Positions 1 to 64,000 of a stretch of DNA of 64,000 bases are shown one piece after another; the first letter of the stretch is position 1, and every line of letters starts with the position of its first letter. Source of the stretch: Isoetes taiwanensis (Eukaryota; Streptophyta; Lycopodiopsida; Isoetales; Isoetaceae); the NCBI GenBank assembly GCA_021234155.1, contig JAJEKV010000003.1, forward strand, positions 32,781,166 through 32,845,165, read 5' to 3'. The notes beneath the pieces are model-generated. The model had not been told where the DNA came from, did not search any database, and saw only the letters and a list, made by a program, of their open reading frames with translations. A program made the translations under genes and the position numbers.

Positions 1-1354
1 CTCAGGAAGTTCATAATAGTAATTCATTGAAAACAAGTGTCACACAAACTAGTTTTAGTGGCGCCGATTAGCATGTGATATATTTAGTAGGGGAAAAAGC
101 TACATTGAGATAGTGCAGTCAAAACAGCTCATGGAGCTCAAGAACAAAAAAAAAAGGGGGTTTAAAACAAAAAAAAGTTGGCCGAATGCCAGCAGCCGAG
201 TGTAAATGAGGCTTCAGTCCTCCTTTTTGAGGAGGACAAATCCATTCTAATCGATCTACAATTGGTAATGGACCTGTTGGCCACTTCATCCAGTCTATAA
301 GGCACTGCAACTCGCATGAGATCGTGGAGGAGATTGCCTCGTCCACCTTCTGCTACGTGACTATGATTGTGGAAGGTGATGTGGGAGGCAGAAAGCAGCA
401 CAATTGAGTTGGTATCAGACGAATTGGTCTGCGTTCTCAAATGCAGGGGATATAGAAGAGGGTGGAGGTTCGCAGCGCCATTGAAAACTTAGGAGAGAGG
501 CTTGGCCCCGGGGAGATCGCTCCATCTTCTTCTTGCTGCATGCAGAAAGCTTGTTAGAACTTAAGCAAGCACAAATTCATTTTATATGGACTTGTTGTAA
601 GTCCATATATATCTCAAATGCGAGCTAATGTCTAGATTAGAAGGTGATTAGTATAACGTAATGGGATATAATAGCATTAAGATGTGAGACTTCTATTCAA
701 ATTACATGATTGGATAACGTTCACACACGTGTGTAGCATAGAACATTGCAACAAAAGTATACATTAGTGCAGTTTGAAATTGGGTGGGCGCCCAATTTCA
801 AGGAACTTCTTTCACTAAATAGTTGAATGGATTCCAAATAACTATTAACATTTAGAAAATAGGGCATAATAAGATGAACTTCACCAACTTTAAGACAATA
901 AAACTTTACATAATCATCAAGACATCATATAGTTTCCAAAGTTCCCGTATAGCAATTGGAAGTAAAGCTAATATTCAACGTTAAAGCTTCAAATATTATG
1001 CCACACCTAACTACAATTTCGCATTAAGTGGAACACTTATGGCAGCATATGCCTAGGATATGCTGGTGACTGCTCGAAACTGGCTGCTGCCGATAAACTG
1101 GCGGTCAACCTGTTGCCGGTCAGTAAGGATGAAATTCTTGCTGAAAACAAGAATCAAGTATTGTATTGTTTTGAAGTAACAATTTGATTGATTGTGAAAA
1201 CGTGACTTTGAAGTATGATTTAAGCCACTTCACCCTCGGGACACGAAGGGCAACCCTCCGTGCGCAGCACCTTGTTATTTTATTAATTTTTTTTACATAT
1301 TGCCTTTTATAATTTATTGATATTAACATTTATAATTTTGCCACCCGTGACAAA
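1..1354. other. Gene-free AT-rich stretch
   Basis: I see no convincing coding region. Two short perfect hairpins are visible: one at about 583-609 (arms TATATGGACTT and its complement) and one at 776-800 (arms GAAATTGGG and complement around GGGC). The short ORFs here show no recognisable domain. Confidence 0.5.
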
Positions 1355-1858
1355 TTACGTTGGAAAAAATAAAAAAAAAATTGTTGGGATAGGTGGGTTA
1401 GCTCTCGCAAATTTGTCCCAATTGTCCCAAATTAGTTCCAAATTGGCACATAAATGTGGAAATTGAAACCGATGTATATACAAAATAAGGCAATATACAA
1501 AATACAAGTATGTAAAGTTTATCAGCAGGCACAACTGCCATTGTCGCTGTCTGTCTTCATGGCATCGAGACACGTCTTTCCCATCTGAGACTTTGATGCC
1601 AAAGTCCTTCTCCTTCTCCTCCAAGTTCTTGGCCCCGCCTTCTTGGAGCTTTCTTACAACCTTTGTAAAAAATAAATTACAAAAGAAACTATGGTAATCA
1701 GTAGCCTCTCAGTTGACTTCAAGTTAGATACTAACCTCCTTATTGGCTTCATGAAGAGGCCATATGTTCTGTCTCGCAACATATAAGTCAAACTCGGCCA
1801 TTGACATGTTTCCTCTTACATCGCACTGGTCCTTGGTCTTGAGTGGACGCAAATCCAT
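1355..1858 (-). CDS. Hypothetical two-exon gene
   Basis: Read on the minus strand, an ATG at 1858 opens a 41-codon exon (1858-1736) beginning MDLRPLKTKDQCDV. It ends in AAGGAG before a GTTAGT donor. A 75-bp intron (1735-1661) ends in TTTACAAAG. The frame then continues into a charged exon from 1660 (VVRKLQEGGAKNLEEKEKD), which stays open to 1355 although its last part looks non-coding. The upstream sequence TTTTCAG just before 1865 could be another acceptor, so the true 5' end may lie higher. The exon-intron pattern and the charged, helix-prone composition argue for a real or recently real gene. I recognise no domain and propose no function. Confidence 0.4.
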
Positions 1859-2299
1859 ATTGCGTACTGAAAATAAGTTAGTATGCGAAACAGAAAAGCA
1901 ACATATAAATATAAACCATTAAAAAGACCAAAAGACTTACAAAAATGGCCTCGAATTCTCTGATTGGATGTGGCTACCAAACCTATGATTCATTGGCTTT
2001 TGTTTGATTTTAGCACTATCTAAACATATATAAGGCAGATTCAATTGTTCTTTGATGTAATATTTCCGTCTCAAACAAAAAACCAGAGAGCACCACGTCT
2101 ACTTAAAAAATATAGTTAAAAAAAAAAAATAGAAGATGTGACTGCGTGACGTCATTGTTACTACCATTGCAATCGGATTCCGATCTGATGCGGGTCTGCT
2201 GAAGAAAAAACCCAGGGATGCCCCATTCTTCCCCTGCAAGCAATCCGGCCTGCTCCAATTAGGCGAAGTTCGGCCCTGCCATAGCCAAGCCAGGTTCGT

Positions 2300-3900
2300 C
2301 CTTATTGCTCAAACCGAGAGGTGCCAAAATGCGGAATGTCTTCCTGTGGTGGGCTTCAGCTAGGGGTGGGGTTCCAGAAATTTTATTGGGCGATTCTTCA
2401 GCGCCAGGTTCTTCTGCGCCGATTCTTTTACGTCGGATTCTTCAGCGGCAATGGCTGAAGGGAGCGATGCCGGCCATGAATATCTACGGGATTTAGCTGA
2501 GGTACGGAATGAAAGGTGCATTTTGCCCCTTTTGCACGATTCCAGCTTTTGCATGTCTGCCACTCCAGGCTCTGGTTCAGCCTGCTGGATTGGTCTTTAC
2601 AATAGTTGTGCAAGATTTCATTTAAATAATTAAGGAAGCCACAAGGTAAGCTTAAAGCCAAATAAGCTTTTCTTGGCCAGTTTTCTTTAATTTCCGTATT
2701 GCATTCTGTTAAATCAAGCAGAGTTTTCTTCTCTTCTTTTGCAATTTGCAGATCTGAATCAAAATCCCATTTCTGTATTCGTCTTTTTTATTTTTCCCCT
2801 GTCTGATAGTTTTCTGGATAAGAAAAGATCCGTTGATTCTTGCTCTTGGACGATTTTATGTCTCTTTTGCTTATGAAGTATTGCCCCTTTCTTGAATGAC
2901 ATAAATTTAACGAAATCGCAGAGATCCAGAGCTGGTGAAAAGGATTGGTCAAGCAACGACCATGGAGGTCCGAGCGACAGGTATTCCTTTAATATCTTAA
3001 TCCTCGCCGGAATAGGTTTCTGTTTGTTTACATGAAAGTTTTCAAAGATTATGCTATTCAATCAAAACAGGTATGTCGAGATCCTCGGTGTCATGGAGAA
3101 ATTCTAGAGCAACGCCGCCGCTATGGGTTAAAGGAATATACTGTAACTCCACAGGTATATGAAAGCATTGCAGATGGCCTAGAAAACAGTAGGCATGGCA
3201 GAACCTTGCTGTCATTGAGCAGCTTAGCTGGTTTGGATAAGAGACAACCAATTAGAATATTTCTCAACTATGTACAGTTGGTCACTCTTCAGACCGAGAT
3301 TGCCGTGCACCTGGGGATATTGTAAAGGTAAGGCAATCTATGTTAATTGCATATATTTCTTGCCATGAAACATGATGCGATTCTTTTATGTATACAGTTA
3401 GGAGAGCCTCCTGTATCTGAGATGTTTGGGATGCCAGCATGTAATCCTCGTGTTGAACCTCCAGTATACGGTGATTGCTGGTACAATTGCTGGTACATTT
3501 CAGGAGAGGACAAGAAACAATGTTTGCATGAGGTACCTTTTTTGTGCCATGTGAGACTTCCATGTTCACTCTGCGATATGCAGACACAATACTAGGGCAG
3601 TCTGGGGTGTTCTGTATTTTAGATAGACACTGTATCTTTTGGTGACTTTTGATCTGATATACAAGAGATTATTCCCATAGTAGTTACATAGAACCGACTC
3701 ATGAATGTGTGTAACTTTCAGGCCTTAAACGAAACAGCGTTGTGGTTTAAAAAGGCATTATCAGTTGGACCTGTAAAAGGGCCATTGCGTCTCAGTGGAT
3801 ATTCAGCTTGTGGACAGGATGGTGGGGTGCAGTTGCCACGGCAGTACGTTGAGCACGTGGATGCAACAATGTTAAGCCCTACCATTGTTCATTAGACTCT
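2300..3900 (+). other. Possible exon remnants of unknown gene
   Basis: Three plus-strand open segments with intron-like joins lie here: 3032-3325, about 3400-3540 and 3701-3895. The first contains VCRDPR directly after a CAG, matching the start of the conserved VCRDPRWGRCYESYSED block of plant GH3 beta-glucan exohydrolases, which fits the GH3 exon just downstream. The remainder (for example GPVKGPLRLSGYSACGQDGG) I cannot assign. The pieces do not join into one frame. This may be a decayed gene or a mixture of two. Confidence 0.3.
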
Positions 3901-3954
3901 ATATGTTTTCCAATAACTATTAGGTTATCGCATTGTTTTCTGCTTTTCTTAAAG

Positions 3955-4123
3955 GCAAATATATGTCAGAAATATGACTACAATAATTGAAGGTCTTCAA
4001 GTTGAAGCTCCGGTAAAGGGCATGCCTTATGTGGGAGGCAGAACAAACGTTGCAGCATGTGCCAAGCATTTCGTGGGAGATGGGGGCACAACTAGAGGAA
4101 TTAATGAGCAAGAAGTGAAATGA
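3955..4123 (+). pseudogene. GH3 beta-glucan exohydrolase exon remnant
   Basis: After an acceptor-like TTCTTAAAG, the frame reads [13 protein letters not shown], then [20 protein letters not shown], then [10 protein letters not shown]. It stops at a TGA at 4121. This is the conserved middle of glycoside hydrolase family 3 domain 1 (the barley ExoI type), where the AKHFVGDGG block contributes Lys and His contacts in the glucose-binding subsite. Full proteins are about 600 residues and carry the catalytic Asp (SDW motif) further downstream; neither that block nor the following exons is visible. The exon ends in an in-frame stop where intact members continue. I read it as a captured or decayed exon. 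Confidence 0.65.
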
Positions 4124-4396
4124 AACATGAGTACTGATGCACTAGGTACAAATTATTCAGCGACAGATTCCTTGGTAAAATTTTTGAAGGATGTTGTCGC
4201 CAAAGCTTAGCAAATGTCAAAAGGTTAATGTGATGAAACACATTATTTGAAGGATGTCATAGTAAAAAGCCATGGAGAATGTCAAAAGGTTCTGCGGCAA
4301 TTTTTTCACAATGACTACTTTGTGGCACAAGGTAGAGAAGAAGGATTTGTATAAATGACAAGCCTCTTTAACTTCTCTTTGCTTTAAGAAAGAAGG

Positions 4397-4866
4397 TTCT
4401 TGCATGGCGTAGGATAGTCTTACCCTGGATTGGGGGATCCCGGAGGTGGTGATCCTGTTCTCCGGGATCACCATCAGAAAAGATCCCGTCCTCCGGGATC
4501 ACACAGTCAACTGCGCAGCTAATGGGTTACTGCGCAGTTTAGGGCTGATTTTCGGACGGATTGAAGCTCGCTGATTACAGCGGCGCTCGCTTCGATTCCT
4601 CCCTTGCTCCTACCTGCGCCTCTGATCCAGCCCATTCCGACCATCCTCGAACTGACCCCATTCGATTTGGTTGCGGATCAAGGGAGAAAATCCCACATGA
4701 AATCTGCCCCATTTTTCCTTTCAAGGGCCAAAAAATATGCGCAGTTACTGCGCAGTAAGGGGGATTCCGTCCTCCGGGATCACACGTCCTCGGGGATCCC
4801 GTCCTCTGGGATCACACCTCTGGGATCCCCCAATCCAGGGTAAGACTATCCTATGCCTTCTTGCAT
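4397..4866. mobile_element. Mutator-type MITE with 9-bp target duplication
   Basis: The element proper is 4406-4857 (452 bp). Its first 36 bp (4406-4441, starting GGCGTAGGATAGTC) and the reverse complement of its last 36 bp (4822-4857) agree at 35 of 36 positions. It is flanked on both sides by TTCTTGCAT (4397-4405 and 4858-4866), a perfect 9-bp target duplication, the size made by Mutator-like transposases. There is no coding capacity. The interior holds several TGCGCAG motifs and subterminal copies of CTCCGGGATCAC. It is non-autonomous and looks recent. Confidence 0.9.
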
Positions 4867-5754
4867 CAATACCCTAGAAAATCTTGAGGCCAACTAGCCC
4901 TTTTCAAATATCATTGGCATTAAACATTGGAACATCAATGTTGGTATTTTATTTTAAAGACTTCCAAAATAGAGTTGAAGTTCAAAATACCTCGGCATTT
5001 TGGGCTTTAGAATCTAATACCAAGACATTATATGACATTATATGTCTTGGTCTAGACATTATACGTCTTCCATCTATTTGGCAATACCTTGGATTTATCA
5101 ATTATAAAACACTTCATTTGTCTAAAAAAAAGAAAAAAAAAAAATTACTCTAGATTAACATGTGTCTTCAATTGGTGACATAGTGCCTTGGTGCACATTG
5201 ACTGTTAGGTATGTAGATTATGACTGAATACGTTTTAGCCTTGCAAGTTTATGATAATATTATTAGGTATGCAGGGTATGACGAATAGGTTCTAGCCTTG
5301 CAAGTTTATGATAACATGCCGCATGAAGGCATATGTCCAGACAAAAGGCCTGCGGTAGCACTGAGATTATGGAACATGGTACTGAGGTTCACAACCAATC
5401 GTCGAAAGTGAACTTTTGAATCTTCTTATTGGAACAATTTGATTGAAATGTATGCCAATGGCAGCATGAGGAGTGCACTCCAATCCATTGTCAAATAAAG
5501 ATGTGGTGTGGTGTGATGGAATGCATTAGTTGCAAGATCTTCTCAAGTTAGTGTGACATTTATTGGTATCTTTATAGCATGCATATGGGCTCACCTAGTT
5601 GATGAAGGTCGAACACTAGAAAGGTAACTTTAAATCACTCCACATCTTAGAAAAACTTAGAAGTGCACTGGTGTTCTTACATTACATCATGCAATCCCCT
5701 ATAGTCCACTTTTAGAAGAAGGTTATCTTTGACACCAAGTGTGTCTCACACTGT
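4867..5754. other. Gene-free stretch
   Basis: AT-rich sequence without supported coding regions. A phrase of about 40 bp containing TCTAGCCTTGCAAGTTTATG recurs at about 5230 and 5290 with small changes. Confidence 0.5.
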
Positions 5755-5947
5755 TTCGAATAGGGATAGATCCATTATTATAACAAACTGGACGTTAAAA
5801 GTGGGTCCAACCTCACAAATTTGGAACTAAAGACATCGAAACAGAGATAAATCCATTACTATAACAAACTGGACGTTAATAGTGGGTCCAACCTCGCAGA
5901 TTTGGAACTAAAAAAATGTTCGCGGCCGCCGCGATAAATTTCTTGTA
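5755..5947. repeat. 75-bp tandem duplication ending in a GC-rich terminus
   Basis: Two copies of a unit containing AACAAACTGGACGTTAA and GTGGGTCCAACCTC lie at about 5761-5832 and 5843-5912. They are followed by TTCGCGGCCGCCGCGATAAA and TTTCTTGTA (5919-5947). Read on the minus strand this is TACAAGAAA then a GC-only inverted repeat, closely similar to 57981-58020. TACAAGAAA matches the inner part of the CACTACAAGAAA end of plant CACTA transposons, so this may be one end of such an element lying to the left. Confidence 0.45.
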
Positions 5948-6024
5948 CATGTAAAAATTTTAAAAATTGAACGAAATCTTGCAAGCTAAATAAAGCAAAC
6001 TTAAGTTGTTCGAATTCAAATGAA

Positions 6025-7188
6025 TAAAATAGAATAGAATAGTTTTTTAACGTCCACGAAGACCAATAGGTCATGGGACCCATACAATGGGCTAGTACAA
6101 TCATTACTACTAGGATTAAAAAACCCCTGCCTCGAAAGGTTTTCAAGGGAAAAACCTTTGCAGTAATGATGATACTAGACAAGCTTAGATAATGACTACT
6201 GAGGGCTCAATAATTGCAGACATTTATCTAGAACCTCAAGTATGTATAATGCCAAGTCATGCACAGATGGTGCGCTGAGAAGTTGTGGAAGCGTGGAATG
6301 GAATGCTAAGGTCGAAAAATGATTCCGAACTGTATCAAAAGCAGGGCAACTCAGAAGAGTATGGCTTTCATCTTCAATAACCTGTAACTGGCAACAGGCA
6401 CATAGTCTCGCTTCTCGCGGCAATTGCGGCCGCTCCCATCTACCTGTCTCAATCCGTAGCCTGTGGGACCCGTGCGAATTGATGCAATAGCTACAAGCTT
6501 GTTCCTGGACAATGAAGCAAGCAAATAAGCTTGGGGCCCTGGTGCCAAAGTGGGATTTATGTGTGCATGATAATGACCAGTTTTCACTTGGGCCAAAGTA
6601 ACTGTGTCCCATATCTTTTGAGAAAAACGACCATTAAGATATTGTTGCAAAAGCTCAGGATCAGAACTGGCAAGCATCAGGCAGTGCTTTGGTTGCACCG
6701 CCCAACGGGCAAACCATGTAGTGCAATGCTCTTTCCAACATCGTTTTAAACGCTGAGGAGATTCAGCCATGGCAAGTGCAAGAACAGGATACCTAACATC
6801 ATCCATGTGGTGCACCTTGCAGATATAGTGGAGATGACGCTTCATGGCAGAATGTTGAAGAAGCCAAAAACCTGTCTCTTGTAAAAGAATAGCATAGGGC
6901 ACCATTGTTTTAACTCCAAGGCTGTAAGTGAGAAAGGACTTTTGCACCCGCTCCAAGCTCTCCCAAGCACTAGCACTAATGGCAGGCCCCACACTTCAGA
7001 ACCATACAGTAAAACAGGCTCTACCAAAGCCCGAAACAAGTGGGCTTTCCGTGGCCAATCATGAATTTCTGCGCGAACAGTATTTTACTCATACCAAGCT
7101 TTTTGAACTTCGAGCAGTTCCACTGAGCGAGCGTTTGATCAATTACCCTGTGTCTCACGTTATCCAAAAGCTTTGGCCTCTATCGTAG
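6025..7188 (-). mobile_element. 5'-truncated LINE, copy 1
   Basis: On the minus strand the reading runs from RALVEPVLLYGSEVWGL, the segment that follows the reverse transcriptase in plant non-LTR elements, through a helical domain (7038-6500). A one-base frame change near 6470 leads to RIETGRWERPQLPRE and a zinc-binding C-terminus of the form C-x2-C-x9-H-x4-C (CACC...H..C, about 6410-6360). The 3' end is a short TAGAA-type tail (plus-strand 6021-6042). The reverse transcriptase and endonuclease are missing, as expected for 5' truncation. The same family occurs at 54637-55590 in the same orientation. Confidence 0.75.
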
Positions 7189-7218
7189 ATTAGAGCCTAC
7201 TAACACATCATGCTCAGT

Positions 7219-7382
7219 CATCATAGTTTCTAATCGTAATCGACACCTGGCCCGATGAAATATGGAAGTTCTATTTTCATATTTCAATATCTAATCTATG
7301 TTACCATCATAGTTTCTAATCGTACTGGCCCGATGAAATATGAAATTTCTATTTTCATATTTCGATGTCTAATCTATGTTAC
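7219..7382. repeat. 86-bp tandem duplication
   Basis: Two adjacent units share CATAGTTTCTAATCGTA, then GGCCCGATGAAATATG, then TCTAATCTATGTTACC, offset by 86 bp with a few substitutions and a small deletion. Confidence 0.75.
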
Positions 7383-8044
7383 CTATAGAAGAAATAATAG
7401 GATAACCTTTGCACACTATAGCTATAGGATAATCTATAGGCTTTAAGGAGAATAGCTAATAAATTCCTAATCGATTTCAATGGTTTGAGTCAATAGTACT
7501 GCTCACTTCTTGGGTATGACCTGAACACTGTTGCTCCTTATTCTTGTTTATAGGTATCGAAACAAGTTGGGCGATGAAGCAAAGCCAACCAAATCATTCA
7601 TTTCCCCTGTCACAGTATTTACAAATAGGCCAACTTGTTCTGGAGAGATCAGGATCACCTAGAAGGTGGGTGTAAATGATCAATCGCAGTCCTTATTAGT
7701 AGATTATTGAGGTGGATTTATTTATTACTAGATTATTGAGGTGGATTTATTGAGGTGATTGTGTAAATTAAATTATACTACATAATGAAAATTATAAGTT
7801 TGCATCATGGTCAATTTTTTCATCTGCAATTTTCAAGCCATGCACATTGATTCCAAGTTTTGAAGATTATTTGAGAAGCAACTAATTGCTACTAACTATG
7901 GTCCAACCTGATAAAATCTTGCTACATGACGTGCATGCTAAATGTGTGGAGCACTTGTGGAGACATACAATCTTTGACAAGCTGTTGGAAATCAGTACAT
8001 AGAGGAACCAACAAGAGATCACTATAATAGCATGGTTGGCATCT
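7383..8044. other. Gene-free stretch
   Basis: No supported coding region. A short local duplication of GATTATTGAGGTGGATTTAT lies at about 7707-7755. Confidence 0.5.
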
Positions 8045-8573
8045 CTCATTCAGGGTGCTTGTGTGAGGAAAGAAATTGCTATGAACAACACCGTATCCTC
8101 CATATGAGGAAGCATGGACTGCATTTCTTAGTGCTTGCAGAGGTTATGGGGAAATGGACCTAGGATTAAGATGTTTTGAGAAACTAGTTCAGATGAACTC
8201 AGGAAATGCTGCTCCATATTTCCTTATGGCAAATATTTATGCGGGAGCTAGTATGTGGGTTGATGCAAATAGAACAGGGGAGCACTAACGAAACTTGCTG
8301 GGGAAAAGAAGAAACCTAGGAGAGTTTTAATAGAGGTGAATAAGGAGATGCACGAGCTCTGGTTGGCGACCATCAAACTGATGAAACTGAGCTAGTATGT
8401 GGTTGATGCAAATAGAACAGAGGAGCACTGACGCAAAACTTGCTGGGCAAAGAAGAAACCTAGGACAGTTTTAATAGAGGTGAATAAGGAGATGCACGAG
8501 TTCGTGGTTGGTGACCATCAAACTGATGAAATCTCTGCCACCATTTCAGAGATGACTTGTGCTTTGTTCTAAA
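8045..8573 (+). pseudogene. PPR protein C-terminal (E/E+) remnant
   Basis: Read across several frames, the segment gives EAWTAFLSACRGYGEMDLG, PYFLMANIYAGASMWVDAN, then KKPRRVLIEVNKEMHE and FVVGDHQTDEI. This is the usual end of PLS-type pentatricopeptide proteins: the last repeat followed by the E/E+ region before a DYW domain. These proteins edit organellar RNA. There are stops and frameshifts throughout, and the upstream PPR repeats are not visible. The final segment is present twice in tandem (about 8247-8391 and 8392-8536). Confidence 0.7.
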
Positions 8574-10560
8574 ATTTTATTCTTTAGATCCTAGTAGCCA
8601 CTGAAAGTAAAGTATAACAATCAAAAACATAAGAAGTATTATTATCAAAAATTACAATTTTGCAACTCACAAGATGATAAATGCAGCCTGATGCATTGTT
8701 CCAGGCATTCTTCAATTAATCATGCCTCAACTGAACCTATCATATCCACATTCCTGTATCATGCCATACTCTATTAGCAGAATGAAATTAGGATAAACAA
8801 TAGAAATGCTATTATCTACTACTAGATTTCATGTTCACACTATATAGTTAATGGCAGTTTCTGTTACAAAAATTGCCTAGACACGAGTCAGTGATCAGTA
8901 GCTAGTAATGAATGAATACCATGAAACATAAACATGCTAGTTTGCAGTTTCAGGAATATAGAGCAGGTCTCATTTTAGAAAGAGTAGGACTTGTCATTAA
9001 GGCATGCAACAAATGAATCTTGCTGTCTATTAATACCAAAGCATCAAAATTGGGTGCATCCCTAAGCATTAAAACACATATGTCAAGGCCCCAACTAATT
9101 GCTACTATTTGTCCAATCTGATAACTTCTAAATCAGTGCATGTATGAAACACTGCAATGGACAATATATTAATTACATCTGTAATGCAAAAATCTGCAGT
9201 TGTATCTACACAATACAGAACCATGAATCCAAATATGCGGGTGCTTACCAACTGTTGGACAATCTTCTAATGGTCCAAATTCACAAAGGATGCTGAGAAA
9301 CTCTTCTAATTTTCTAAATTCATAATATTTATTGCAAAATAGGTGTTTTAGTTTTCTAATGTCTTGTCCCTTACTAAAAGAGGCTCACCTAATGCAGATT
9401 TGACAGGATAAATGTGTTGCTATTTTGATGAAAGGATTGTTATGCTATGTCCAGAGATGCAGAATGCTTATAAGGGAGGTTCAAAAGCACAAACAATTTT
9501 ATGTGCTTGACAAAGGAGAAACAAAATGTTGGAACTGCCTTTCTGCTTAGAATTTAACTGAGAAAGTGCATTTGATCGCAACTTTTTGCTGCGCAATTCA
9601 ATGGCGTAGGTTATTCATTGACGAATAATAAACAAATAACAGGTTGCTAGATAGTTCAATGGCATAAGACAGCTACTCTGTATGGGACACAAGTAATTTC
9701 AGACAGAAGACGAATACATGTGTGGCATTATTATCAGCCTTCAAATTGCTTTATTCATATTCTGCAGATTCAAATATCCGCTGACCCAAATGCTTAGATT
9801 AATAGGGCCAACATTTGTGAAAATGGACTCACCTTCAATTGGGTTTTTATTCCACCAAAGAACCTTTTGTTTCAACTCCAACTGCAACCTGTGGAATTGC
9901 AAAGCTCAAAGCAACGTCTGTTATAAGAACACATTCAAATTCAGAAAGAAATCATGCCGAAAGGGAAAGTGCAATTCAGGAAGAAATCAAACTGATCTAT
10001 CAAGAAATAATGTCAGAGATCTGGTTCCTAGTTTACTGACCACTTTGGCGCCGGCAGAGAATGCAAGAAGAAAGAAAGAAAGCTTTCCAGCTTCCCGCCG
10101 AAATCTCATCTCAAGTCTTTTCCCGCTTCCAGCCCAACAAGTGTCTTTTGTCGTCTTTGTGTTTGTCACGAATGCATCAGTTGTCACGGCTGACGGGCGT
10201 GGAAAAAATTACTATGGGAGAACCCAGACAAGAATGCTCTCTTTGGGCATCTCCTTGATAACCAATCAAATACATATCAATAGCAAGGTGGCTGGGATTA
10301 AAAAACCTAGCCCTTTCGGGTTTTCGCTGACCATAATGGGCCACTAACCAATGCTGGAGTCAACACAAAAAAGACCTTACACCCTTGATCAGCCTTGTCG
10401 GGTGGAAACTACAACAAAGCAAAGACTTTGCCAAGCTGAAACATGTTTGAGCTTCCTTCTCTATTGATCTCGATCTTTCGCCCAGAATCCAACACTTCCG
10501 TCAAAAAACCCTGCTAAAGGAACGCGCACACGAACTATTTCCTGCAAACACCAAAAAAGT
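8574..10560. other. Stretch without a supported gene
   Basis: The longest open frame (9718-10347, plus) has no recognisable domain and low-complexity composition. Around 10211 a phrase TATGGGAGAACCCAGACAAG occurs that is repeated at about 10972. Nothing else stands out. Confidence 0.45.
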
Positions 10561-10740
10561 GAACTAAAAGGCCACCAAGGCCATCCAGGCATCAGAGCCT
10601 CCAACCAGCCACCAAGGCTTCCAACTAGGCACAAAGGCCTCCACTAGGCACACATGCCTCAACCAGGCACCAAGGCCTCACCAGGCCCTTGGCCTCAAAC
10701 CAGGCACACGGCCTCCACCAGGCACTAGGCCCTCAACCAA
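10561..10740. repeat. Degenerate 18-20 bp minisatellite
   Basis: About nine imperfect copies of a unit like CCAGGCACCAAGGCCTCAA follow one another. The three-base phase is not maintained, so it is not a repeated peptide. Confidence 0.75.
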
Positions 10741-12067
10741 ATGTTAGTTTACCAACAAGATATACATGCAGGGAAGGGTGGGGGGGTGGGCCCAATCGTA
10801 GGAAGAAGGCAGGAGATGCAAAGAGGCTGATGAAGCAAGAAATGGGCGACAAAGAAGCTAAATAGGGGTCTAGAAACTGCCAACTAACTAACTACCAACT
10901 GCATTGTAGTTCTAGAACTTAGTTTTCCTTCTATTCGGTGAAACGAAGGAAAACATCATTTCTAGAACTACTATGGGAGAACCCAGACAAGAATGCTGAA
11001 GAAGAGGCAGAACGAACGCAGATACACTAAAGCTCGGGCCAAGAGTACGGGGCTAGCAGATGTTCATAAGAAATGGCAAAAGCCCAAAAAATTGGGTAGC
11101 ATAGAAGGCCACATACTTCCAAAAATCTCAAAGGAAAATGGCTCATAGAGAATATGCACACATGTTGAACAAATGGCAAAGAAAAGAAGGGCAAAAATAT
11201 CTAAGATGCAATTGGACATAAGGTTGGTAGATACAAAACTCAAGGCAAAACAACTTTCCAACTTACTTTCGGCACACCCAAGTAACCATGAGTAAACACC
11301 AAAGAAATACAACGTTCAAGTCACAACATCGTAAAGCAGCAATAACCATCCAGAACGGTTGTAAGAGGCTCACTAAAACACTTGAAATAAAATGCACTCC
11401 GCCCATTAGCTAACCTAAACTGATTTAACTGAGCATACAGAAGACACTGCTTTCGATTTAAATGAGCATTAGGAGACATTATGCTTTAAAATAAAACCAT
11501 ATCCCCATGTAATCCTGCGATTCAAGTTCTAATGACAGCCATATATATACAGGGGATAAAAGACCTCATCCCTTATTAAACAAATCCATCTTGACATGAT
11601 AACCTACGCCACTACGAGAATAAGGAATAAAAATGAAGAAAGACAAAAAATAACAAATAAGAGGAATGCATGTAACATGATTTCGATGTATGTTGTGGAG
11701 AGGGGGTTGAAATAAGAACAGATGAAAATGCGATTAGATAGTGTAAATAGAGGTGAAATAAAGTGTGAACGCAAGAGAGACCTAGACTGTCTTAACAAGC
11801 AAAGCAAAAATAAATCAAAGACAATTATAAGGGTGAAAATAACGGAAGCAGGCAGAGGGCAGAAAGCAAAAGATATGCCTTTCGAGGCTCGAAGATCCGC
11901 CTTTCCAAGACCCGACGATCTTCTGAACCCCTACTTTGGCAAGCTTCCGGCCAGAATCCGATGTTCCAAGCCTGCACAACCGAAATAAACAGACTGCACA
12001 AGCTCAGGTATGGCAACATACAGTAGAAAACAAGGGGAAAAAAGGGGTTTTTTGTTTAGCCAAAACT

Positions 12068-12186
12068 CCAGATATGGTTGGGCTCCCCAATGGTTCAAAA
12101 ACTCAAATCCTCCACAGCCATGTAAACCTCCAGATAAGGCTGGGCTCCCCAATGGCTCAGAATCTCAAATCGTCCACAGCCATAGA
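12068..12186. repeat. 62-bp tandem duplication
   Basis: Two units contain GGGCTCCCCAATGG and TCCACAGCCAT at a 62-bp offset, with about ten substitutions. Confidence 0.7.
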
Positions 12187-12360
12187 CCAAAAACATAACC
12201 ACTGTTAAGAGAAAACAAGCACAACCAAAGAAGCAAAAAGAATTGACTAAGAAGCAACAAGAATTGACAGGGAAAAATCATTAAGGAAACAAGCCTTGAA
12301 AGGCCCAACTGTTACAGCACCCTTCTTCCAGAAACCAGTGTCTATAAGAAGGAAAAATTA

Positions 12361-12458
12361 TTACACCCAGCAAACAACAGAACAAATTAAACCGAACCAT
12401 AGAAATATTATTACACCCAGCAAACAACAAAACAAATTAAACTGAACCATAGAAATGA
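12361..12458. repeat. 50-bp tandem duplication
   Basis: Two units start TTACACCCAGCAAACAACA and end CGAACCATAGAAAT, offset by 50 bp and nearly identical. Confidence 0.8.
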
Positions 12459-12599
12459 GTAGACTGAACCACAGAAGCTAAAGCCCCATTTTAGTGTCGC
12501 TCTTCAAATCAAAGAGGGTTAAATCCCTCATCTCGTAGAAATCTGCAACCCTTGGTCCCTCCCTATCCCTGATGCAAATAATATTCTTCCTGTTAGCAA

Positions 12600-13010
12600 T
12601 CAAAGACTTACCTCTATCAATGATGCTCTTGCCGCTGCGGTCCCCGGGGATTTCTGCAATAGTAAATGATGCTCTAAATCTGCAAAACAATCCTCCAACT
12701 GATTCAAAACATCAAACTGTTTTATATTCTCATGAAACTTCAGGAGAGGAGCTCTTGCTCTCCCGCTCTTCTGCTGGATTTCCTCTTGAAGAGCTGCAAT
12801 CTTGGACTCCAAGGCCACAATAATCTCTGCCTTTGTGCCAATCAAATCATCCAACCTAGCCTGCAACCTGCTCTCCGTAAGGCCGTTCAGATCGTTAACT
12901 TTAGCTTCCAATCTTCCCTCCATGGCTCCAAGCCATGCCGGAGTCTGCTCAAAAGAAGAGTCAACTGCATGCCTCTTCCTAAATTTCAACGAACCAGATC
13001 TTGGTGCCAT
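12600..13010 (-). CDS. Coiled-coil, gag-like ORF of the small LTR-like element
   Basis: The minus-strand frame is open for 243 codons. The first 107 codons are hydrophobic and low in plausible coding character, and correspond to the leader after the upstream repeat. I therefore place the start at the Met at 13010 (MAPRSGSLKFRKRHAVDSS), giving 136 residues. The N-terminus is basic. The middle (about residues 40-90, LEAKVNDLNGLTESRLQARL and ALESKIAALQEEIQQKS) is a heptad-rich coiled coil. Position and layout resemble the N-terminal part of an LTR-element gag, but no zinc knuckle or protease follows. Function is unproven. Confidence 0.4.
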   Translation of the reverse strand: MAPRSGSLKFRKRHAVDSSFEQTPAWLGAMEGRLEAKVNDLNGLTESRLQARLDDLIGTKAEIIVALESKIAALQEEIQQKSGRARAPLLKFHENIKQFDVLNQLEDCFADLEHHLLLQKSPGTAAARASLIEVSL

Positions 13011-13699
13011 ATCCAGCAGCGTGGATGCACTGCAGAGTAAACCAATGCTGGAACTAATAACCCGCAACAGATACCCGAACCCAGACGACTTAGCAGAAAA
13101 CATCGAAAGCACCAATAATTGAAACAAAAAGCCCAGTAGAATGGCCGAAAGGAGGGCGAAAGCAGAAAAATCGCAGATGTGTGGTGGTCGAAGGACACAA
13201 ACCAAAAGGGGTTCACACAAAAAAGGACACACACCAAACGCCGGAAAGGAATTGATGGTGAGCGGCTGGCCCAACCGTAGGAAGAAGGCAGAAGATGCAA
13301 AGAGGCTGATGAAGCAAGAAATGGGCGACAAAGAAGCTTAATAGGGGTCTAGAAACTGCCAACTAACTAACTACCAACTGCATTGTAGTTCTAGAACTTA
13401 GTTTTCCTTCTATTCGGTGAAACGAAGGAAAACAACATTTCTCTTTCAATGGTATAGTTCTGAGCTTATTTTTTGAGAAAATTGAAAAATGTCCTTGTAT
13501 TTTGAGGTGATTGCCAAAATGCCCCCCTTCTTATATTATGTTCAAATATTGTTAATTTGCCCCTACGGCCAAGAACAGCTACCGGAGCAAGGCTCTTGGG
13601 TATTTCAGCATCAATTTTGCTGCATCATCAATTAGGATCACTATTTTGGCATCATCTACACTCTTCATTAGTGATTCGAAATCATTTTGGCACATCTTC

Positions 13700-14149
13700 T
13701 GTTAAGATTCCGTGATTCAGAGTCAGCTAGAATCATGGGATAGTAACAACCATTCTATCTTTATGTTCATCAATTAGGAGATGTTAGATAGATAAATAGA
13801 TAGTAGTTTTAACGTCACGCCACTAGGCAGCATTCAACTGGACATGTGACCACACACCACACTACATTGCTTGGTTGGGCCCTGCCCCCAACCACCTTAC
13901 ATTGCGTCTATTGGGATTTGACCCCCAACAGTACAGATGTTGTAGCCGTTAGGGTTAGGGTGTCAGGAATATAGCATTAAATCAAGGCCCTATATAAGCC
14001 TAGGATCATGAGGACACGACCATCAGTTCTATTGTGTGATCCCTTGATCCGTAGTTTTCTGTTCCTGTTATTGTTCTGGATTCCTTCTGTTTTATCAAGC
14101 TAGGATTCTTTCAAAATTCCTAGCTTCTGTTGTATTTCCATTGTGATCT
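13700..14149 (+). repeat. Copia 5' LTR, left part, with SINE-like insert
   Basis: It matches the 3' LTR (30926 onwards) with few changes, up to TTCCATTGTGATCT, apart from the insert at 13786-13934. About 24 bp that follow in the 3' LTR (TAATACATTCAG...) are missing here and also before 26184, so the insertion site of element A was eroded. Confidence 0.9.
13786..13934 (-). mobile_element. Truncated SINE-like insertion with 7-bp target duplication
   Basis: This 149-bp insert in the copia LTR is flanked by AGATGTT on both sides (13779-13785 and 13935-13941); the other LTR has one copy. On the minus strand it has a polymerase III B-box-like GGTCAAATCCC and a 3' end TTAAAACTACTATC followed by TATC-type repeats. 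The A box is not visible, so it is probably 5'-truncated. Confidence 0.65.
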
Positions 14150-14300
14150 CGGACTGAAAATGGGACTCACACACCATAAAAGAAATTTCTGAATTGATTG
14201 CTTGAATAGAATTACACATGACACACATAGAATTGGGTTACTTGTTTTCCTCATAAATTTTACAAACCACTAGTTGAGAAAGTTTTCAAACTTCTCAATA

Positions 14301-17211
14301 TTATGCACCCTCATACAATGATATAGCATGGAGTTTGCTCATGGCCTTGTCCATCTCCTTTCTTGGGATCTTGTGTGTGTTGTCTTTTGCAATGTGAGAA
14401 CTTGGATATGACCATACCACACACTCCACCAATTCCCTCCTTTGAGGGTCAGCATAATTTGGCCTCCACTTCTTCTCCCAGCAGTCAGTGTATTGCTCCT
14501 TCAAGTTGCCCTTCTTGTGCCTCCCAATGGGCTCCCAATATTGAATTTGGAATCCAGGACGCAACTCCTCTCCATCAGGCATAGTGGTGGTGACATCAGA
14601 GAGTGCCACCCCTAACCATATTGGACAGTCCTCATCATCAGGCCTTACTAGCACAAAGTATCCTTCCTTGATGTCCTCAAAGGGATCCCACTCAGGAAGA
14701 TCAAACCACCGGCTTTGAGGCCTTATTTCCCACAAACCACTTGGAACCCAAGTGAGCATTCTTAGGCGTGCTTGCACCTTGAGAACCCTCCCATCTTGAC
14801 TCGGCAAGAACCCGTCTCTTAGCTCCCTCCCACATGGCTGTTCAGTTTCTAAGCATGTCACAACTTTCTCCCAGTACTTGATTAGGGAGTCCATTTGATT
14901 TTTCTTAAGAGTGGAGGTGTGCTTTCCATTTCGAACATCATCCCAGTGCGTTATGTAATCCTTGATGCCCTTCACCCGGTTGGCTAGAGTCTTTGATCTG
15001 CCTTGAAGGGAGGTAGTGGTTTAGGCTGCCCTTTAGGAATGAGAACTTCACCAGCTGAGCACCCCTTTGCCACAACTTCGATACCTTTGTACAGCATCCA
15101 CAACTTGTCACCTGGTCTCCACTTATATTGCATGATTGGTATTCCATCCCTAACCCAAAACTTGAATTGAAGTGGCTTTGTGTGTCTGTCAACCTGGTCC
15201 TTGCCATCTAGCAAGTATCCTTCTACAAATGATTTCCAATCTGCAACCTCATCCATCAAAGAAAGCCATTGGGTTGGGGTCAATGCAGCTCTCAAACACA
15301 TCCATTAGTTCGGGGAGAGTGGTCGCGTTTTTCTCTCTTGAGCTTGGTGGAGAAAGTTCCAAAGAATCCATCAATATCATCATGCGTATGCCCAACCATC
15401 ATGAATCCCACTTTCACAACTTTGAATACTCCCACTGCTGTCAAGTATGACATTGCCCCAAACATCCATCTATTCTTGTTTTCTTTCCAACAGTTGTCCA
15501 ACTGAACACATAGCTCCTCAGGCAGTGATTTCTCTAGTAAGGGGAAATCATCCCAAGTCCTCCTTGATTCACTAGGCACCTTGGATGTGAGCTTTTTTAT
15601 CTGCCTTTGGTAACAAAGCGGTTGATCATCCATCAAAGCCTCAAAAATGGGTGCTGAAGGGGAATACCTCCTCCCTTCTATCGATCCTTTCTCTAGTGTT
15701 CTCAAGCACTTGAAAATAGAGCTCACATGGAAGTTTGGATCATCTCTCCATAGATCAAGCACAAAATGACCATATGTTCCAGTTCCATGACCATGTGTTA
15801 ATACACCCGCCAGACTTACTTTCATCTGAAAAGCGTTTTGACAACGCTTTTCAGAAGGATCTAGCTTTGGCAAGAAAGTCTTGTGTTGGTCCATCTTATC
15901 ATGAATTATACACAAAAATTTGTCCGGCTGCATCTCAGAAAATGTTCTCCACTGCCAATACAACTGTCTACATGATATTTGGTCCCTTTGGTGATCTGCA
16001 AATTGCTCCCTAATTGCCATTCTTTCTTTCTCTATTGCAGTTGATGCAAGTGTATCCTTGAGTTGAATGCAAGTGTTGCACTTTGAGAATGGCATGTGTT
16101 GTAGGACACTCACGTCCGAGAAGTGAGTGCTCCATAACTTGCTGAAATGTGATTGAGAAAGAGGCCTACCTCCAGTAGTTTCTAGGATGGAGTTGACCTC
16201 CTTAAGGCACTCCTTTTGGATATAGTGTTGTGGCAACACTCTTTGCACCACTCGCACACCGTGCTCGTTCACCTTCGACTTGTGGGGCATAGATTGAGAC
16301 ATGTATCTCACAAAGCTCTCGAAGACTGCAATGGCCTTTAGAGTATTTGCTCTAGGTTTCAAAGTGAGTGCATTACCATGTTGGAACAAAGTGTGCCCTT
16401 TTCTAACCTGCTCCCGATGATCACGTAAAATGAAGACTTGCTCACCCCAAGAATCCATCTCAATGCTCTCATACATACCTTCATTCCCCTCAATTGATAT
16501 AGCGGCCAGATCCTGTGTTTTCATCATAATGGAATTCCTACACAAGGAGTAAATGAAATTAATCCTATCTTTTGAAGTTTGTCCAATGTATTGGGACCTT
16601 ATCTGCACGAGGTCATCCACATTGTAATGCACTGTGCAATCTAGGTTGCAACACTCTTGTCCCCTAATTGCCTCCAGGTTTTCTTTGGTTGGTGCCATAC
16701 TTTCCATCCTTTCTAAATATTTGTCACTTCTAGGCCTCTTGGGCACCTTTGGCTGCCTTTTATGAAAGACATAGCGTCTCTTCCTTGTGATCAAAGGATG
16801 CTCATCGACCACCAAATCTTCCACATGGCCTTGGGTGGGCCTTGGGGTGTGTAGTTCAGTAGGGCATTCTAGAGTATCACCATTCTTGTGTGTAATAAAT
16901 CTAATTGGCCATCTCAACTGAGCTTGGGACTCCAGCAGCCCTGAGCACACAATGCAATCACTAGAGCTTCCCTGGGACATGATAGTATCAACTTCGATAA
17001 GAAGCTTCACAATGCCAACTCCAAGATGTTCATCTCCCAGCCTCTCATCATTCACACTATCAAATGGATCAACTGCAGTTATTATGCCCTCTGCAAATAC
17101 CGTCTGGTTGCAAGGGTGCAACAAAAGGCAACCCATCTTCCTCCATTGGAGCCTAGGGCAATGGCCTCCTTTGGACTTCCCTGGCTCCATTTTACTCATC
17201 TCACATGCTCC
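14301..17211 (-). pseudogene. DUF7869-family probable transposase, element A
   Basis: On the minus strand the exon starts after an acceptor TTCATTCAG (exon from 17211). The first likely Met is MSKMEPGKSKGG at 17199. A single frame runs about 630 codons through NKNRWMFGAMSYLTAVGVF to KREKRDHSP (near 15330). It holds the hallmarks of DUF7869: KMDQHK (about 15890), HGHGTGTYGHF, QLDNCWKENKN (about 15500) and GHTHDDIDGFFG (about 15385). The spaced Asp and His residues suggest an RNase H-like DDE nuclease, which is inference. Frame changes near 15330, 15250 and 15000 lead to WKSFVEGYLLDGKDQ, then to a C-terminal domain with WDPFEDIKEGYFVLVRPDDE (14690-14630) like a BAH/Tudor-type reader, ending at 14301. 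Element B lacks the frame change near 15000, so some breaks here may be sequence errors. Confidence 0.75.
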
Positions 17212-17224
17212 CTGAATGAAAAAG

Positions 17225-17475
17225 CTCACATTAAAACCATATAGCCCCAAACACCACAAATATGACCATATGAACCATATAAAACCATACAAACATATTA
17301 AATATAACCATATTAAATCATACAACCATATTAACTAAAATCATATAACCATATTAAAGCATACAACCACACTCATTCTAAACCATATGTGAACATTGTA
17401 ACCATATATACCATTGATACTATTCAACCATTGAAACCTTATTAAATACATAAGACAACATATATAAACATATAA
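17225..17475. repeat. ACCATAT-rich spacer between divergent genes of element A
   Basis: Irregular short repeats such as ACCATATTAA and AACCATATAA fill the spacer upstream of the minus-strand gene. The same composition occurs in element B at 57905-57980 and 61240-61320. Confidence 0.7.
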
Positions 17476-18009
17476 CCAACCCTTTCATATCTTGGCATGG
17501 CCACGTGGCGCCTCTTGAGGTTGAAACCGGCCACGCCAAGAATCCGACCGCCATCGCGTCATGGAGGGCATGGCCCTGCGTGTGAAGTATATTATTGCAC
17601 TTTTTACGAGGTTAGAGGTGCGGCCGAGTGCTTGCACCCTCTTCCTCTCCCCCGACCATTCTTCCTCCCTGTTTTCTCGATCACTCTTGAGCTCCCCTGT
17701 TTCCTTAGGCCGCTTTTACCGTCAAAGCGATCGATCAAACCGGCGATTCCAAAGCGCCATCTTATGACAAAGAGCTTTGGTCGACTGATCGGGGCGCTTC
17801 AATAGCCGAAGTTCTCAGCGGAGTTCATTGTTCGGGCGTTACCGCCGCGAGAAGAAAGTGAGGCCCTTTTAGTCTTTGCTTTTTAGTTTTTACGTAAGTC
17901 TTTTAGTGCATTTTTCTTATATTCATTTGTTAGAGGCTCTTATTAATCCACGATACAATTTCTGACCCCGACAAATCCTTATTCATGCTTTGTCAACGAC
18001 TATACCCAC

Positions 18010-18306
18010 ATGGAATCGAAGTCGGAAGCCTCCTCCTCATCCAAACAAATCTTCCGGGTATGTTTTGTAATATCATACCCTTTTTAATCTCATTTTTCTC
18101 TTGTTCTCCACTTTTTCTCTGTCTTTGTTCTCCACTTTTCTGTTTTTCTCATTAATCTTAATAATCTTTGTATTGTTTTCTGTTTTTTGTTATCTTTTTC
18201 TTGCTTGTGGTTGAATTGAATACATTGTACATGCACAAGTGAGAATAGTGGTTATAGTAGCAAGCAACCGAGAGAGAAATCATCAGAGACTGGTGTTAGG
18301 AAGTAA
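18010..18306 (+). CDS. Start exons of a plus-strand gene, element A
   Basis: ATG at 18010 begins MESKSEASSSSKQIFR, followed by a GTATGT donor (18058). A second short exon at about 18240-18303 (..YSSKQPREKSSETGVRK) is followed by GTAAGT. Element B shows the same arrangement: ATG at 62063 (MEPASSSSKSGR) and a second exon with KQPK before GTGATA at about 62302. The upstream 500 bp are also similar between copies. The protein product is unknown; a Ser-rich N-terminus is all that can be said. The palindrome array lies in the following intron. Confidence 0.45.
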
Positions 18307-18453
18307 GTTAATGCAGAGCATTAACAGAATAGGAATTGCTTCACAGAATCTCCATTTCTAACTCACAGCAAATCCACTGCAGGAGACATGCAGAAGGGAG
18401 TGGCGAGTTGAGAATACTTCAGCTTGCCAACAGTCAAGGAAGTACAGGCCTTC

Positions 18454-19720
18454 TTCTCGACTCGCGAGTCGAGAACTTCTCGACTCGCGAGGCGAGAAGA
18501 GGGAGTGTACACTCTGGACTGTTGGCAGGTTGAGGGATTCTCGACTCGCGATTCGGGATTGCACAGCTACCCAATGTCTTCACATTCTTTAGAACCCTGC
18601 TGCAGCCTTCTCGACTCGTGAGTCGAGAATGTGATACCCTGCCAATGGCTCTTTGTGCAGTCGCAGGTGCCTCCACCCAGTCTGAGCCACTCTCCTTCGA
18701 ACCATGCTCATCGAATATTGCGAAGAGGACTGGCTCCGACTGGGTGGAGGCCTCGGCGACTAACCACTGAGGTGCTGGCCGCTTTCTCGACTCGTGAGTC
18801 GAGAAAACGCAGGCTCTAGTGCACTCGAGCTGGCCTGCAGACAGTCTCAACCACTCTCCTTCTATCTTCCTCGGACATTGCGAAGGGAAGTGGTTTTGAC
18901 TGTCTGCAGGCCAACTCTTAGCAACCCAATTCTCCTGTGTGTGGTCGCAGTGGCCTCTACCCAATCAAAGACCGTCTCCTTCGAACCATCTTCGTCGAAT
19001 ATTGCGAAGGGGATGGGCTCTGATTGGGTGGAGGCCTCTACCTAACCACGAGTTGTTGGCTGCTTTCTCGACTCGTGAGTGAAAACGCAGCTCTAGTGCA
19101 CTCTAGAGCTGGCTGGCAGGCCGGGTCTTAAACACTCTCCTTCTATCTTCCTCGGACATTGCGAAGGGAAGTGTTTTTTACTGTCTGCAGGCCAACTCTT
19201 AGCAACCCAATTCTCCTGTGTGTGGTCGCAGAATGCATGCATTCCACAGAGCTTGCTGTATGCATTCTCGGCTCGCGAGTCGGGAATGCCTTACCCAACC
19301 GGCACTCCATGTGTACTAACCGGAGTTCTGGATGGTTAAGGCATTCTCGACTTGGCGGTCGAAGAATGTAGACAGAAGCCAAGCATTCTCGACTTCGCAA
19401 GTCGAGAATCCCTTACCCGCCCAATTCTCTAATGCGGTAGCGGTGGCCTCGAGCGGGTCGAGTCACTCTCCTTGAACCATCTTCGCCGAATAGTGATGCG
19501 GGGAGGGGCTCGGGGACCGGGTGGAGGCCTCTACAACTAACCCATGTGGAAACCACAGAGGAAGCCAAGGCTTGCATTCTCTACAAGCATCTTGCACTTT
19601 CTATTCTCCCTGTTTTTTAGTCCCAAGTGCCTCTAGCTTGCCATGCGAGCCACTCTCCTTCGAACCATCTTCCTCGAATATTGCGAAGAGGAGTGGTTCG
19701 GACAGGGTGGAGGCCCCTCC
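18454..19720. repeat. Palindrome and hairpin array, element A
   Basis: Two motif types alternate. (1) Palindromes built from TTCTCGACTCG followed by its own reverse complement, perfect at 18454-18475, with variants near 18500, 18540, 18610, 18785, 19070, 19265 and 19385. (2) Hairpins of about 50-85 bp at 18669-18751, 18831-18913, 18951-19036, 19129-19178, 19445-19529 and 19629-19715. All contain a loop region with ATCTTCCTCGAATATTGCG-like sequence. The outer arms differ between hairpins, but each arm still pairs with its partner. Confidence 0.85.
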
Positions 19721-20021
19721 GACTAACTACAAGAGGATGCATTTGAACCGCATCTCCTGGGCCTTAGTCCTAGCCTGATCTATGTACAACATTCCAAGTA
19801 AACAGTCCATGGAAAAACAGACCTAAAACGGAACTGTTCTTTACCCCGATCCAATGTTTCCTTGCCGAGCATCTCTCAACCTAGAGAGTAAATCATCTCT
19901 CGAAGCTGAGAAATGCTGGACAAGGAAACACTGAATCCGTCGAGCTTATCAGCAGTTCCATTATTTAAACACATACGGCATGTTCTACAAGCGAAATAAC
20001 ATAGGCATCTCTGAAACTCAC

Positions 20022-20430
20022 CTCTTCACGCAGTAATTCCTTGGGCCACTGTATCACGGATCCCGCAGCCTCACCCAGAGTCTTTGCTTCTTCTGTCGGT
20101 CTCTTCAAGAGTGTATTCGCATCTATTACTCGTATCACTGCGATTCTCGCGTATCCCCTTTCCATGGCGCCGCAGTGTAGAGTTCCGGTGTCTGGCAGCT
20201 CCTCTCCGCTTCCTACCTTAGCTCCGTGCTCATCGATCAATTCAACTGCTTGCAATAGGACGCGCGGTCAGGAAAAACACACATATGCAAGGCGCTATTA
20301 GCAGCTTACCGCGTCGCGGCGCCATTCCGTAAGTCGCTAACAGTCGATGATCCCCTCCGACCTCGAGTTCCCCAATGCCGCAGGGAAGATAAACTACGCT
20401 CCACTCACTTAGTCCCTTGATGTGATTCAA
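20022..20430 (-). CDS. DUF8039-like domain exons
   Basis: Minus-strand exon 1 (20430-20310) starts MNHIKGLSEWSVVYLPCG and ends ATYGMAPRR. A 61-bp intron (20309-20249) has GTAAGC and CAAG ends. Exon 2 (20248-20022) reads AVELIDEHGAKV, then GTLHCGAMERGYARIAVIRV, then LKRPTEEAKTLGEA and VIQWPKELL, ending at GAG before GTGAGT. This pattern (GYARV..V, PTEE..TLG.A..FIQWPK) matches DUF8039, found next to CACTA-type and other transposon genes in plants; I am recalling the family, not searching. Clean splice sites imply selection on this strand. The next exon downstream is not identified; joining to the DUF7869 exon at 17211 would need an intron of about 2.8 kb through the hairpin array. Confidence 0.55.
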
Positions 20431-20658
20431 TTTCGAAATAGTGTTTGGGCGGGCTAAAGGCGACCGTGCTGTACCCTTAGCCCGCTTTTTTTCATAAATG
20501 ATTGCATGTCCTTAACTTCAAATTAAAGAACACGCCCGATCTTTTTTACATGCAGTCCTAAAACTCACAACGCGCGGAGGAAACTTAATTTACAGAGTCG
20601 TCCGAAGAGGATGAGAGGGCATATAGAAATGACTCGCCCAAGAATAGGCTAGGAGGGG

Positions 20659-21000
20659 ATGCTTCGCCAAATGGGCAAAGAAGAAGAAGAAGACAAACAC
20701 CCGTGTGAGCTCGAGGTTTTTCTTTTGTCTGGAATACCTTTAACTGATCCATCCGTTCTTCTTGCAGCATTCACCTCGGACTCACTGGTGATCACTGGCC
20801 GAACTCCATTCTTCGTCATCGAGGGACTGGAGACAGAGCTTCTTGAAACAGCGGCAGATTCTTGGTGGTATGTCGAGGTATCGACAAGTGGGAAGGAGAA
20901 AGATCTGTTTCTACACCAAAGGGACAAGAAGAGCTCCGGAGACAAGTACAAGAAAATCGGTGTTGTGCTCTCCTCCGCCTCGCTTGATTCAAGCATTTAA
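20659..21000 (+). CDS. Unknown ORF of element A
   Basis: The plus-strand ORF of 113 residues starts MLRQMGKEEEEDKHPCELEV and contains FTSDSLVITGRTPFFVIEGL and DSWWYVEVSTSGKEKDLFLH. It faces away from the minus-strand DUF8039-like exons across 228 bp, which could hold a divergent promoter. I recognise no domain. The region 21001-21060 to the next ORF may be an intron or a broken join. Confidence 0.4.
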   Translation: MLRQMGKEEEEDKHPCELEVFLLSGIPLTDPSVLLAAFTSDSLVITGRTPFFVIEGLETELLETAADSWWYVEVSTSGKEKDLFLHQRDKKSSGDKYKKIGVVLSSASLDSSI

Positions 21001-21006
21001 CACTAC

Positions 21007-21459
21007 ATGTCGAGGGACCGGAAGAGTAAGTTCTATCGCACCAAAAAATTAGCAGTTTCAAATTATTCTCACTCTTCCATGAGCAAGGCTAAGGGCACCG
21101 AAAAAAGGCCGGCGCCTTTAAATTGTCAGAACCTTGGGTGGAAGGATCTGGAAGGGATGAAGGAGGCCGGAACCCTAACATCCAGGGAGCTTGGTATGGA
21201 GATTTCCAGAGTCAGGGAAAAACTGTTCAATACGGGGAGCTTCACTTCTACTGTGCTGAAGACTCTACAACACTCTGCAGTGGGGAATGTTGTGGTTCAT
21301 ACACAAAAAAGTCCACCAAAAAACAAAGATGGGGATGATGACACCACACGGGAGGAGTCAGATGACGAAGGAGACGAAGATATGGTCGACTCCCCAAACC
21401 TCGATCCAGATGATCAGATCAGGATTTTCAGAGAGGGGCACAGAAAATGGAGCGTCTAG
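21007..21459 (+). CDS. Unknown acidic ORF of element A
   Basis: The frame is open from 21007, with the likely coding part from MSKAKGTEKRPAP (21079). It has a helical middle (WKDLEGMKEAGTLTSREL) and an acidic tail (DGDDDTTREESDDEGDEDMV). It ends in a different frame from the following VDGQHS segment, so either an intron or a frameshift separates them. Unknown function. Confidence 0.4.
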   Translation: MSRDRKSKFYRTKKLAVSNYSHSSMSKAKGTEKRPAPLNCQNLGWKDLEGMKEAGTLTSRELGMEISRVREKLFNTGSFTSTVLKTLQHSAVGNVVVHTQKSPPKNKDGDDDTTREESDDEGDEDMVDSPNLDPDDQIRIFREGHRKWSV

Positions 21460-21909
21460 CTCAGTATTATCCGTTGGGAATATCACACAAGCCGCCTTTG
21501 GACATTAGGCGGCTGAAGGTTTGCACGGGGAGATGCCGCCTTGTTCAACCCGCGTGGAATTTAATCCGGCAACACACATGGAGATTGACATCTGATGGTG
21601 CGACATCCTGTTGCAGATCCAATGCCTGCGGATGTCATACCTTTTAGCAGATCGACAGGTGAGTTGTTCAGCTGGAAGTCTGAGGAAGATCTGAAGGGAA
21701 AAGACGTCCGGTTCTGGGTTGTAGACGGTCAGCATTCAGTTAGGGCGGCTCAAGTATTGCGAGACGGAGAAGGAGGTGCCGCAGCGATCAAGGATAGATA
21801 TGCCAAGCGAGAGTGCAGAGTTCCTTCGGCAGACGCCAAAGAACCGAACTGGCCAAAGATTAGCCATCGCCGTAACACAATAGCGCCGAAGTGCCGCCTA
21901 CGAAGGTAA
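21460..21909 (+). pseudogene. ParB/DGQHR-like segment with VDGQHS motif
   Basis: Across one frame change the sequence reads QYYPLGISHKPPLDIRRLKV (21462-21530), then VADPMPADVIPFSRSTGE and GKDVRFWVVDGQHSVRAAQV (about 21700-21750), then KDRYAKRECRV. In ParB-N/sulfiredoxin-type folds a 'direct' strand like PLDIRRLKV precedes a D-G-(Q/H)-H-(R/S) loop that binds nucleotide. The resemblance suggests a nucleotide-binding or DNA-acting protein. I recall similar VDGQHS proteins among repeat-linked genes of mosses but cannot check this here. The frame change near 21590 makes it broken as written. Confidence 0.45.
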
Positions 21910-22330
21910 ATAACTCTCGAATCTTTCCATTCTGATTTCGCGAAGTCGAAAAGCCCCGCCATCCTAACATTTGCCGATATCATCGGTTTTTCGACTTCGC
22001 GAAGTGAAAGCCCCCGAGTAAATACGTAAAATCAAAGGATGTGGAGCTTTTCGACTCGCGAAGTCGAGAAAACCCTTAGCCAAGAAAAGAAAATTAGACA
22101 TTGAATGGGACTTTTCGACTCGCTGAAGTCGAAAGCCCCGCCATCCTAACATTTGCCGATTATCATCGGGTTTTCGACTTCGCGAGTCGAAAGGCAGGGT
22201 AATGCGTAAAATCAAAGGATCAGAGCTTTTCGACTCGCGAGTCGAAAACCCGCAGAAGTAAAAAGAAAATTAGACATTCAAGGGACTTTTCGACTCGCGA
22301 AGTGAAAACCCCGGCTACTATTTCTTGTTT
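21910..22330. repeat. Second palindrome cluster, element A
   Basis: Six variants of the CGACTCGCGAAGTCGA type lie here (about 21940, 21990, 22050, 22115, 22180, 22232 and 22290). They sit within two longer copies of a unit containing CCGCCATCCTAACATTTGCCG and AAATTAGACATTG. They lie between coding-like segments, as expected for an intron. Confidence 0.75.
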
Positions 22331-23403
22331 ATTCTCGGGTGTTTGTAGATACTTTCATGCTCGACATTGGTACATTGTTCGAATCTTTATCCCCGACCAC
22401 GATCATACACGCTTAGGCAAATTGGAAAGCATTGGGTTGTCCTCGGCCCTAAAGCAAACAGGCTCCCCTGATAAGTGCAAGACCTTTGAGAAACTATGAG
22501 ATATGTTCTCTGGAGGGACAGGAAGATGACAAGGGAGAGGAAGAAGAGGAGAAGAAGAAGAGAACACCAAGGAAAGGTAGGGAGTCTCTCTCGACCAATA
22601 CGACCTCATTCTTAGTAATCGAGGCGGTCCGGGAGAAATGGACTCACATATGGGCTCAATGGACAAGAGGCAAGTCGGAAGGACAAGAATGGAGAATTTC
22701 CAAAGCGGCCCGACCCCAAGTTGTTTGACAAGCAGTTCATGAAGAGGATACAGTGGCCTCACGGACAAAGAAACGCTTTGACCTACAAGGCAAAATCTTG
22801 GAGGGAACAATCCTGCCGAGGAAGACCAGGAGTTCTAAATTGCGGGGATCTAAAGGATTATGCCACGCCCTAAAAGCGTACAAGTGCGTTAGAAGAAGGC
22901 ATCACGGAGTTACGCAACGTTGCATCTAATGAATACCATGATTTTGATTATTACAAGGAAAAAGGCTGCCCTTGATGAGGAAGACATGAAGGAATTGAAC
23001 CGCCTATGTCAACCCTACATCAACACCAAGTGAAGCGTAACGTCAAAACCCTTCCTTTCCCCTCGAACGTGCTATGGCAATTTCGAAAAGGAAGCTTGAT
23101 TCGGGGTGGTCCCATTTAAGGCGACGATAGCTCCCCCTTTTCTGGTTACTTTGGGACACAAGGGATTTGGTGGTCCGAACCGCACTGACCCGCGTGGCAC
23201 TATTTGCCATCAATATGATCAAGACCCCACCCTTTTTATGACAAAGCCGACATAGAGCGTTGGTACAAGACGGCACCGACATGACCGACTGGATACTTTC
23301 GGTTTCCTTGTCTTTTGCATGCCGCAATCAAACAACCGCTGTCTCCCCAATGGGCAGGTGATATTAACTTCACCAACAAGATCATGCACTCCATATACTG
23401 AAC
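22331..23403 (+). pseudogene. Decayed coding-like stretch of element A
   Basis: Short plus-strand open segments with biased composition follow one another in changing frames: YFHARHWYIVRIFIPDHDHT (22340-22400), DDKGEEEEEKKKRTPRKG (22523-22580), AVREKWTHIWAQWTRGKSEG (22622-22690) and further pieces to about 23050. I recognise no domain. They probably belong to the same protein as the VDGQHS and HAD segments. Confidence 0.35.
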
Positions 23404-23763
23404 TTGATCATGAGTGCAGACTTGGCTTGCCAAGGCACCAAGCTTTGCCAACATAGTTTTGGTTTTGATTTCAAGATGGCGGTCGACTGGATAAGTGGTG
23501 GTCTAGCGAAAGCATCATTATCTCGACAAGTTCATGATCTCTCAAGAGCAGATGGAACCCCGGAAGGGGGCAGGTTTATGGAGGATGTTCCATCGATGGA
23601 CAAGGTCGCAAGGATGGTGCGACCGGTCCTATACATAGAATTCCTATCCGCCAAGAGTTATCAAGTACTTCATAACCAGCTTGGTCGAGGAAGATCAAAT
23701 TGTAGGCGCGAGTGGTACATGAATGGCCTGTTTCTCTCGGGGGCTATCTGCCGTTTGGAATGA
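23404..23763 (+). CDS. Unknown ORF of element A
   Basis: The plus-strand ORF of 119 residues includes MAVDWISGGLAKASLSRQV, MDKVARMVRPVLYIEFLSAK and a Cys/Arg-containing end. It is followed 15 bp later by the ORF that carries the acidic segment and the HAD domain. No recognised domain. Confidence 0.35.
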   Translation: MIMSADLACQGTKLCQHSFGFDFKMAVDWISGGLAKASLSRQVHDLSRADGTPEGGRFMEDVPSMDKVARMVRPVLYIEFLSAKSYQVLHNQLGRGRSNCRREWYMNGLFLSGAICRLE

Positions 23764-23778
23764 AACCTATATCCGTGG

Positions 23779-24947
23779 TTGGAAATAAGGACATGGTTGA
23801 AACCATTCAGTCATACACGGATCTCGCTTCATGAGCATTTCAAGGGGAGGAAGACAAATGGAAGCAGTAAAGACGACGAGGACGAGGGAGACAAACCTGA
23901 CGGAGACGAGGATGTCGAAGGATTGGACCAGAATGCTGCCGAAAACATTATTGAAAACCTGAGATTGAGGTGAGTATACTTTGTTTCTAACGGTGTTTCT
24001 CGACTCGCGAAGTCGAGAAAAACTCGTTTCCTTTCAATACCTTTTCTTGTCATTCTCGACTCGCGAGTCGAGAAAACTCGTTTCCTTTCTGACAGATGTC
24101 ATCATTTCAGGGAATTCGAGCTCAACGAGTCCGGATCATTGTCAATGGATTCCAACGGTTCACGTCGCGAGGAGAATGAGAATGAAAATCCGAGCAAGAC
24201 ACCGCCACGGCCTGAAAAGAACTGAAAAGTTAATGATCCCGCATTTGGATCCCGGATGAACCGGAAATATGGTCGAGCCAAACTCCAATCGGGATCCAAA
24301 TTGGGTCCCACCAAGCTTGTAATATTTGACGTCAATGGAGTATTAGCTGCAGTATACCACGACAAAGACGTCCCCGAGATTAACACCTCGCAGATCCCAG
24401 TGAAAACAGAGCATAAAATAGTGTATCCGAGGCCCAGAGCTAAGGAAATTATTGACTGGTGCCTGGCACGGGGATTCGAAGTGGGCATATGGTCTTGTAT
24501 GGCAAAGAAAAATATTGTCAATGTTCTTGGTGTTCTCGGCATTTCAGTTTTGAAGTTCAAGTTCGTTTGGGGAAACGAAAGGGTCGAGCATGTGAAGGAC
24601 CTCGATCCAGCCATCACAAAGGGGAAGCCTATAATGGTGAAAAGGCTGGACAGTGTTTATGAGCAATTCCAGGACTTTGGCAAACACAACACGATCATAG
24701 ACGACTCACCTACAAGTGCTATCATAACGCGCAAAATACAATCATTGCTAAGCCATATCGACCTGAAGAATATGAGACAGATAGGTGGTTGTCCTTCGGA
24801 CTCTGTCCTGTCTTGGCGGAATCCCTCTTTGCCATTCTTGTCGCCGATGTGCTTACGAACTATCCGAGCCTCACGGAACCCGATCCAGAGAGCAAGCCGA
24901 TCATGAAAGCTATGGACGACAAATACTTTGGTGAACAAGAAGAGTGA
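23779..24947 (+). pseudogene. Plant NIF/FCP1-like HAD phosphatase gene in element A
   Basis: An exon from 23779 ends in an acidic stretch (DDEDEGDKPDGDEDVEG) and ENIIENLRLR. It is spliced at 23970 (GTGAGT) across a 140-bp intron containing two palindromes to 24111 (after CATTTCAG). The frame then runs to an in-frame TGA (about 24224) 32 bp before ATG 24256. From there: KLVIFDVNGVLA (residues 20-31), FEVGIWSCMAKKNI, LKFKFVWGNERVEHV, GKPIMVKRLDSVY and NTIIDDSP (DD at 149-150). This order is the catalytic core of plant NLI-interacting-factor-like HAD proteins, where DVNG replaces the usual DxDG. A frame change at about 24715-24735 restores YRPEEYETDRWLSFG and a stop at 24947. So there are two breaks: one stop and one frameshift. 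Confidence 0.7.
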
Positions 24948-25048
24948 CCCCTGCTTTCAGATAGTCAAATTGTGTGAATATTGTAATCGAACGTGAACAC
25001 ATGTATTGACCATTTTGTAATGAATATACTTGTATATTGAGTTTTCGA

Positions 25049-25266
25049 TGCCTTTCTCGACTCACGAGTCGAGAAAGGCATGCTTGTCGTGTTGATGAAA
25101 TGCTTGTACAATCTATTATGATAATGCTTGTACATTGGGCATGCTAGTTGTCTCGTTGACAAAAGCATTTGTATGCTTCCGTGTGTGATTGGATGCAACC
25201 ATATTCTAATGAGAATGGTTGTACTTTGACTTTTATGGGCCTTTCTCGACTCGCGAGTCGAGAAAG
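25049..25266. repeat. Two long palindromes downstream of the HAD gene
   Basis: The palindrome at 25049-25080 is 32 bp with one mismatched pair (TGCCTTTCTCGACTCA and near-complement). The one at 25241-25266 is 26 bp and perfect (CTTTCTCGACTCG and complement). The flanking bases differ between the two, yet each flank is itself palindromic. Confidence 0.85.
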
Positions 25267-25350
25267 ACACTACTTCCCACGTCATTGGATGCAGTTGTAT
25301 GGAATGAATGTTCTCCGTTGTAATTTGATTTCAACGTTCTTTTCTACGTT

Positions 25351-26121
25351 TTGACTAATGACACCGTAATTGTTAATCATACTCTCCTTGCTCCAGGTGG
25401 TTCAGGCACAGATCCGACACCAGCACAGATCCCGCTCAGGCATCACAGAGACCGCTCCAGGCGGCACGGATCCCGCTCAAGGCGGAAGAAATACCGTTCT
25501 GGCACAGATCCCGGTCACGCTACACTCTTGCCCGGCCTTTGGGACAAGGTTGCTCGCGAATTCAGAGGTTGCTCGCTACACCCTGGGAATAAAGAACAGG
25601 CGAAGAACAAAGAGAAAGTCCAGGAAGCTCAAGGCATATTGCAAGCATTGCATAACATCCACGGAGGTTGGGGAAGGAGCATATTCGATGAAAGGCTGCG
25701 GGAGGCGAGTGGAGAAGTCGGGTGGACAGGTCGGCCGGTAGCTCCAGAGGCACCTCCACGTGAGGCATTCCACACTCTTCAGGTTGCCCCCAAGGCTTAC
25801 AGACGGCATGAAGAAGCGCCACAAGTTAATCCCCTAAGGTGGACCACCTACCAAGATGATGTAATCAGAGTGACAAAGAAGACCGCCATGGTCTCTGCGT
25901 CCGATGTAAAATACATTGTATCTGTTCAATTTATTAATAAAAATTCTTTTTCAACTACATCTTTGGTTTCAAACTTTAATGAATTTCCTTTGTTTCAGTT
26001 GCATTGTTTTTGTTCTCGACTCGCGAACCTGGGAAAACTGCAGCACAGCTCGGATTCAGAGTTTTATTCAAAAATTCGAATTAAGGATAGTTTTCGGGTC
26101 GGGGTGCTACTTTTTATGTAA
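25351..26121 (+). CDS. Unknown basic ORF near the right end of element A
   Basis: The plus-strand frame of 256 codons is open. The likely coding part starts after TTGCTCCAG (25396) and contains a basic run (LRHHRDRSRRHGSRSRRKKY), then LLPGLWDKVAREFRG, IHGGWGRSIFDERL and NPLRWTTYQDDVIRVTKKTA. A GTAAAA donor-like site follows GTCCGAT at about 25907, and the rest is AT-rich with a broken palindrome near 26015. I recognise no domain. The basic segment could bind nucleic acid. Confidence 0.4.
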   Translation: MTNDTVIVNHTLLAPGGSGTDPTPAQIPLRHHRDRSRRHGSRSRRKKYRSGTDPGHATLLPGLWDKVAREFRGCSLHPGNKEQAKNKEKVQEAQGILQALHNIHGGWGRSIFDERLREASGEVGWTGRPVAPEAPPREAFHTLQVAPKAYRRHEEAPQVNPLRWTTYQDDVIRVTKKTAMVSASDVKYIVSVQFINKNSFSTTSLVSNFNEFPLFQLHCFCSRLANLGKLQHSSDSEFYSKIRIKDSFRVGVLLFM

Positions 26122-26158
26122 ATTAACCGGGTTCCGAAAAAAAATGGGAATGGAATGA

Positions 26159-26183
26159 GTCCCACTTTAATTAAATACGACTT
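26159..26183. repeat. Right terminal inverted repeat of element A
   Basis: Read inward: AAGTCGTATTTAATTAAAG then TGGGAC. It matches the left end of element B (56126-56150) at 21 of 25 positions and abuts the copia LTR remainder exactly. Confidence 0.7.
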
Positions 26184-26209
26184 TCATCCTTTTGTTCATA
26201 ATCTTTACA
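26184..26209 (+). repeat. Copia 5' LTR, right remainder
   Basis: These 26 bp (TCATCCTTTTGTTC...CTTTACA) are identical to the end of the 3' LTR (31244-31269). The internal region of the copia element starts directly after. Confidence 0.9.
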
Positions 26210-26287
26210 GGTTATGGGCCCACTATAAGCTCAGAATCGCCGCAGCCGCCATTCTCAATTTTTTTTTGAGCTTATTATTTCTTCCTG

Positions 26288-29200
26288 ATGGATTCTATTA
26301 CTCTTACCCCTCAAACTGCTTTCCGGACCATTCCAAGGTTCAATGGAAAAAATTTCCAAATGTGGAAATGGAGGATGCGTATGATTCTGGAGGATCATGG
26401 CCTATGGGAGGCCATGGATTCTCAGAATTCCAACAGTGCAGAAGCCAGCTCGACTGGAGGTTTGGTAGTAGATCTTTCCTCTGATCCGGAGAAAGATAAA
26501 AAGGCCAAACTATGGATCTGCCAAGGTTTGGATGATAATCCTGCAAGACTGGTCAAGGGTGCTAGCACCAGTAAGGAAATCATGCGTCTTCTTGAGCATC
26601 ATTATGCTTCAAAAAATGTTGCCCACCGTGTTATTCTGAGAAACCAGTTGTATAGCTTGAAGCTTGCACTGGATGGGGACGTCACTGAACACATTTGCAA
26701 GATGAAAGAATTGGTTGATGATCTGAATGCTTCTGGCACAGAGATCACAAAAGATGAAAAGGTCTGCTTATTGTTGAATAGATTGCCTAACATCTATGAG
26801 GGCCTTGTTGTGAATTTGCAAGGGAAAATTGAAGATTATACCTTTGAGGAAGCACTGAATCGAGTTCAACAAGAGGCCCTGAGGCAATCTCACAAGGCAC
26901 AAACATCCAAAGCTGAGACTATAATGGTTGCAGATCTCACCAAGCAAATGGAATCTGCTATGATGGCAGAGTCAAACTCAAAGAAAACACATGTACGCAG
27001 ATCTCGCCCAGACCGCAGCACCATTAAGTCTTACAGATGTGGGAAACTTGGACATTATGCCAAGGAGTGCACTGCAGCAGCACCTGTACGTTCAAGAAGA
27101 AGCAATGATGGAGAACAAGGCAATCTGGTGGAAGAAGATGAAAATTGCATGGTTGAAGATATTTTGTCTGATGATGAACCTCTTGATTATCTTTTACATG
27201 TCAATGACTCCTTTTTATCTGATTCTTCCACCTGGTTTTTAGATTCAGGGGCCACATCTCATATGACACCCATCAGATCCAGCTTCCTCAAGTATTTTCC
27301 CCTGGAGCCTCCTCGAGTTGTCAAGATGGGCAATCATTCTCAGCAACTAGGGGTTGCCACTGGAGTTATTGCAATCATTCTTCCTTCTGGTGAGAAGAAA
27401 TTTATCAAAGATGTTCTTCATGTCCCTGGCCTGCACAAAAGCCTCCTCTCTGTAAGTCGAATCACTGATGCTGGTTTCTGTGTTCAATTCACTTTCAATG
27501 CTTGCCATGTGAAGGATCCACACAACAAGCTTCTGTTTTCAGGCCACCGATCTGGTAATCTTTACCAAGTGCATGGTATCTCCCAATCCACTGAATCTGC
27601 AAATTTGGCTTTTACTCCTCCAAGTACTGACTCCTTGTGGCACTATAGGCTTGGCCATGCAGGCAAGAAAAAGCTTCATCAATTAGTCCAGCAAGGATCC
27701 TTGCCATCTGTCTCTGCTCATTCATTGCCCTGTAACATTTGTCTCGCTTGCAAAAGCACCCGTGCCTCTTTTCCAGCCTCCTCCAGTTTAGCTACACAAT
27801 GTCTCCAGCTTGTCCATACAGACCTCTGTGGCCCAATTCGTCCAATTTCTGTTGGTGGTTCTCAGTATTTCCTTGTTTTCCTTGATGATCACAGTCGCCA
27901 TCTCACTGTGCATCTTCTCAAAACCAAAGACCAAGTTTTTTCTTACTTTGTCAATTTCGTATTGCAAGAAGAAAGATTTACAGGTACAAAGCTGGTTACA
28001 ATTCGAAGTGATGGAGGAGGGGAGTTCAACTCAAATGAATTCCATCACTTTTGTTCCTCTCATGGGATAAGGCATGAAGTATCATCCCCACATACACCTG
28101 AACAAAATGGAAGAGCTGAACGGGTGAACCGAAGTATCATTGACATGGCCAGATCCTTACTCATATCCATGAATGTACCTGCTTGCTATTGGGGAGAAGC
28201 CATTCATACTGCAGCATATCTTATCAACAGAATGCCGCACTCCAGCATTGATGATCAAATTCTAGAGATCAAATGGACTGGTAAACCTCTTTCACTCAAG
28301 CATCTTCGTGTTTTTGGATGCAAAGCTTTTGCACATATTCCTGCAGCCAAGAGAACCAAACTCCAAGTCAGAGCCACTCCTTGCATGTTTTTGGGGTATT
28401 CTCTCACCCAAAAAGCATATAGACTCCTTGATCTTGATACCAAGAAACTTGTTTTGACACAACATGCCTCCTTCAATGAGTATGAACCATGTTTTCCTAT
28501 GACCTCTGATCGTGCTCATTCCTTCTTTGAAATCCTTTTTCCAGAAATATGCATTCCCCAACCACCACCTGCACCTATTGTTCCCATGCATGATCTGCCC
28601 TCTGATGTAGAGTCTTCTCCAAATGATGAGGCATCACTGTCTCCCAACAATCCCATTGAAACCATTCATGTCAATCCACCTGAAATTGTCCATGCCAGAC
28701 CTCAAAGGAATCGAAGACCTCCTGTATGGGCAAATGATTATAGCTTTGTTGTTTCTGATCAGCCTATTGAGCCACACACCTTTGCCCAAGCCATGAGCAG
28801 CCAACATCATGTTCAGTGGAATCAAGCAATGGAAGCAGAGATGAAATCAATCTATGAGACAAGGACCTGGGTATTGGTACCTCGTCCTACACACAAGGCA
28901 GTAGTGGGGAGCAGATGGGTGTACAAAATTAAATATGATAGCTCTGGTGTCATAAACAGGTTCAAGACGCGTCTTGTGGCTCGTGGATTCACCCAAGTAG
29001 AAGGCCTTGATTATGAAGAAACCTTTGCTCCAGTTGCCAAGATGCCTATAGTCCGTCTTGTATTATCCTTTGCAGTACTAAAATCCATGCACATTCACCA
29101 GATGGATGTAAACAATGCTTTTCTTCACGGGGATCTGAAAGAAGAAGTGTTCATTGAGCAACCTGCAGGTTTCATTGATCCAGAAAATCCTGAGAAAGTC

Positions 29201-30892
29201 TGTCTCCTTCGAAAGGCCCTGTATGGCCTGAAACAAGCGTCAAGATCATGGTACTCTAAACTTGATGACACTCTGATCATGCTGAAATTCCACCGCAGTC
29301 CATCGGATCCAAGTGTATATTATAAGCATGATCCACAACTCATCATCATCCTTGTATATGTTGATGATTTGCTACTAATCACTGCAGATCTGGCCACTCT
29401 TTCTCAAATCAAACTACAGCTTCATGGAGAATTTCGAATGAAAGATCTTGGGCCAGCATCTTACTTTCTTGGAATGGAGTTACAGTATGATCAAGTTGCA
29501 GGAAGACTCCACCTCAGCCAGCACAAGTACATAGAAGACATACTTCGCCAGTTTGCCATGCTGCATTGCAATCCTGCTTGTACTCCTCTTGAAGCTTCCC
29601 AAATCTTCCCAAATCTTCACCATATTCAAGACCATTACAGAGTTCTCCTTGGCCTTCTGAATTTTGCAGCCATATGTGATAGCAATAAGATCTTTACATT
29701 AGTAAATCTTCTAATAGATCAAGACACAATCTTATAATCCATTGATCAACTTGAACTTATGCATTTAAATCATAGCACTTAATCATTCTATAGTCACAAT
29801 GCAATAATGACTATTAAGCTATTTCAATACAACTAACGAACCATTGCCAATAATCTACTGTTCATTACGTATTGACTATAACACTGTTCATCTGTTGACC
29901 GAATCCTAAACCAACTTACAATACAATTCCTGCTTGGATTATTGCGATCCGGCACTCAGTGATGCCGAATCTCTGTTATTCAATGCATATATTTACAATG
30001 GTCCGTCGGTTGAGCCAGACCAAACGGATTCATGTATGGACTTGGCATGATTCTATTATGCCAGCCTCTCCTTCGAAATACTGAGTCAACCTGCTAAATA
30101 TATAGGTTAAATTCGGTGCCTCAATGTCTTCAGTAATTTAACCATTAACCTAGGTCATGAATTATTTAACCTAGGCTTAGGTCTTAGCAAACATTTCAAC
30201 CTTAACCAATACGATGAACCTAGCTTGTTGATCTTCATAAACTAGAATTGGCATGAATAATTCCAACAATATGCACTCGTCCAGACATTTCTCTTCCATT
30301 GTGCAAGCTTAGCCAGTTTAACCATGATCCCAAACAAAGCCATTGCGCTTCTCTCAAACGAGTACTCCGATACCTTGCTGGCACTAGCACTCATGGAATT
30401 CTCTATCAAGCAAATGGATCATCTGCAATCACTGGTCTCTGTGATGCAGATTGGGCAAGGGACACAAATGACAGAAAATCCACATCCGGTTTTATCTTCA
30501 TATTAGCAGGTGGAGCTATCAGCTGGAGTAGCACAAAACAGAAGTGTGTTGCACTATCCACCACAGAAGCTGAGTACGTTGCTTTGACACATGCCAGCAA
30601 AGAAGCCATCTGGTTACAAAGGTTTGGTGCTGAACTTGGTTTATCTGACACAGGCATTATCGTTCATTCAGACAATCAAGGGGCTCTTGCAGTAACCAAG
30701 AATCCAATCATGCACAAGCGCATGAAACACGTCGATCTTCAATATCATTTTATCCGAGATCTTGTGGAGTCTCGCCAAATCACCCTGAAGTACTGTCCAA
30801 CTGAAGACATGCCAGCAGACATGCTGACAAAACCCCTTGGACGTCCTAAGTTTACTAAATTTGTACAACTAATAAGTTTGGTGAAGCCTTAA
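26288..30892 (+). CDS. Ty1/copia gag-pol, interrupted only by a solo LTR
   Basis: Open from ATG 26288 to 29676. With the 592-bp insertion and one duplication copy set aside, the frame continues at 30274 to the stop at 30892: 1335 residues, no other break. Domain order: gag with IPRFNGKNFQMWKWRMR; zinc knuckle YRCGKLGHYAKEC, whose first Cys is Ser (about residue 250); protease WFLDSGATSHMT (about 318); GAG-pre-integrase LWHYRLGH; integrase with HTDLCGPI, FLDDHSRH and NGRAERVNR; reverse transcriptase with RLVARGFTQ, MDVNNAFLHGDL and YVDDLLLI (about 1023); RNase H with ADWARDTNDRKSTSG and SDNQGALAVTKNP. Integrase before reverse transcriptase defines copia. The near-intact frame implies a recent element. 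Confidence 0.93.
29672..30273. mobile_element. Solo LTR inserted in copia pol
   Basis: The insert 29677-30268 (592 bp) begins TGATAGCAAT and ends TTCCAACA, and is flanked by ATATG on both sides (29672-29676, 30269-30273). It has no coding capacity or internal domain. TG...CA ends and a 5-bp duplication are the signature of a solo LTR left by recombination. Taking it out restores AICTRPDISLP at the reverse transcriptase/RNase H boundary exactly in frame. The parent family is not otherwise seen in the window. Confidence 0.88.
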
Positions 30893-30925
30893 GTGGGGGA
30901 TACCGTTGCTGCCTCTGACTGGGGG

Positions 30926-31269
30926 TGTTAAGATTCCGTGATTCAGAGTCAGCTAGAATCATGGGAGAGTAACAACCATTCTATCTTTATGTTCATCAAT
31001 TAGGAGATGTTGTAGCCGTTAGGGTTAGGGTGTCAGGAATATAGTATTAAATCAAGGCCCTATATAAGCCTAGGATCATGAGGACACGACCATCAGTTCT
31101 ATTGTGTGATCCCTTGATCCGTAGTTTTCTGTTCCTGTTATTGTTCTTGATTCCTTCTGTTTTATCAAGCTAGGATTCTTTCAGAATTCCTAGCTTCTGT
31201 TGTATTTCCATTGTGATCTTAATACATTCAGTGAAGATTAAGGTCATCCTTTTGTTCATAATCTTTACA
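30926..31269 (+). repeat. Copia 3' LTR
   Basis: 344 bp, starting TGTTAAGATT after a G-rich tract (GACTGGGGG) and ending CTTTACA. A second purine tract (AAGTGGGGGA) lies 34 bp earlier, just after the pol stop. A CCTATATAAGCC TATA-like box lies at about 31060. Confidence 0.9.
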
Positions 31270-31436
31270 TCTTCTTAGGCGACCTGTAACGTTCCTAACC
31301 GACATGCCCTTAACCAACTGGGCAAAACAGTCTAGACGTTTATGAGTAGTCGCTTCTACCCATTTATGCCGGTATCTCGGAAACGCCCCATAGGCACATT
31401 CAAGGTTCGAATACTCGAGCGGTCTACCATGGGCCC

Positions 31437-34400
31437 TGTGACGAGCCTGCCGAGTTGACCCTCTAGGCAACTCGGGATCTTGTCAATACTACGCTAATTC
31501 TAGGTTGGTATGACAAACAATTGAATATGGTGAAGAATTGAATCTTCCTCTTGCACAGCTAAATTGCACACTCAAAACTCAATGAGCAAATACTTGATAT
31601 CTCAATATAATCAAATAACATTAACATCCAAAGAATCCATATTCTCAATGGTTACAGCATCCATGTTAGCAACTCAATCCTAGGAGCCGCCTTGCCCATC
31701 CATGAGCCACAACAAAGATGGTGCCATCGCCTTGCTCTTTCACCGCATGCACTGCACTTTGGGGTTAGTCCTCGTGACTAAGTGGGGATCCCCGGGCTGC
31801 CTCTGCATGCATGGAAATACTACGGAATCTTGGATAGCAAACATAACAATTCAAAGACACAAGAACCTATGGTGCAACGCTAGACTATGACAATAAAGAA
31901 AACATCATGAACATCAAGAGCAAAGAACATAACCAGAGTATCAAACCATCATAAACAAACTCCGGGACAATGGGTAGCCCAGCCAGCCTACATACAGCCC
32001 CCCGTTAGCAAAGCATGTTGCCCAACCCGACTTACATTCCAAGCCCCTGGCGGTGGTGGGGTGAACCTCGATAAGATACCCCTCTCAGCCCCCTTCCGGC
32101 AACCGAGGACCTCTTACCATGGGGTTTCACAAGAGTTGATCGACGAGCAATCCCCTGCCGGAGAACTAACGCCCGGTGTCCGCGAGCACAAGAACCACAG
32201 AGAATCACAGATGAACATGAGCATGCCGAAGCAACCTAGGCCACCGAACCTAGAAGCCCGACCCCGGAGGTTCCAATAGACATAATCAAATACCAAGACA
32301 ACAGTAGAGCAATGCAAAGACCATGACATGTGAAGTTCATTACAATATTTATTAAACATGTGCCTAGATCATACTCTTAGCCCTTGTCGAGGTTGCCCAT
32401 ACAACCTAACCATGCCGAAGTAGCTAACTCATTGGTGAAGATCATGATCACAATACAAACATGTGGAGGAAGTTACTGAGCCCCGACCGTCATGGATGTA
32501 GCTTCAATACCTATATACATTACTGATCAAGGAAAGATACTAACATCTTCTATAATGCAAAACTTACCTCGAAGCCATCTGTTTATACTTTGAATCCATT
32601 AGCTATGATGCTCTTGATAAAATACAATGCAACAACTTGAAAACTTACAGTTACGCACTCAGACTAGATGTACTTCATGCTATAGTCACATTCAGAAACC
32701 CCCAAGCTTCACATGGCTCTCCTTGTACCAATGTGGACCCGTCTCAATCTCAATAATCCTTGATGTCAGATGACCGCTTATTCCTATTTCAAGATCCACA
32801 TGCGAACTTGATTTGAAATCCTTGATGCCGAGGGGTCGTTGACGCTCTACATCTGTGCTAGACTACTTCTCAGCATTAGCCCCATCTCCATGAGCTAAGA
32901 AAGATACTTTATCCCAAACCTTAGAATTTTACCATAGTTAGACAATTATCAAACAATGCATATTCTTACTATTATGATTATTCGCTTTCGACTCTTCATG
33001 TCTCGATCTCCTCTGCTAAGCTCGAATGCAACCCAATTCCATCTATGAGGACTCAGCTTCATACTAGGACATGCAAATAAATTGAGAAAGGCAGCAAATA
33101 CAAGACCAACAAAATAAAGCACAAAACCAAAATGACAAAAACATAACATGAACACAAAATGGCGTTGGAGAGCTCTCGGTCGACCACTGATCCAATCTAA
33201 TTCGCCTTTTTTAAAGTTTCCATGCTGAATCGGTGCTCTTCATGTAATATTCAGCCATTCTTGACTTAAAATCAGCCTTACTGGGGATGTTTCCAATCAT
33301 TGATTTTCTTCTCTAGCCTTATGAGTCTCCAACAAATTCATAATCTATAATATTTGCATGCAAAAATCATGTGCAGACTAATCATGGCAGCTCATAGCAC
33401 ACCTCAATTGATCAAAAGCAAAACCCCACCTGATAATTTCTTTCCACATAGACCTCTGGACCCCTTGTAATTGATTGCGCCTCCAAAGATCGTCTTCTAG
33501 CTCCAAGAAGCAAACCGGAAGAAGAATAGGCATAGTGCAGTCAATTCTGACTCAGCATCACTATTTCTGTCATAACTTTTGCATACGGATGAGTTTTGGC
33601 TTGATCAGACCCATTCCGGAAAGCTTACTTAAGGACCTTTCCAACAAAAGAAAAATCATTTGAAAAGGATCTCAGGTTGCCGAGATATGATGCTTCAAAT
33701 TTCGGGCTCCAAAACTGCCCAGAATTGCTCCCTACCTTCATGCTCTGCAACAATCCTTTCTCCAAAGAGATAAAACCCTAATATCATGCTGCATATATGC
33801 CATTAATATGTATATACATATATAAATAGGTATATTGACCCATTAGGTGGCCAGGACCGTTACAGTCTCCCCTTCTAAAAATTAACCCATGTCCTCATGG
33901 GTCGTGATAGATTTACTGAAGCATTTCTTGATTCAAATCTCAGATCAAGCATAGCTCAACTCAACTCAAAACTTCAGCTCATGTAGCAACTTACTCTACC
34001 ACGATCATATTCCAATCTTACCAGCACCATCTTACAATTGCTATCATCTTACTGAACATGCCACAAGAAAGACCTTACCTTCAACATCGTCAAAATTTGC
34101 TTGCCTTGGCATCTTCAACCACCTCTAGATATTGCTTATCCCTCTAAGGATACCATCTCTTGATGTCTCTGAAAGAAAGATCATTAGCATCACAATGCCA
34201 CAACCAAACGAGCCAACTCCCAAAGATCCAACATTGCTCTGATACCAACTGTGACGAGCCTGCCGAGTTGACCCTCTAGGCAACTCGGGATCTTGTCAAT
34301 ACTACGCTAATTCTAGGTTGGTATGACAAACAATTGAATATGGTGAAGAATTGAATCTTCCTCTTGCACAGCTAAATTGCACACTCAAAACTCAATGAGC

Positions 34401-36676
34401 AAATACTTGATATCTCAATATAATCAAATAACATTAACATCCAAAGAATCCATATTCTCAATGGTTACAGCATCCATGTTAGCAACTCAATCCTAGGAGC
34501 GTCTTGCCCATCCATGAGCCACAACCTTTGGTGCCATCGCCTTGCTCTTTTCTTTGCACATGCACTCTTTGGGGTTAGTCCTCGTGACTAAGTGGGGATC
34601 CCTGGCTGCCTCTGCATGCATGGAAATACTCTGGAATCTTGGATAGCAAACATAACAATTCAAAGACACAAGAACCTATGGTGCAACGCTAGACTATGAC
34701 AATAAAGAAAACATCATGAACATCAAGAGCAAAGAACATAACCAGAGTATCAAACCATCATAAACAAACTCCGGGACAATGGGTAGCCCAGCCAGACCTA
34801 CATACTGAGCCCTGTTAGCGAAGATGTTGCCCACCCACCTTACATTCCAAGCCCCGTAGCGGTGGTGGGGTGAACTGTATCGCAAGATACCCTCTCAGCC
34901 CACCACGGCTTTGGAGGACCTCTTACCATGGGGTTTCACAAGAGTTGACCGACGTAGCAATCCCTGCCAGGAGAACTAACGCCCGGTGTCACAGAGCACA
35001 AGAACCACAGAGAATCACAGATGAACATGAGCATGCCGAAGCAACCTAGGCCACCGAACCTAGAAGCCCGACCCCGGAGGTTCCAATAGACATAATCAAA
35101 TACCAAGACAACGGTAGAGAGCAATGCAAAAGACCATGACATGTGAAGTTCATTACAATATTTATTAAACATGTGCCTAGATCATACTCTTAGCCCTTGT
35201 CGAGGTTGCCCATACAACCTAACCATGCAAGTAGCTAACTCATTGGTGAAGATCATGATCACAATACAAACATGTGGAGGAAGTTACGAGCCTGACTGTC
35301 ATGGATGTAGCTTCAATACCTATATACATTACTGATCAAGGAAAGATACTAACATCTTCTATAATGCAAAACTTACCTCGAAGCCATCCGCTTTTTATAC
35401 TTTGAATCCATTAGCTATGATGCTCTTGATAAAATACAATGCAACAACTTGAAAACTTACATTCACGACTTTTCGGACTAGATGTACTTCATGCTATAGT
35501 CACATTGAAACCCCCAAGCTTCACATGGCTCTCCTTGTACCAATGTGGACCCGTCTCAATCTCAATAATCCTTGATGTCGATGACCGCTTATTCCTATTT
35601 CAAGATCCACATGCTAACTTGCCTTTGAAATCCTTGATGCCGAGGGGTCGTTGACGCTCTACATCTGTGCTAGACTACTTCTCAGCATTAGCCCCATCTC
35701 CATGAGCTAAGAAAGATACTTTATCCCAAACCTTAGAATTTTACCATAGTTAGACAATTATCAAACAATGCATATTCTTACTATTATGATTATTTCCTTT
35801 CGACTCTTCATGCTCGATCTCCTCACGCTAAGCTCGAATGCAACCCAATTCCATCTATGAGGACTCAGCTTCATACTAGGACATGCAAATAAATTGAGAA
35901 AGGCAGCAAATACAAGACCAACAAAATAAAGCACAAAACCAAAATGACAAAAACATAACATGAACACAAAATGGCGTTGGAGAGCTCGGTGTCCGGATCC
36001 AATCTAATTCTCTTTTTTTTTTTAAAGTTTCCATGCTGAATCGGTGCTCTTCATGTAATATTCAGCCATTCTTGACTTAAAATCAGCCTTACAGGGATGT
36101 TTCCAATCATTGATTTTCTTCTCTAGCCTTATGAGTCTCCAACAAATTCATAATCTATAATATTTGCATGCAAAAATCATGTGCAGACTAATCATGGCAG
36201 CTCATAGCACACCTCAATTGATCAAAAGCAAAACCCCACCTGATAATTTCTTTCCACATAGACCTCTGGACCCCTTGTAATTGATTGCGCCTCCAAAGAT
36301 CGTCTTCTAGCTCCAAGAAGCAAAGCTGCGAGGAAGAATAGGCATAGTGCAGTCAATTCTGACTCAGCATCACTATTTCTGTCATAACTTTTGCATACGG
36401 ATGAGTTTTGGCTTGATCAGACCCATTCCGGAAAGCTTACTTAAGGACCTTTCCAACAAAAGAAAAATCATCTGAAAAGGATCTCAGGTTGCCGAGATAT
36501 GATGCTTCAACTTTCGGGCTCCAAAACTGCCCAGAATTGCTCCCTACCTTCATGCTCTGCAACAATCCTTTCTCCAAAGAGATAAAACCCTAATATCATG
36601 CTGCATATATGCCATTAATATGTATATACATATATAAATAGGTATATTGACCCATTAGGTGGCCAGGACCGTTACA
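31437..36676 (-). mobile_element. LTR element with giant LTRs and a minimal interior
   Basis: The two direct repeats are 31437-33864 (2428 bp) and 34260-36676 (2417 bp), with ends that read TGTAACGGTCC...CTCGTCACA on the minus strand. The interior is only 395 bp. On the minus strand it starts GT then TGGTATCAGAGC (34257-34246), the initiator-Met tRNA primer site, and ends with the polypurine tract AGAAGGGGAGAC (33865 side). There is no coding capacity. The class is inferred as Ty3/gypsy from the TGTAACG start and the primer site. No target duplication was found, and 31275-31436 on the left is unexplained. It must be mobilised in trans, if at all. Confidence 0.85.
34246..34257 (-). promoter_or_regulatory. 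Primer-binding site of the giant-LTR element
   Basis: The minus strand reads TGGTATCAGAGC two bases after the LTR end, an exact complement to the 3' end of plant initiator-Met tRNA. Confidence 0.9.
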
Positions 36677-38413
36677 CGACCAGAGATTGCAAGAAGCCAG
36701 ATCTGTTTTACATTGAACAATTATGCATGTATATCTCTCTCTCTCTCTTTCTACACTATCTTCATAATCAGGTGGATAAATCTGGTGGTAAGGACCTTGA
36801 CTACGGTGGCTATAGGTAGTCACCATATTTGCCCATTTTATGTTTTCCAAAAAAGTATTGCAAAGCTTTGTTGAATGGTTGCATGGTATAGATTCGTACT
36901 CTCTCTGTTTTTGGAACAAAACAGGCCGATCATTGGGGCAAGGGATGAAATTTTTCCAGCATTATTGAGCTTGTTAAGAGTGCTACTCTCTGAGATGGCA
37001 AAAGGATGTCATGTCTACTTTGTTTGATCTGAGAGTGTGCGAACAAAATAAATTTAAAGCAGTGGCCGTCGGAGCTATGGCAATTCTGTTTGAGCTGGTG
37101 AATGAAGAAGGAAAAATGGTATGATGCATTGGCAACGGCGCTTCTGTGCGGGCGTCCATAATAAAAAATACGCCAATTAGAATCACAATTGTGTGTGAGA
37201 TGTTGAAAAAATAGTTTGCAACTTCTATTACAGCTCAATTCATAAGACACATCTAGCGTCAAATTCAAGTTTATTCCCCACCTTTGATATGGCGAATATT
37301 CCCAGCATTGTGCCAGATCAATGGCCATTAGAATTTTGAGTGAAAAAACACATGCCACTGTCAATGGTGTAGAACGAACCTATGGTTGAAGCAAATCAAA
37401 TCTGAAAGAAGGAAAATAAAAAAACCACTCGTGCACATGAATTTGCCAGACTCATCTTCACATAGGATGAAGCTATGGCATGTAATCTAAGCTCCGGCTT
37501 TGATTTCTTTCAGAAGATCATCTCTTTCCTTCATCTATTCTACAACTCAAAACCCTTATATTGCTCTAACAGGGAGCAAACAACACAGGTTCGTATAAGC
37601 AATTGGGACAAAGCCATGTCCCAATGATGGAAGGCTTAAATCGAAATAAAGAAAGGAAAAGGGAGGAAGCCTATTTGCAAGAGAAAATCCCTGCAGCGGA
37701 AGCTACGCTCCGGTTAGGCCCTATTCTAATGAAACTCTAGTGCTCCGGAGCCCATAGCTCTAGTGTTCAATCTCCGAGTGTGAGATTTGCACCCATAAAG
37801 CAACACTCAGTCTCCTACTTTCCGCTCTTCCTCCACAGATGGAAACAGCCTACTCCTACACATAGATCAAACGCCTGCACACAAATGGAATCACATAGAT
37901 GGAATCGGCTAATTGCAACTCCGGCTCTGTCTCAGATTGAGGCAATGCAGTGAACAACTAAGGAGGTTCTCCTGCAGAGGGCCGGTTTAGTTCACCTGCA
38001 AAGCATCGGCTCTTTTAAACCGACAACACTCCTGCAAATTCAGCTCTTCAAGTCACCATGGCGGTCTGCTTCAACAGACAATCAGCCCAGACCGCCCATC
38101 TCTGAGTATGTGCTACTGCCGCTTCATTGCATGAGGAATTTGTGCCATTTTCTGTCCAAGCCGGCCTGTCTGCCAAGATGCCATGTGCCTCTCCTCCACT
38201 GCCCTTGCCAAAAAAAGAAGGGAGCATCCCTTCTTATCCACGCCCTAAAAAAAGGGCGCCATTTTTTTTTCTTATTCTTCTTAACCTTTCCAAAGAGCCT
38301 TTGCAAAAACATCCATGAAAAAAGGGAGTTGCAAAGCACCCAAAATAGCAATAAACACTCAAGCTCCTCCCACATGGCAAATTATACCGTTTTTTATACA
38401 ATACCATATGAAA
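36677..38413. other. Stretch without a supported gene
   Basis: Contains a short CT microsatellite (about 36730-36750). Open frames on both strands show no domain. I see nothing I can name. Confidence 0.45.
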
Positions 38414-38418
38414 ATCAT

Positions 38419-40092
38419 TGTGACGTTCCAGCACAGTATACGCCCCAGGACGTATACCGTACTGCCTCGTCACGCGTACACGCCACTCCAGCTGACGTGT
38501 ACGCTAGCGTGTAGCCAGGTGGGTAGCCCTAGGGGGCAACTTGCCAGAAATATGTGCAACCATTAATGTGCACATTTTCCAATCTACACATTAATGTGGG
38601 CACACATTTCCAAGTGGACACTTCATGCCAAGTGGGCCACACCCATAGGTGCAATTAATGTGCACATTTTCCAATGTACACATTAATGTGGGCACACATT
38701 TCCATGTGTGCACATTTGGCCACCTAGCCCTTAAAGGCAAGTGGGCCCATTCCCAATTATCCCACATGCCAAAAGGGGATAATTGGAAACCCTAGCCAAC
38801 CCCCTTGTCTATATAGGGTAGGAAACCCTAACTAGCCCAATTTTCGATTTTAGGGCTTTAGAACTCTGTTTTGGCTGCCTCAACAAATTAAAACCGCATC
38901 CCGAACTTCTGCACGGGAGAATTGCATCCTTAGTTCCTCTAGATTCGAGGCGTTTGCCAGGATGGTCGAGCTCAGTCGAGGAGGAGCCCCTCAAGGATCA
39001 GGTATTTGGCCAATTAGATAGTCTAAACCCTATTTTAGTCATTGAATCAGTAGGTTTAGCCTATTAGATTGCCCATAGCAGCCCTTTAGATCTCTAGATA
39101 GCAGATTCTAACTAAAGAATCTAACTCTATGTTGTAGATTAGATCTTATTCTTTAGTTCTTCTGTGATGTATATGGATGATGTATCTCTATGAACTCCTT
39201 GTATTGGGAAGGGGGTAGAGACCTAAAAGCTTTGTAGTTGATGCTCCTAGAGTAGCCTCTCTAGCACACCTTGTAGATTCGGGCACGTGCACAAGAGCCA
39301 CAGGGATGTGGGTGAAGGGGCGGACTGGGCCGAGAAGGAGATTCATGTCGACTCATGAACGGTTCCTCCGGTGTGTAAGGCCCACGGGAACCATTGTGGC
39401 TAGGTCCAATGGCTTGCCAGCTGCGTGCGGGGCAAGGCATGGGCTCGACACCCGTGGTGGGGTGGTGTTCACCTTCCGGTGGGGGTTCGAATACACGGGC
39501 AAAGTGGCCCTCTAGCCACCTTGAGTCAGCATGTAGATCTCTGGAGGAGTGATCCCTACCGCCCCATCGGGCTGGGAAGATGAGCCCAGGAGTAGCCCTC
39601 TTGGCTATGCATCCGGCGGGCTACAGTCGGGTCCCGACACTTTTCAGACCACTCTGCAAAGTGTGCACAGGAGGGGCGGATGGAGTGGACAACCCTAAGC
39701 CATGCTCATATGCCAGCCAAATCCATTGCCATGAATTGCATGCGCAATGAACTGAACGGAGACCCAAGCCGTCAGTCATCCCTTGAGTCTGAGCCTTGGG
39801 TAGGATTCCCTATGTGATGTGCTGATCTTTGTCTATGCAGATATGTGGAGGACCATCCTTCGTGATGGTCATATGATGTTGATGTATGTGCTACTGACAT
39901 GTATGTTTACGCTTCCGCAGCTAGGTAGGCCCTGAGGGAGACGGGGTGCAATGACCCTTCCACTCTTCCCACTGGAACCCGTCACGGTTGCAGTGTCATG
40001 TGGAGGGCCCTGTATTAGCATGGAGCTGGTATGGGGGATGAACTCCTGTTTGTATACGGTGAGTGCACCGTATACGAGTAGGGGACGTCACA
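38419..40092 (+). repeat. 5' LTR of the histone-carrying element
   Basis: 1674 bp. Compared with 49764-51436, long stretches are identical, for example AATTAGATAGTCTAAACCC and its surroundings. Short clusters of indels in GC-rich places separate them. A TATA-like TATATAGGG lies at about 38810. Confidence 0.9.
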
Positions 40093-40093
40093 G

Positions 40094-40105
40094 TGGTATC
40101 AGAGC
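40094..40105 (+). promoter_or_regulatory. Primer-binding site
   Basis: TGGTATCAGAGC, complementary to initiator-Met tRNA, lies one base after the 5' LTR end. Confidence 0.92.
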
Positions 40106-40296
40106 TATGTTCTTGGAGACCAAGAGCAAAGCACTGGCCATGTTCCCAGTAGCACTAACTTGATAGGATCCTCAAACCTCGAAAAATGAGAAAATTTTTT
40201 CTCATTTTTGTAGTTTATGCTAAGCTAGTAACAGTTAAAATGAATAAAAACGTAAAAAGACTAAAATTGATGAGCCAACATCCAAAAAGTAGGGTG

Positions 40297-40550
40297 GTCT
40301 CACACGTCGCGCCAGGACAGATTTCTACATTCTAGAAATCGGGCTGGGCGCAACGTGTGAGACATTCAGCTTTGACACCAAAAAGTTGTAAATTACAGTA
40401 AAATACCTTGATAATTCTAAATTTAAGCTAAGAATTAGTAGATTTAGCATGTTACATGTTAATTTAATAGTGGGCCCCACCATGTCTCACACGTCGCGCC
40501 AGGACAGGTTTCTAGATTCTAGGAATCGGGTCGGGAAACAACGGTGAGAC
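40297..40550. promoter_or_regulatory. Paired 67-bp palindromes upstream of the H3-like gene
   Basis: The two copies are 40297-40363 and 40484-40550. Each has outer arms GTCTCACACGT and a near-complement ending GTGAGAC, an inner GCGCC/GGCGC pair in the first copy, and a core ATTTCTA...TAGAAAT around CATTC. They are 187 bp apart. The second copy has substitutions in the core arms that keep partial pairing (TTTCTAGATTCTAGGAA). The same pair arrangement occurs before the second gene. Confidence 0.8.
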
Positions 40551-40625
40551 CTTGCTTAATTAGGTGTTTTTAGGTGCTCTAGACAACCCAAAAAGGTAGT
40601 TTAAAAGTTGACCTAAAATTGGCCC

Positions 40626-40633
40626 TATAAATA
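40626..40633 (+). promoter_or_regulatory. TATA box of the H3-like gene
   Basis: TATAAATA lies 76 bp after the second palindrome and about 107 bp before the first ATG. The intervening leader contains GGCGATCTTCTGGC, a phrase nearly repeated in the leader of the second gene. Confidence 0.65.
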
Positions 40634-40735
40634 GAACCAGACCCCTCCCATTTTTTCCTGTTCTTCCCTAGAACTTCGCTCGTGCTGTCAAGGCGATCTT
40701 CTGGCGCTTAGCTCCGATCGACAAACCGTAAGATG

Positions 40736-42030
40736 ATGGCCGCCACGAAGCGGCACCAAAGGAAGCCTAGCGAAGCGGATCCTCCAGCGCCCGGCCCTCA
40801 GGCCTCTTTCACAGATTCTTCGGGGAACGCCTTCTCCACGGGCGATGAATCTTAGGTCAAGTGAGGGAAGCGTGGTCGGACCGAGCGACCACACGAAATC
40901 TTGGAGGACGACCCGGCCGAGGACGTCATGAACGAGATACTCAATTTAAATTGCACGGCAGAGGCGTGAAACCGGGCAGCTAGAGCAACACTGTGGGACG
41001 CCAACCCACGAGGAGGAGCAGAGGGAACAAAGGACCCATCAACAGCCCAAGAACAACCCTGTGCAGAGATCCACCTGGCAGGGAGGAGCAGTGGAAGAGA
41101 AGAGCAAAGCAACACGGAATCCTCACCCTAAGAAGAGGCAGACTCGCGACGCCTGGGCCCACAAATACGGCCAAGCAGCGCCACGAGCAGAGGGACAAAG
41201 AGCCTGAAGACGACCCACTACAGCCAGCGGACCCAAGAAGAGGAGGGCCAAAGCCAGAAGGCGTGCAAGAGGAAGCTGGTAAAGGTTGGGAAGCGGCCAA
41301 GGGCCTGCCATCAATGAGCCATCTGAGGGGAGACCCCCACCACCACCGACGACACTGATGGAGACTACGCGGTCGGTGCGACGGGCAAGCTCTTCAAAGC
41401 CCCGGCCAGAGGAAGAGGTCCCAGAGCAGACGGCCCAAGAACAGGAGGAGGCCGGCAGTTGGCGAAGCCCCCACCATTTCCGACGTGGGATAGGGTCAAG
41501 ACCCCACGGCCGCAACGGGAGGCATATGTGATAGACCCCCTAAAGGTCTATCAGAAGAGGATCAGGGAGCACAACGCGTATATGGCAAAGTGGGAGGCCT
41601 ACAATGCCTATTACCGTGAGCAGGGTGAGAACGATTGAAGGCGGACACCGACGAAGAGCCGTGGCCAAGCCCCCCCACCAAAGCCCAAGCCTCCCCCGAG
41701 CACCGGGGAAGAAGCGGAACAAGAAGAAGAAGGCGGAAGGCGGGGCACTCAAGGAGATCCGCCACTTCCAGAAGAGTTACGGACTCCTGATTCCCCGGGC
41801 GCCGTTCCAGCGCTTGGTCCGCGAAGTCATCCAAGAATACAACACAGACATGCGCGTGACCGATGAGATGCTGTTGTGTTTACAAGAGGCGGCCGAAGCG
41901 CATATAGTTAAGCATTTTGAAGATTCAACGGCCTGCACGGTGCACGCGAAGAGGGTTACCCTCATGAGGCGGGGATATGTATCTTGCCGGATACATCAAG
42001 GGAGAACGCCCTTGAACCTTGTAAATAACT
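40736..42030 (+). pseudogene. Histone H3-like gene inside an LTR element
   Basis: ATG 40736 begins MAATKRHQRKPSEADPP. In-frame stops and frame changes interrupt a long charged region (for example [37 protein letters not shown] at about 41540-41600). From 41604 one frame holds a Lys-rich tail ([13 protein letters not shown]) and then a histone H3 fold: [17 protein letters not shown] (alpha-N), [18 protein letters not shown] (alpha-1), [19 protein letters not shown] (alpha-2) and [12 protein letters not shown]. The last helix ([13 protein letters not shown] then a stop, the counterpart of DIQLARRIRGERA) is in the next frame after a GGGG run at about 41972. EIRHFQK, LLIP and RVTLMR recall plant CENH3, but loop 1 is not lengthened and PFQRLVRE is canonical. 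The tail lacks the ARTKQTARKS start. The H3 assignment is firm; its role is unknown. Confidence 0.8.
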
Positions 42031-42157
42031 GAAAAATTTTGTTAATATAAAGAAAATTTTGTGTAAATAAAGTGTCAAACCCTGTTTAAATAGGTCAAGA
42101 TATCGATCCCTAGCCTTCGTTTTAATTAAATTGGAGTTTGAGCAAAATTGAGACGAT

Positions 42158-42424
42158 GTCTCACACGTCCGCGCCGGAATGATTTCTACATTTTAGAAAT
42201 CGGGCCGGGCATAACGATGTGAGACCATGCCCAAAAAATGCCCAAAACAGCTCCAAATCGACCAAGTAAGGGGTCAATTGCGCCTAACTTCGATGAGTTT
42301 AGTGGAATTACAGCCTTAGATCACCTAAATTGAGTAATCCTAGCCCAATTGGGACCTATGTCTCATACGTCGCGCCAGGACAGATTTCTACATTTTAGAA
42401 ATCCAAGCGGGCAACGTGAGAGAC
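42158..42424. promoter_or_regulatory. Paired palindromes upstream of the second gene
   Basis: Copies at 42158-42225 and 42360-42424, of the same family as those at 40297 and 40484 (GTCTCA(C/T)ACGTC...GATTTCTACATTTTAGAAAT...GAGAC). They are about 202 bp apart. Confidence 0.8.
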
Positions 42425-42603
42425 CCCCGCACTCATTTCATCACCAAATGATCTCCCAAATTGCACAATAGGTTCAAGTAGCTCTCCTTAGCATGCTCAA
42501 ACCCTAGAAATATCGTCAAACTTGCAATTGCATCACTTAATAGGTTAGAATTGCCTAATCTCAAGAAATTCTAAGTCATCCAAAAATTAGGTTTTCCCCT
42601 TTC

Positions 42604-42611
42604 TATAAATA
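42604..42611 (+). promoter_or_regulatory. TATA box of the second gene
   Basis: TATAAATA lies 180 bp after the second palindrome and 114 bp before ATG 42725. The leader has GGCGATCTTTCGGC, close to the phrase in the H3-like leader. Confidence 0.6.
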
Positions 42612-42724
42612 AGTCCCCATTTCTCAATTGGCACCCCGCAAATTTGCTCCCCAATCGCTTAGGGCGATCTTTCGGCTCCCGAGGGCTTAAGCATCCGTTT
42701 GATACTCCCTTCTTTGCTAGATCA

Positions 42725-43700
42725 ATGGCTACTACTGATTTTGGGCGATGGGTGCGCGCCCGATTGCTATCTCTTTTGAGGCGGATGTCAACGACATCTT
42801 CCAAGTCTTTTTGTGAAAGAAATCGACATCCAAGCTACGCTAAATGCAACCCCCACTTATAGGCGGTGCTAGCAGAATTTCGTGCTAGGGTAGGACCCTC
42901 CCTTGTTCAAGTTCCCCTTGCATAGGATACTTTGTTTCCCGCCCATCCCTTCAAAGCGCCTTTGGGCGATGTCCCCAACATCGCCAAGTACTTGACTAAC
43001 AAAGGCGCAGAGACTACTTGACTACATGGTCGGCGATAGCGGGACCAAGTACTTCTCTTACACCGCCCTAGCCATCTTCTTATCCCAAGCGCCCGAGAGG
43101 GGCAGATGGGGGCAACCTCTATCCCTCCGATGGAGGTAGACCCCATAGCAGAGCAAGAGGAAGAGCAGATGCTGTTGCAGTATCAACAGGAACAGGAAGC
43201 AAGAGAGGATGAAGAGGAGTCGGACGACGAAGGATACACGGAGCTCGACTCAGACGAAGAACGGCGCCAAGGAGAGCAGGAGCTGATCAATTTCGAGCAG
43301 AGCCAGCAGGGCATCAGAGTTGCTCCCCCACTCGGGCTAGGCATCACAAGCCTAGCCCCTATCATCATCGACGGATACATGGATGCATGGCTAATCTCCC
43401 GGCGTAGGAAGAGGGTGAATCTTCCATTATGGCCGCGGAGACAGCGCCTACATGCCTATATGCCGCTCATGCCTACACCTCTAGTTGCCCAGCGTGGAGG
43501 ATATCCTTCTCGCGTGGGGGGCGCGAAGGATAGATTCCTCCTATCAAAGCATATATGGGGCTAAAGGTGCTTTCCCTATCAATGCATTCCTTCATGACCT
43601 CCTTTCTCTCGAGGTCGTCTACTTCTGTGGGACAGAAGTAGACTTTCTAATCTACCTTCCACTCGCCCAAGCGGAAACGCGGTCATGCCTACATTGACAT
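42725..43700 (+). pseudogene. Second plus-strand gene of the H3 element, unknown acidic protein
   Basis: ATG 42725 reads MATTDFGRWVRARLLS. The best continuation changes frame several times: ISFEADVNDIFQVF, GDVPNIAKYLTNKGAE (about 42966-43010), DYMVGDSGTKYFSYTALAIF (about 43022-43080). It then stays in one frame from 43106 to 43564 with MGATSIPPMEVDPIAEQEEE and a strongly acidic stretch (REDEEESDDEGYTELDSDEE), followed by PPLGLGITSLAPIIIDGYMD. I recognise no domain. The matching promoter layout suggests it is expressed together with the H3-like gene. Confidence 0.45.
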
Positions 43701-43797
43701 TACACCACGCCCTAGAGATCACCGTAGTGGTCCCATCATCGGTAACAACGCATGCGACCCATACTAAGCGTAGGTGGCATGCGTAGATTAATCTTAA

Positions 43798-44751
43798 CTA
43801 CACAAGAATTAACCTACACAAATCGACATGCGAGGCGATTTCCACCGGAGATGACCTTGCCGTCCCATTGCTCCATAAAGCTGTGGATCTTTGCTTTACT
43901 AAATCTTTCTTAAGTACCCACGTCGCGTCTTCCACTGGTAAGTGTTTCCACTTGACCAAATACTGGAGGAATTCTGATCTCCTCGTTTTCTTGAAAGCTT
44001 TATCAAGAATCAATTCTGGAACTATTTCCAGCTGTTCCTCCGTCATTTCCAACAACGTTGGCGAATCCAAGACTTCGTCTGGATTTGGAGTATGCTTCTT
44101 CAACAAACTCACGTGGAAGACCTTATGAATCTTTAGGTGTGCTGGCAAATCTAGCTTGTAGGATTGATTACCTACTCTCTTGACTATTCTGAAAGGTCCA
44201 GCCCACCTTGGAGCAAGCTTCTTGCAATTCCGATCCCGAAGCCGCTGCTTCACCTTGATCTTGAGCCAAACATCATCTCCAACTTTGAACTCTCTTACTG
44301 TTCGATGCTTGTCGGCGATGCTCTTCTGACGACTTCTTGCTGCTAGCAGATAACCTCGAACTTCTTCCACAAGCTGCTGCATATCGGCCAACATCTGCTG
44401 CGAAACTTCCACTTTTGACACGGGGTTGTGCCAAGTGTCTGGAGTTAGGCAATCGATAGCGTAATTGATCATAAACGGCGACATTTGGGATGATTCCTGC
44501 TTGGTGCTATTGTATGCAAACTCCACCAAGTGAATAAATTCTTCCCACATACTTTGCTTATTCCAGACATAGTTTCGTAGCATGTCCTCTAAAATCCTGT
44601 TGGTCCGCTCCGTCTGGCCATCCGTTTGAGGATGGTAAGCCGTGCTCATGGATAGCTTCGTCTGGATCGTCGCAAAGAGGTCTTGCCAAAAGGCGCTCAT
44701 GAACTTCGGATCCCTGTCGGAGATGATCTCCCTTGGCATGCCATGAAGCAC
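43798..44751 (-). CDS. Integrase C-terminal half and chromodomain
   Basis: The longest unbroken part of the antisense gag-pol, 317 residues. It begins in the integrase core (MPREIISDRDPKFMSAFWQD, with the second catalytic Asp). It continues through HPQTDGQTERTNR (catalytic Glu), the GPF/Y-type stretch KLAPRWAGPFRIVKRVGNQS, and a chromodomain at about residues 245-290 (LILDKAFKKTRRSEFLQYLV, then WKHLPVEDATW) that in chromoviruses directs integration to heterochromatin. The end (SNGTARSSPVEIAS...) looks like read-through into non-coding sequence. Confidence 0.85.
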   Translation of the reverse strand: MLHGMPREIISDRDPKFMSAFWQDLFATIQTKLSMSTAYHPQTDGQTERTNRILEDMLRNYVWNKQSMWEEFIHLVEFAYNSTKQESSQMSPFMINYAIDCLTPDTWHNPVSKVEVSQQMLADMQQLVEEVRGYLLAARSRQKSIADKHRTVREFKVGDDVWLKIKVKQRLRDRNCKKLAPRWAGPFRIVKRVGNQSYKLDLPAHLKIHKVFHVSLLKKHTPNPDEVLDSPTLLEMTEEQLEIVPELILDKAFKKTRRSEFLQYLVKWKHLPVEDATWVLKKDLVKQRSTALWSNGTARSSPVEIASHVDLCRLILV

Positions 44752-47700
44752 GAAGATCTCTTTGGTGAAGAGCTTTCTTTGTATCCATGGTCAGTATCGT
44801 GGTTACGCAAGGCACAAAATGTGCCATCTTCGACAACTTGTCGACTACTACCATCAAGGCATCCTTGCCTCTCGCTGTTCTTGGGAGTCCTGTGATAAAA
44901 TCCATGCTGATTACCTCCCACTTAGCGTTTGGCACCGCTAATGGCTCTAATGCCCCTGGAATTCGAAGCTGCTCCGCCTTCGTCTGCTGGCATAGCTGAC
45001 ATTCCTTGATGTAGCGAGCTATTTGCTTCTTCATTCTGGCCAATAATAGGCTGCTGCCAAGACTTTGAAATATGTTTTCATGAATCCCGCATGGCCAGCT
45101 ATTGGGCTGTTGTGCGTGTCATGGAGGATCAACTTCCTTACACCGATGATTCGGTGCACGCACAACTTGTTCTTATGGTATAACAGGTTGCCTTCCTTCT
45201 TATAATGCTTGAAGGCCTCCCGCTCTTTATCTGTTCTAGCCTCCTTCGAAAGGCTTGCCCATACTTCCCTGAAATCCACATCCGTTGGCAAGGACTCTTC
45301 AATCCTCTTACCAAAGTCATTTGGAGCGTCGAAATTGCATTGCAATGCACTCTAGTTGTCGAGGGGGATGCCTTGAAAGCGCATCTGCTACCACATTGAG
45401 CTTCCCCGGCTTGTAGACTATATCAAAGTCATATTCTTCGAGGAACTCCATCCATCTCCGCTGCCTCAGATTAAGGTGTGGTTGCGTGAATACATATTGG
45501 AGGCTCGATGGTCGGTATCAATTGGAACTTCCTTCCCAAGAGATAATGCCTCCATATTCTTAATGCCCCGACAACCGCAAAGCAACTCCACGATCGTCGG
45601 CGTTGGGTAGCAGCGTCTCGGCGTCGTTCATCTTCCCGGAATCATACGCTACCACACGCTCTTCTTGCATAAGCACCTTTGTAGTAGCTATCTTACTCGC
45701 ATCTGTTGCTACAAGCTTGTCTTTCTCGGGTCCGCGAGGGGTTAAGGCGGGGGCTGTTGTTAAAGCTTCCTTCAACAATTCAAACCCCTTTTGGGCTTTC
45801 TTGTGCCAATGCTCTACCCAATCTTTCACCTTCTACGCCCTCGTCAGTGCATTAGGGGGCTGCTATCTTAGCAAAGTTCTTCACGAACTTCTGTAGTACC
45901 ACTGCTAGGCGAGGAAACTTCTGATTTCATGCACATTCTTGGTGACCCTTTGAATGAATGGCTTCAATCTTGGCGGGGTCTGTTGAGATGCCTTCGCTGA
46001 GATCACATGGCCTAGATACTCCACCTTTTCTGTTGCGAAGTGGCACTTCGACAACTTGGCGTACAACTGGTGCCTCTTCAACTTCTCTAGCACTCTTCTC
46101 AAGTGTTGTACGTGCTCTTCAAGGGATCTGCTATACACCAAAATGTCGTCAAAGAAAACAATCACAAAGGTGTCCAGGAACTCCCTGAAGATATCGTTCA
46201 TGAGCCTCATGAACGTTCTTTGGGGCATTTGATAAGCGAAAGGCATTACCGTGAACTCATAATGCCCATACCGCGGCTCGAAGGCGGTCTTATGGATATC
46301 TTCTTCCTTTATCCTGATCTGATGATAACCTGACCTTAAGTCGATTTTGGAGAAGATCTTTGCACCTTGGAGCTGATCCATCAAGTCGTCTGATCTTGGA
46401 AGCGCATACTTGTTCTTGATGGTGTGCTTATTCAACTGTCTATAGTCTATGCACATCCTCAAAGATCCATCCTTCTTCTTGACAAAAAGAATGGGCGCCC
46501 AAGCGGGCGAGACACTAGGTCTAATGAAACCTAGGTCGAAAGCAGCTCCTGAAGCTGCTTCTTCGACTCACGACAACTCCTGCGTTGTCATTCTATATGG
46601 AGCCTTGCTTGTTGGCTTTGTTCACGGTTCGAAGTGCTATCTACTTTTCGACTCCCCTATAAGGAGGGAGCTGCTTGATCTCATCTGGAAAGAGATCATG
46701 GAACTCCGTGATCAGCTTAGCTACTTGCTTCGGCAACTTGCTGAGCACCTTGTCTTCCTTGCTTCCTTCCGATTCCGGCTCACTAATCTCAAGCTTGAAG
46801 ATGTATGCCACTTGCTCACTCTTGATGCACTTGAACAGCCGTTTAGAAGACATACTGCTTTGCATGATGGGAACAACTTCCTTACTGTTATCTCAATGAT
46901 CTTCTTGCCCGGGCGTTGGGAAGGTCACCTTCCGCTTCCCACCGGTCGATAATGGCCCCCTGGCCCAAGGTACTCCATTCCTATGATCAAGTCATACTTT
47001 CCAATGCCCATTACTTCTGCCCCCATCTGGATATTAATCCCTGGCAAGTCGATGTCGAAGTTAATTCTCTTGCCCGCCGTCTGCCTTACTGCACCACTTG
47101 CTAAAACAACGGGTCTTGGCTTTGACTTTAGCGGCTTCAACTTCAACATTTGAACCATTTTGGGGGATGCAAAGTTATGGCTACTTCCTGAGTCTATCAA
47201 GACTATGAAGGACTTAGCTTTAGCCCTCCCCTCTTGTGGAAATTACCCTATCTTGGCTCTCTGCTTGCTCAGTATCTATTGCGGCAAAGATGTGACACTC
47301 ACCCCGGATGTAGTCGCGGGCCTCTTCGCCCGTCGTCGTCCCGACAGAGGCGCCCCAATCTCCCAACTCCGCTAGAGCTGCACTCATGGCGTAGGGACGG
47401 TTCTTCGTTCTATGGCCCGGCTGGAAGCACTGAAGCACCATTTGCTTTTCTATGCACTCCTCGCCTCTTTTCCTTGGGCATCGCTTGCAAAAGGATTACC
47501 TTTGCTTTGGAGTAGTTTGACCTCTCCCGCTTGTCCTTGAAGGACACTGCTTCTTCTCCCCGCTTTGCTTCCCTGGTTCCCACCATATGGGGCTCTAGCC
47601 TGGACTGGGTAGGCTGCCACGGGGCTATAGCTTCTCGTCGCCTTGCCTTTATCACAGAATCTGCTGCTTGTGCCGCTATTACGAGGTCGACCCCCTGCAA

Positions 47701-48650
47701 GCTTATAGCCTTGGATTCCGCCCGATCTTGTCCTAGGGTTTATTGCCCTCACAAGCTTCGCGGATCTCCTCATTCAGCCCCTCAATATAGCTTTTCTCTT
47801 GCATGCTTCTCTCCCAACCCGGCACATACTGACCTTAGCCTCATGAATTCCTCAGTATATTTCTGAACTGATTTGTTGCCTTCGCGAACCTTGCAAAAAC
47901 TGCCGCATCATCTTTGGACTTATGTTCCCTTGGGCGTAATGGCGCTTTTGAAGGCTTTTAGCAAACTTTTCACGAACTTACAAGCATCCGCTTGCAAGCC
48001 GTGTGCCTTTGCATAACCCTTCCACCAAATCCGGCGGCTCCTTTCAAGTTGGCTGTTGCAACTCGCCTTTGTCCTTATCCTTCATGCCATAAGCATTTCC
48101 GTATTAAGCTCATTTAGATCCGCCATGCCTCTGCTTCCAATCGACTGTTCTCCCCGAAACTGTTCTAGTTTCCGCCGTCCATACATGCCCGGTACGGAAT
48201 CTACCTTCTTCCGGTAGTCGAGGCCCCGTATCTCTTTGTCGTCCCTCGGGGTGTTCCCCGCCTTCCATCGTTAGTTCTCAGGCACATTTCTTCCTCTTCC
48301 TCGAGTCGGTCCGAGCGGCGAACTTGAGTCGGAAGATTCGGTTGGGGATCTCCTTCTCTTGCTCCTCTTCTTGTCCCTTCCTTCCCTCCGAGCTGATGCT
48401 TGCGGCAACTGAGCATTGCCCACCGAACCCACTCCTGCTTGCGCGGACAGTAATGCCTTTATCTGCTCCAGGTCTGTCCTCATCTGGGCTATCTCCTCCT
48501 CTGGGGTCATGGGTTCCCTATCTTCAAATAGGTTTCTTGCCGGGGGTGGTCTGGGCGGGGTTTGTTCTTCTATAAGGTCTCGCAGTTGTCGTTCCCCTGC
48601 GTTTAGGCCTCTGGCTGCATACACAAGCAATTCATGGCTATATGATTAGT
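43798..48650 (-). mobile_element. Antisense chromovirus (Ty3/gypsy) gag-pol without its own LTRs
   Basis: Minus-strand order: gag ORF 48630-48271 (LRDLIEEQTPPRPPP; basic KKRSKRRRSP end); degenerate knuckle CFQPGHRTKNRP (about 47430); protease IDSGSSHNF (about 47195); reverse transcriptase [20 protein letters not shown] to [16 protein letters not shown] (46456-46110); RNase H (45829-45560, KLVATDASK); integrase zinc finger (HDTHNSPIAGHAG...CQLCQQTK), core MDFITGLP, ISDRDPKFMSAFW and HPQTDGQTERTNR (44900-44590); chromodomain FLQYLVKWKHLPVEDATWV (about 43900). At least six frame changes. It faces opposite to the enclosing LTR pair. I found no flanking repeats of its own, so this is an internal-region insertion or its LTRs are too decayed to see. 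Confidence 0.8.
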
Positions 48651-48794
48651 TCCATTTGTTCTTCTTGCATTGTTTATGTTTGTTGGTATAATTGTGAGCA
48701 AACTACATCAACAAAACATTTAAGTGCAGCAGAATTGTATTTATATATCGTATAATATTTTAAATACAAAAAGTCTCCGGGATCAAGAGTCTAA

Positions 48795-49356
48795 CTAGTC
48801 TTGAAATCGCCGGTAAGACGGGTTGTCTTCAAGAAACTTCTTAACTTGGGCCGTCCCTACCGAGTGACCCAAGTTCCTGATGATGCTTGCTGACGAGCCT
48901 CCCTGGATGGCTCTCACCAGGTCTTCTACCCTGCGGTCGGATGTAAGGGCCGCAGTCACTGCTAATCTCGCCTGACGTCGGTGGGGGATGGCGAAGTCGA
49001 AGAGGTCGAGTGCCATTGACCTCTTGACTAAGACAGCATAGTCGACATTTGTTGCTATTCGAGCATGCCTGCCGAAGCCTGAGAGTGCAATCAGCATAAA
49101 CACTCCTTCTTCGCCTCTGGGACTGAACTTGCGGTGAATTACCGCTATTCTCCCATCCATCAGCAGCGGCAAGTAGTATCTGAGCGACCTGTCGTTGTGT
49201 GTCGCCGAAGCTTCTCCGCTTGTTTGGCCTCCAGCTCTGTGCCGCCCGGCGTACTCGTCGACCTCAACTTCAGTGAGCTCCCTGTAGTCTTCAATTGTGC
49301 GGTCGAGCCTCCTGAGGTCGATTCCTTCTCCTTTGGGTGGTCACCATATAACCAAA
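48795..49356 (-). CDS. Unknown GC-rich ORF inside the H3 element
   Basis: The minus strand is open without a break for about 186 codons from 49356 to 48795. It reads KGEGIDLRRLDRTIEDYREL, SATHNDRSLRYYLPLLMDGR, AVIHRKFSPRGEEGVFMLIA, ATNVDYAVLVKRSMALDLFD and FLEDNPSYRRFQD before the stop. The first Met is internal (49172), so the start may be a splice acceptor upstream. Composition and length suggest real coding DNA. It lies upstream of the antisense gag, in the same orientation. I do not recognise it. Confidence 0.5.
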
Positions 49357-49763
49357 AATTTTATTTAATAATTAAATGGTACTAACGTAGTGTCGACCTG
49401 CAGGCCAGTAGAGCGCTCCGGAGGGCAAGGAGGTCGGGCTACGAAGACTTGCAACACAAATTTTGTTGGAATGTGTTGCAAGGAATGAAGAGTGCCTCGG
49501 ACGTTAATTTTAAATTTTGATAAACTTAATTATAATGTTAAGTGAATTTTGGAGTAATCTGTTTAGTAATGTTGTGAATCGATAAGTTATTTCATAATAT
49601 AATGATGTGATAATGTCATAAAAATATTACCTTGAGGTAATTTTAATAAATGTGTAGGAATTAGAGTAGTAATCGTATGTATCAGGTTGATTGCAGGTTA
49701 CGATGATCCCAAGGTGGGGAGACCCACGATGCTGCGGACAGCATCATTTCAAGGTGGGGCGAA

Positions 49764-51436
49764 TGTGGCGTTCCAAAGCCGCGATATCGCCCGGGGCGTA
49801 TACCGTCGCCTGCCTCGCAGCGTACACGCCACTCCCGGTGACGTTAATGCGCTTAGCGTGTAGCCAGGTGGGTAGCCCTAGGGGGCAACTTGCCAGAAAT
49901 ATGTGCAACCATTAATGTGCACATTTTCCAATCTACACATTAATGTGGGCACACATTTCCAAGTGGACACTTCATGCCAAGTGGGCCACACCCATAGGTG
50001 CAATTAATGTGCACATTTTCCAATGTACACATTAATGTGGGCACACATTTCCATGTGTGCACATTTGGCCACCTAGCCCTTAAAGGCAAGTGGGCCCATT
50101 CCCAATTATCCCACATGCCAAAAGGGGATAATTGGAAACCCTAGCCAACCCCTTGTCTATATAGGGTAGGAAACCCTAACTAGCCCAATTTTCGATTTTA
50201 GGGCTTTAGAACTCTGTTTTTGGGCTGCCTCAAGCACCAAAACCGCATCTCGTGACTACTGCTGGGAGAATTGCATCCTTAGTTCCTCTAGATTCGGCGT
50301 TTTCAGGGATGGTCGAGCTCAGTCGGGAGGAGCCCCTCAAGGATCGGTATTTGGCCAATTAGATAGTCTAAACCCTATTTTAGTCATTGAATCAAGAGGT
50401 TTAGCCTATTAGATTGCCCATAGCAGCCCTTTAGATCTCTAGATATGTGATTCTAACTAAAGAATCTAACTCTATGTTGTAGATTAGATCTTATTCTTTA
50501 GTTCTTACGTGATGTATATGGATGATGTATCTCTATGAACTCCTTGTATTGGGAAGGGGGTAGAGACCTAAAGCTTTGTAGTTGATGCTCCTAGAGTAGC
50601 CTCTCTAGCACACCTTGTAGATTCGCCTCAGGCACAAGAGCCACTTAGGGATGTGGGTGAAGGGGCCGGACCGGGCCGAGAAGGAGATTCATGTCCCGAC
50701 TCATGAACGGTTTCCTCGGTGTGTAAGGCCTACCAAGGGGAACCATTGTGGCTAGGTCCAATGGCTTGCCACCGCGTCATGGGCAAGGCATGGGCTCGAC
50801 ACCCGTGGGGGTGGTGTTCACCTTCCGGTGGGTTCGGTCGAATCACGGGCGGTGGCCCTCTAGCCACCTTGAGTCGGCATGTAGATCTCTGGAGGGAGTG
50901 ATCCCTACCGCCCCATCGGGCGGGAAGATGAGCCCGTGAGTAGCCCTCTTGGCTATGCATCCGTGCTGGCTACGGTCAGTCCCGACACTTTTCGCACCAC
51001 TCGCAAAGTGTGCATGAGGGGCGGATGGAGTGGACAACCCTAAGCCATGCTCATATGCCGCCAAATCCATTGCCATGAATTCCATGCGCAATGAACTCAC
51101 GGAGACCAAGCCGTCGGGTCATCCCTTGAGTCCGAGCCTTGGGTAGGATTCCCTATGTGATGTCTTTGATCTTTGTCTATGCAGATATGTGGAGGACCAT
51201 CCTTCGTGATGGTCATATGATGTTGATGTATGTGCTACTGACATGTATGTTTACGCTTCCGCAGCTAGGTAGGCCCTGAGGGAGACGGGGTGCAATGACC
51301 CTTCCACTCTTCCCACTGGAACCCGTCACGGTTGCAGTGTCATGTGGAGGGCCCTGTATTAGCATGGAGCTGGTATGGGGGATGAACTCCTGTTTGTATA
51401 CGGTGAGTGCACCGTATACGAGTAGGGGACGTCACA
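49764..51436 (+). repeat. 3' LTR of the histone-carrying element
   Basis: 1673 bp, starting TGTGGCGTTCC after AAGGTGGGGCGAA and ending GGGGACGTCACA, followed by the ATCAT duplication. Confidence 0.9.
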
Positions 51437-51441
51437 ATCAT

Positions 51442-51960
<519 letters not shown>

Positions 51961-54636
51961 TCAATATGTAAACACTTATATGAGCTATTGTTTCGATGGA
52001 ATTCAACAAGTATGGCTAACATGGGTGCAATGGAAGTTAACTGCGCATTAATATATCTTTGAAGACCCAAAGGGTATTTCAAACTAAAAACTATGTTTAC
52101 ACAAAGTATTTGTTATGTCGAACACTTGTATCACATGATACCAATTAATGTTTGGGTCAGGGAACACCATAAATACAATGACCAATGGCTAATATGGGAT
52201 TCATCTGTGCATATGGATATTCGTCTTTTTTATGTTCAGGGGCATTTCGAGGGACACGAGCTACCATTTGAACAGTGGGATTAGCATATGAGTGGTTTTG
52301 GTGCCTCGATGTGAGAAACTCTACTAAATATCTAGGTTTTTGGCAGTCTTCTCAGCCTTTAAAATGGTGGAGAGCTTGTGTGCAGGGTTCTCTTAAGGGT
52401 CCAAAGAGATTCTCAATAGAGTGAACATATAAACCATCCCCATGCGATGTTAAAAAGTTGCCTCATTGAGATGGCTCGTAATAAGTTGGGCATCATGCAG
52501 GGAATAACAATTCGACTATTTGTTGATCCAGAAGTCCAAATTCAACCTATGACATATCTTGCCCAAGTTTTCTTTACTCCAGCCCAAGTTTTCTTTACTC
52601 AAGAACTTTGTCACAGACAATGCGTGTCAAGAAACAAATTGGTTCAATGGACTGCATTTTCTATTACCTATACTTCAGTTGCATTTCTAAATATGATGTG
52701 GTTATCTTCCTAGAACTTGGAGGAGAATGTATACCTAGGGTCCTTGGTTGCTTGATCTCCAACTCAGCTCCTTTGCATCCTCCTACAATAATATGGTTCA
52801 TGCATGTCTCATGCCGAGGAGAGTTTTTAAAAGATGCAATTTGGTATCTTTGAAAGAAAGATGGCATTTAACTTTTAGTGTTCGATATTTTTTTTTTGTT
52901 CAATATTTATGTTGAGTGTTTGCCATCCCCCATGATGACCCAACAAGTCATACTTGATGGTAGCATTTGTAATGTACATGCACTACCTTATATAACATGC
53001 AATCTAACTTTGGATCTATATTAGATGGGCATTCCTCAACTAGTATGTTGTAGAAGGATCCTCATGATCTGGGAGAGCTCCCAGGCATTGTGTTTGAGAG
53101 ATGCGCTCAATATGGAACCTTATGGTTATGCATCCAACATGACCATTGCTTCTTACTTCTAGGAAATAAAATTTGATGATGTATATATTGTATTTGCATG
53201 TTCTAACTCTAACTTGACTAGCATTGCATTTGGACCAAAAAATGATTTCAAATTTATATCCCTAACTTATTATCTAGCAGCCATACTTTGCTCCATCCTA
53301 ATTTAAGTGTGGACAAGTTATCTTTTGTGCATGGATGAGTGTGGAACCCTCAACAAGTGTGTTACTACTATCTAACTTGCAACTAAGCCCACTAACTTAA
53401 ACCCCTTGGGACTGATAACACTTCAACTGGTGCATCTTGGACACTTCAACTGGTGCATCTTGGCAGCCCTGGTGATGTGGGAGAGCCTCCCTGTGATTGA
53501 TGGCTAGCCAACCCCATGGCACTTTAGAACCTAACTTACTTATGTTAAGTTCCTAGCAATGCAACTAATATGCTAACTTCCACTAATTTAACCTTGGAGC
53601 ATTGGGTTGCATTCACCTCAACCATACATTGGATAGAAGATCATACAATCATTTGGGCATGCATGTACCAATGTTAGTCGCTTGAATCATTCCTTAAGTT
53701 GGAATTTGTCAGTAGGCATACTATGGGTCTCTGGAAGGATCTTTTTGTGCAAGAATCTGTACATCATGAGAGTGATAAGATAAATGGACGCAAGTTTGTC
53801 CGTAACAAGTAGAGATTGGCTTGGTTGGTAATGGAAGTTGGACCCTTGAGTGCTTAAGACTCATTTGTGAAGTCAAAACCGCACAGCAAGCAAGTAAGAG
53901 TGTCTGAACTGGATGAAATCATCATTTTCCTGTTGTACGCTTATGTCAAAAAAGGGAAAAATTTGGGGATTTGCACATCCGTGCAGTGGATGTCCATTTT
54001 TCCTTTTTGTGGATGTTTCCTAGGACACGAGCTACCATTTGGATGATGAGATTAGAAGATGGAGTAGTTTTAGTATCTTGATACGTAAACCCTACTAAAT
54101 TTGCAGGGTTTAGGTTTTCGCAGCCTTCCTTGCCCCTGAAGTGGCCAAGATGTTGCGTGCAGAGTTTTCTCGAGGGTCTGTTTTCTTGAGGATCGGAAGA
54201 GCGACCCCAAGAGATAGAATCCATAAACCATCCTCAGGCACTAGTTCAAAAGTTGCATCGTCACAATAACTCATAACAAGCTTGACATTATACGATTATA
54301 CATGCCAGAAAGGACGAGATGACAGTTTTGACTATATAGTTGCATTCGGAATGTCAGTCTTACCCTAGGACGCATGTTTGAGGAGCAAAAGATCGATCAA
54401 GCTGCTGGATTGATGAGTACATATTAAGTTTGAACCAATGAACTAGGCAAATAGTGCATTGAGCAAAAGGCCGACTAGTATCCCCTAACTAGTAGAGCTT
54501 CACCGCATTCTGGCTTGGAGCGAACCTGCATCTACCAGCTCTTTTAGTCTCCTTCTCCTGGTACTCGAAGGCAAATCCTTAAAAAGATTGGGATCCATAA
54601 CCATAACCAAGCATCCAACAGAGCGCCAGGGAGAAG
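51961..54636. other. Decayed repeats, no supported gene
   Basis: A segment at 52236-52490 (GGACACGAGCTACCATTTG, TAAACCATCC, AAAAGTTGC) recurs, diverged, at 54030-54290. Short tandem duplications: AAGTTTTCTTTACT at 52567/52591 and ACTTCAACTGGTGCATCTTGG at 53428/53443. Open frames are short and show no domain. Confidence 0.5.
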
Positions 54637-55590
54637 ACAACAGAATAGAATAGAATGTATTTTTATTGTCCACGGAGACCAATTTGCCTATGAGATTTAA
54701 AGACAGAGAGCAGCAAGGGTACTGCTATCAGGATTACAACACCCCTGCCCCGAAGGGTTTTCGAGGGAAAAACCTTCGCATTAATAAATATGTTGGTAGG
54801 CTGTACAATCGTATAAGACAATTCACTACTACAGCACATGGAGTGGCTGGTCAGGCATAACTAACTGAACATACCGTGTCCGGATATGATCGAATGCCGG
54901 GCAGGTTTGAAGGGCATGGCATTCATCCTCAATGGCATCATGTTGGCAACATTGACAGGTCATGTCCTCACATGCCTCCCGAGTCCATCGGCCTGTCTTA
55001 ATTCAGAGGCGATGCATGCACCATGCATATGGAAGCTATCAGTCTGCGCTTCTTCATGGGCAAGTGGGTGCGCAAATAGTGTCATAGGCCTTGTGTGATC
55101 CTGGGATTGACTTGCTGCTAATAGTGTGCCATCTTGACATGCGCCAGAGCATTTGCATCCCTGAGCTTGCTAAGGAAGCAAGCATCCATGCCTTCTCTTC
55201 ATCTTCTATACCCTTTGCAAGAGAAGGCGCTACCTCATAAATTTTTATCTGTTGTGGGTTGACCTGCATGAAAGTACCCATATCTATAGCCTATGAAAAA
55301 AATTGTTGTTGCTTTTCCTGATGTTGAGGATTTAACTTGCATCATATATAGCAGCCAATCTCGATCATTAGGTGCAGGGTGCAGATATACTTGTTGACAC
55401 TTCTCTGAAAAAATGTAAGGCTCATTATCTTCTACAATCAAACGTGTTGTCTTTTTCCCAAAATGTAATGCAAACATAAACGGGTCGGCATTCTTTCTGG
55501 ATCTAGAATGTTTGTGCGCGCAGCCTACCCCGTTTGTTCTCCAATCCAAATTTAGACAAAAAGCCAGCCAATGCGAGCTTAAAAGGGACA
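54637..55590 (-). mobile_element. 5'-truncated LINE, copy 2
   Basis: Same family as 6025-7188. It has the TAGAA-type tail (54641-54656), the conserved 3' region with CACCCCTGCCCCGAAGGG, and a minus-strand C-terminus CQCCQHDAIEDECHALQTC of the same C-x2-C-x9-H-x4-C form (about 54985-54900). Frames are broken. The upstream end is uncertain. Confidence 0.65.
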
Positions 55591-56122
55591 AGCATCTTCA
55601 CTTAAACAAAAATATAAAGACACCGAAGCAAGCCAAATGCTTGATTTGGAAACTTTTTAACCTACACCATTAAATTTCCTTTGAACCTATCCGACAAACA
55701 CGTGATATTGCTTATAACCCAGAATGGAAGTTGGATACTCTGATTCCGGGTGACAACTTGAAACGAACATATTTTATTTTTTCAATAGCAGTTGGCACTT
55801 AATTTTTTCGTACTCAAGTTTAGCACTTCTAATTTTAACACTTGTAATTTTTTTCAATTGATTACATTCAAAGCTCCAAATCCCAAAAATTGATTATACT
55901 CAATGCTCCAAAGCCAAAAAGCTGAAAAGTTTATTACATTTACAGGTACTATTTTATAGATTCAATTGCAGATTGCAAATAACTATCTTATAGAAAGCCA
56001 CAAAAACTAGATTCTATATTCAAGAAAACTGGATATAGATTCAAACCATAACCATATGAAAATCTCATATCTCTCTGTTTTTAGAAATAAAACAACTAGA
56101 AACCAGCATAAAGAAACTAAGT
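55591..56122. other. Gene-free AT-rich stretch
   Basis: No supported feature; several short AT-rich local repeats such as CAATGCTCCAAA/AAAGCTCCAAA. Confidence 0.5.
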
Positions 56123-56329
56123 CAAAAGTCACATTTAATTAAAATGGGTCAGATTTTGACGTTTGGGTCTCATGCTGAAAATGGAACTTATATTAAAAGA
56201 AAAAAAAATGAATTGAATGCTTGAATAGAATTACACATCATACACCAAGAACTGGGTAACTTGTTTTCCTCATAAATTTTACAAACCACGAGTTGAAAAA
56301 GTTTTCAAGCTTCTCAATATTATCTACCC

Positions 56330-57892
56330 TCATACGGTGCTATAGCATGGAGGTTGCTCATGGCTTTGTCCATCTCCCTTTTGGGGATCTTGTGGGTCTT
56401 GTCCTTTGAAATGTGACAAGTTGGATATGACCATACAACACACTCCATCAATTCCCTCCTTATCAGCATGATTTGCCCTCCACTTCTTCTCCCAACAGTC
56501 GGTGTATTGCTCCTTCAAGTTGCCCTTCTTATGCCTTCCAATGGGCTCCCAATATTGAATTTGGAATCCAGGATGCAACTTCTCTCCATCAGACATGGTG
56601 GTGGTAACATCAGAGAGTGCCACCCCTAACCATATTGGACAATCGTCATCGTCAGGCCTTACTAGCACAAAGTGTCCTTCCTTAATGTCCTCAAAAGGAT
56701 CCCACTCAGGAAGATCAAACCACTTCGACTTTGAGGCCTTGCTTCCCACAAACCACTTGGAGCCATTGTTAGTGACCCAAGTCAACTTTCTTGGATGTGC
56801 TTGCTCCATGAGAACCCTCCCATCTAGACTCTGGTAAGAACCCGTCTCTCAGCTTCCCCCCTCCCCCCAACCATCATGGATGTTCTGTTCCTAAGCATGT
56901 CACAGCTTTCTCCCAATAATTGATTAGGGAGGGGGTGGAGGTGTGTTTTCCATCACAAATATCCTCCCAGTGCGTTATATAATCCTTGATGCCCTTCACT
57001 AGTTGGCTAGAGTCTTTAACTGTCTTAAAGGGAGGAAGTGGTTTTGGCTGCCCTCTAGGAATAAGAACTTCACTTGTAGCCCCCCTTTGCCACAACTCGA
57101 TTCCTTGTATAGGCATCCACAACTTATCACCTGGTCTCCACTTATATTGCATGATCGATATTCCATCCCTGACCCAAAACTTGAACTGAAGTGGCTTTCC
57201 TTGTCTTGTCAACTGATCCTTACCATCTAACAAGTATCCCTCGACAAATAATTTCCAATCTGCAACCTCATCCTTCGAGAAAGTATACTGGACCTTATTT
57301 CTACAAGGTCAACCACACTATACTGGATTGTGCAATCTAGAGTGCAACACTCTTGTCCCCTAATTGCTTCTAGGTTTTCTTTAGTTGGTGCCATACTTTC
57401 CATCCTTTGTAAATATTTGTCACTTCTAGCCCTTTTGGGCATCTTTGGCTGCCTTTCATGAAACATGTAGCACCTCTTCCTCGTGGTCAAAGGATGCTCA
57501 TCCACCACCAAACCTTCCACATTGCCTGGGCTGGGCCTTGGGGTGGGCCTTCTAGGTTCTCATCATTCTTGTGTGTAATATGTCTAATTGGCCATCTTAA
57601 CTAAGTTTGAGACTCGAGCAACCCAGAGCAGACAATGCAGTCACTGGAGCTCCCCTGGAACATGATTGTATCAACTTGAATAAGAAGCTTCCCAATGCCA
57701 ATACCAAGATGATCATCTCCCAGCCTTTGATCATTCACACTATCAGATGGATCCACTGGAGTTATGATGCCCTTCTGTAAAGACCGTCCGCTGCACGGGT
57801 GCAACAATAAGCAATCCATCTTTCTCCATTGGAGCCTAGGACAATGTCCCGTGTTTGGCTTGCTTGGCTCCATTCTGCTTATCTCATGCTCC
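56330..57892 (-). pseudogene. Internally deleted DUF7869 gene, element B
   Basis: The exon begins after TTTCATTTAG (57892) with EPSKPNTGHCPRLQWRKMDC. It matches A up to DLVEIRSSI (about 57285) and then jumps straight to the segment equivalent to A's DEVADWKSFVEGYLLDGKDQ (57270 downwards). The roughly 1.36 kb encoding KMDQHK, LDNCWKENKN and GHTHDDID is gone. The C-terminal reader-like domain (WDPFEDIKEGHFVLVRPDDD) is kept, ending at 56330. The copy therefore cannot encode the catalytic protein. Confidence 0.8.
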
Positions 57893-57980
57893 CTAAATGA
57901 AAGAAGACACATTATAACCATATAACCATGAATACTACAAAACAATTAACAATAAAATATAACCATATGACCATAAATAT

Positions 57981-58020
57981 TACAAGAAACTTATCGCGGC
58001 GGCCAAGGCCGCCGCGAACG
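57981..58020. repeat. TACAAGAAA end with GC-only inverted repeat
   Basis: TACAAGAAACTTAT is followed by CGCGGCGGCC, AA, GGCCGCCGCG (a perfect inverted repeat) and AACG. It marks the left edge of foreign DNA in the ACCATAT spacer of element B and is the mirror of 5919-5947. Confidence 0.6.
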
Positions 58021-59323
58021 TTTCTCTTTCCCAGCTCATAACAAATGGCCTAACGTGCAACATTCCGTTATTCTACCAAGGTGAATAAGTTACAATTTTT
58101 CCTTTGAAATCGCAATGGCTTAAAAGTAATGTTTAGGTTCTCTTCACCAATCAATACAGATTGCTAATCTTCATAACAAGATTAACATATGCAACGTTGA
58201 GGACTGTATCTCTGAAATACTACTTTTATTGACATCACGATTCCCATATAAATTGCTGTGAACTCGTGGACATTAAAGGATGAATTTTAGTTTTCAAATA
58301 GAAATAATACTACCATCTTAGTACCTTCTCAGCAGAAACATCATCATAGGCATTCACCATTCCTGAATAGAAAATAGTCAGCTGGGAACCGAATGGCTTT
58401 GACATGGTATGCACAACAGGTGACCTAAGTGGTCCATGATATGCCATCAACTTGATCAATCAATGGACATATAATTAAGAACATAAACATTCTATCATAT
58501 CTTGCATGGGCATAATGCAAAACACATAGTTGTGCATTATAAATCATACCACATTTACATGCTTTTTACATCATACCTATGCTGGCCGAATAATTTCACA
58601 TACATGATGAGTTCTTAATTGATCGTGAGTCTGCATCCATCACTTTGATGCAATGAATATGCATAAATATGCATAGCGTCCTTGAGCAAAAAATATGCAT
58701 AGCGTCTTTCGTGAAAACCGTCTCTAACTTGGTTTAGAAGATTGGAGGATGCTAAAAACCTTAAGTGCTATTGTCTATGGAGAATAACCTCTAACCATTG
58801 CAGTTGCTGGATGGAAGGTAGACACTTCTCCACCATAGTGCAAAGAAAAACAATAAGTCACAACCAACCTTCAATACATTGGCATATGCAATACCTACCT
58901 TGCAATCATATTTAAGAAATGCATACCTTTCAAATAATAAGTCACAACCAACCTTCAATACATTGGCATATGCAATATCTACCTTGCAATCATATTTAAG
59001 AAATGCATACCTTTCAAATGCAAACATGAACCTAGTTCTCCTCTATTCAAAATGTGTACCTAGAGTCCAGAATGCAAACATGAACTTAACTTCTCCTTTA
59101 TGTGACACGGGCTAGAAGAGTAAGTCAAGAAAAGCAAAGCAGTGCCAAATATGGCTGAATTGGCAATTCTATAGCGAGAGCATGGCCATTGCTCTTATAA
59201 CATGCCTAATTATCTTCGTTTGCAAGAGCAAAAAATCCAAGTTTACTTGAAACTGAACGCAGTGGTATATACCAAATCCAACTCAAAAAACAGTGAAAAG
59301 CTTAAATCCATTTCCAAGGGGAC
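58021..59323. other. Inserted DNA without a supported gene
   Basis: No clear coding sequence. An 84-bp unit containing AATAAGTCACAACCAACC, CATTGGCATATGCAATA and TTAAGAAATGCATACC is duplicated in tandem at 58852-59019. Confidence 0.6.
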
Positions 59324-60640
59324 CTAGTCCCGGTGTTGCAAGGCATAATCATATTGCCCTAAGTCATATGCAACGAGTTCTTTGGAAGCTGAAGCTGGGG
59401 AAGTGGAGTAGATATTTCTGATATGGCAGCATCTTGTTGGTTCATCCGAACTAACCTTTGAAAACATTAGTGCTACTTCTGTTTCGCCATGACTTCGGCA
59501 TGCACTAAGCAATGCAATGCATGCTTCTGCAGATGAAGAGCATGATGTAGTCTCAAGTAAGAGCTCTGCCTGACACAAAAGCTCTGACCGTGCAAGGAGA
59601 TCTATCATGCAGATATAGTGATCCATTGCTCGCATAATTTTCATGATTTTGAAATATTTATGGGCCTCGACAATTAAGCTACAACGGCTGCATGCAGTAA
59701 GTAGACAAATGAATGTAATAGCACCTGGCTTTATGCCATCCTCCTGCATATATTCGAAACATTGTACTGCCATGTTTCCATCATTGTTTGAACCATACCC
59801 ATTTATCATTGTTGTCCATGACATGAGATTTCTACATGGCAGTTTATCAAAAACCTCTCTTGCTTCTGGAAGTGATCGACATTTAGCATACATGTCTATC
59901 AAGCCATTGCCAATATTCCCACCAAATGCCCCTGTGTATGGCTCCTATGCTACCGCAAACACTCAAACAGATAATAAACGTGATACCATCTGGAGATAAG
60001 CCATTCCATTGCATTTGCTCGAGATACTTAAGTGCTTCTACAGCTCAGCACAGTCATTTTTAGTAAACGCTTCTATTAGTGCATTCCAAGATATAACATT
60101 ACGAACTGGCAGGTTATTAAAGACTTCCTCTGCCTCCAAAATTGCACCAAGTTTACCATATACATCAATCAAAGTAGTGCCAATAAAAAGATCTTTTCCA
60201 AAGCCTTTCCTCACAATCTCCTTGTGTATATGTTGCACATTGTGCACGAATCCTGTATTAGCACATGCTTTCAAACAGCTTATGAATGCAATAGTGTCTA
60301 AAATTTGCGCCTTCCAGTTGCATGAACTCGACATATTTCGGAATATCTATCCTATCCTGATCTCACCAGGTTTGATCATCAACACTTCTGAAATCAGGAA
60401 ATCTACAGAAATATTAGGGGGAGCAACCCATTTCAACGCCTCAGTCCCTGCAAGATTCTGCACATTTGAAAAATCCTTCCTTTTATAAAGGCCTTTTGGC
60501 TGCAAGGCAAGAGAAATTCTTGCAGATATATCTGCTCCATCTAACATTTCGATCATCAGGGATGGTCCAGACAGAGGGATTGCTTCACAGGAAAATGCTT
60601 CTGATATATTTTGGGAGCTAAAGCTAGGCATCTTCGGCAA
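59324..60640 (-). pseudogene. PLS-type PPR protein gene, broken
   Basis: Minus-strand reading in three frames: an N-terminal part (60640-60347) without repeats; LDTIAFISCLKACANTG to FIGTTLIDVYGKLGAILEAE and NVISWNALIEAFTKND (60334-60038); then QMQWNGLSPDGITFICCL and MIDMYAKCRSLPEAREVFDK, NLMSWTTMINGYG and ALLSACRSHGETEVAL (59902-59400). These are alternating P, L and S repeats of about 31-36 residues, typical of organelle RNA-editing factors. Two frame changes (near 60340 and 60030-59940) and loss of the E+/DYW end make it a pseudogene. It sits inside element B's spacer. Confidence 0.75.
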
Positions 60641-61239
60641 GGCAGCAGGGGCGGGGACTGTACCTGCAGGTGTAACTATAGATGTCGTTTTTTATCCTTT
60701 GCCTGAGCTCTGTGGAAGCCTCTGTCCCTGCCTTCTACACCTAAAGCTTAAATACTTGAGCACAAAAATGCCCATAGAGCCAGAGTATTTCAAAGTAGGC
60801 TGGAAGCATCTAGTATGTGAGCCGAGATACATTGCGGGAATCTGCTCAGCCACCATAGCTAGAGTTTTTTGTTGAATCTATCTTTCCCCTGGCCATAACC
60901 TAATATACATTTGCAGTTAAAACATCAATAGCTTTCCGCTCAAGAGGCGTCCTCCTCCATTCTTAGCTCAAATCTATATTGCACAAATCCCTCTTCTGAT
61001 AAACCTTTGGTTCATTTTGCTCAATCTGACTCATTTTGCTCAATCTGACTGTCAAGGTAATTGAAAAACTACGGATTCTAAACAGGCGAAGCAGAGAGAT
61101 TGCTTGCACGGCAAGAAAATGACGTCAAGGTCGTTTTTTAGTCTTTAGGTTTATGTACAGGTGTCAACACCAGAGCTGCTCAAAAAAATATTACACTCTC
61201 AAACAAAAAATAAGACTGCATTATATATGTTAGGAAAAC
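60641..61239. other. Remainder of the insertion in element B
   Basis: No supported coding region. The join back to ACCATAT spacer sequence lies at about 61235. Confidence 0.45.
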
Positions 61240-61772
61240 CATATAACATATCATAACCATATATCATAACCAAATATCGTAACCATATATATTAAAACCG
61301 TAACATTAAAACCATGGAGCCATAATATATTCTTGTGGCTATGTGTCAATTCCTCAGCGACTACTGACGTGGCGGAGTCAGCAGTCTGGACAACCACGTC
61401 GCGCATGACATGGCATGTATGTGCTAGACATTCATTAAGGCACTTTTTCGAGGATCGAAGGTGCAGCCAGAAATAACTGCACTCTTCCCCTTCCTCTGTA
61501 ACCGACCGATTCATCCTCCTCTATTTTATCGCACTCCTTCATCCTCCTTTGTTTTTTCTGCAAGCTCCCGGAACCTGCTAGATGATCGACTAACGAACAA
61601 CAGAGCGACCTATTCTTATGATAGCCGCCTCATAGACGGATCGTGACGCATTCAGCGCCGAAGTTTTCGCGCAGATCGAGTCCTCCAAATGCCACTATAA
61701 TTTAAGAAAGAAGTGAGGTTCTTTTTAGTAAGTTTTTAGCACTTTTTTTACCATTGATCTTGTTATTTCCAT

Positions 61773-61947
61773 GTGCTTTACTGTATTCTTTTTTTTTTGT
61801 TTGAAGGCCAAGGTTGGTGGGACTTGCACCCACCCACGTCTCCCACCCAATGGTAGCTAGTGGGTTTTGAACCCTGGTGGGGGTCACCCCAATTCAAGGC
61901 CTTACCATTAAACCACCACCGCGATGGGCGTGCTTTACTATATTCTT
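61773..61947 (-). mobile_element. Full-length tRNA-derived SINE with 18-bp target duplication
   Basis: Body 61791-61929 (139 bp). On the minus strand it has an A box TGGTTTAATGG, a B box GGTTCAAAACC about 40 bp later, and a 3' oligo-A tail (T run at 61791-61798). It is flanked by GTGCTTTACT(G/A)TATTCTT on both sides (61773-61790, 61930-61947), 17 of 18 identical. This is a complete pol III retroposon in the first intron of the element B plus-strand gene. Confidence 0.9.
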
Positions 61948-62062
61948 ACTTCCTTCTTCCTTTTATAGTATTTAGAGGATCTTACTATCCCCTGATACAA
62001 TTTCCAGCCCGATAAACCCATATTCTCGATTTGCAAATGCATGTGTAAGTAAGGAATGAGAC

Positions 62063-62302
62063 ATGGAACCTGCGTCTTCTTCTAGCAAATCTGGCAGATA
62101 CGATTTTTCCTTATGTTATCTTGTTTTATTCAGGTCAGGTCAGGACCATGATCATTGCTTTCTGTTTTTTCTTTTTTTTGGAAGCCAGTTCCGTATTCTT
62201 TGTTTGTATTATTTAATTGAATGCATCATTGTTGCCATTTACTCATAACTCCGAATAAGGACAAGCAACCGAAATTGCGGACTAGGAATCCTCCAAAAGA
62301 CA
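62063..62302 (+). CDS. Start exons of the plus-strand gene, element B
   Basis: ATG 62063 reads MEPASSSSKSGR, the counterpart of MESKSEASSSSK at 18010. A second short exon with KQPKLRTRNPPK at about 62262-62301 precedes GTGATA. The first donor is not conserved with copy A, so the exon limits are uncertain. Confidence 0.4.
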
Positions 62303-62365
62303 GGTGATAGAAGGAAAAAAATTGCAGAGCAAGCATGCACACAAAAGAAAGAACTATTCATTCGG

Positions 62366-62481
62366 TTGAACTGTGAAGATGTTAGGTAGTTTAGAGCATT
62401 GCATAGACCTTTCTAACACATAATTGAACTGTGAAGATGTTAGGTAGTTTAGAGCATTGCATAGACCTTTCTAATACATAA
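62366..62481. repeat. 58-bp tandem duplication
   Basis: Two nearly identical units start TTGAACTGTGAAGATG and end CTTTCTAA(C/T)ACATAA. Confidence 0.9.
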
Positions 62482-62519
62482 TACATCCTCCCTTGTAGGA
62501 AAGGTGCAGTCTACACCCT

Positions 62520-63930
62520 GCATTCTCGACTCGCGAGCCGAGAATCCCTCACCCAGCCAGCACTCCAAAAACTACTCTCCCTATTCTCGCCTCGCGAGTC
62601 GAAAATTTCTCACTCAAGAAGCACATGCTCTTACTCTGAATTCTCGACTCGCAAGTCGAGAATGCCTCACCCATCAAACACTCCAGAAATCTACTTCCTC
62701 ATACTCGCCTCGCTATTACACTCCCTATTCTTGACTCGCGAGTCAAGAATGCCTTAGCCAGCCAACGCTAGTCTACTCCCTCTATTTTCGAAACGCGAGT
62801 CGAGAATGCGGCCGTCCAGACTGGATCCCTCTACTCCAGCACCTTTGAGGATAGGGGGTCAGCCTTGGTGGTCGCATACTAGACACGAGTCGAGAGGGCC
62901 ATAAGGAGGGCTGGGGGGCTTTCTCGACTCGAAAGTCAAGAAGGCCCTCGAGTCTTACACACAGCAAAGCAGACTGTTTATCTCACATCCTAGTGCATTC
63001 TCCAGTGTCGAGTTGCAGGAGCCTCTACCCAGTCAGAGCCACTCTTTACCATCTTCCTCGAATATTGCAAAGGAGAGGGGCTCAGACTGGGTGGAGGCCT
63101 CTACGACTAACAATAGGGGAATGCATTTGAACTGCATCCCTAAGGAGGGATGGGGGGCTTTCTCGACTCGCGAGTCGAGAAGGCCATCGAGTCTTACAGA
63201 CAGCAATGCAGACTGCTTATCTCACATCCTCCCTTGCCTGCCCAAGCTCTAGTGCATTCTCCAGTGTCGAGTCGCAGGTGCCTCTACCCAGTCAGAGCCA
63301 CTCTCCTTCGAACCATCTTCCTCAAATATTGTGGAGGGTAGGGGCTCAGACTGGGTGGAGGCCTCTGCGACTAGCCACAGGGGAATGCATTTGAACCGCA
63401 TCACTAAGAAGGGCTAGGGGCTTTCTCTACTCGCGAATCAAGAAGGCCCTTGAGTCTTACACACAGCAATGCAAACTTCTTATCCCACATCCACCCTTGA
63501 CCTGCTCAAGCTCTAGTGCATTGTCCAGTGTCGAGTCGCGGGTGCCTCTACCCTATCGGAGCCACTCTCCTTCGAACCATCTTCCTCGAATATTGCGAAG
63601 GGGAGGGGTTCAGACTGGGTGGAGGCCTCTGCGACTAACCACAGGGGAATGCATTTGAACTGCATCCCAGAAGGGATGGGGGGCTTTCTCTTCGCGAGTC
63701 AAGAAGGCCCTCGAGTCTTACACACAGCTCTTATCCCACATCCACCCTTTGACCTGCCCAAGCTCTAGTGCATTCTCCTGTCTGTCGAGTCGCAGGTGCC
63801 TCTAGCCATTCTGAGCCATTCTCCTTTGAACCATCTTCATCGAATATTGCGAAGGGAAGAGGCCTCTGCGACTAACCACAGGGGAATGCATTCCAACCAA
63901 AACTACCAAAACATGGAGCTGTTCGCGAGT
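62520..63930. repeat. Palindrome and hairpin array, element B
   Basis: Same two motif types as 18454-19720. Palindromes of the CTCGACTCGCGAGTCGAG kind and variants lie at about 62523, 62586, 62641, 62730, 62795, 62920, 63160, 63422 and 63685. Hairpins with arms CCTCTACCCAGTCAGAGCC and complement lie at 63021-63099, 63280-63363, 63544-63627 and 63798-63862. From 63000 on, the two motifs form about 255-265 bp tandem units that also share GGGGAATGCATTTGAAC and CTCTAGTGCATTCTCC. Confidence 0.85.
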
Positions 63931-64000
63931 TAGTTCGATTGGTTGCTCCCTTGCTCAGCATCTTTCAACCCAAAGAGTGTCTCGACGCTGAAATATGCTC

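Follow-up and report, generated by a model that had tools for sequence, protein, structure and literature searches.

A conserved histone H3-like gene in a family of Ty3/gypsy retrotransposons of Isoetes taiwanensis

A family of LTR retrotransposons in the genome of Isoetes taiwanensis carries, between the 5' LTR and gag, a gene for a long-tailed histone H3-like protein, ORF1. Judged from its sequence, ORF1 is a conserved gene of the element, as indicated by its position, its copy number, its long frames, the purifying selection acting on it and the H3 residues that it retains. We consider it somewhat probable that the product of this selected gene acts as a nucleosome-anchored chromatin protein, by a mechanism that would include tethering. 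The analysis followed up the window, that is, the whole stretch of 64,000 nucleotides examined here (contig JAJEKV010000003.1, positions 32,781,166 to 32,845,165 of the forward strand), in which a first-pass annotation made from the letters alone had reported an H3 fold inside an LTR element.

The annotation had delimited this element by an LTR pair, a 5-bp duplication, a primer site and a purine tract. All of these were found, all on the plus strand, and they bound an element at 38419-51436 (Table 1), the LTRs of which are 94.5% identical to each other (K80 0.057) and the primer site of which, TGGTATCAGAGC, we take to be of the initiator-tRNA-Met type. Within the element, PF00078, PF00385 and PF24626 scored above cut-off and PF17921 below its own; the element is a rearranged copy of a Ty3/gypsy chromovirus, with a chromodomain in its integrase. 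Inspected by eye, this chromodomain has the W of WKH and lacks the other two cage aromatics, presumably as in chromodomains of plant group II; a simple reading of methyl-lysine by the element chromodomain is thereby weakened. A microsatellite, seen as a frame of repeated YLSI units (51708-51905), lies directly outside the element.

Table 1. Features of the retrotransposon in the window (window positions; a dot marks a feature without strand).
Feature	Position	Strand	Basis
Target-site duplication ATCAT, left	38414..38418	.	letters read; identical 5 bp at 51437-51441
5' LTR, TG...CA, 1674 bp	38419..40092	+	direct repeat of 49764-51436
Primer binding site TGGTATCAGAGC	40094..40105	+	letters read; motif also after 5' LTR of L011 and L023
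Four related near-perfect hairpins	40297-40363, 40484-40550, 42158-42225, 42360-42424	+	repeat family D4
TATAAATA box, 107 bp before ORF1 ATG	40626..40633	+	conserved in type D loci
ORF1, long-tailed histone H3-like gene, broken over several frames	40733..42015	+	DNA matches of type D sisters
Decayed H3-type N-terminus MMAATKRHQRK	40733..40765	+	L042 and L046 read MMARTKQTARK
Open frame with H3 fold, alpha-N to loop 2	41544..42032	+	PF00125; H3.3 in PDB
TATAAATA box, 121 bp before ORF2 ATG	42604..42611	+	conserved in type D loci
ORF2 5' part (MATTDFG...), with stops and frameshifts, to inversion breakpoint	42725..43375	+	tblastn with L034 ORF2, E=4.9e-62
Inverted block: ORF2 3' part, gag, pol	43376..49337	-	comparison with sisters
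Integrase C-part, SH3-like domain and chromodomain	43801..44790	-	PF24626 6e-23, PF00385 1.1e-8
Reverse transcriptase	45908..46567	-	PF00078 E=2.4e-34
ORF2 3' part	48798..49337	-	L017 ORF2 344-422, E=8e-7; L050 frame
Polypurine tract AAGGTGGGGCGAA	49751..49763	+	letters read
3' LTR	49764..51436	+	direct repeat of 5' LTR
Target-site duplication ATCAT, right	51437..51441	.	letters read

The presence of an H3 fold on the plus strand, downstream of the 5' LTR, was borne out by profile comparison: the open frame matches PF00125 with E=1.9e-23 (83.5 bits; cut-off 26.4), a value that rules out a chance match to the histone profile, and the solved structure of H3.3 in the PDB with E=9.2e-25. The terminal helix does lie one frame over, as had been read, and ends at a stop at 42013-42015; in most sisters of the same type (type D, defined below) it is in frame with the fold, unlike in the window copy. 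The long N-terminal extension that the annotation described is real, since the length of the window ORF1 is close to that of complete ORF1 frames in other loci (428 aa in L046, 411-459 aa in ten other copies), in which H3 is at the C-terminal end. DNA matches of the type D sisters (L030-L048) cover all or most of the window ORF1 at 77-90% identity. Stops and frameshifts interrupt the window ORF1 upstream of the H3 fold. The suggestion that a captured host gene is decaying here holds for the window copy alone, which is both decayed and rearranged; the gene is not nearly identical to host H3.

The rearrangement concerns gag-pol, which runs antisense to the LTRs, on the minus strand of the window copy. 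In 18 of 18 type D sisters the plus-strand matches end at window positions 43367-43375, one LTR match excepted, and most of these 18 loci extend about 120-220 bp past that point. In L046 and the adjoining L050, ORF1, ORF2, gag and the start of pol all lie on one strand, and positions 191-3016 of L050 (reverse complement) correspond to window 49337->46517 with 91% identity over this ORF2-gag-pol part. Because the sister matches stop at the breakpoint, and because L046/L050 is colinear and matches the minus strand, we conclude that the block was inverted. A separate nested element is ruled out as the source of gag-pol, since the L046/L050 sister carries the same gag-pol in sense.

To count relatives of the gene, the assembly (1,658,258,908 bases in 1110 contigs) was searched with three queries. 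With the histone profile, the best 150 of 8705 candidates were scored and the top 15 taken to be host H3, seven of them having been read as such; among the 135 non-host rows, 36 are open over at least 400 aa and 5 have an inner stop. With the window H3, the best 150 of 9502 candidates all have E<1e-53 and are 66-82% identical to the query, the window itself excepted; 47 of these 150 are open over at least 400 aa, and most contain a single TGA, which is the natural gene end in the sisters read. With P0016, a protein considered further below, the best 140 of 9119 candidates were scored, of which 125 are non-host H3 by eye. Together (135 + 150 + 125, minus 5 seen twice by hand comparison) these searches give at least 405 loci of these H3 types, which were typed by sequence and include some short fragments; their LTR context is known from ten fetched copies and, in part, from the type D sisters. 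Other copies of the element with an open H3-like frame, the first thing to look for according to the annotation, therefore exist, many with long frames.

The ten copies were picked for long open frames and fetched with 20 kb around each. LTRs lie on both sides in seven of them (none flanks both sides in L015, L019 and L021), and gag-pol frames of at least 250 aa follow ORF1 in sense in eight, none being readable in the other two. Target duplications are GCCAC in L009, AAAGT in L023, imperfect in L011 and six bases long in L027; in L013, L017 and L025 the flanks are cut by the end of the fetched stretch. The primer site of the window recurs in L011 and L023 and, in an altered form, in L013; LTR divergence ranges from K80 0.035 to 0.108. 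Six of the 18 type D sisters compared extend back into the LTR end. The position of ORF1 is thus fixed in the copies examined: in sense, between the 5' LTR and gag.

We distinguished four types of ORF1: five of the ten fetched copies are type A, four type B and one type C, and the window copy is type D. In types A-C, a domain of about 200 residues, 31-35% identical between types, forms the shared N-terminus; a coiled-coil-like linker joins it to the H3 core, which is 83-88% identical to host H3; type A matches the histone profile with E=2.7e-42. No relative of this N-terminal domain was found in Pfam, PDB or Foldseek, and no similarity to it was detected in the N-terminal part of type D. AlphaFold models are weak for the domain (pLDDT 66) and for ORF2. 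Identity of the type D core to host H3 is 55-57% where a sister retains the natural end, and 42-51% in the cores with frameshifted ends (window, L037 and L044; window 49%). In all four types the alignment shows C110, H113, R116, D123 and L126 kept, which we number as H3-H3' and C-terminal contacts; the window copy and the frameshifted type D rows have lost the last of them. Type D also lacks some DNA contacts by alignment (R63 -> P, K79 -> N), which counts against a nucleosomal reading. Type B carries H87 and L90, presumably H3.3 marks in plants. Basic stretches of nuclear type are visible by eye in ORF1. Host H3 itself (L001, L004) has A31, Y41, S/T87 and L90, residues that, we assume, differ from the H3.1 pattern of flowering plants.

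We then computed dN/dS across copies, as the annotation had proposed, which revealed purifying selection on the H3 domain, with values of 0.00-0.13 in 16 within-type pairs. The N-terminal part gave 0.05-0.25 within types (two pairs having saturated dS) and the linker 0.11-0.25, apart from the closest pair, in which a value of 0.94 shows no constraint. In type D, 76 codons of the core gave pN/pS 0.042 at pS 0.32 (153 pairs of 18 loci, the frameshifted L044 left out), and a stretch of 67 residues before the fold gave 0.085 in 12 loci. The gag-pol control yielded dN/dS of 0.05-0.11 in five pairs and 0.38 in the closest pair; by these estimates, the H3 domain is as constrained as gag-pol. Open-frame rates and dN/dS are both biased towards intact copies, the best candidates only having been scored and long frames chosen, and since the searches and the choice of copies favour intact frames, dN/dS describes the lineages that stayed open and not all copies. 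The proposal that an LTR element possesses a histone of its own is thereby supported for the family, by the number of loci, the fixed place where examined, the long frames and the low dN/dS of the H3 domain. What we found is neither a single copy nearly identical to host H3 or CENH3 nor a sequence without a fold match, and a single recent capture of host H3 is ruled out by the many loci and the low identity to host H3.

Type D begins like a true H3. The full-length protein of L046 starts with MMARTKQTARKPSRSG, and L042 is identical there; L034 starts with MMARTKRIARKPSRSG and L037 with MARTKQTATKP. ARTKQTARK is intact in no more than two of the 18 type D sisters read (L042 and L046); the window and the sisters not named here are more decayed, and L046 alone among the 18 has its start in frame with the fold. 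The 18 had been selected as near relatives of a copy that is itself decayed. Searching the genome with a codon pattern that spells MARTKQTARK and then proline gave 419 places (reversed control, 0), and 1,422 when up to two mismatches were allowed, a number that should include the host H3 genes. The first 30 matches are 18 DNA versions of one peptide, which are the only changes that the pattern permits. With 100 of the 419 tails listed, the contigs that these cover contain 33 type D cores; for 18 of the 33, an exact tail lies 0.8-1.4 kb upstream in the same orientation, and no listed tail was on the wrong side or strand of any of these cores. The canonical H3 tail is limited in type D to the first nine residues and is absent from types A-C; by eye, the type D tail keeps K4 and K9, has P10 and shows no recognisable residue-27 region.

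A second gene, ORF2 (465 aa in L017), has frames of at least 250 aa in six of the ten fetched copies and no relative found in Pfam or PDB. In a genome search with ORF2 (best 95 of 7174 candidates scored), 50 of the 95 places were compared with 80 H3 places: an H3 core is listed upstream of ORF2 in 24 of the 50, at a distance of 251-285 bp in 23 and 759 bp in one, and no other arrangement of the two genes within 3 kb was seen among these places. In type D, each gene is preceded by a TATAAATA box, at -101 to -111 of ORF1 in 7/7 loci with a recognised ATG and at -119 to -124 of ORF2 in 13/13, the window being included in both counts, and we read these boxes as TATA boxes conserved in type D. No TATA box was found close to ORF1 in the ten A-C copies; L019 has a TATA-like match at -237. 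The four hairpins of the window (-39.9, -27.0, -33.9 and -24.2 kcal/mol, in order) form one pair before ORF1 and one before ORF2, and their end motifs were found in 20/20 type D loci fetched. The LTR-ORF1 spacer, scanned in four A-C copies, contains hairpins too, but different ones, and an Rfam search of window 40000-43800 gave no match. Because a box and a pair of hairpins precede each gene, the arrangement suggests that ORF1 and ORF2 may be expressed from separate messages, to be compared with maize Grande gene23, which has its own promoter according to the part of the article available (PMC7264820).

Comparison between elements showed that ORF1 types do not follow the rest of the element. 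Among types A-C, 15 of 17 gag-pol comparisons give 85-98% identity, and the two that involve the L025 gag stretch give 75-76%. The LTRs of L023 (type B) and L009 (type A) share 92% identity, to be set against same-type LTR pairs at 85% (L009/L025, A), 80% (L013/L023, B) and 95% (L009/L011, A). Since gag-pol is nearly the same despite divergent N-terminal domains, and since LTR kinship crosses ORF1 types, ORF1 cassettes appear to have been exchanged between elements. Type D gag-pol is 50-54% identical to that of A-C over gag to early pol, with window pol reaching up to 78% by segment.

From these features we propose that ORF1 would enter the nucleus and pair with host H4 through its H3 fold, that host chaperones would place it in nucleosomes, and that this entry would anchor its N-terminal arm to chromatin. 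In types A-C the arm would consist of the novel domain and the coiled coil; in type D it would be about 300 residues long and carry an authentic H3 tail. Once anchored, the arm would most likely act with ORF2 and the chromodomain of the integrase to tether or guide integration; the main alternative use would be to relieve silencing of a new copy. That the element chromodomain could read the type D tail is a guess. A plant retrotransposon lineage with its own nucleosomal H3, several N-terminal modules and swapped cassettes, in which the type D tail with its P10 writes an integrase address or escapes silencing, is a reading that we hold only tentatively.

Some of the same features would fit a protein that protects rather than guides. 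Element H3 in nucleosomes over new copies, lacking modifiable residues, would act as a decoy that blocks heterochromatin marks or phosphorylation switches: types A-C are without ARKS sites, type D has lost the residue-27 region to the eye, and fold and tetramer surface are retained while the tail is replaced (A-C) or altered (D). The retention of K4 and K9 followed by P10, at the 419 places of a pattern that itself requires the proline, also suits a decoy; the exact H3 start of type D, however, suggests that tail readers matter, a point that fits targeting equally well, and we regard the decoy as rather unlikely. The basic stretches and the location of the gene upstream of gag would agree with a role in particles, the H3-like protein condensing element DNA or RNA instead of host chromatin, and viruses encoding histones exist. 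The frames scanned contain only an H3-like fold and no H4, H2A or H2B partner, though, and the retained H3-H3' and C-terminal surfaces point to host H4, which makes packaging quite improbable.

Descent of type D from CENH3, by which the element would be directed to centromeres, is decidedly unlikely. In a tree of the cores, type A is followed by B with C and then by an H3 family from ENA contigs near host H3, and type D stands beside CENH3 with a bootstrap of 95; this tree includes only two CENH3 sequences and keeps three type D rows with frameshifted ends. Both branches are long, and the grouping may be long-branch attraction. The annotation had noted a resemblance to plant CENH3, and it remains ambiguous: both have a divergent H3 fold and a variable tail, and IRHFQK, LLIP and RVTLM are common to them, but type D has a loop 1 of H3 length, without the longer CENH3-type insertion, and the H3-like C-end ARHIKGERP in place of LGGxxRPW, and its core is as close to H3 (~56%) as to CENH3 (~55%). 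A captured host H3 carried as a passenger without function would account for the broken window copy and for the 17 of 18 type D sisters without start and fold in one frame, and gene fragments are common in LTR elements. Yet constraint equal to that of pol, hundreds of loci, several old types, a fixed position and low identity to the host leave this account with very little probability, and we retain the nucleosome-anchored protein as the favoured reading.

Core-histone folds in mobile genomes are familiar from viruses, such as the H4 of bracoviruses and the histone doublets of Marseilleviridae. Those carriers are DNA viruses, whereas here the carrier is a retrotransposon, and its one H3 is joined to a long N-terminus that is new. 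With chromoviruses the element has in common reverse transcriptase, integrase, chromodomain and a connection to chromatin; a histone gene is not known to us from any chromovirus. For few families of LTR elements is it known how they find chromatin or escape silencing, and in most of these a reader, such as a chromodomain, is involved; an element that supplied a part of the nucleosome itself would follow a different strategy. One protein would make the question testable, through its entry into nucleosomes, its location and the consequence. It would also offer natural, selected H3 variants with radically altered tails, in a histone evolving under selection for a parasite.

Additional ORFs in plant LTR elements are described for maize Grande gene23, Retand and rice RIRE2 (PMC7264820, PMC11963269). 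In the available parts of these articles, the elements have, as here, extra conserved genes beside gag-pol in many copies, but those ORFs are antisense, between pol and the 3' LTR, whereas the two ORFs here are in sense, between the 5' LTR and gag; theirs encode TRP28, a few others (one Mis12, some Smc) or unknown proteins, and one of ours a histone. A gypsy lineage of orchids (PMC9289625, available in part) likewise captured and kept a host-type domain: an ORF of its Ty3/gypsy elements encodes an m6A demethylase, an RNA-modifying enzyme instead of a chromatin component. A thin check of the literature found no retrotransposon-encoded core histone and does not establish its absence from print: as far as the available text goes, the word histone is absent from the main text of PMC7264820, PMC11963269, PMC13317346 and the Isoetes taiwanensis genome paper (PMC8566536), and occurs twice in PMC9289625, neither time for an ORF.

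A protein search with the window H3 gave 254 matches, of which the best 120 (P0001-P0120) were listed. All but two of these (P0045, a Quercus CENH3, and P0099) have IRHFQ and CLQEA in common and form another long-tailed H3 family, mostly on single ENA contigs, the longest members of which have about 250-280 aa and a different conserved tail, LGHRVLDWTPEQKKKIHEARMQGR; this family may be a parallel case. Its tail was not found in this genome among the best 140 of 9119 candidates, and on these candidates we reject its residence here: P0016 was matched by the H3 part only, and the one longer match, L049, reads as type C and has another tail. Viral contigs searched held no relative, and in prokaryote genomes eight contigs labelled bacterial match the H3 part only and were taken as eukaryotic contamination. 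In a search with full-length ORF1, gene models seemingly holding several H3s dominate the best 120 of 4456 matches. Elsewhere in the window lie a 2.4 kb duplication (31436-33864 / 34249-36676, 95.5% identical) and two dispersed repeats, 14154-15265 / 56175-57283 (84%) and 16594-17260 / 57290-57941 (83%), which possibly belong to another element.
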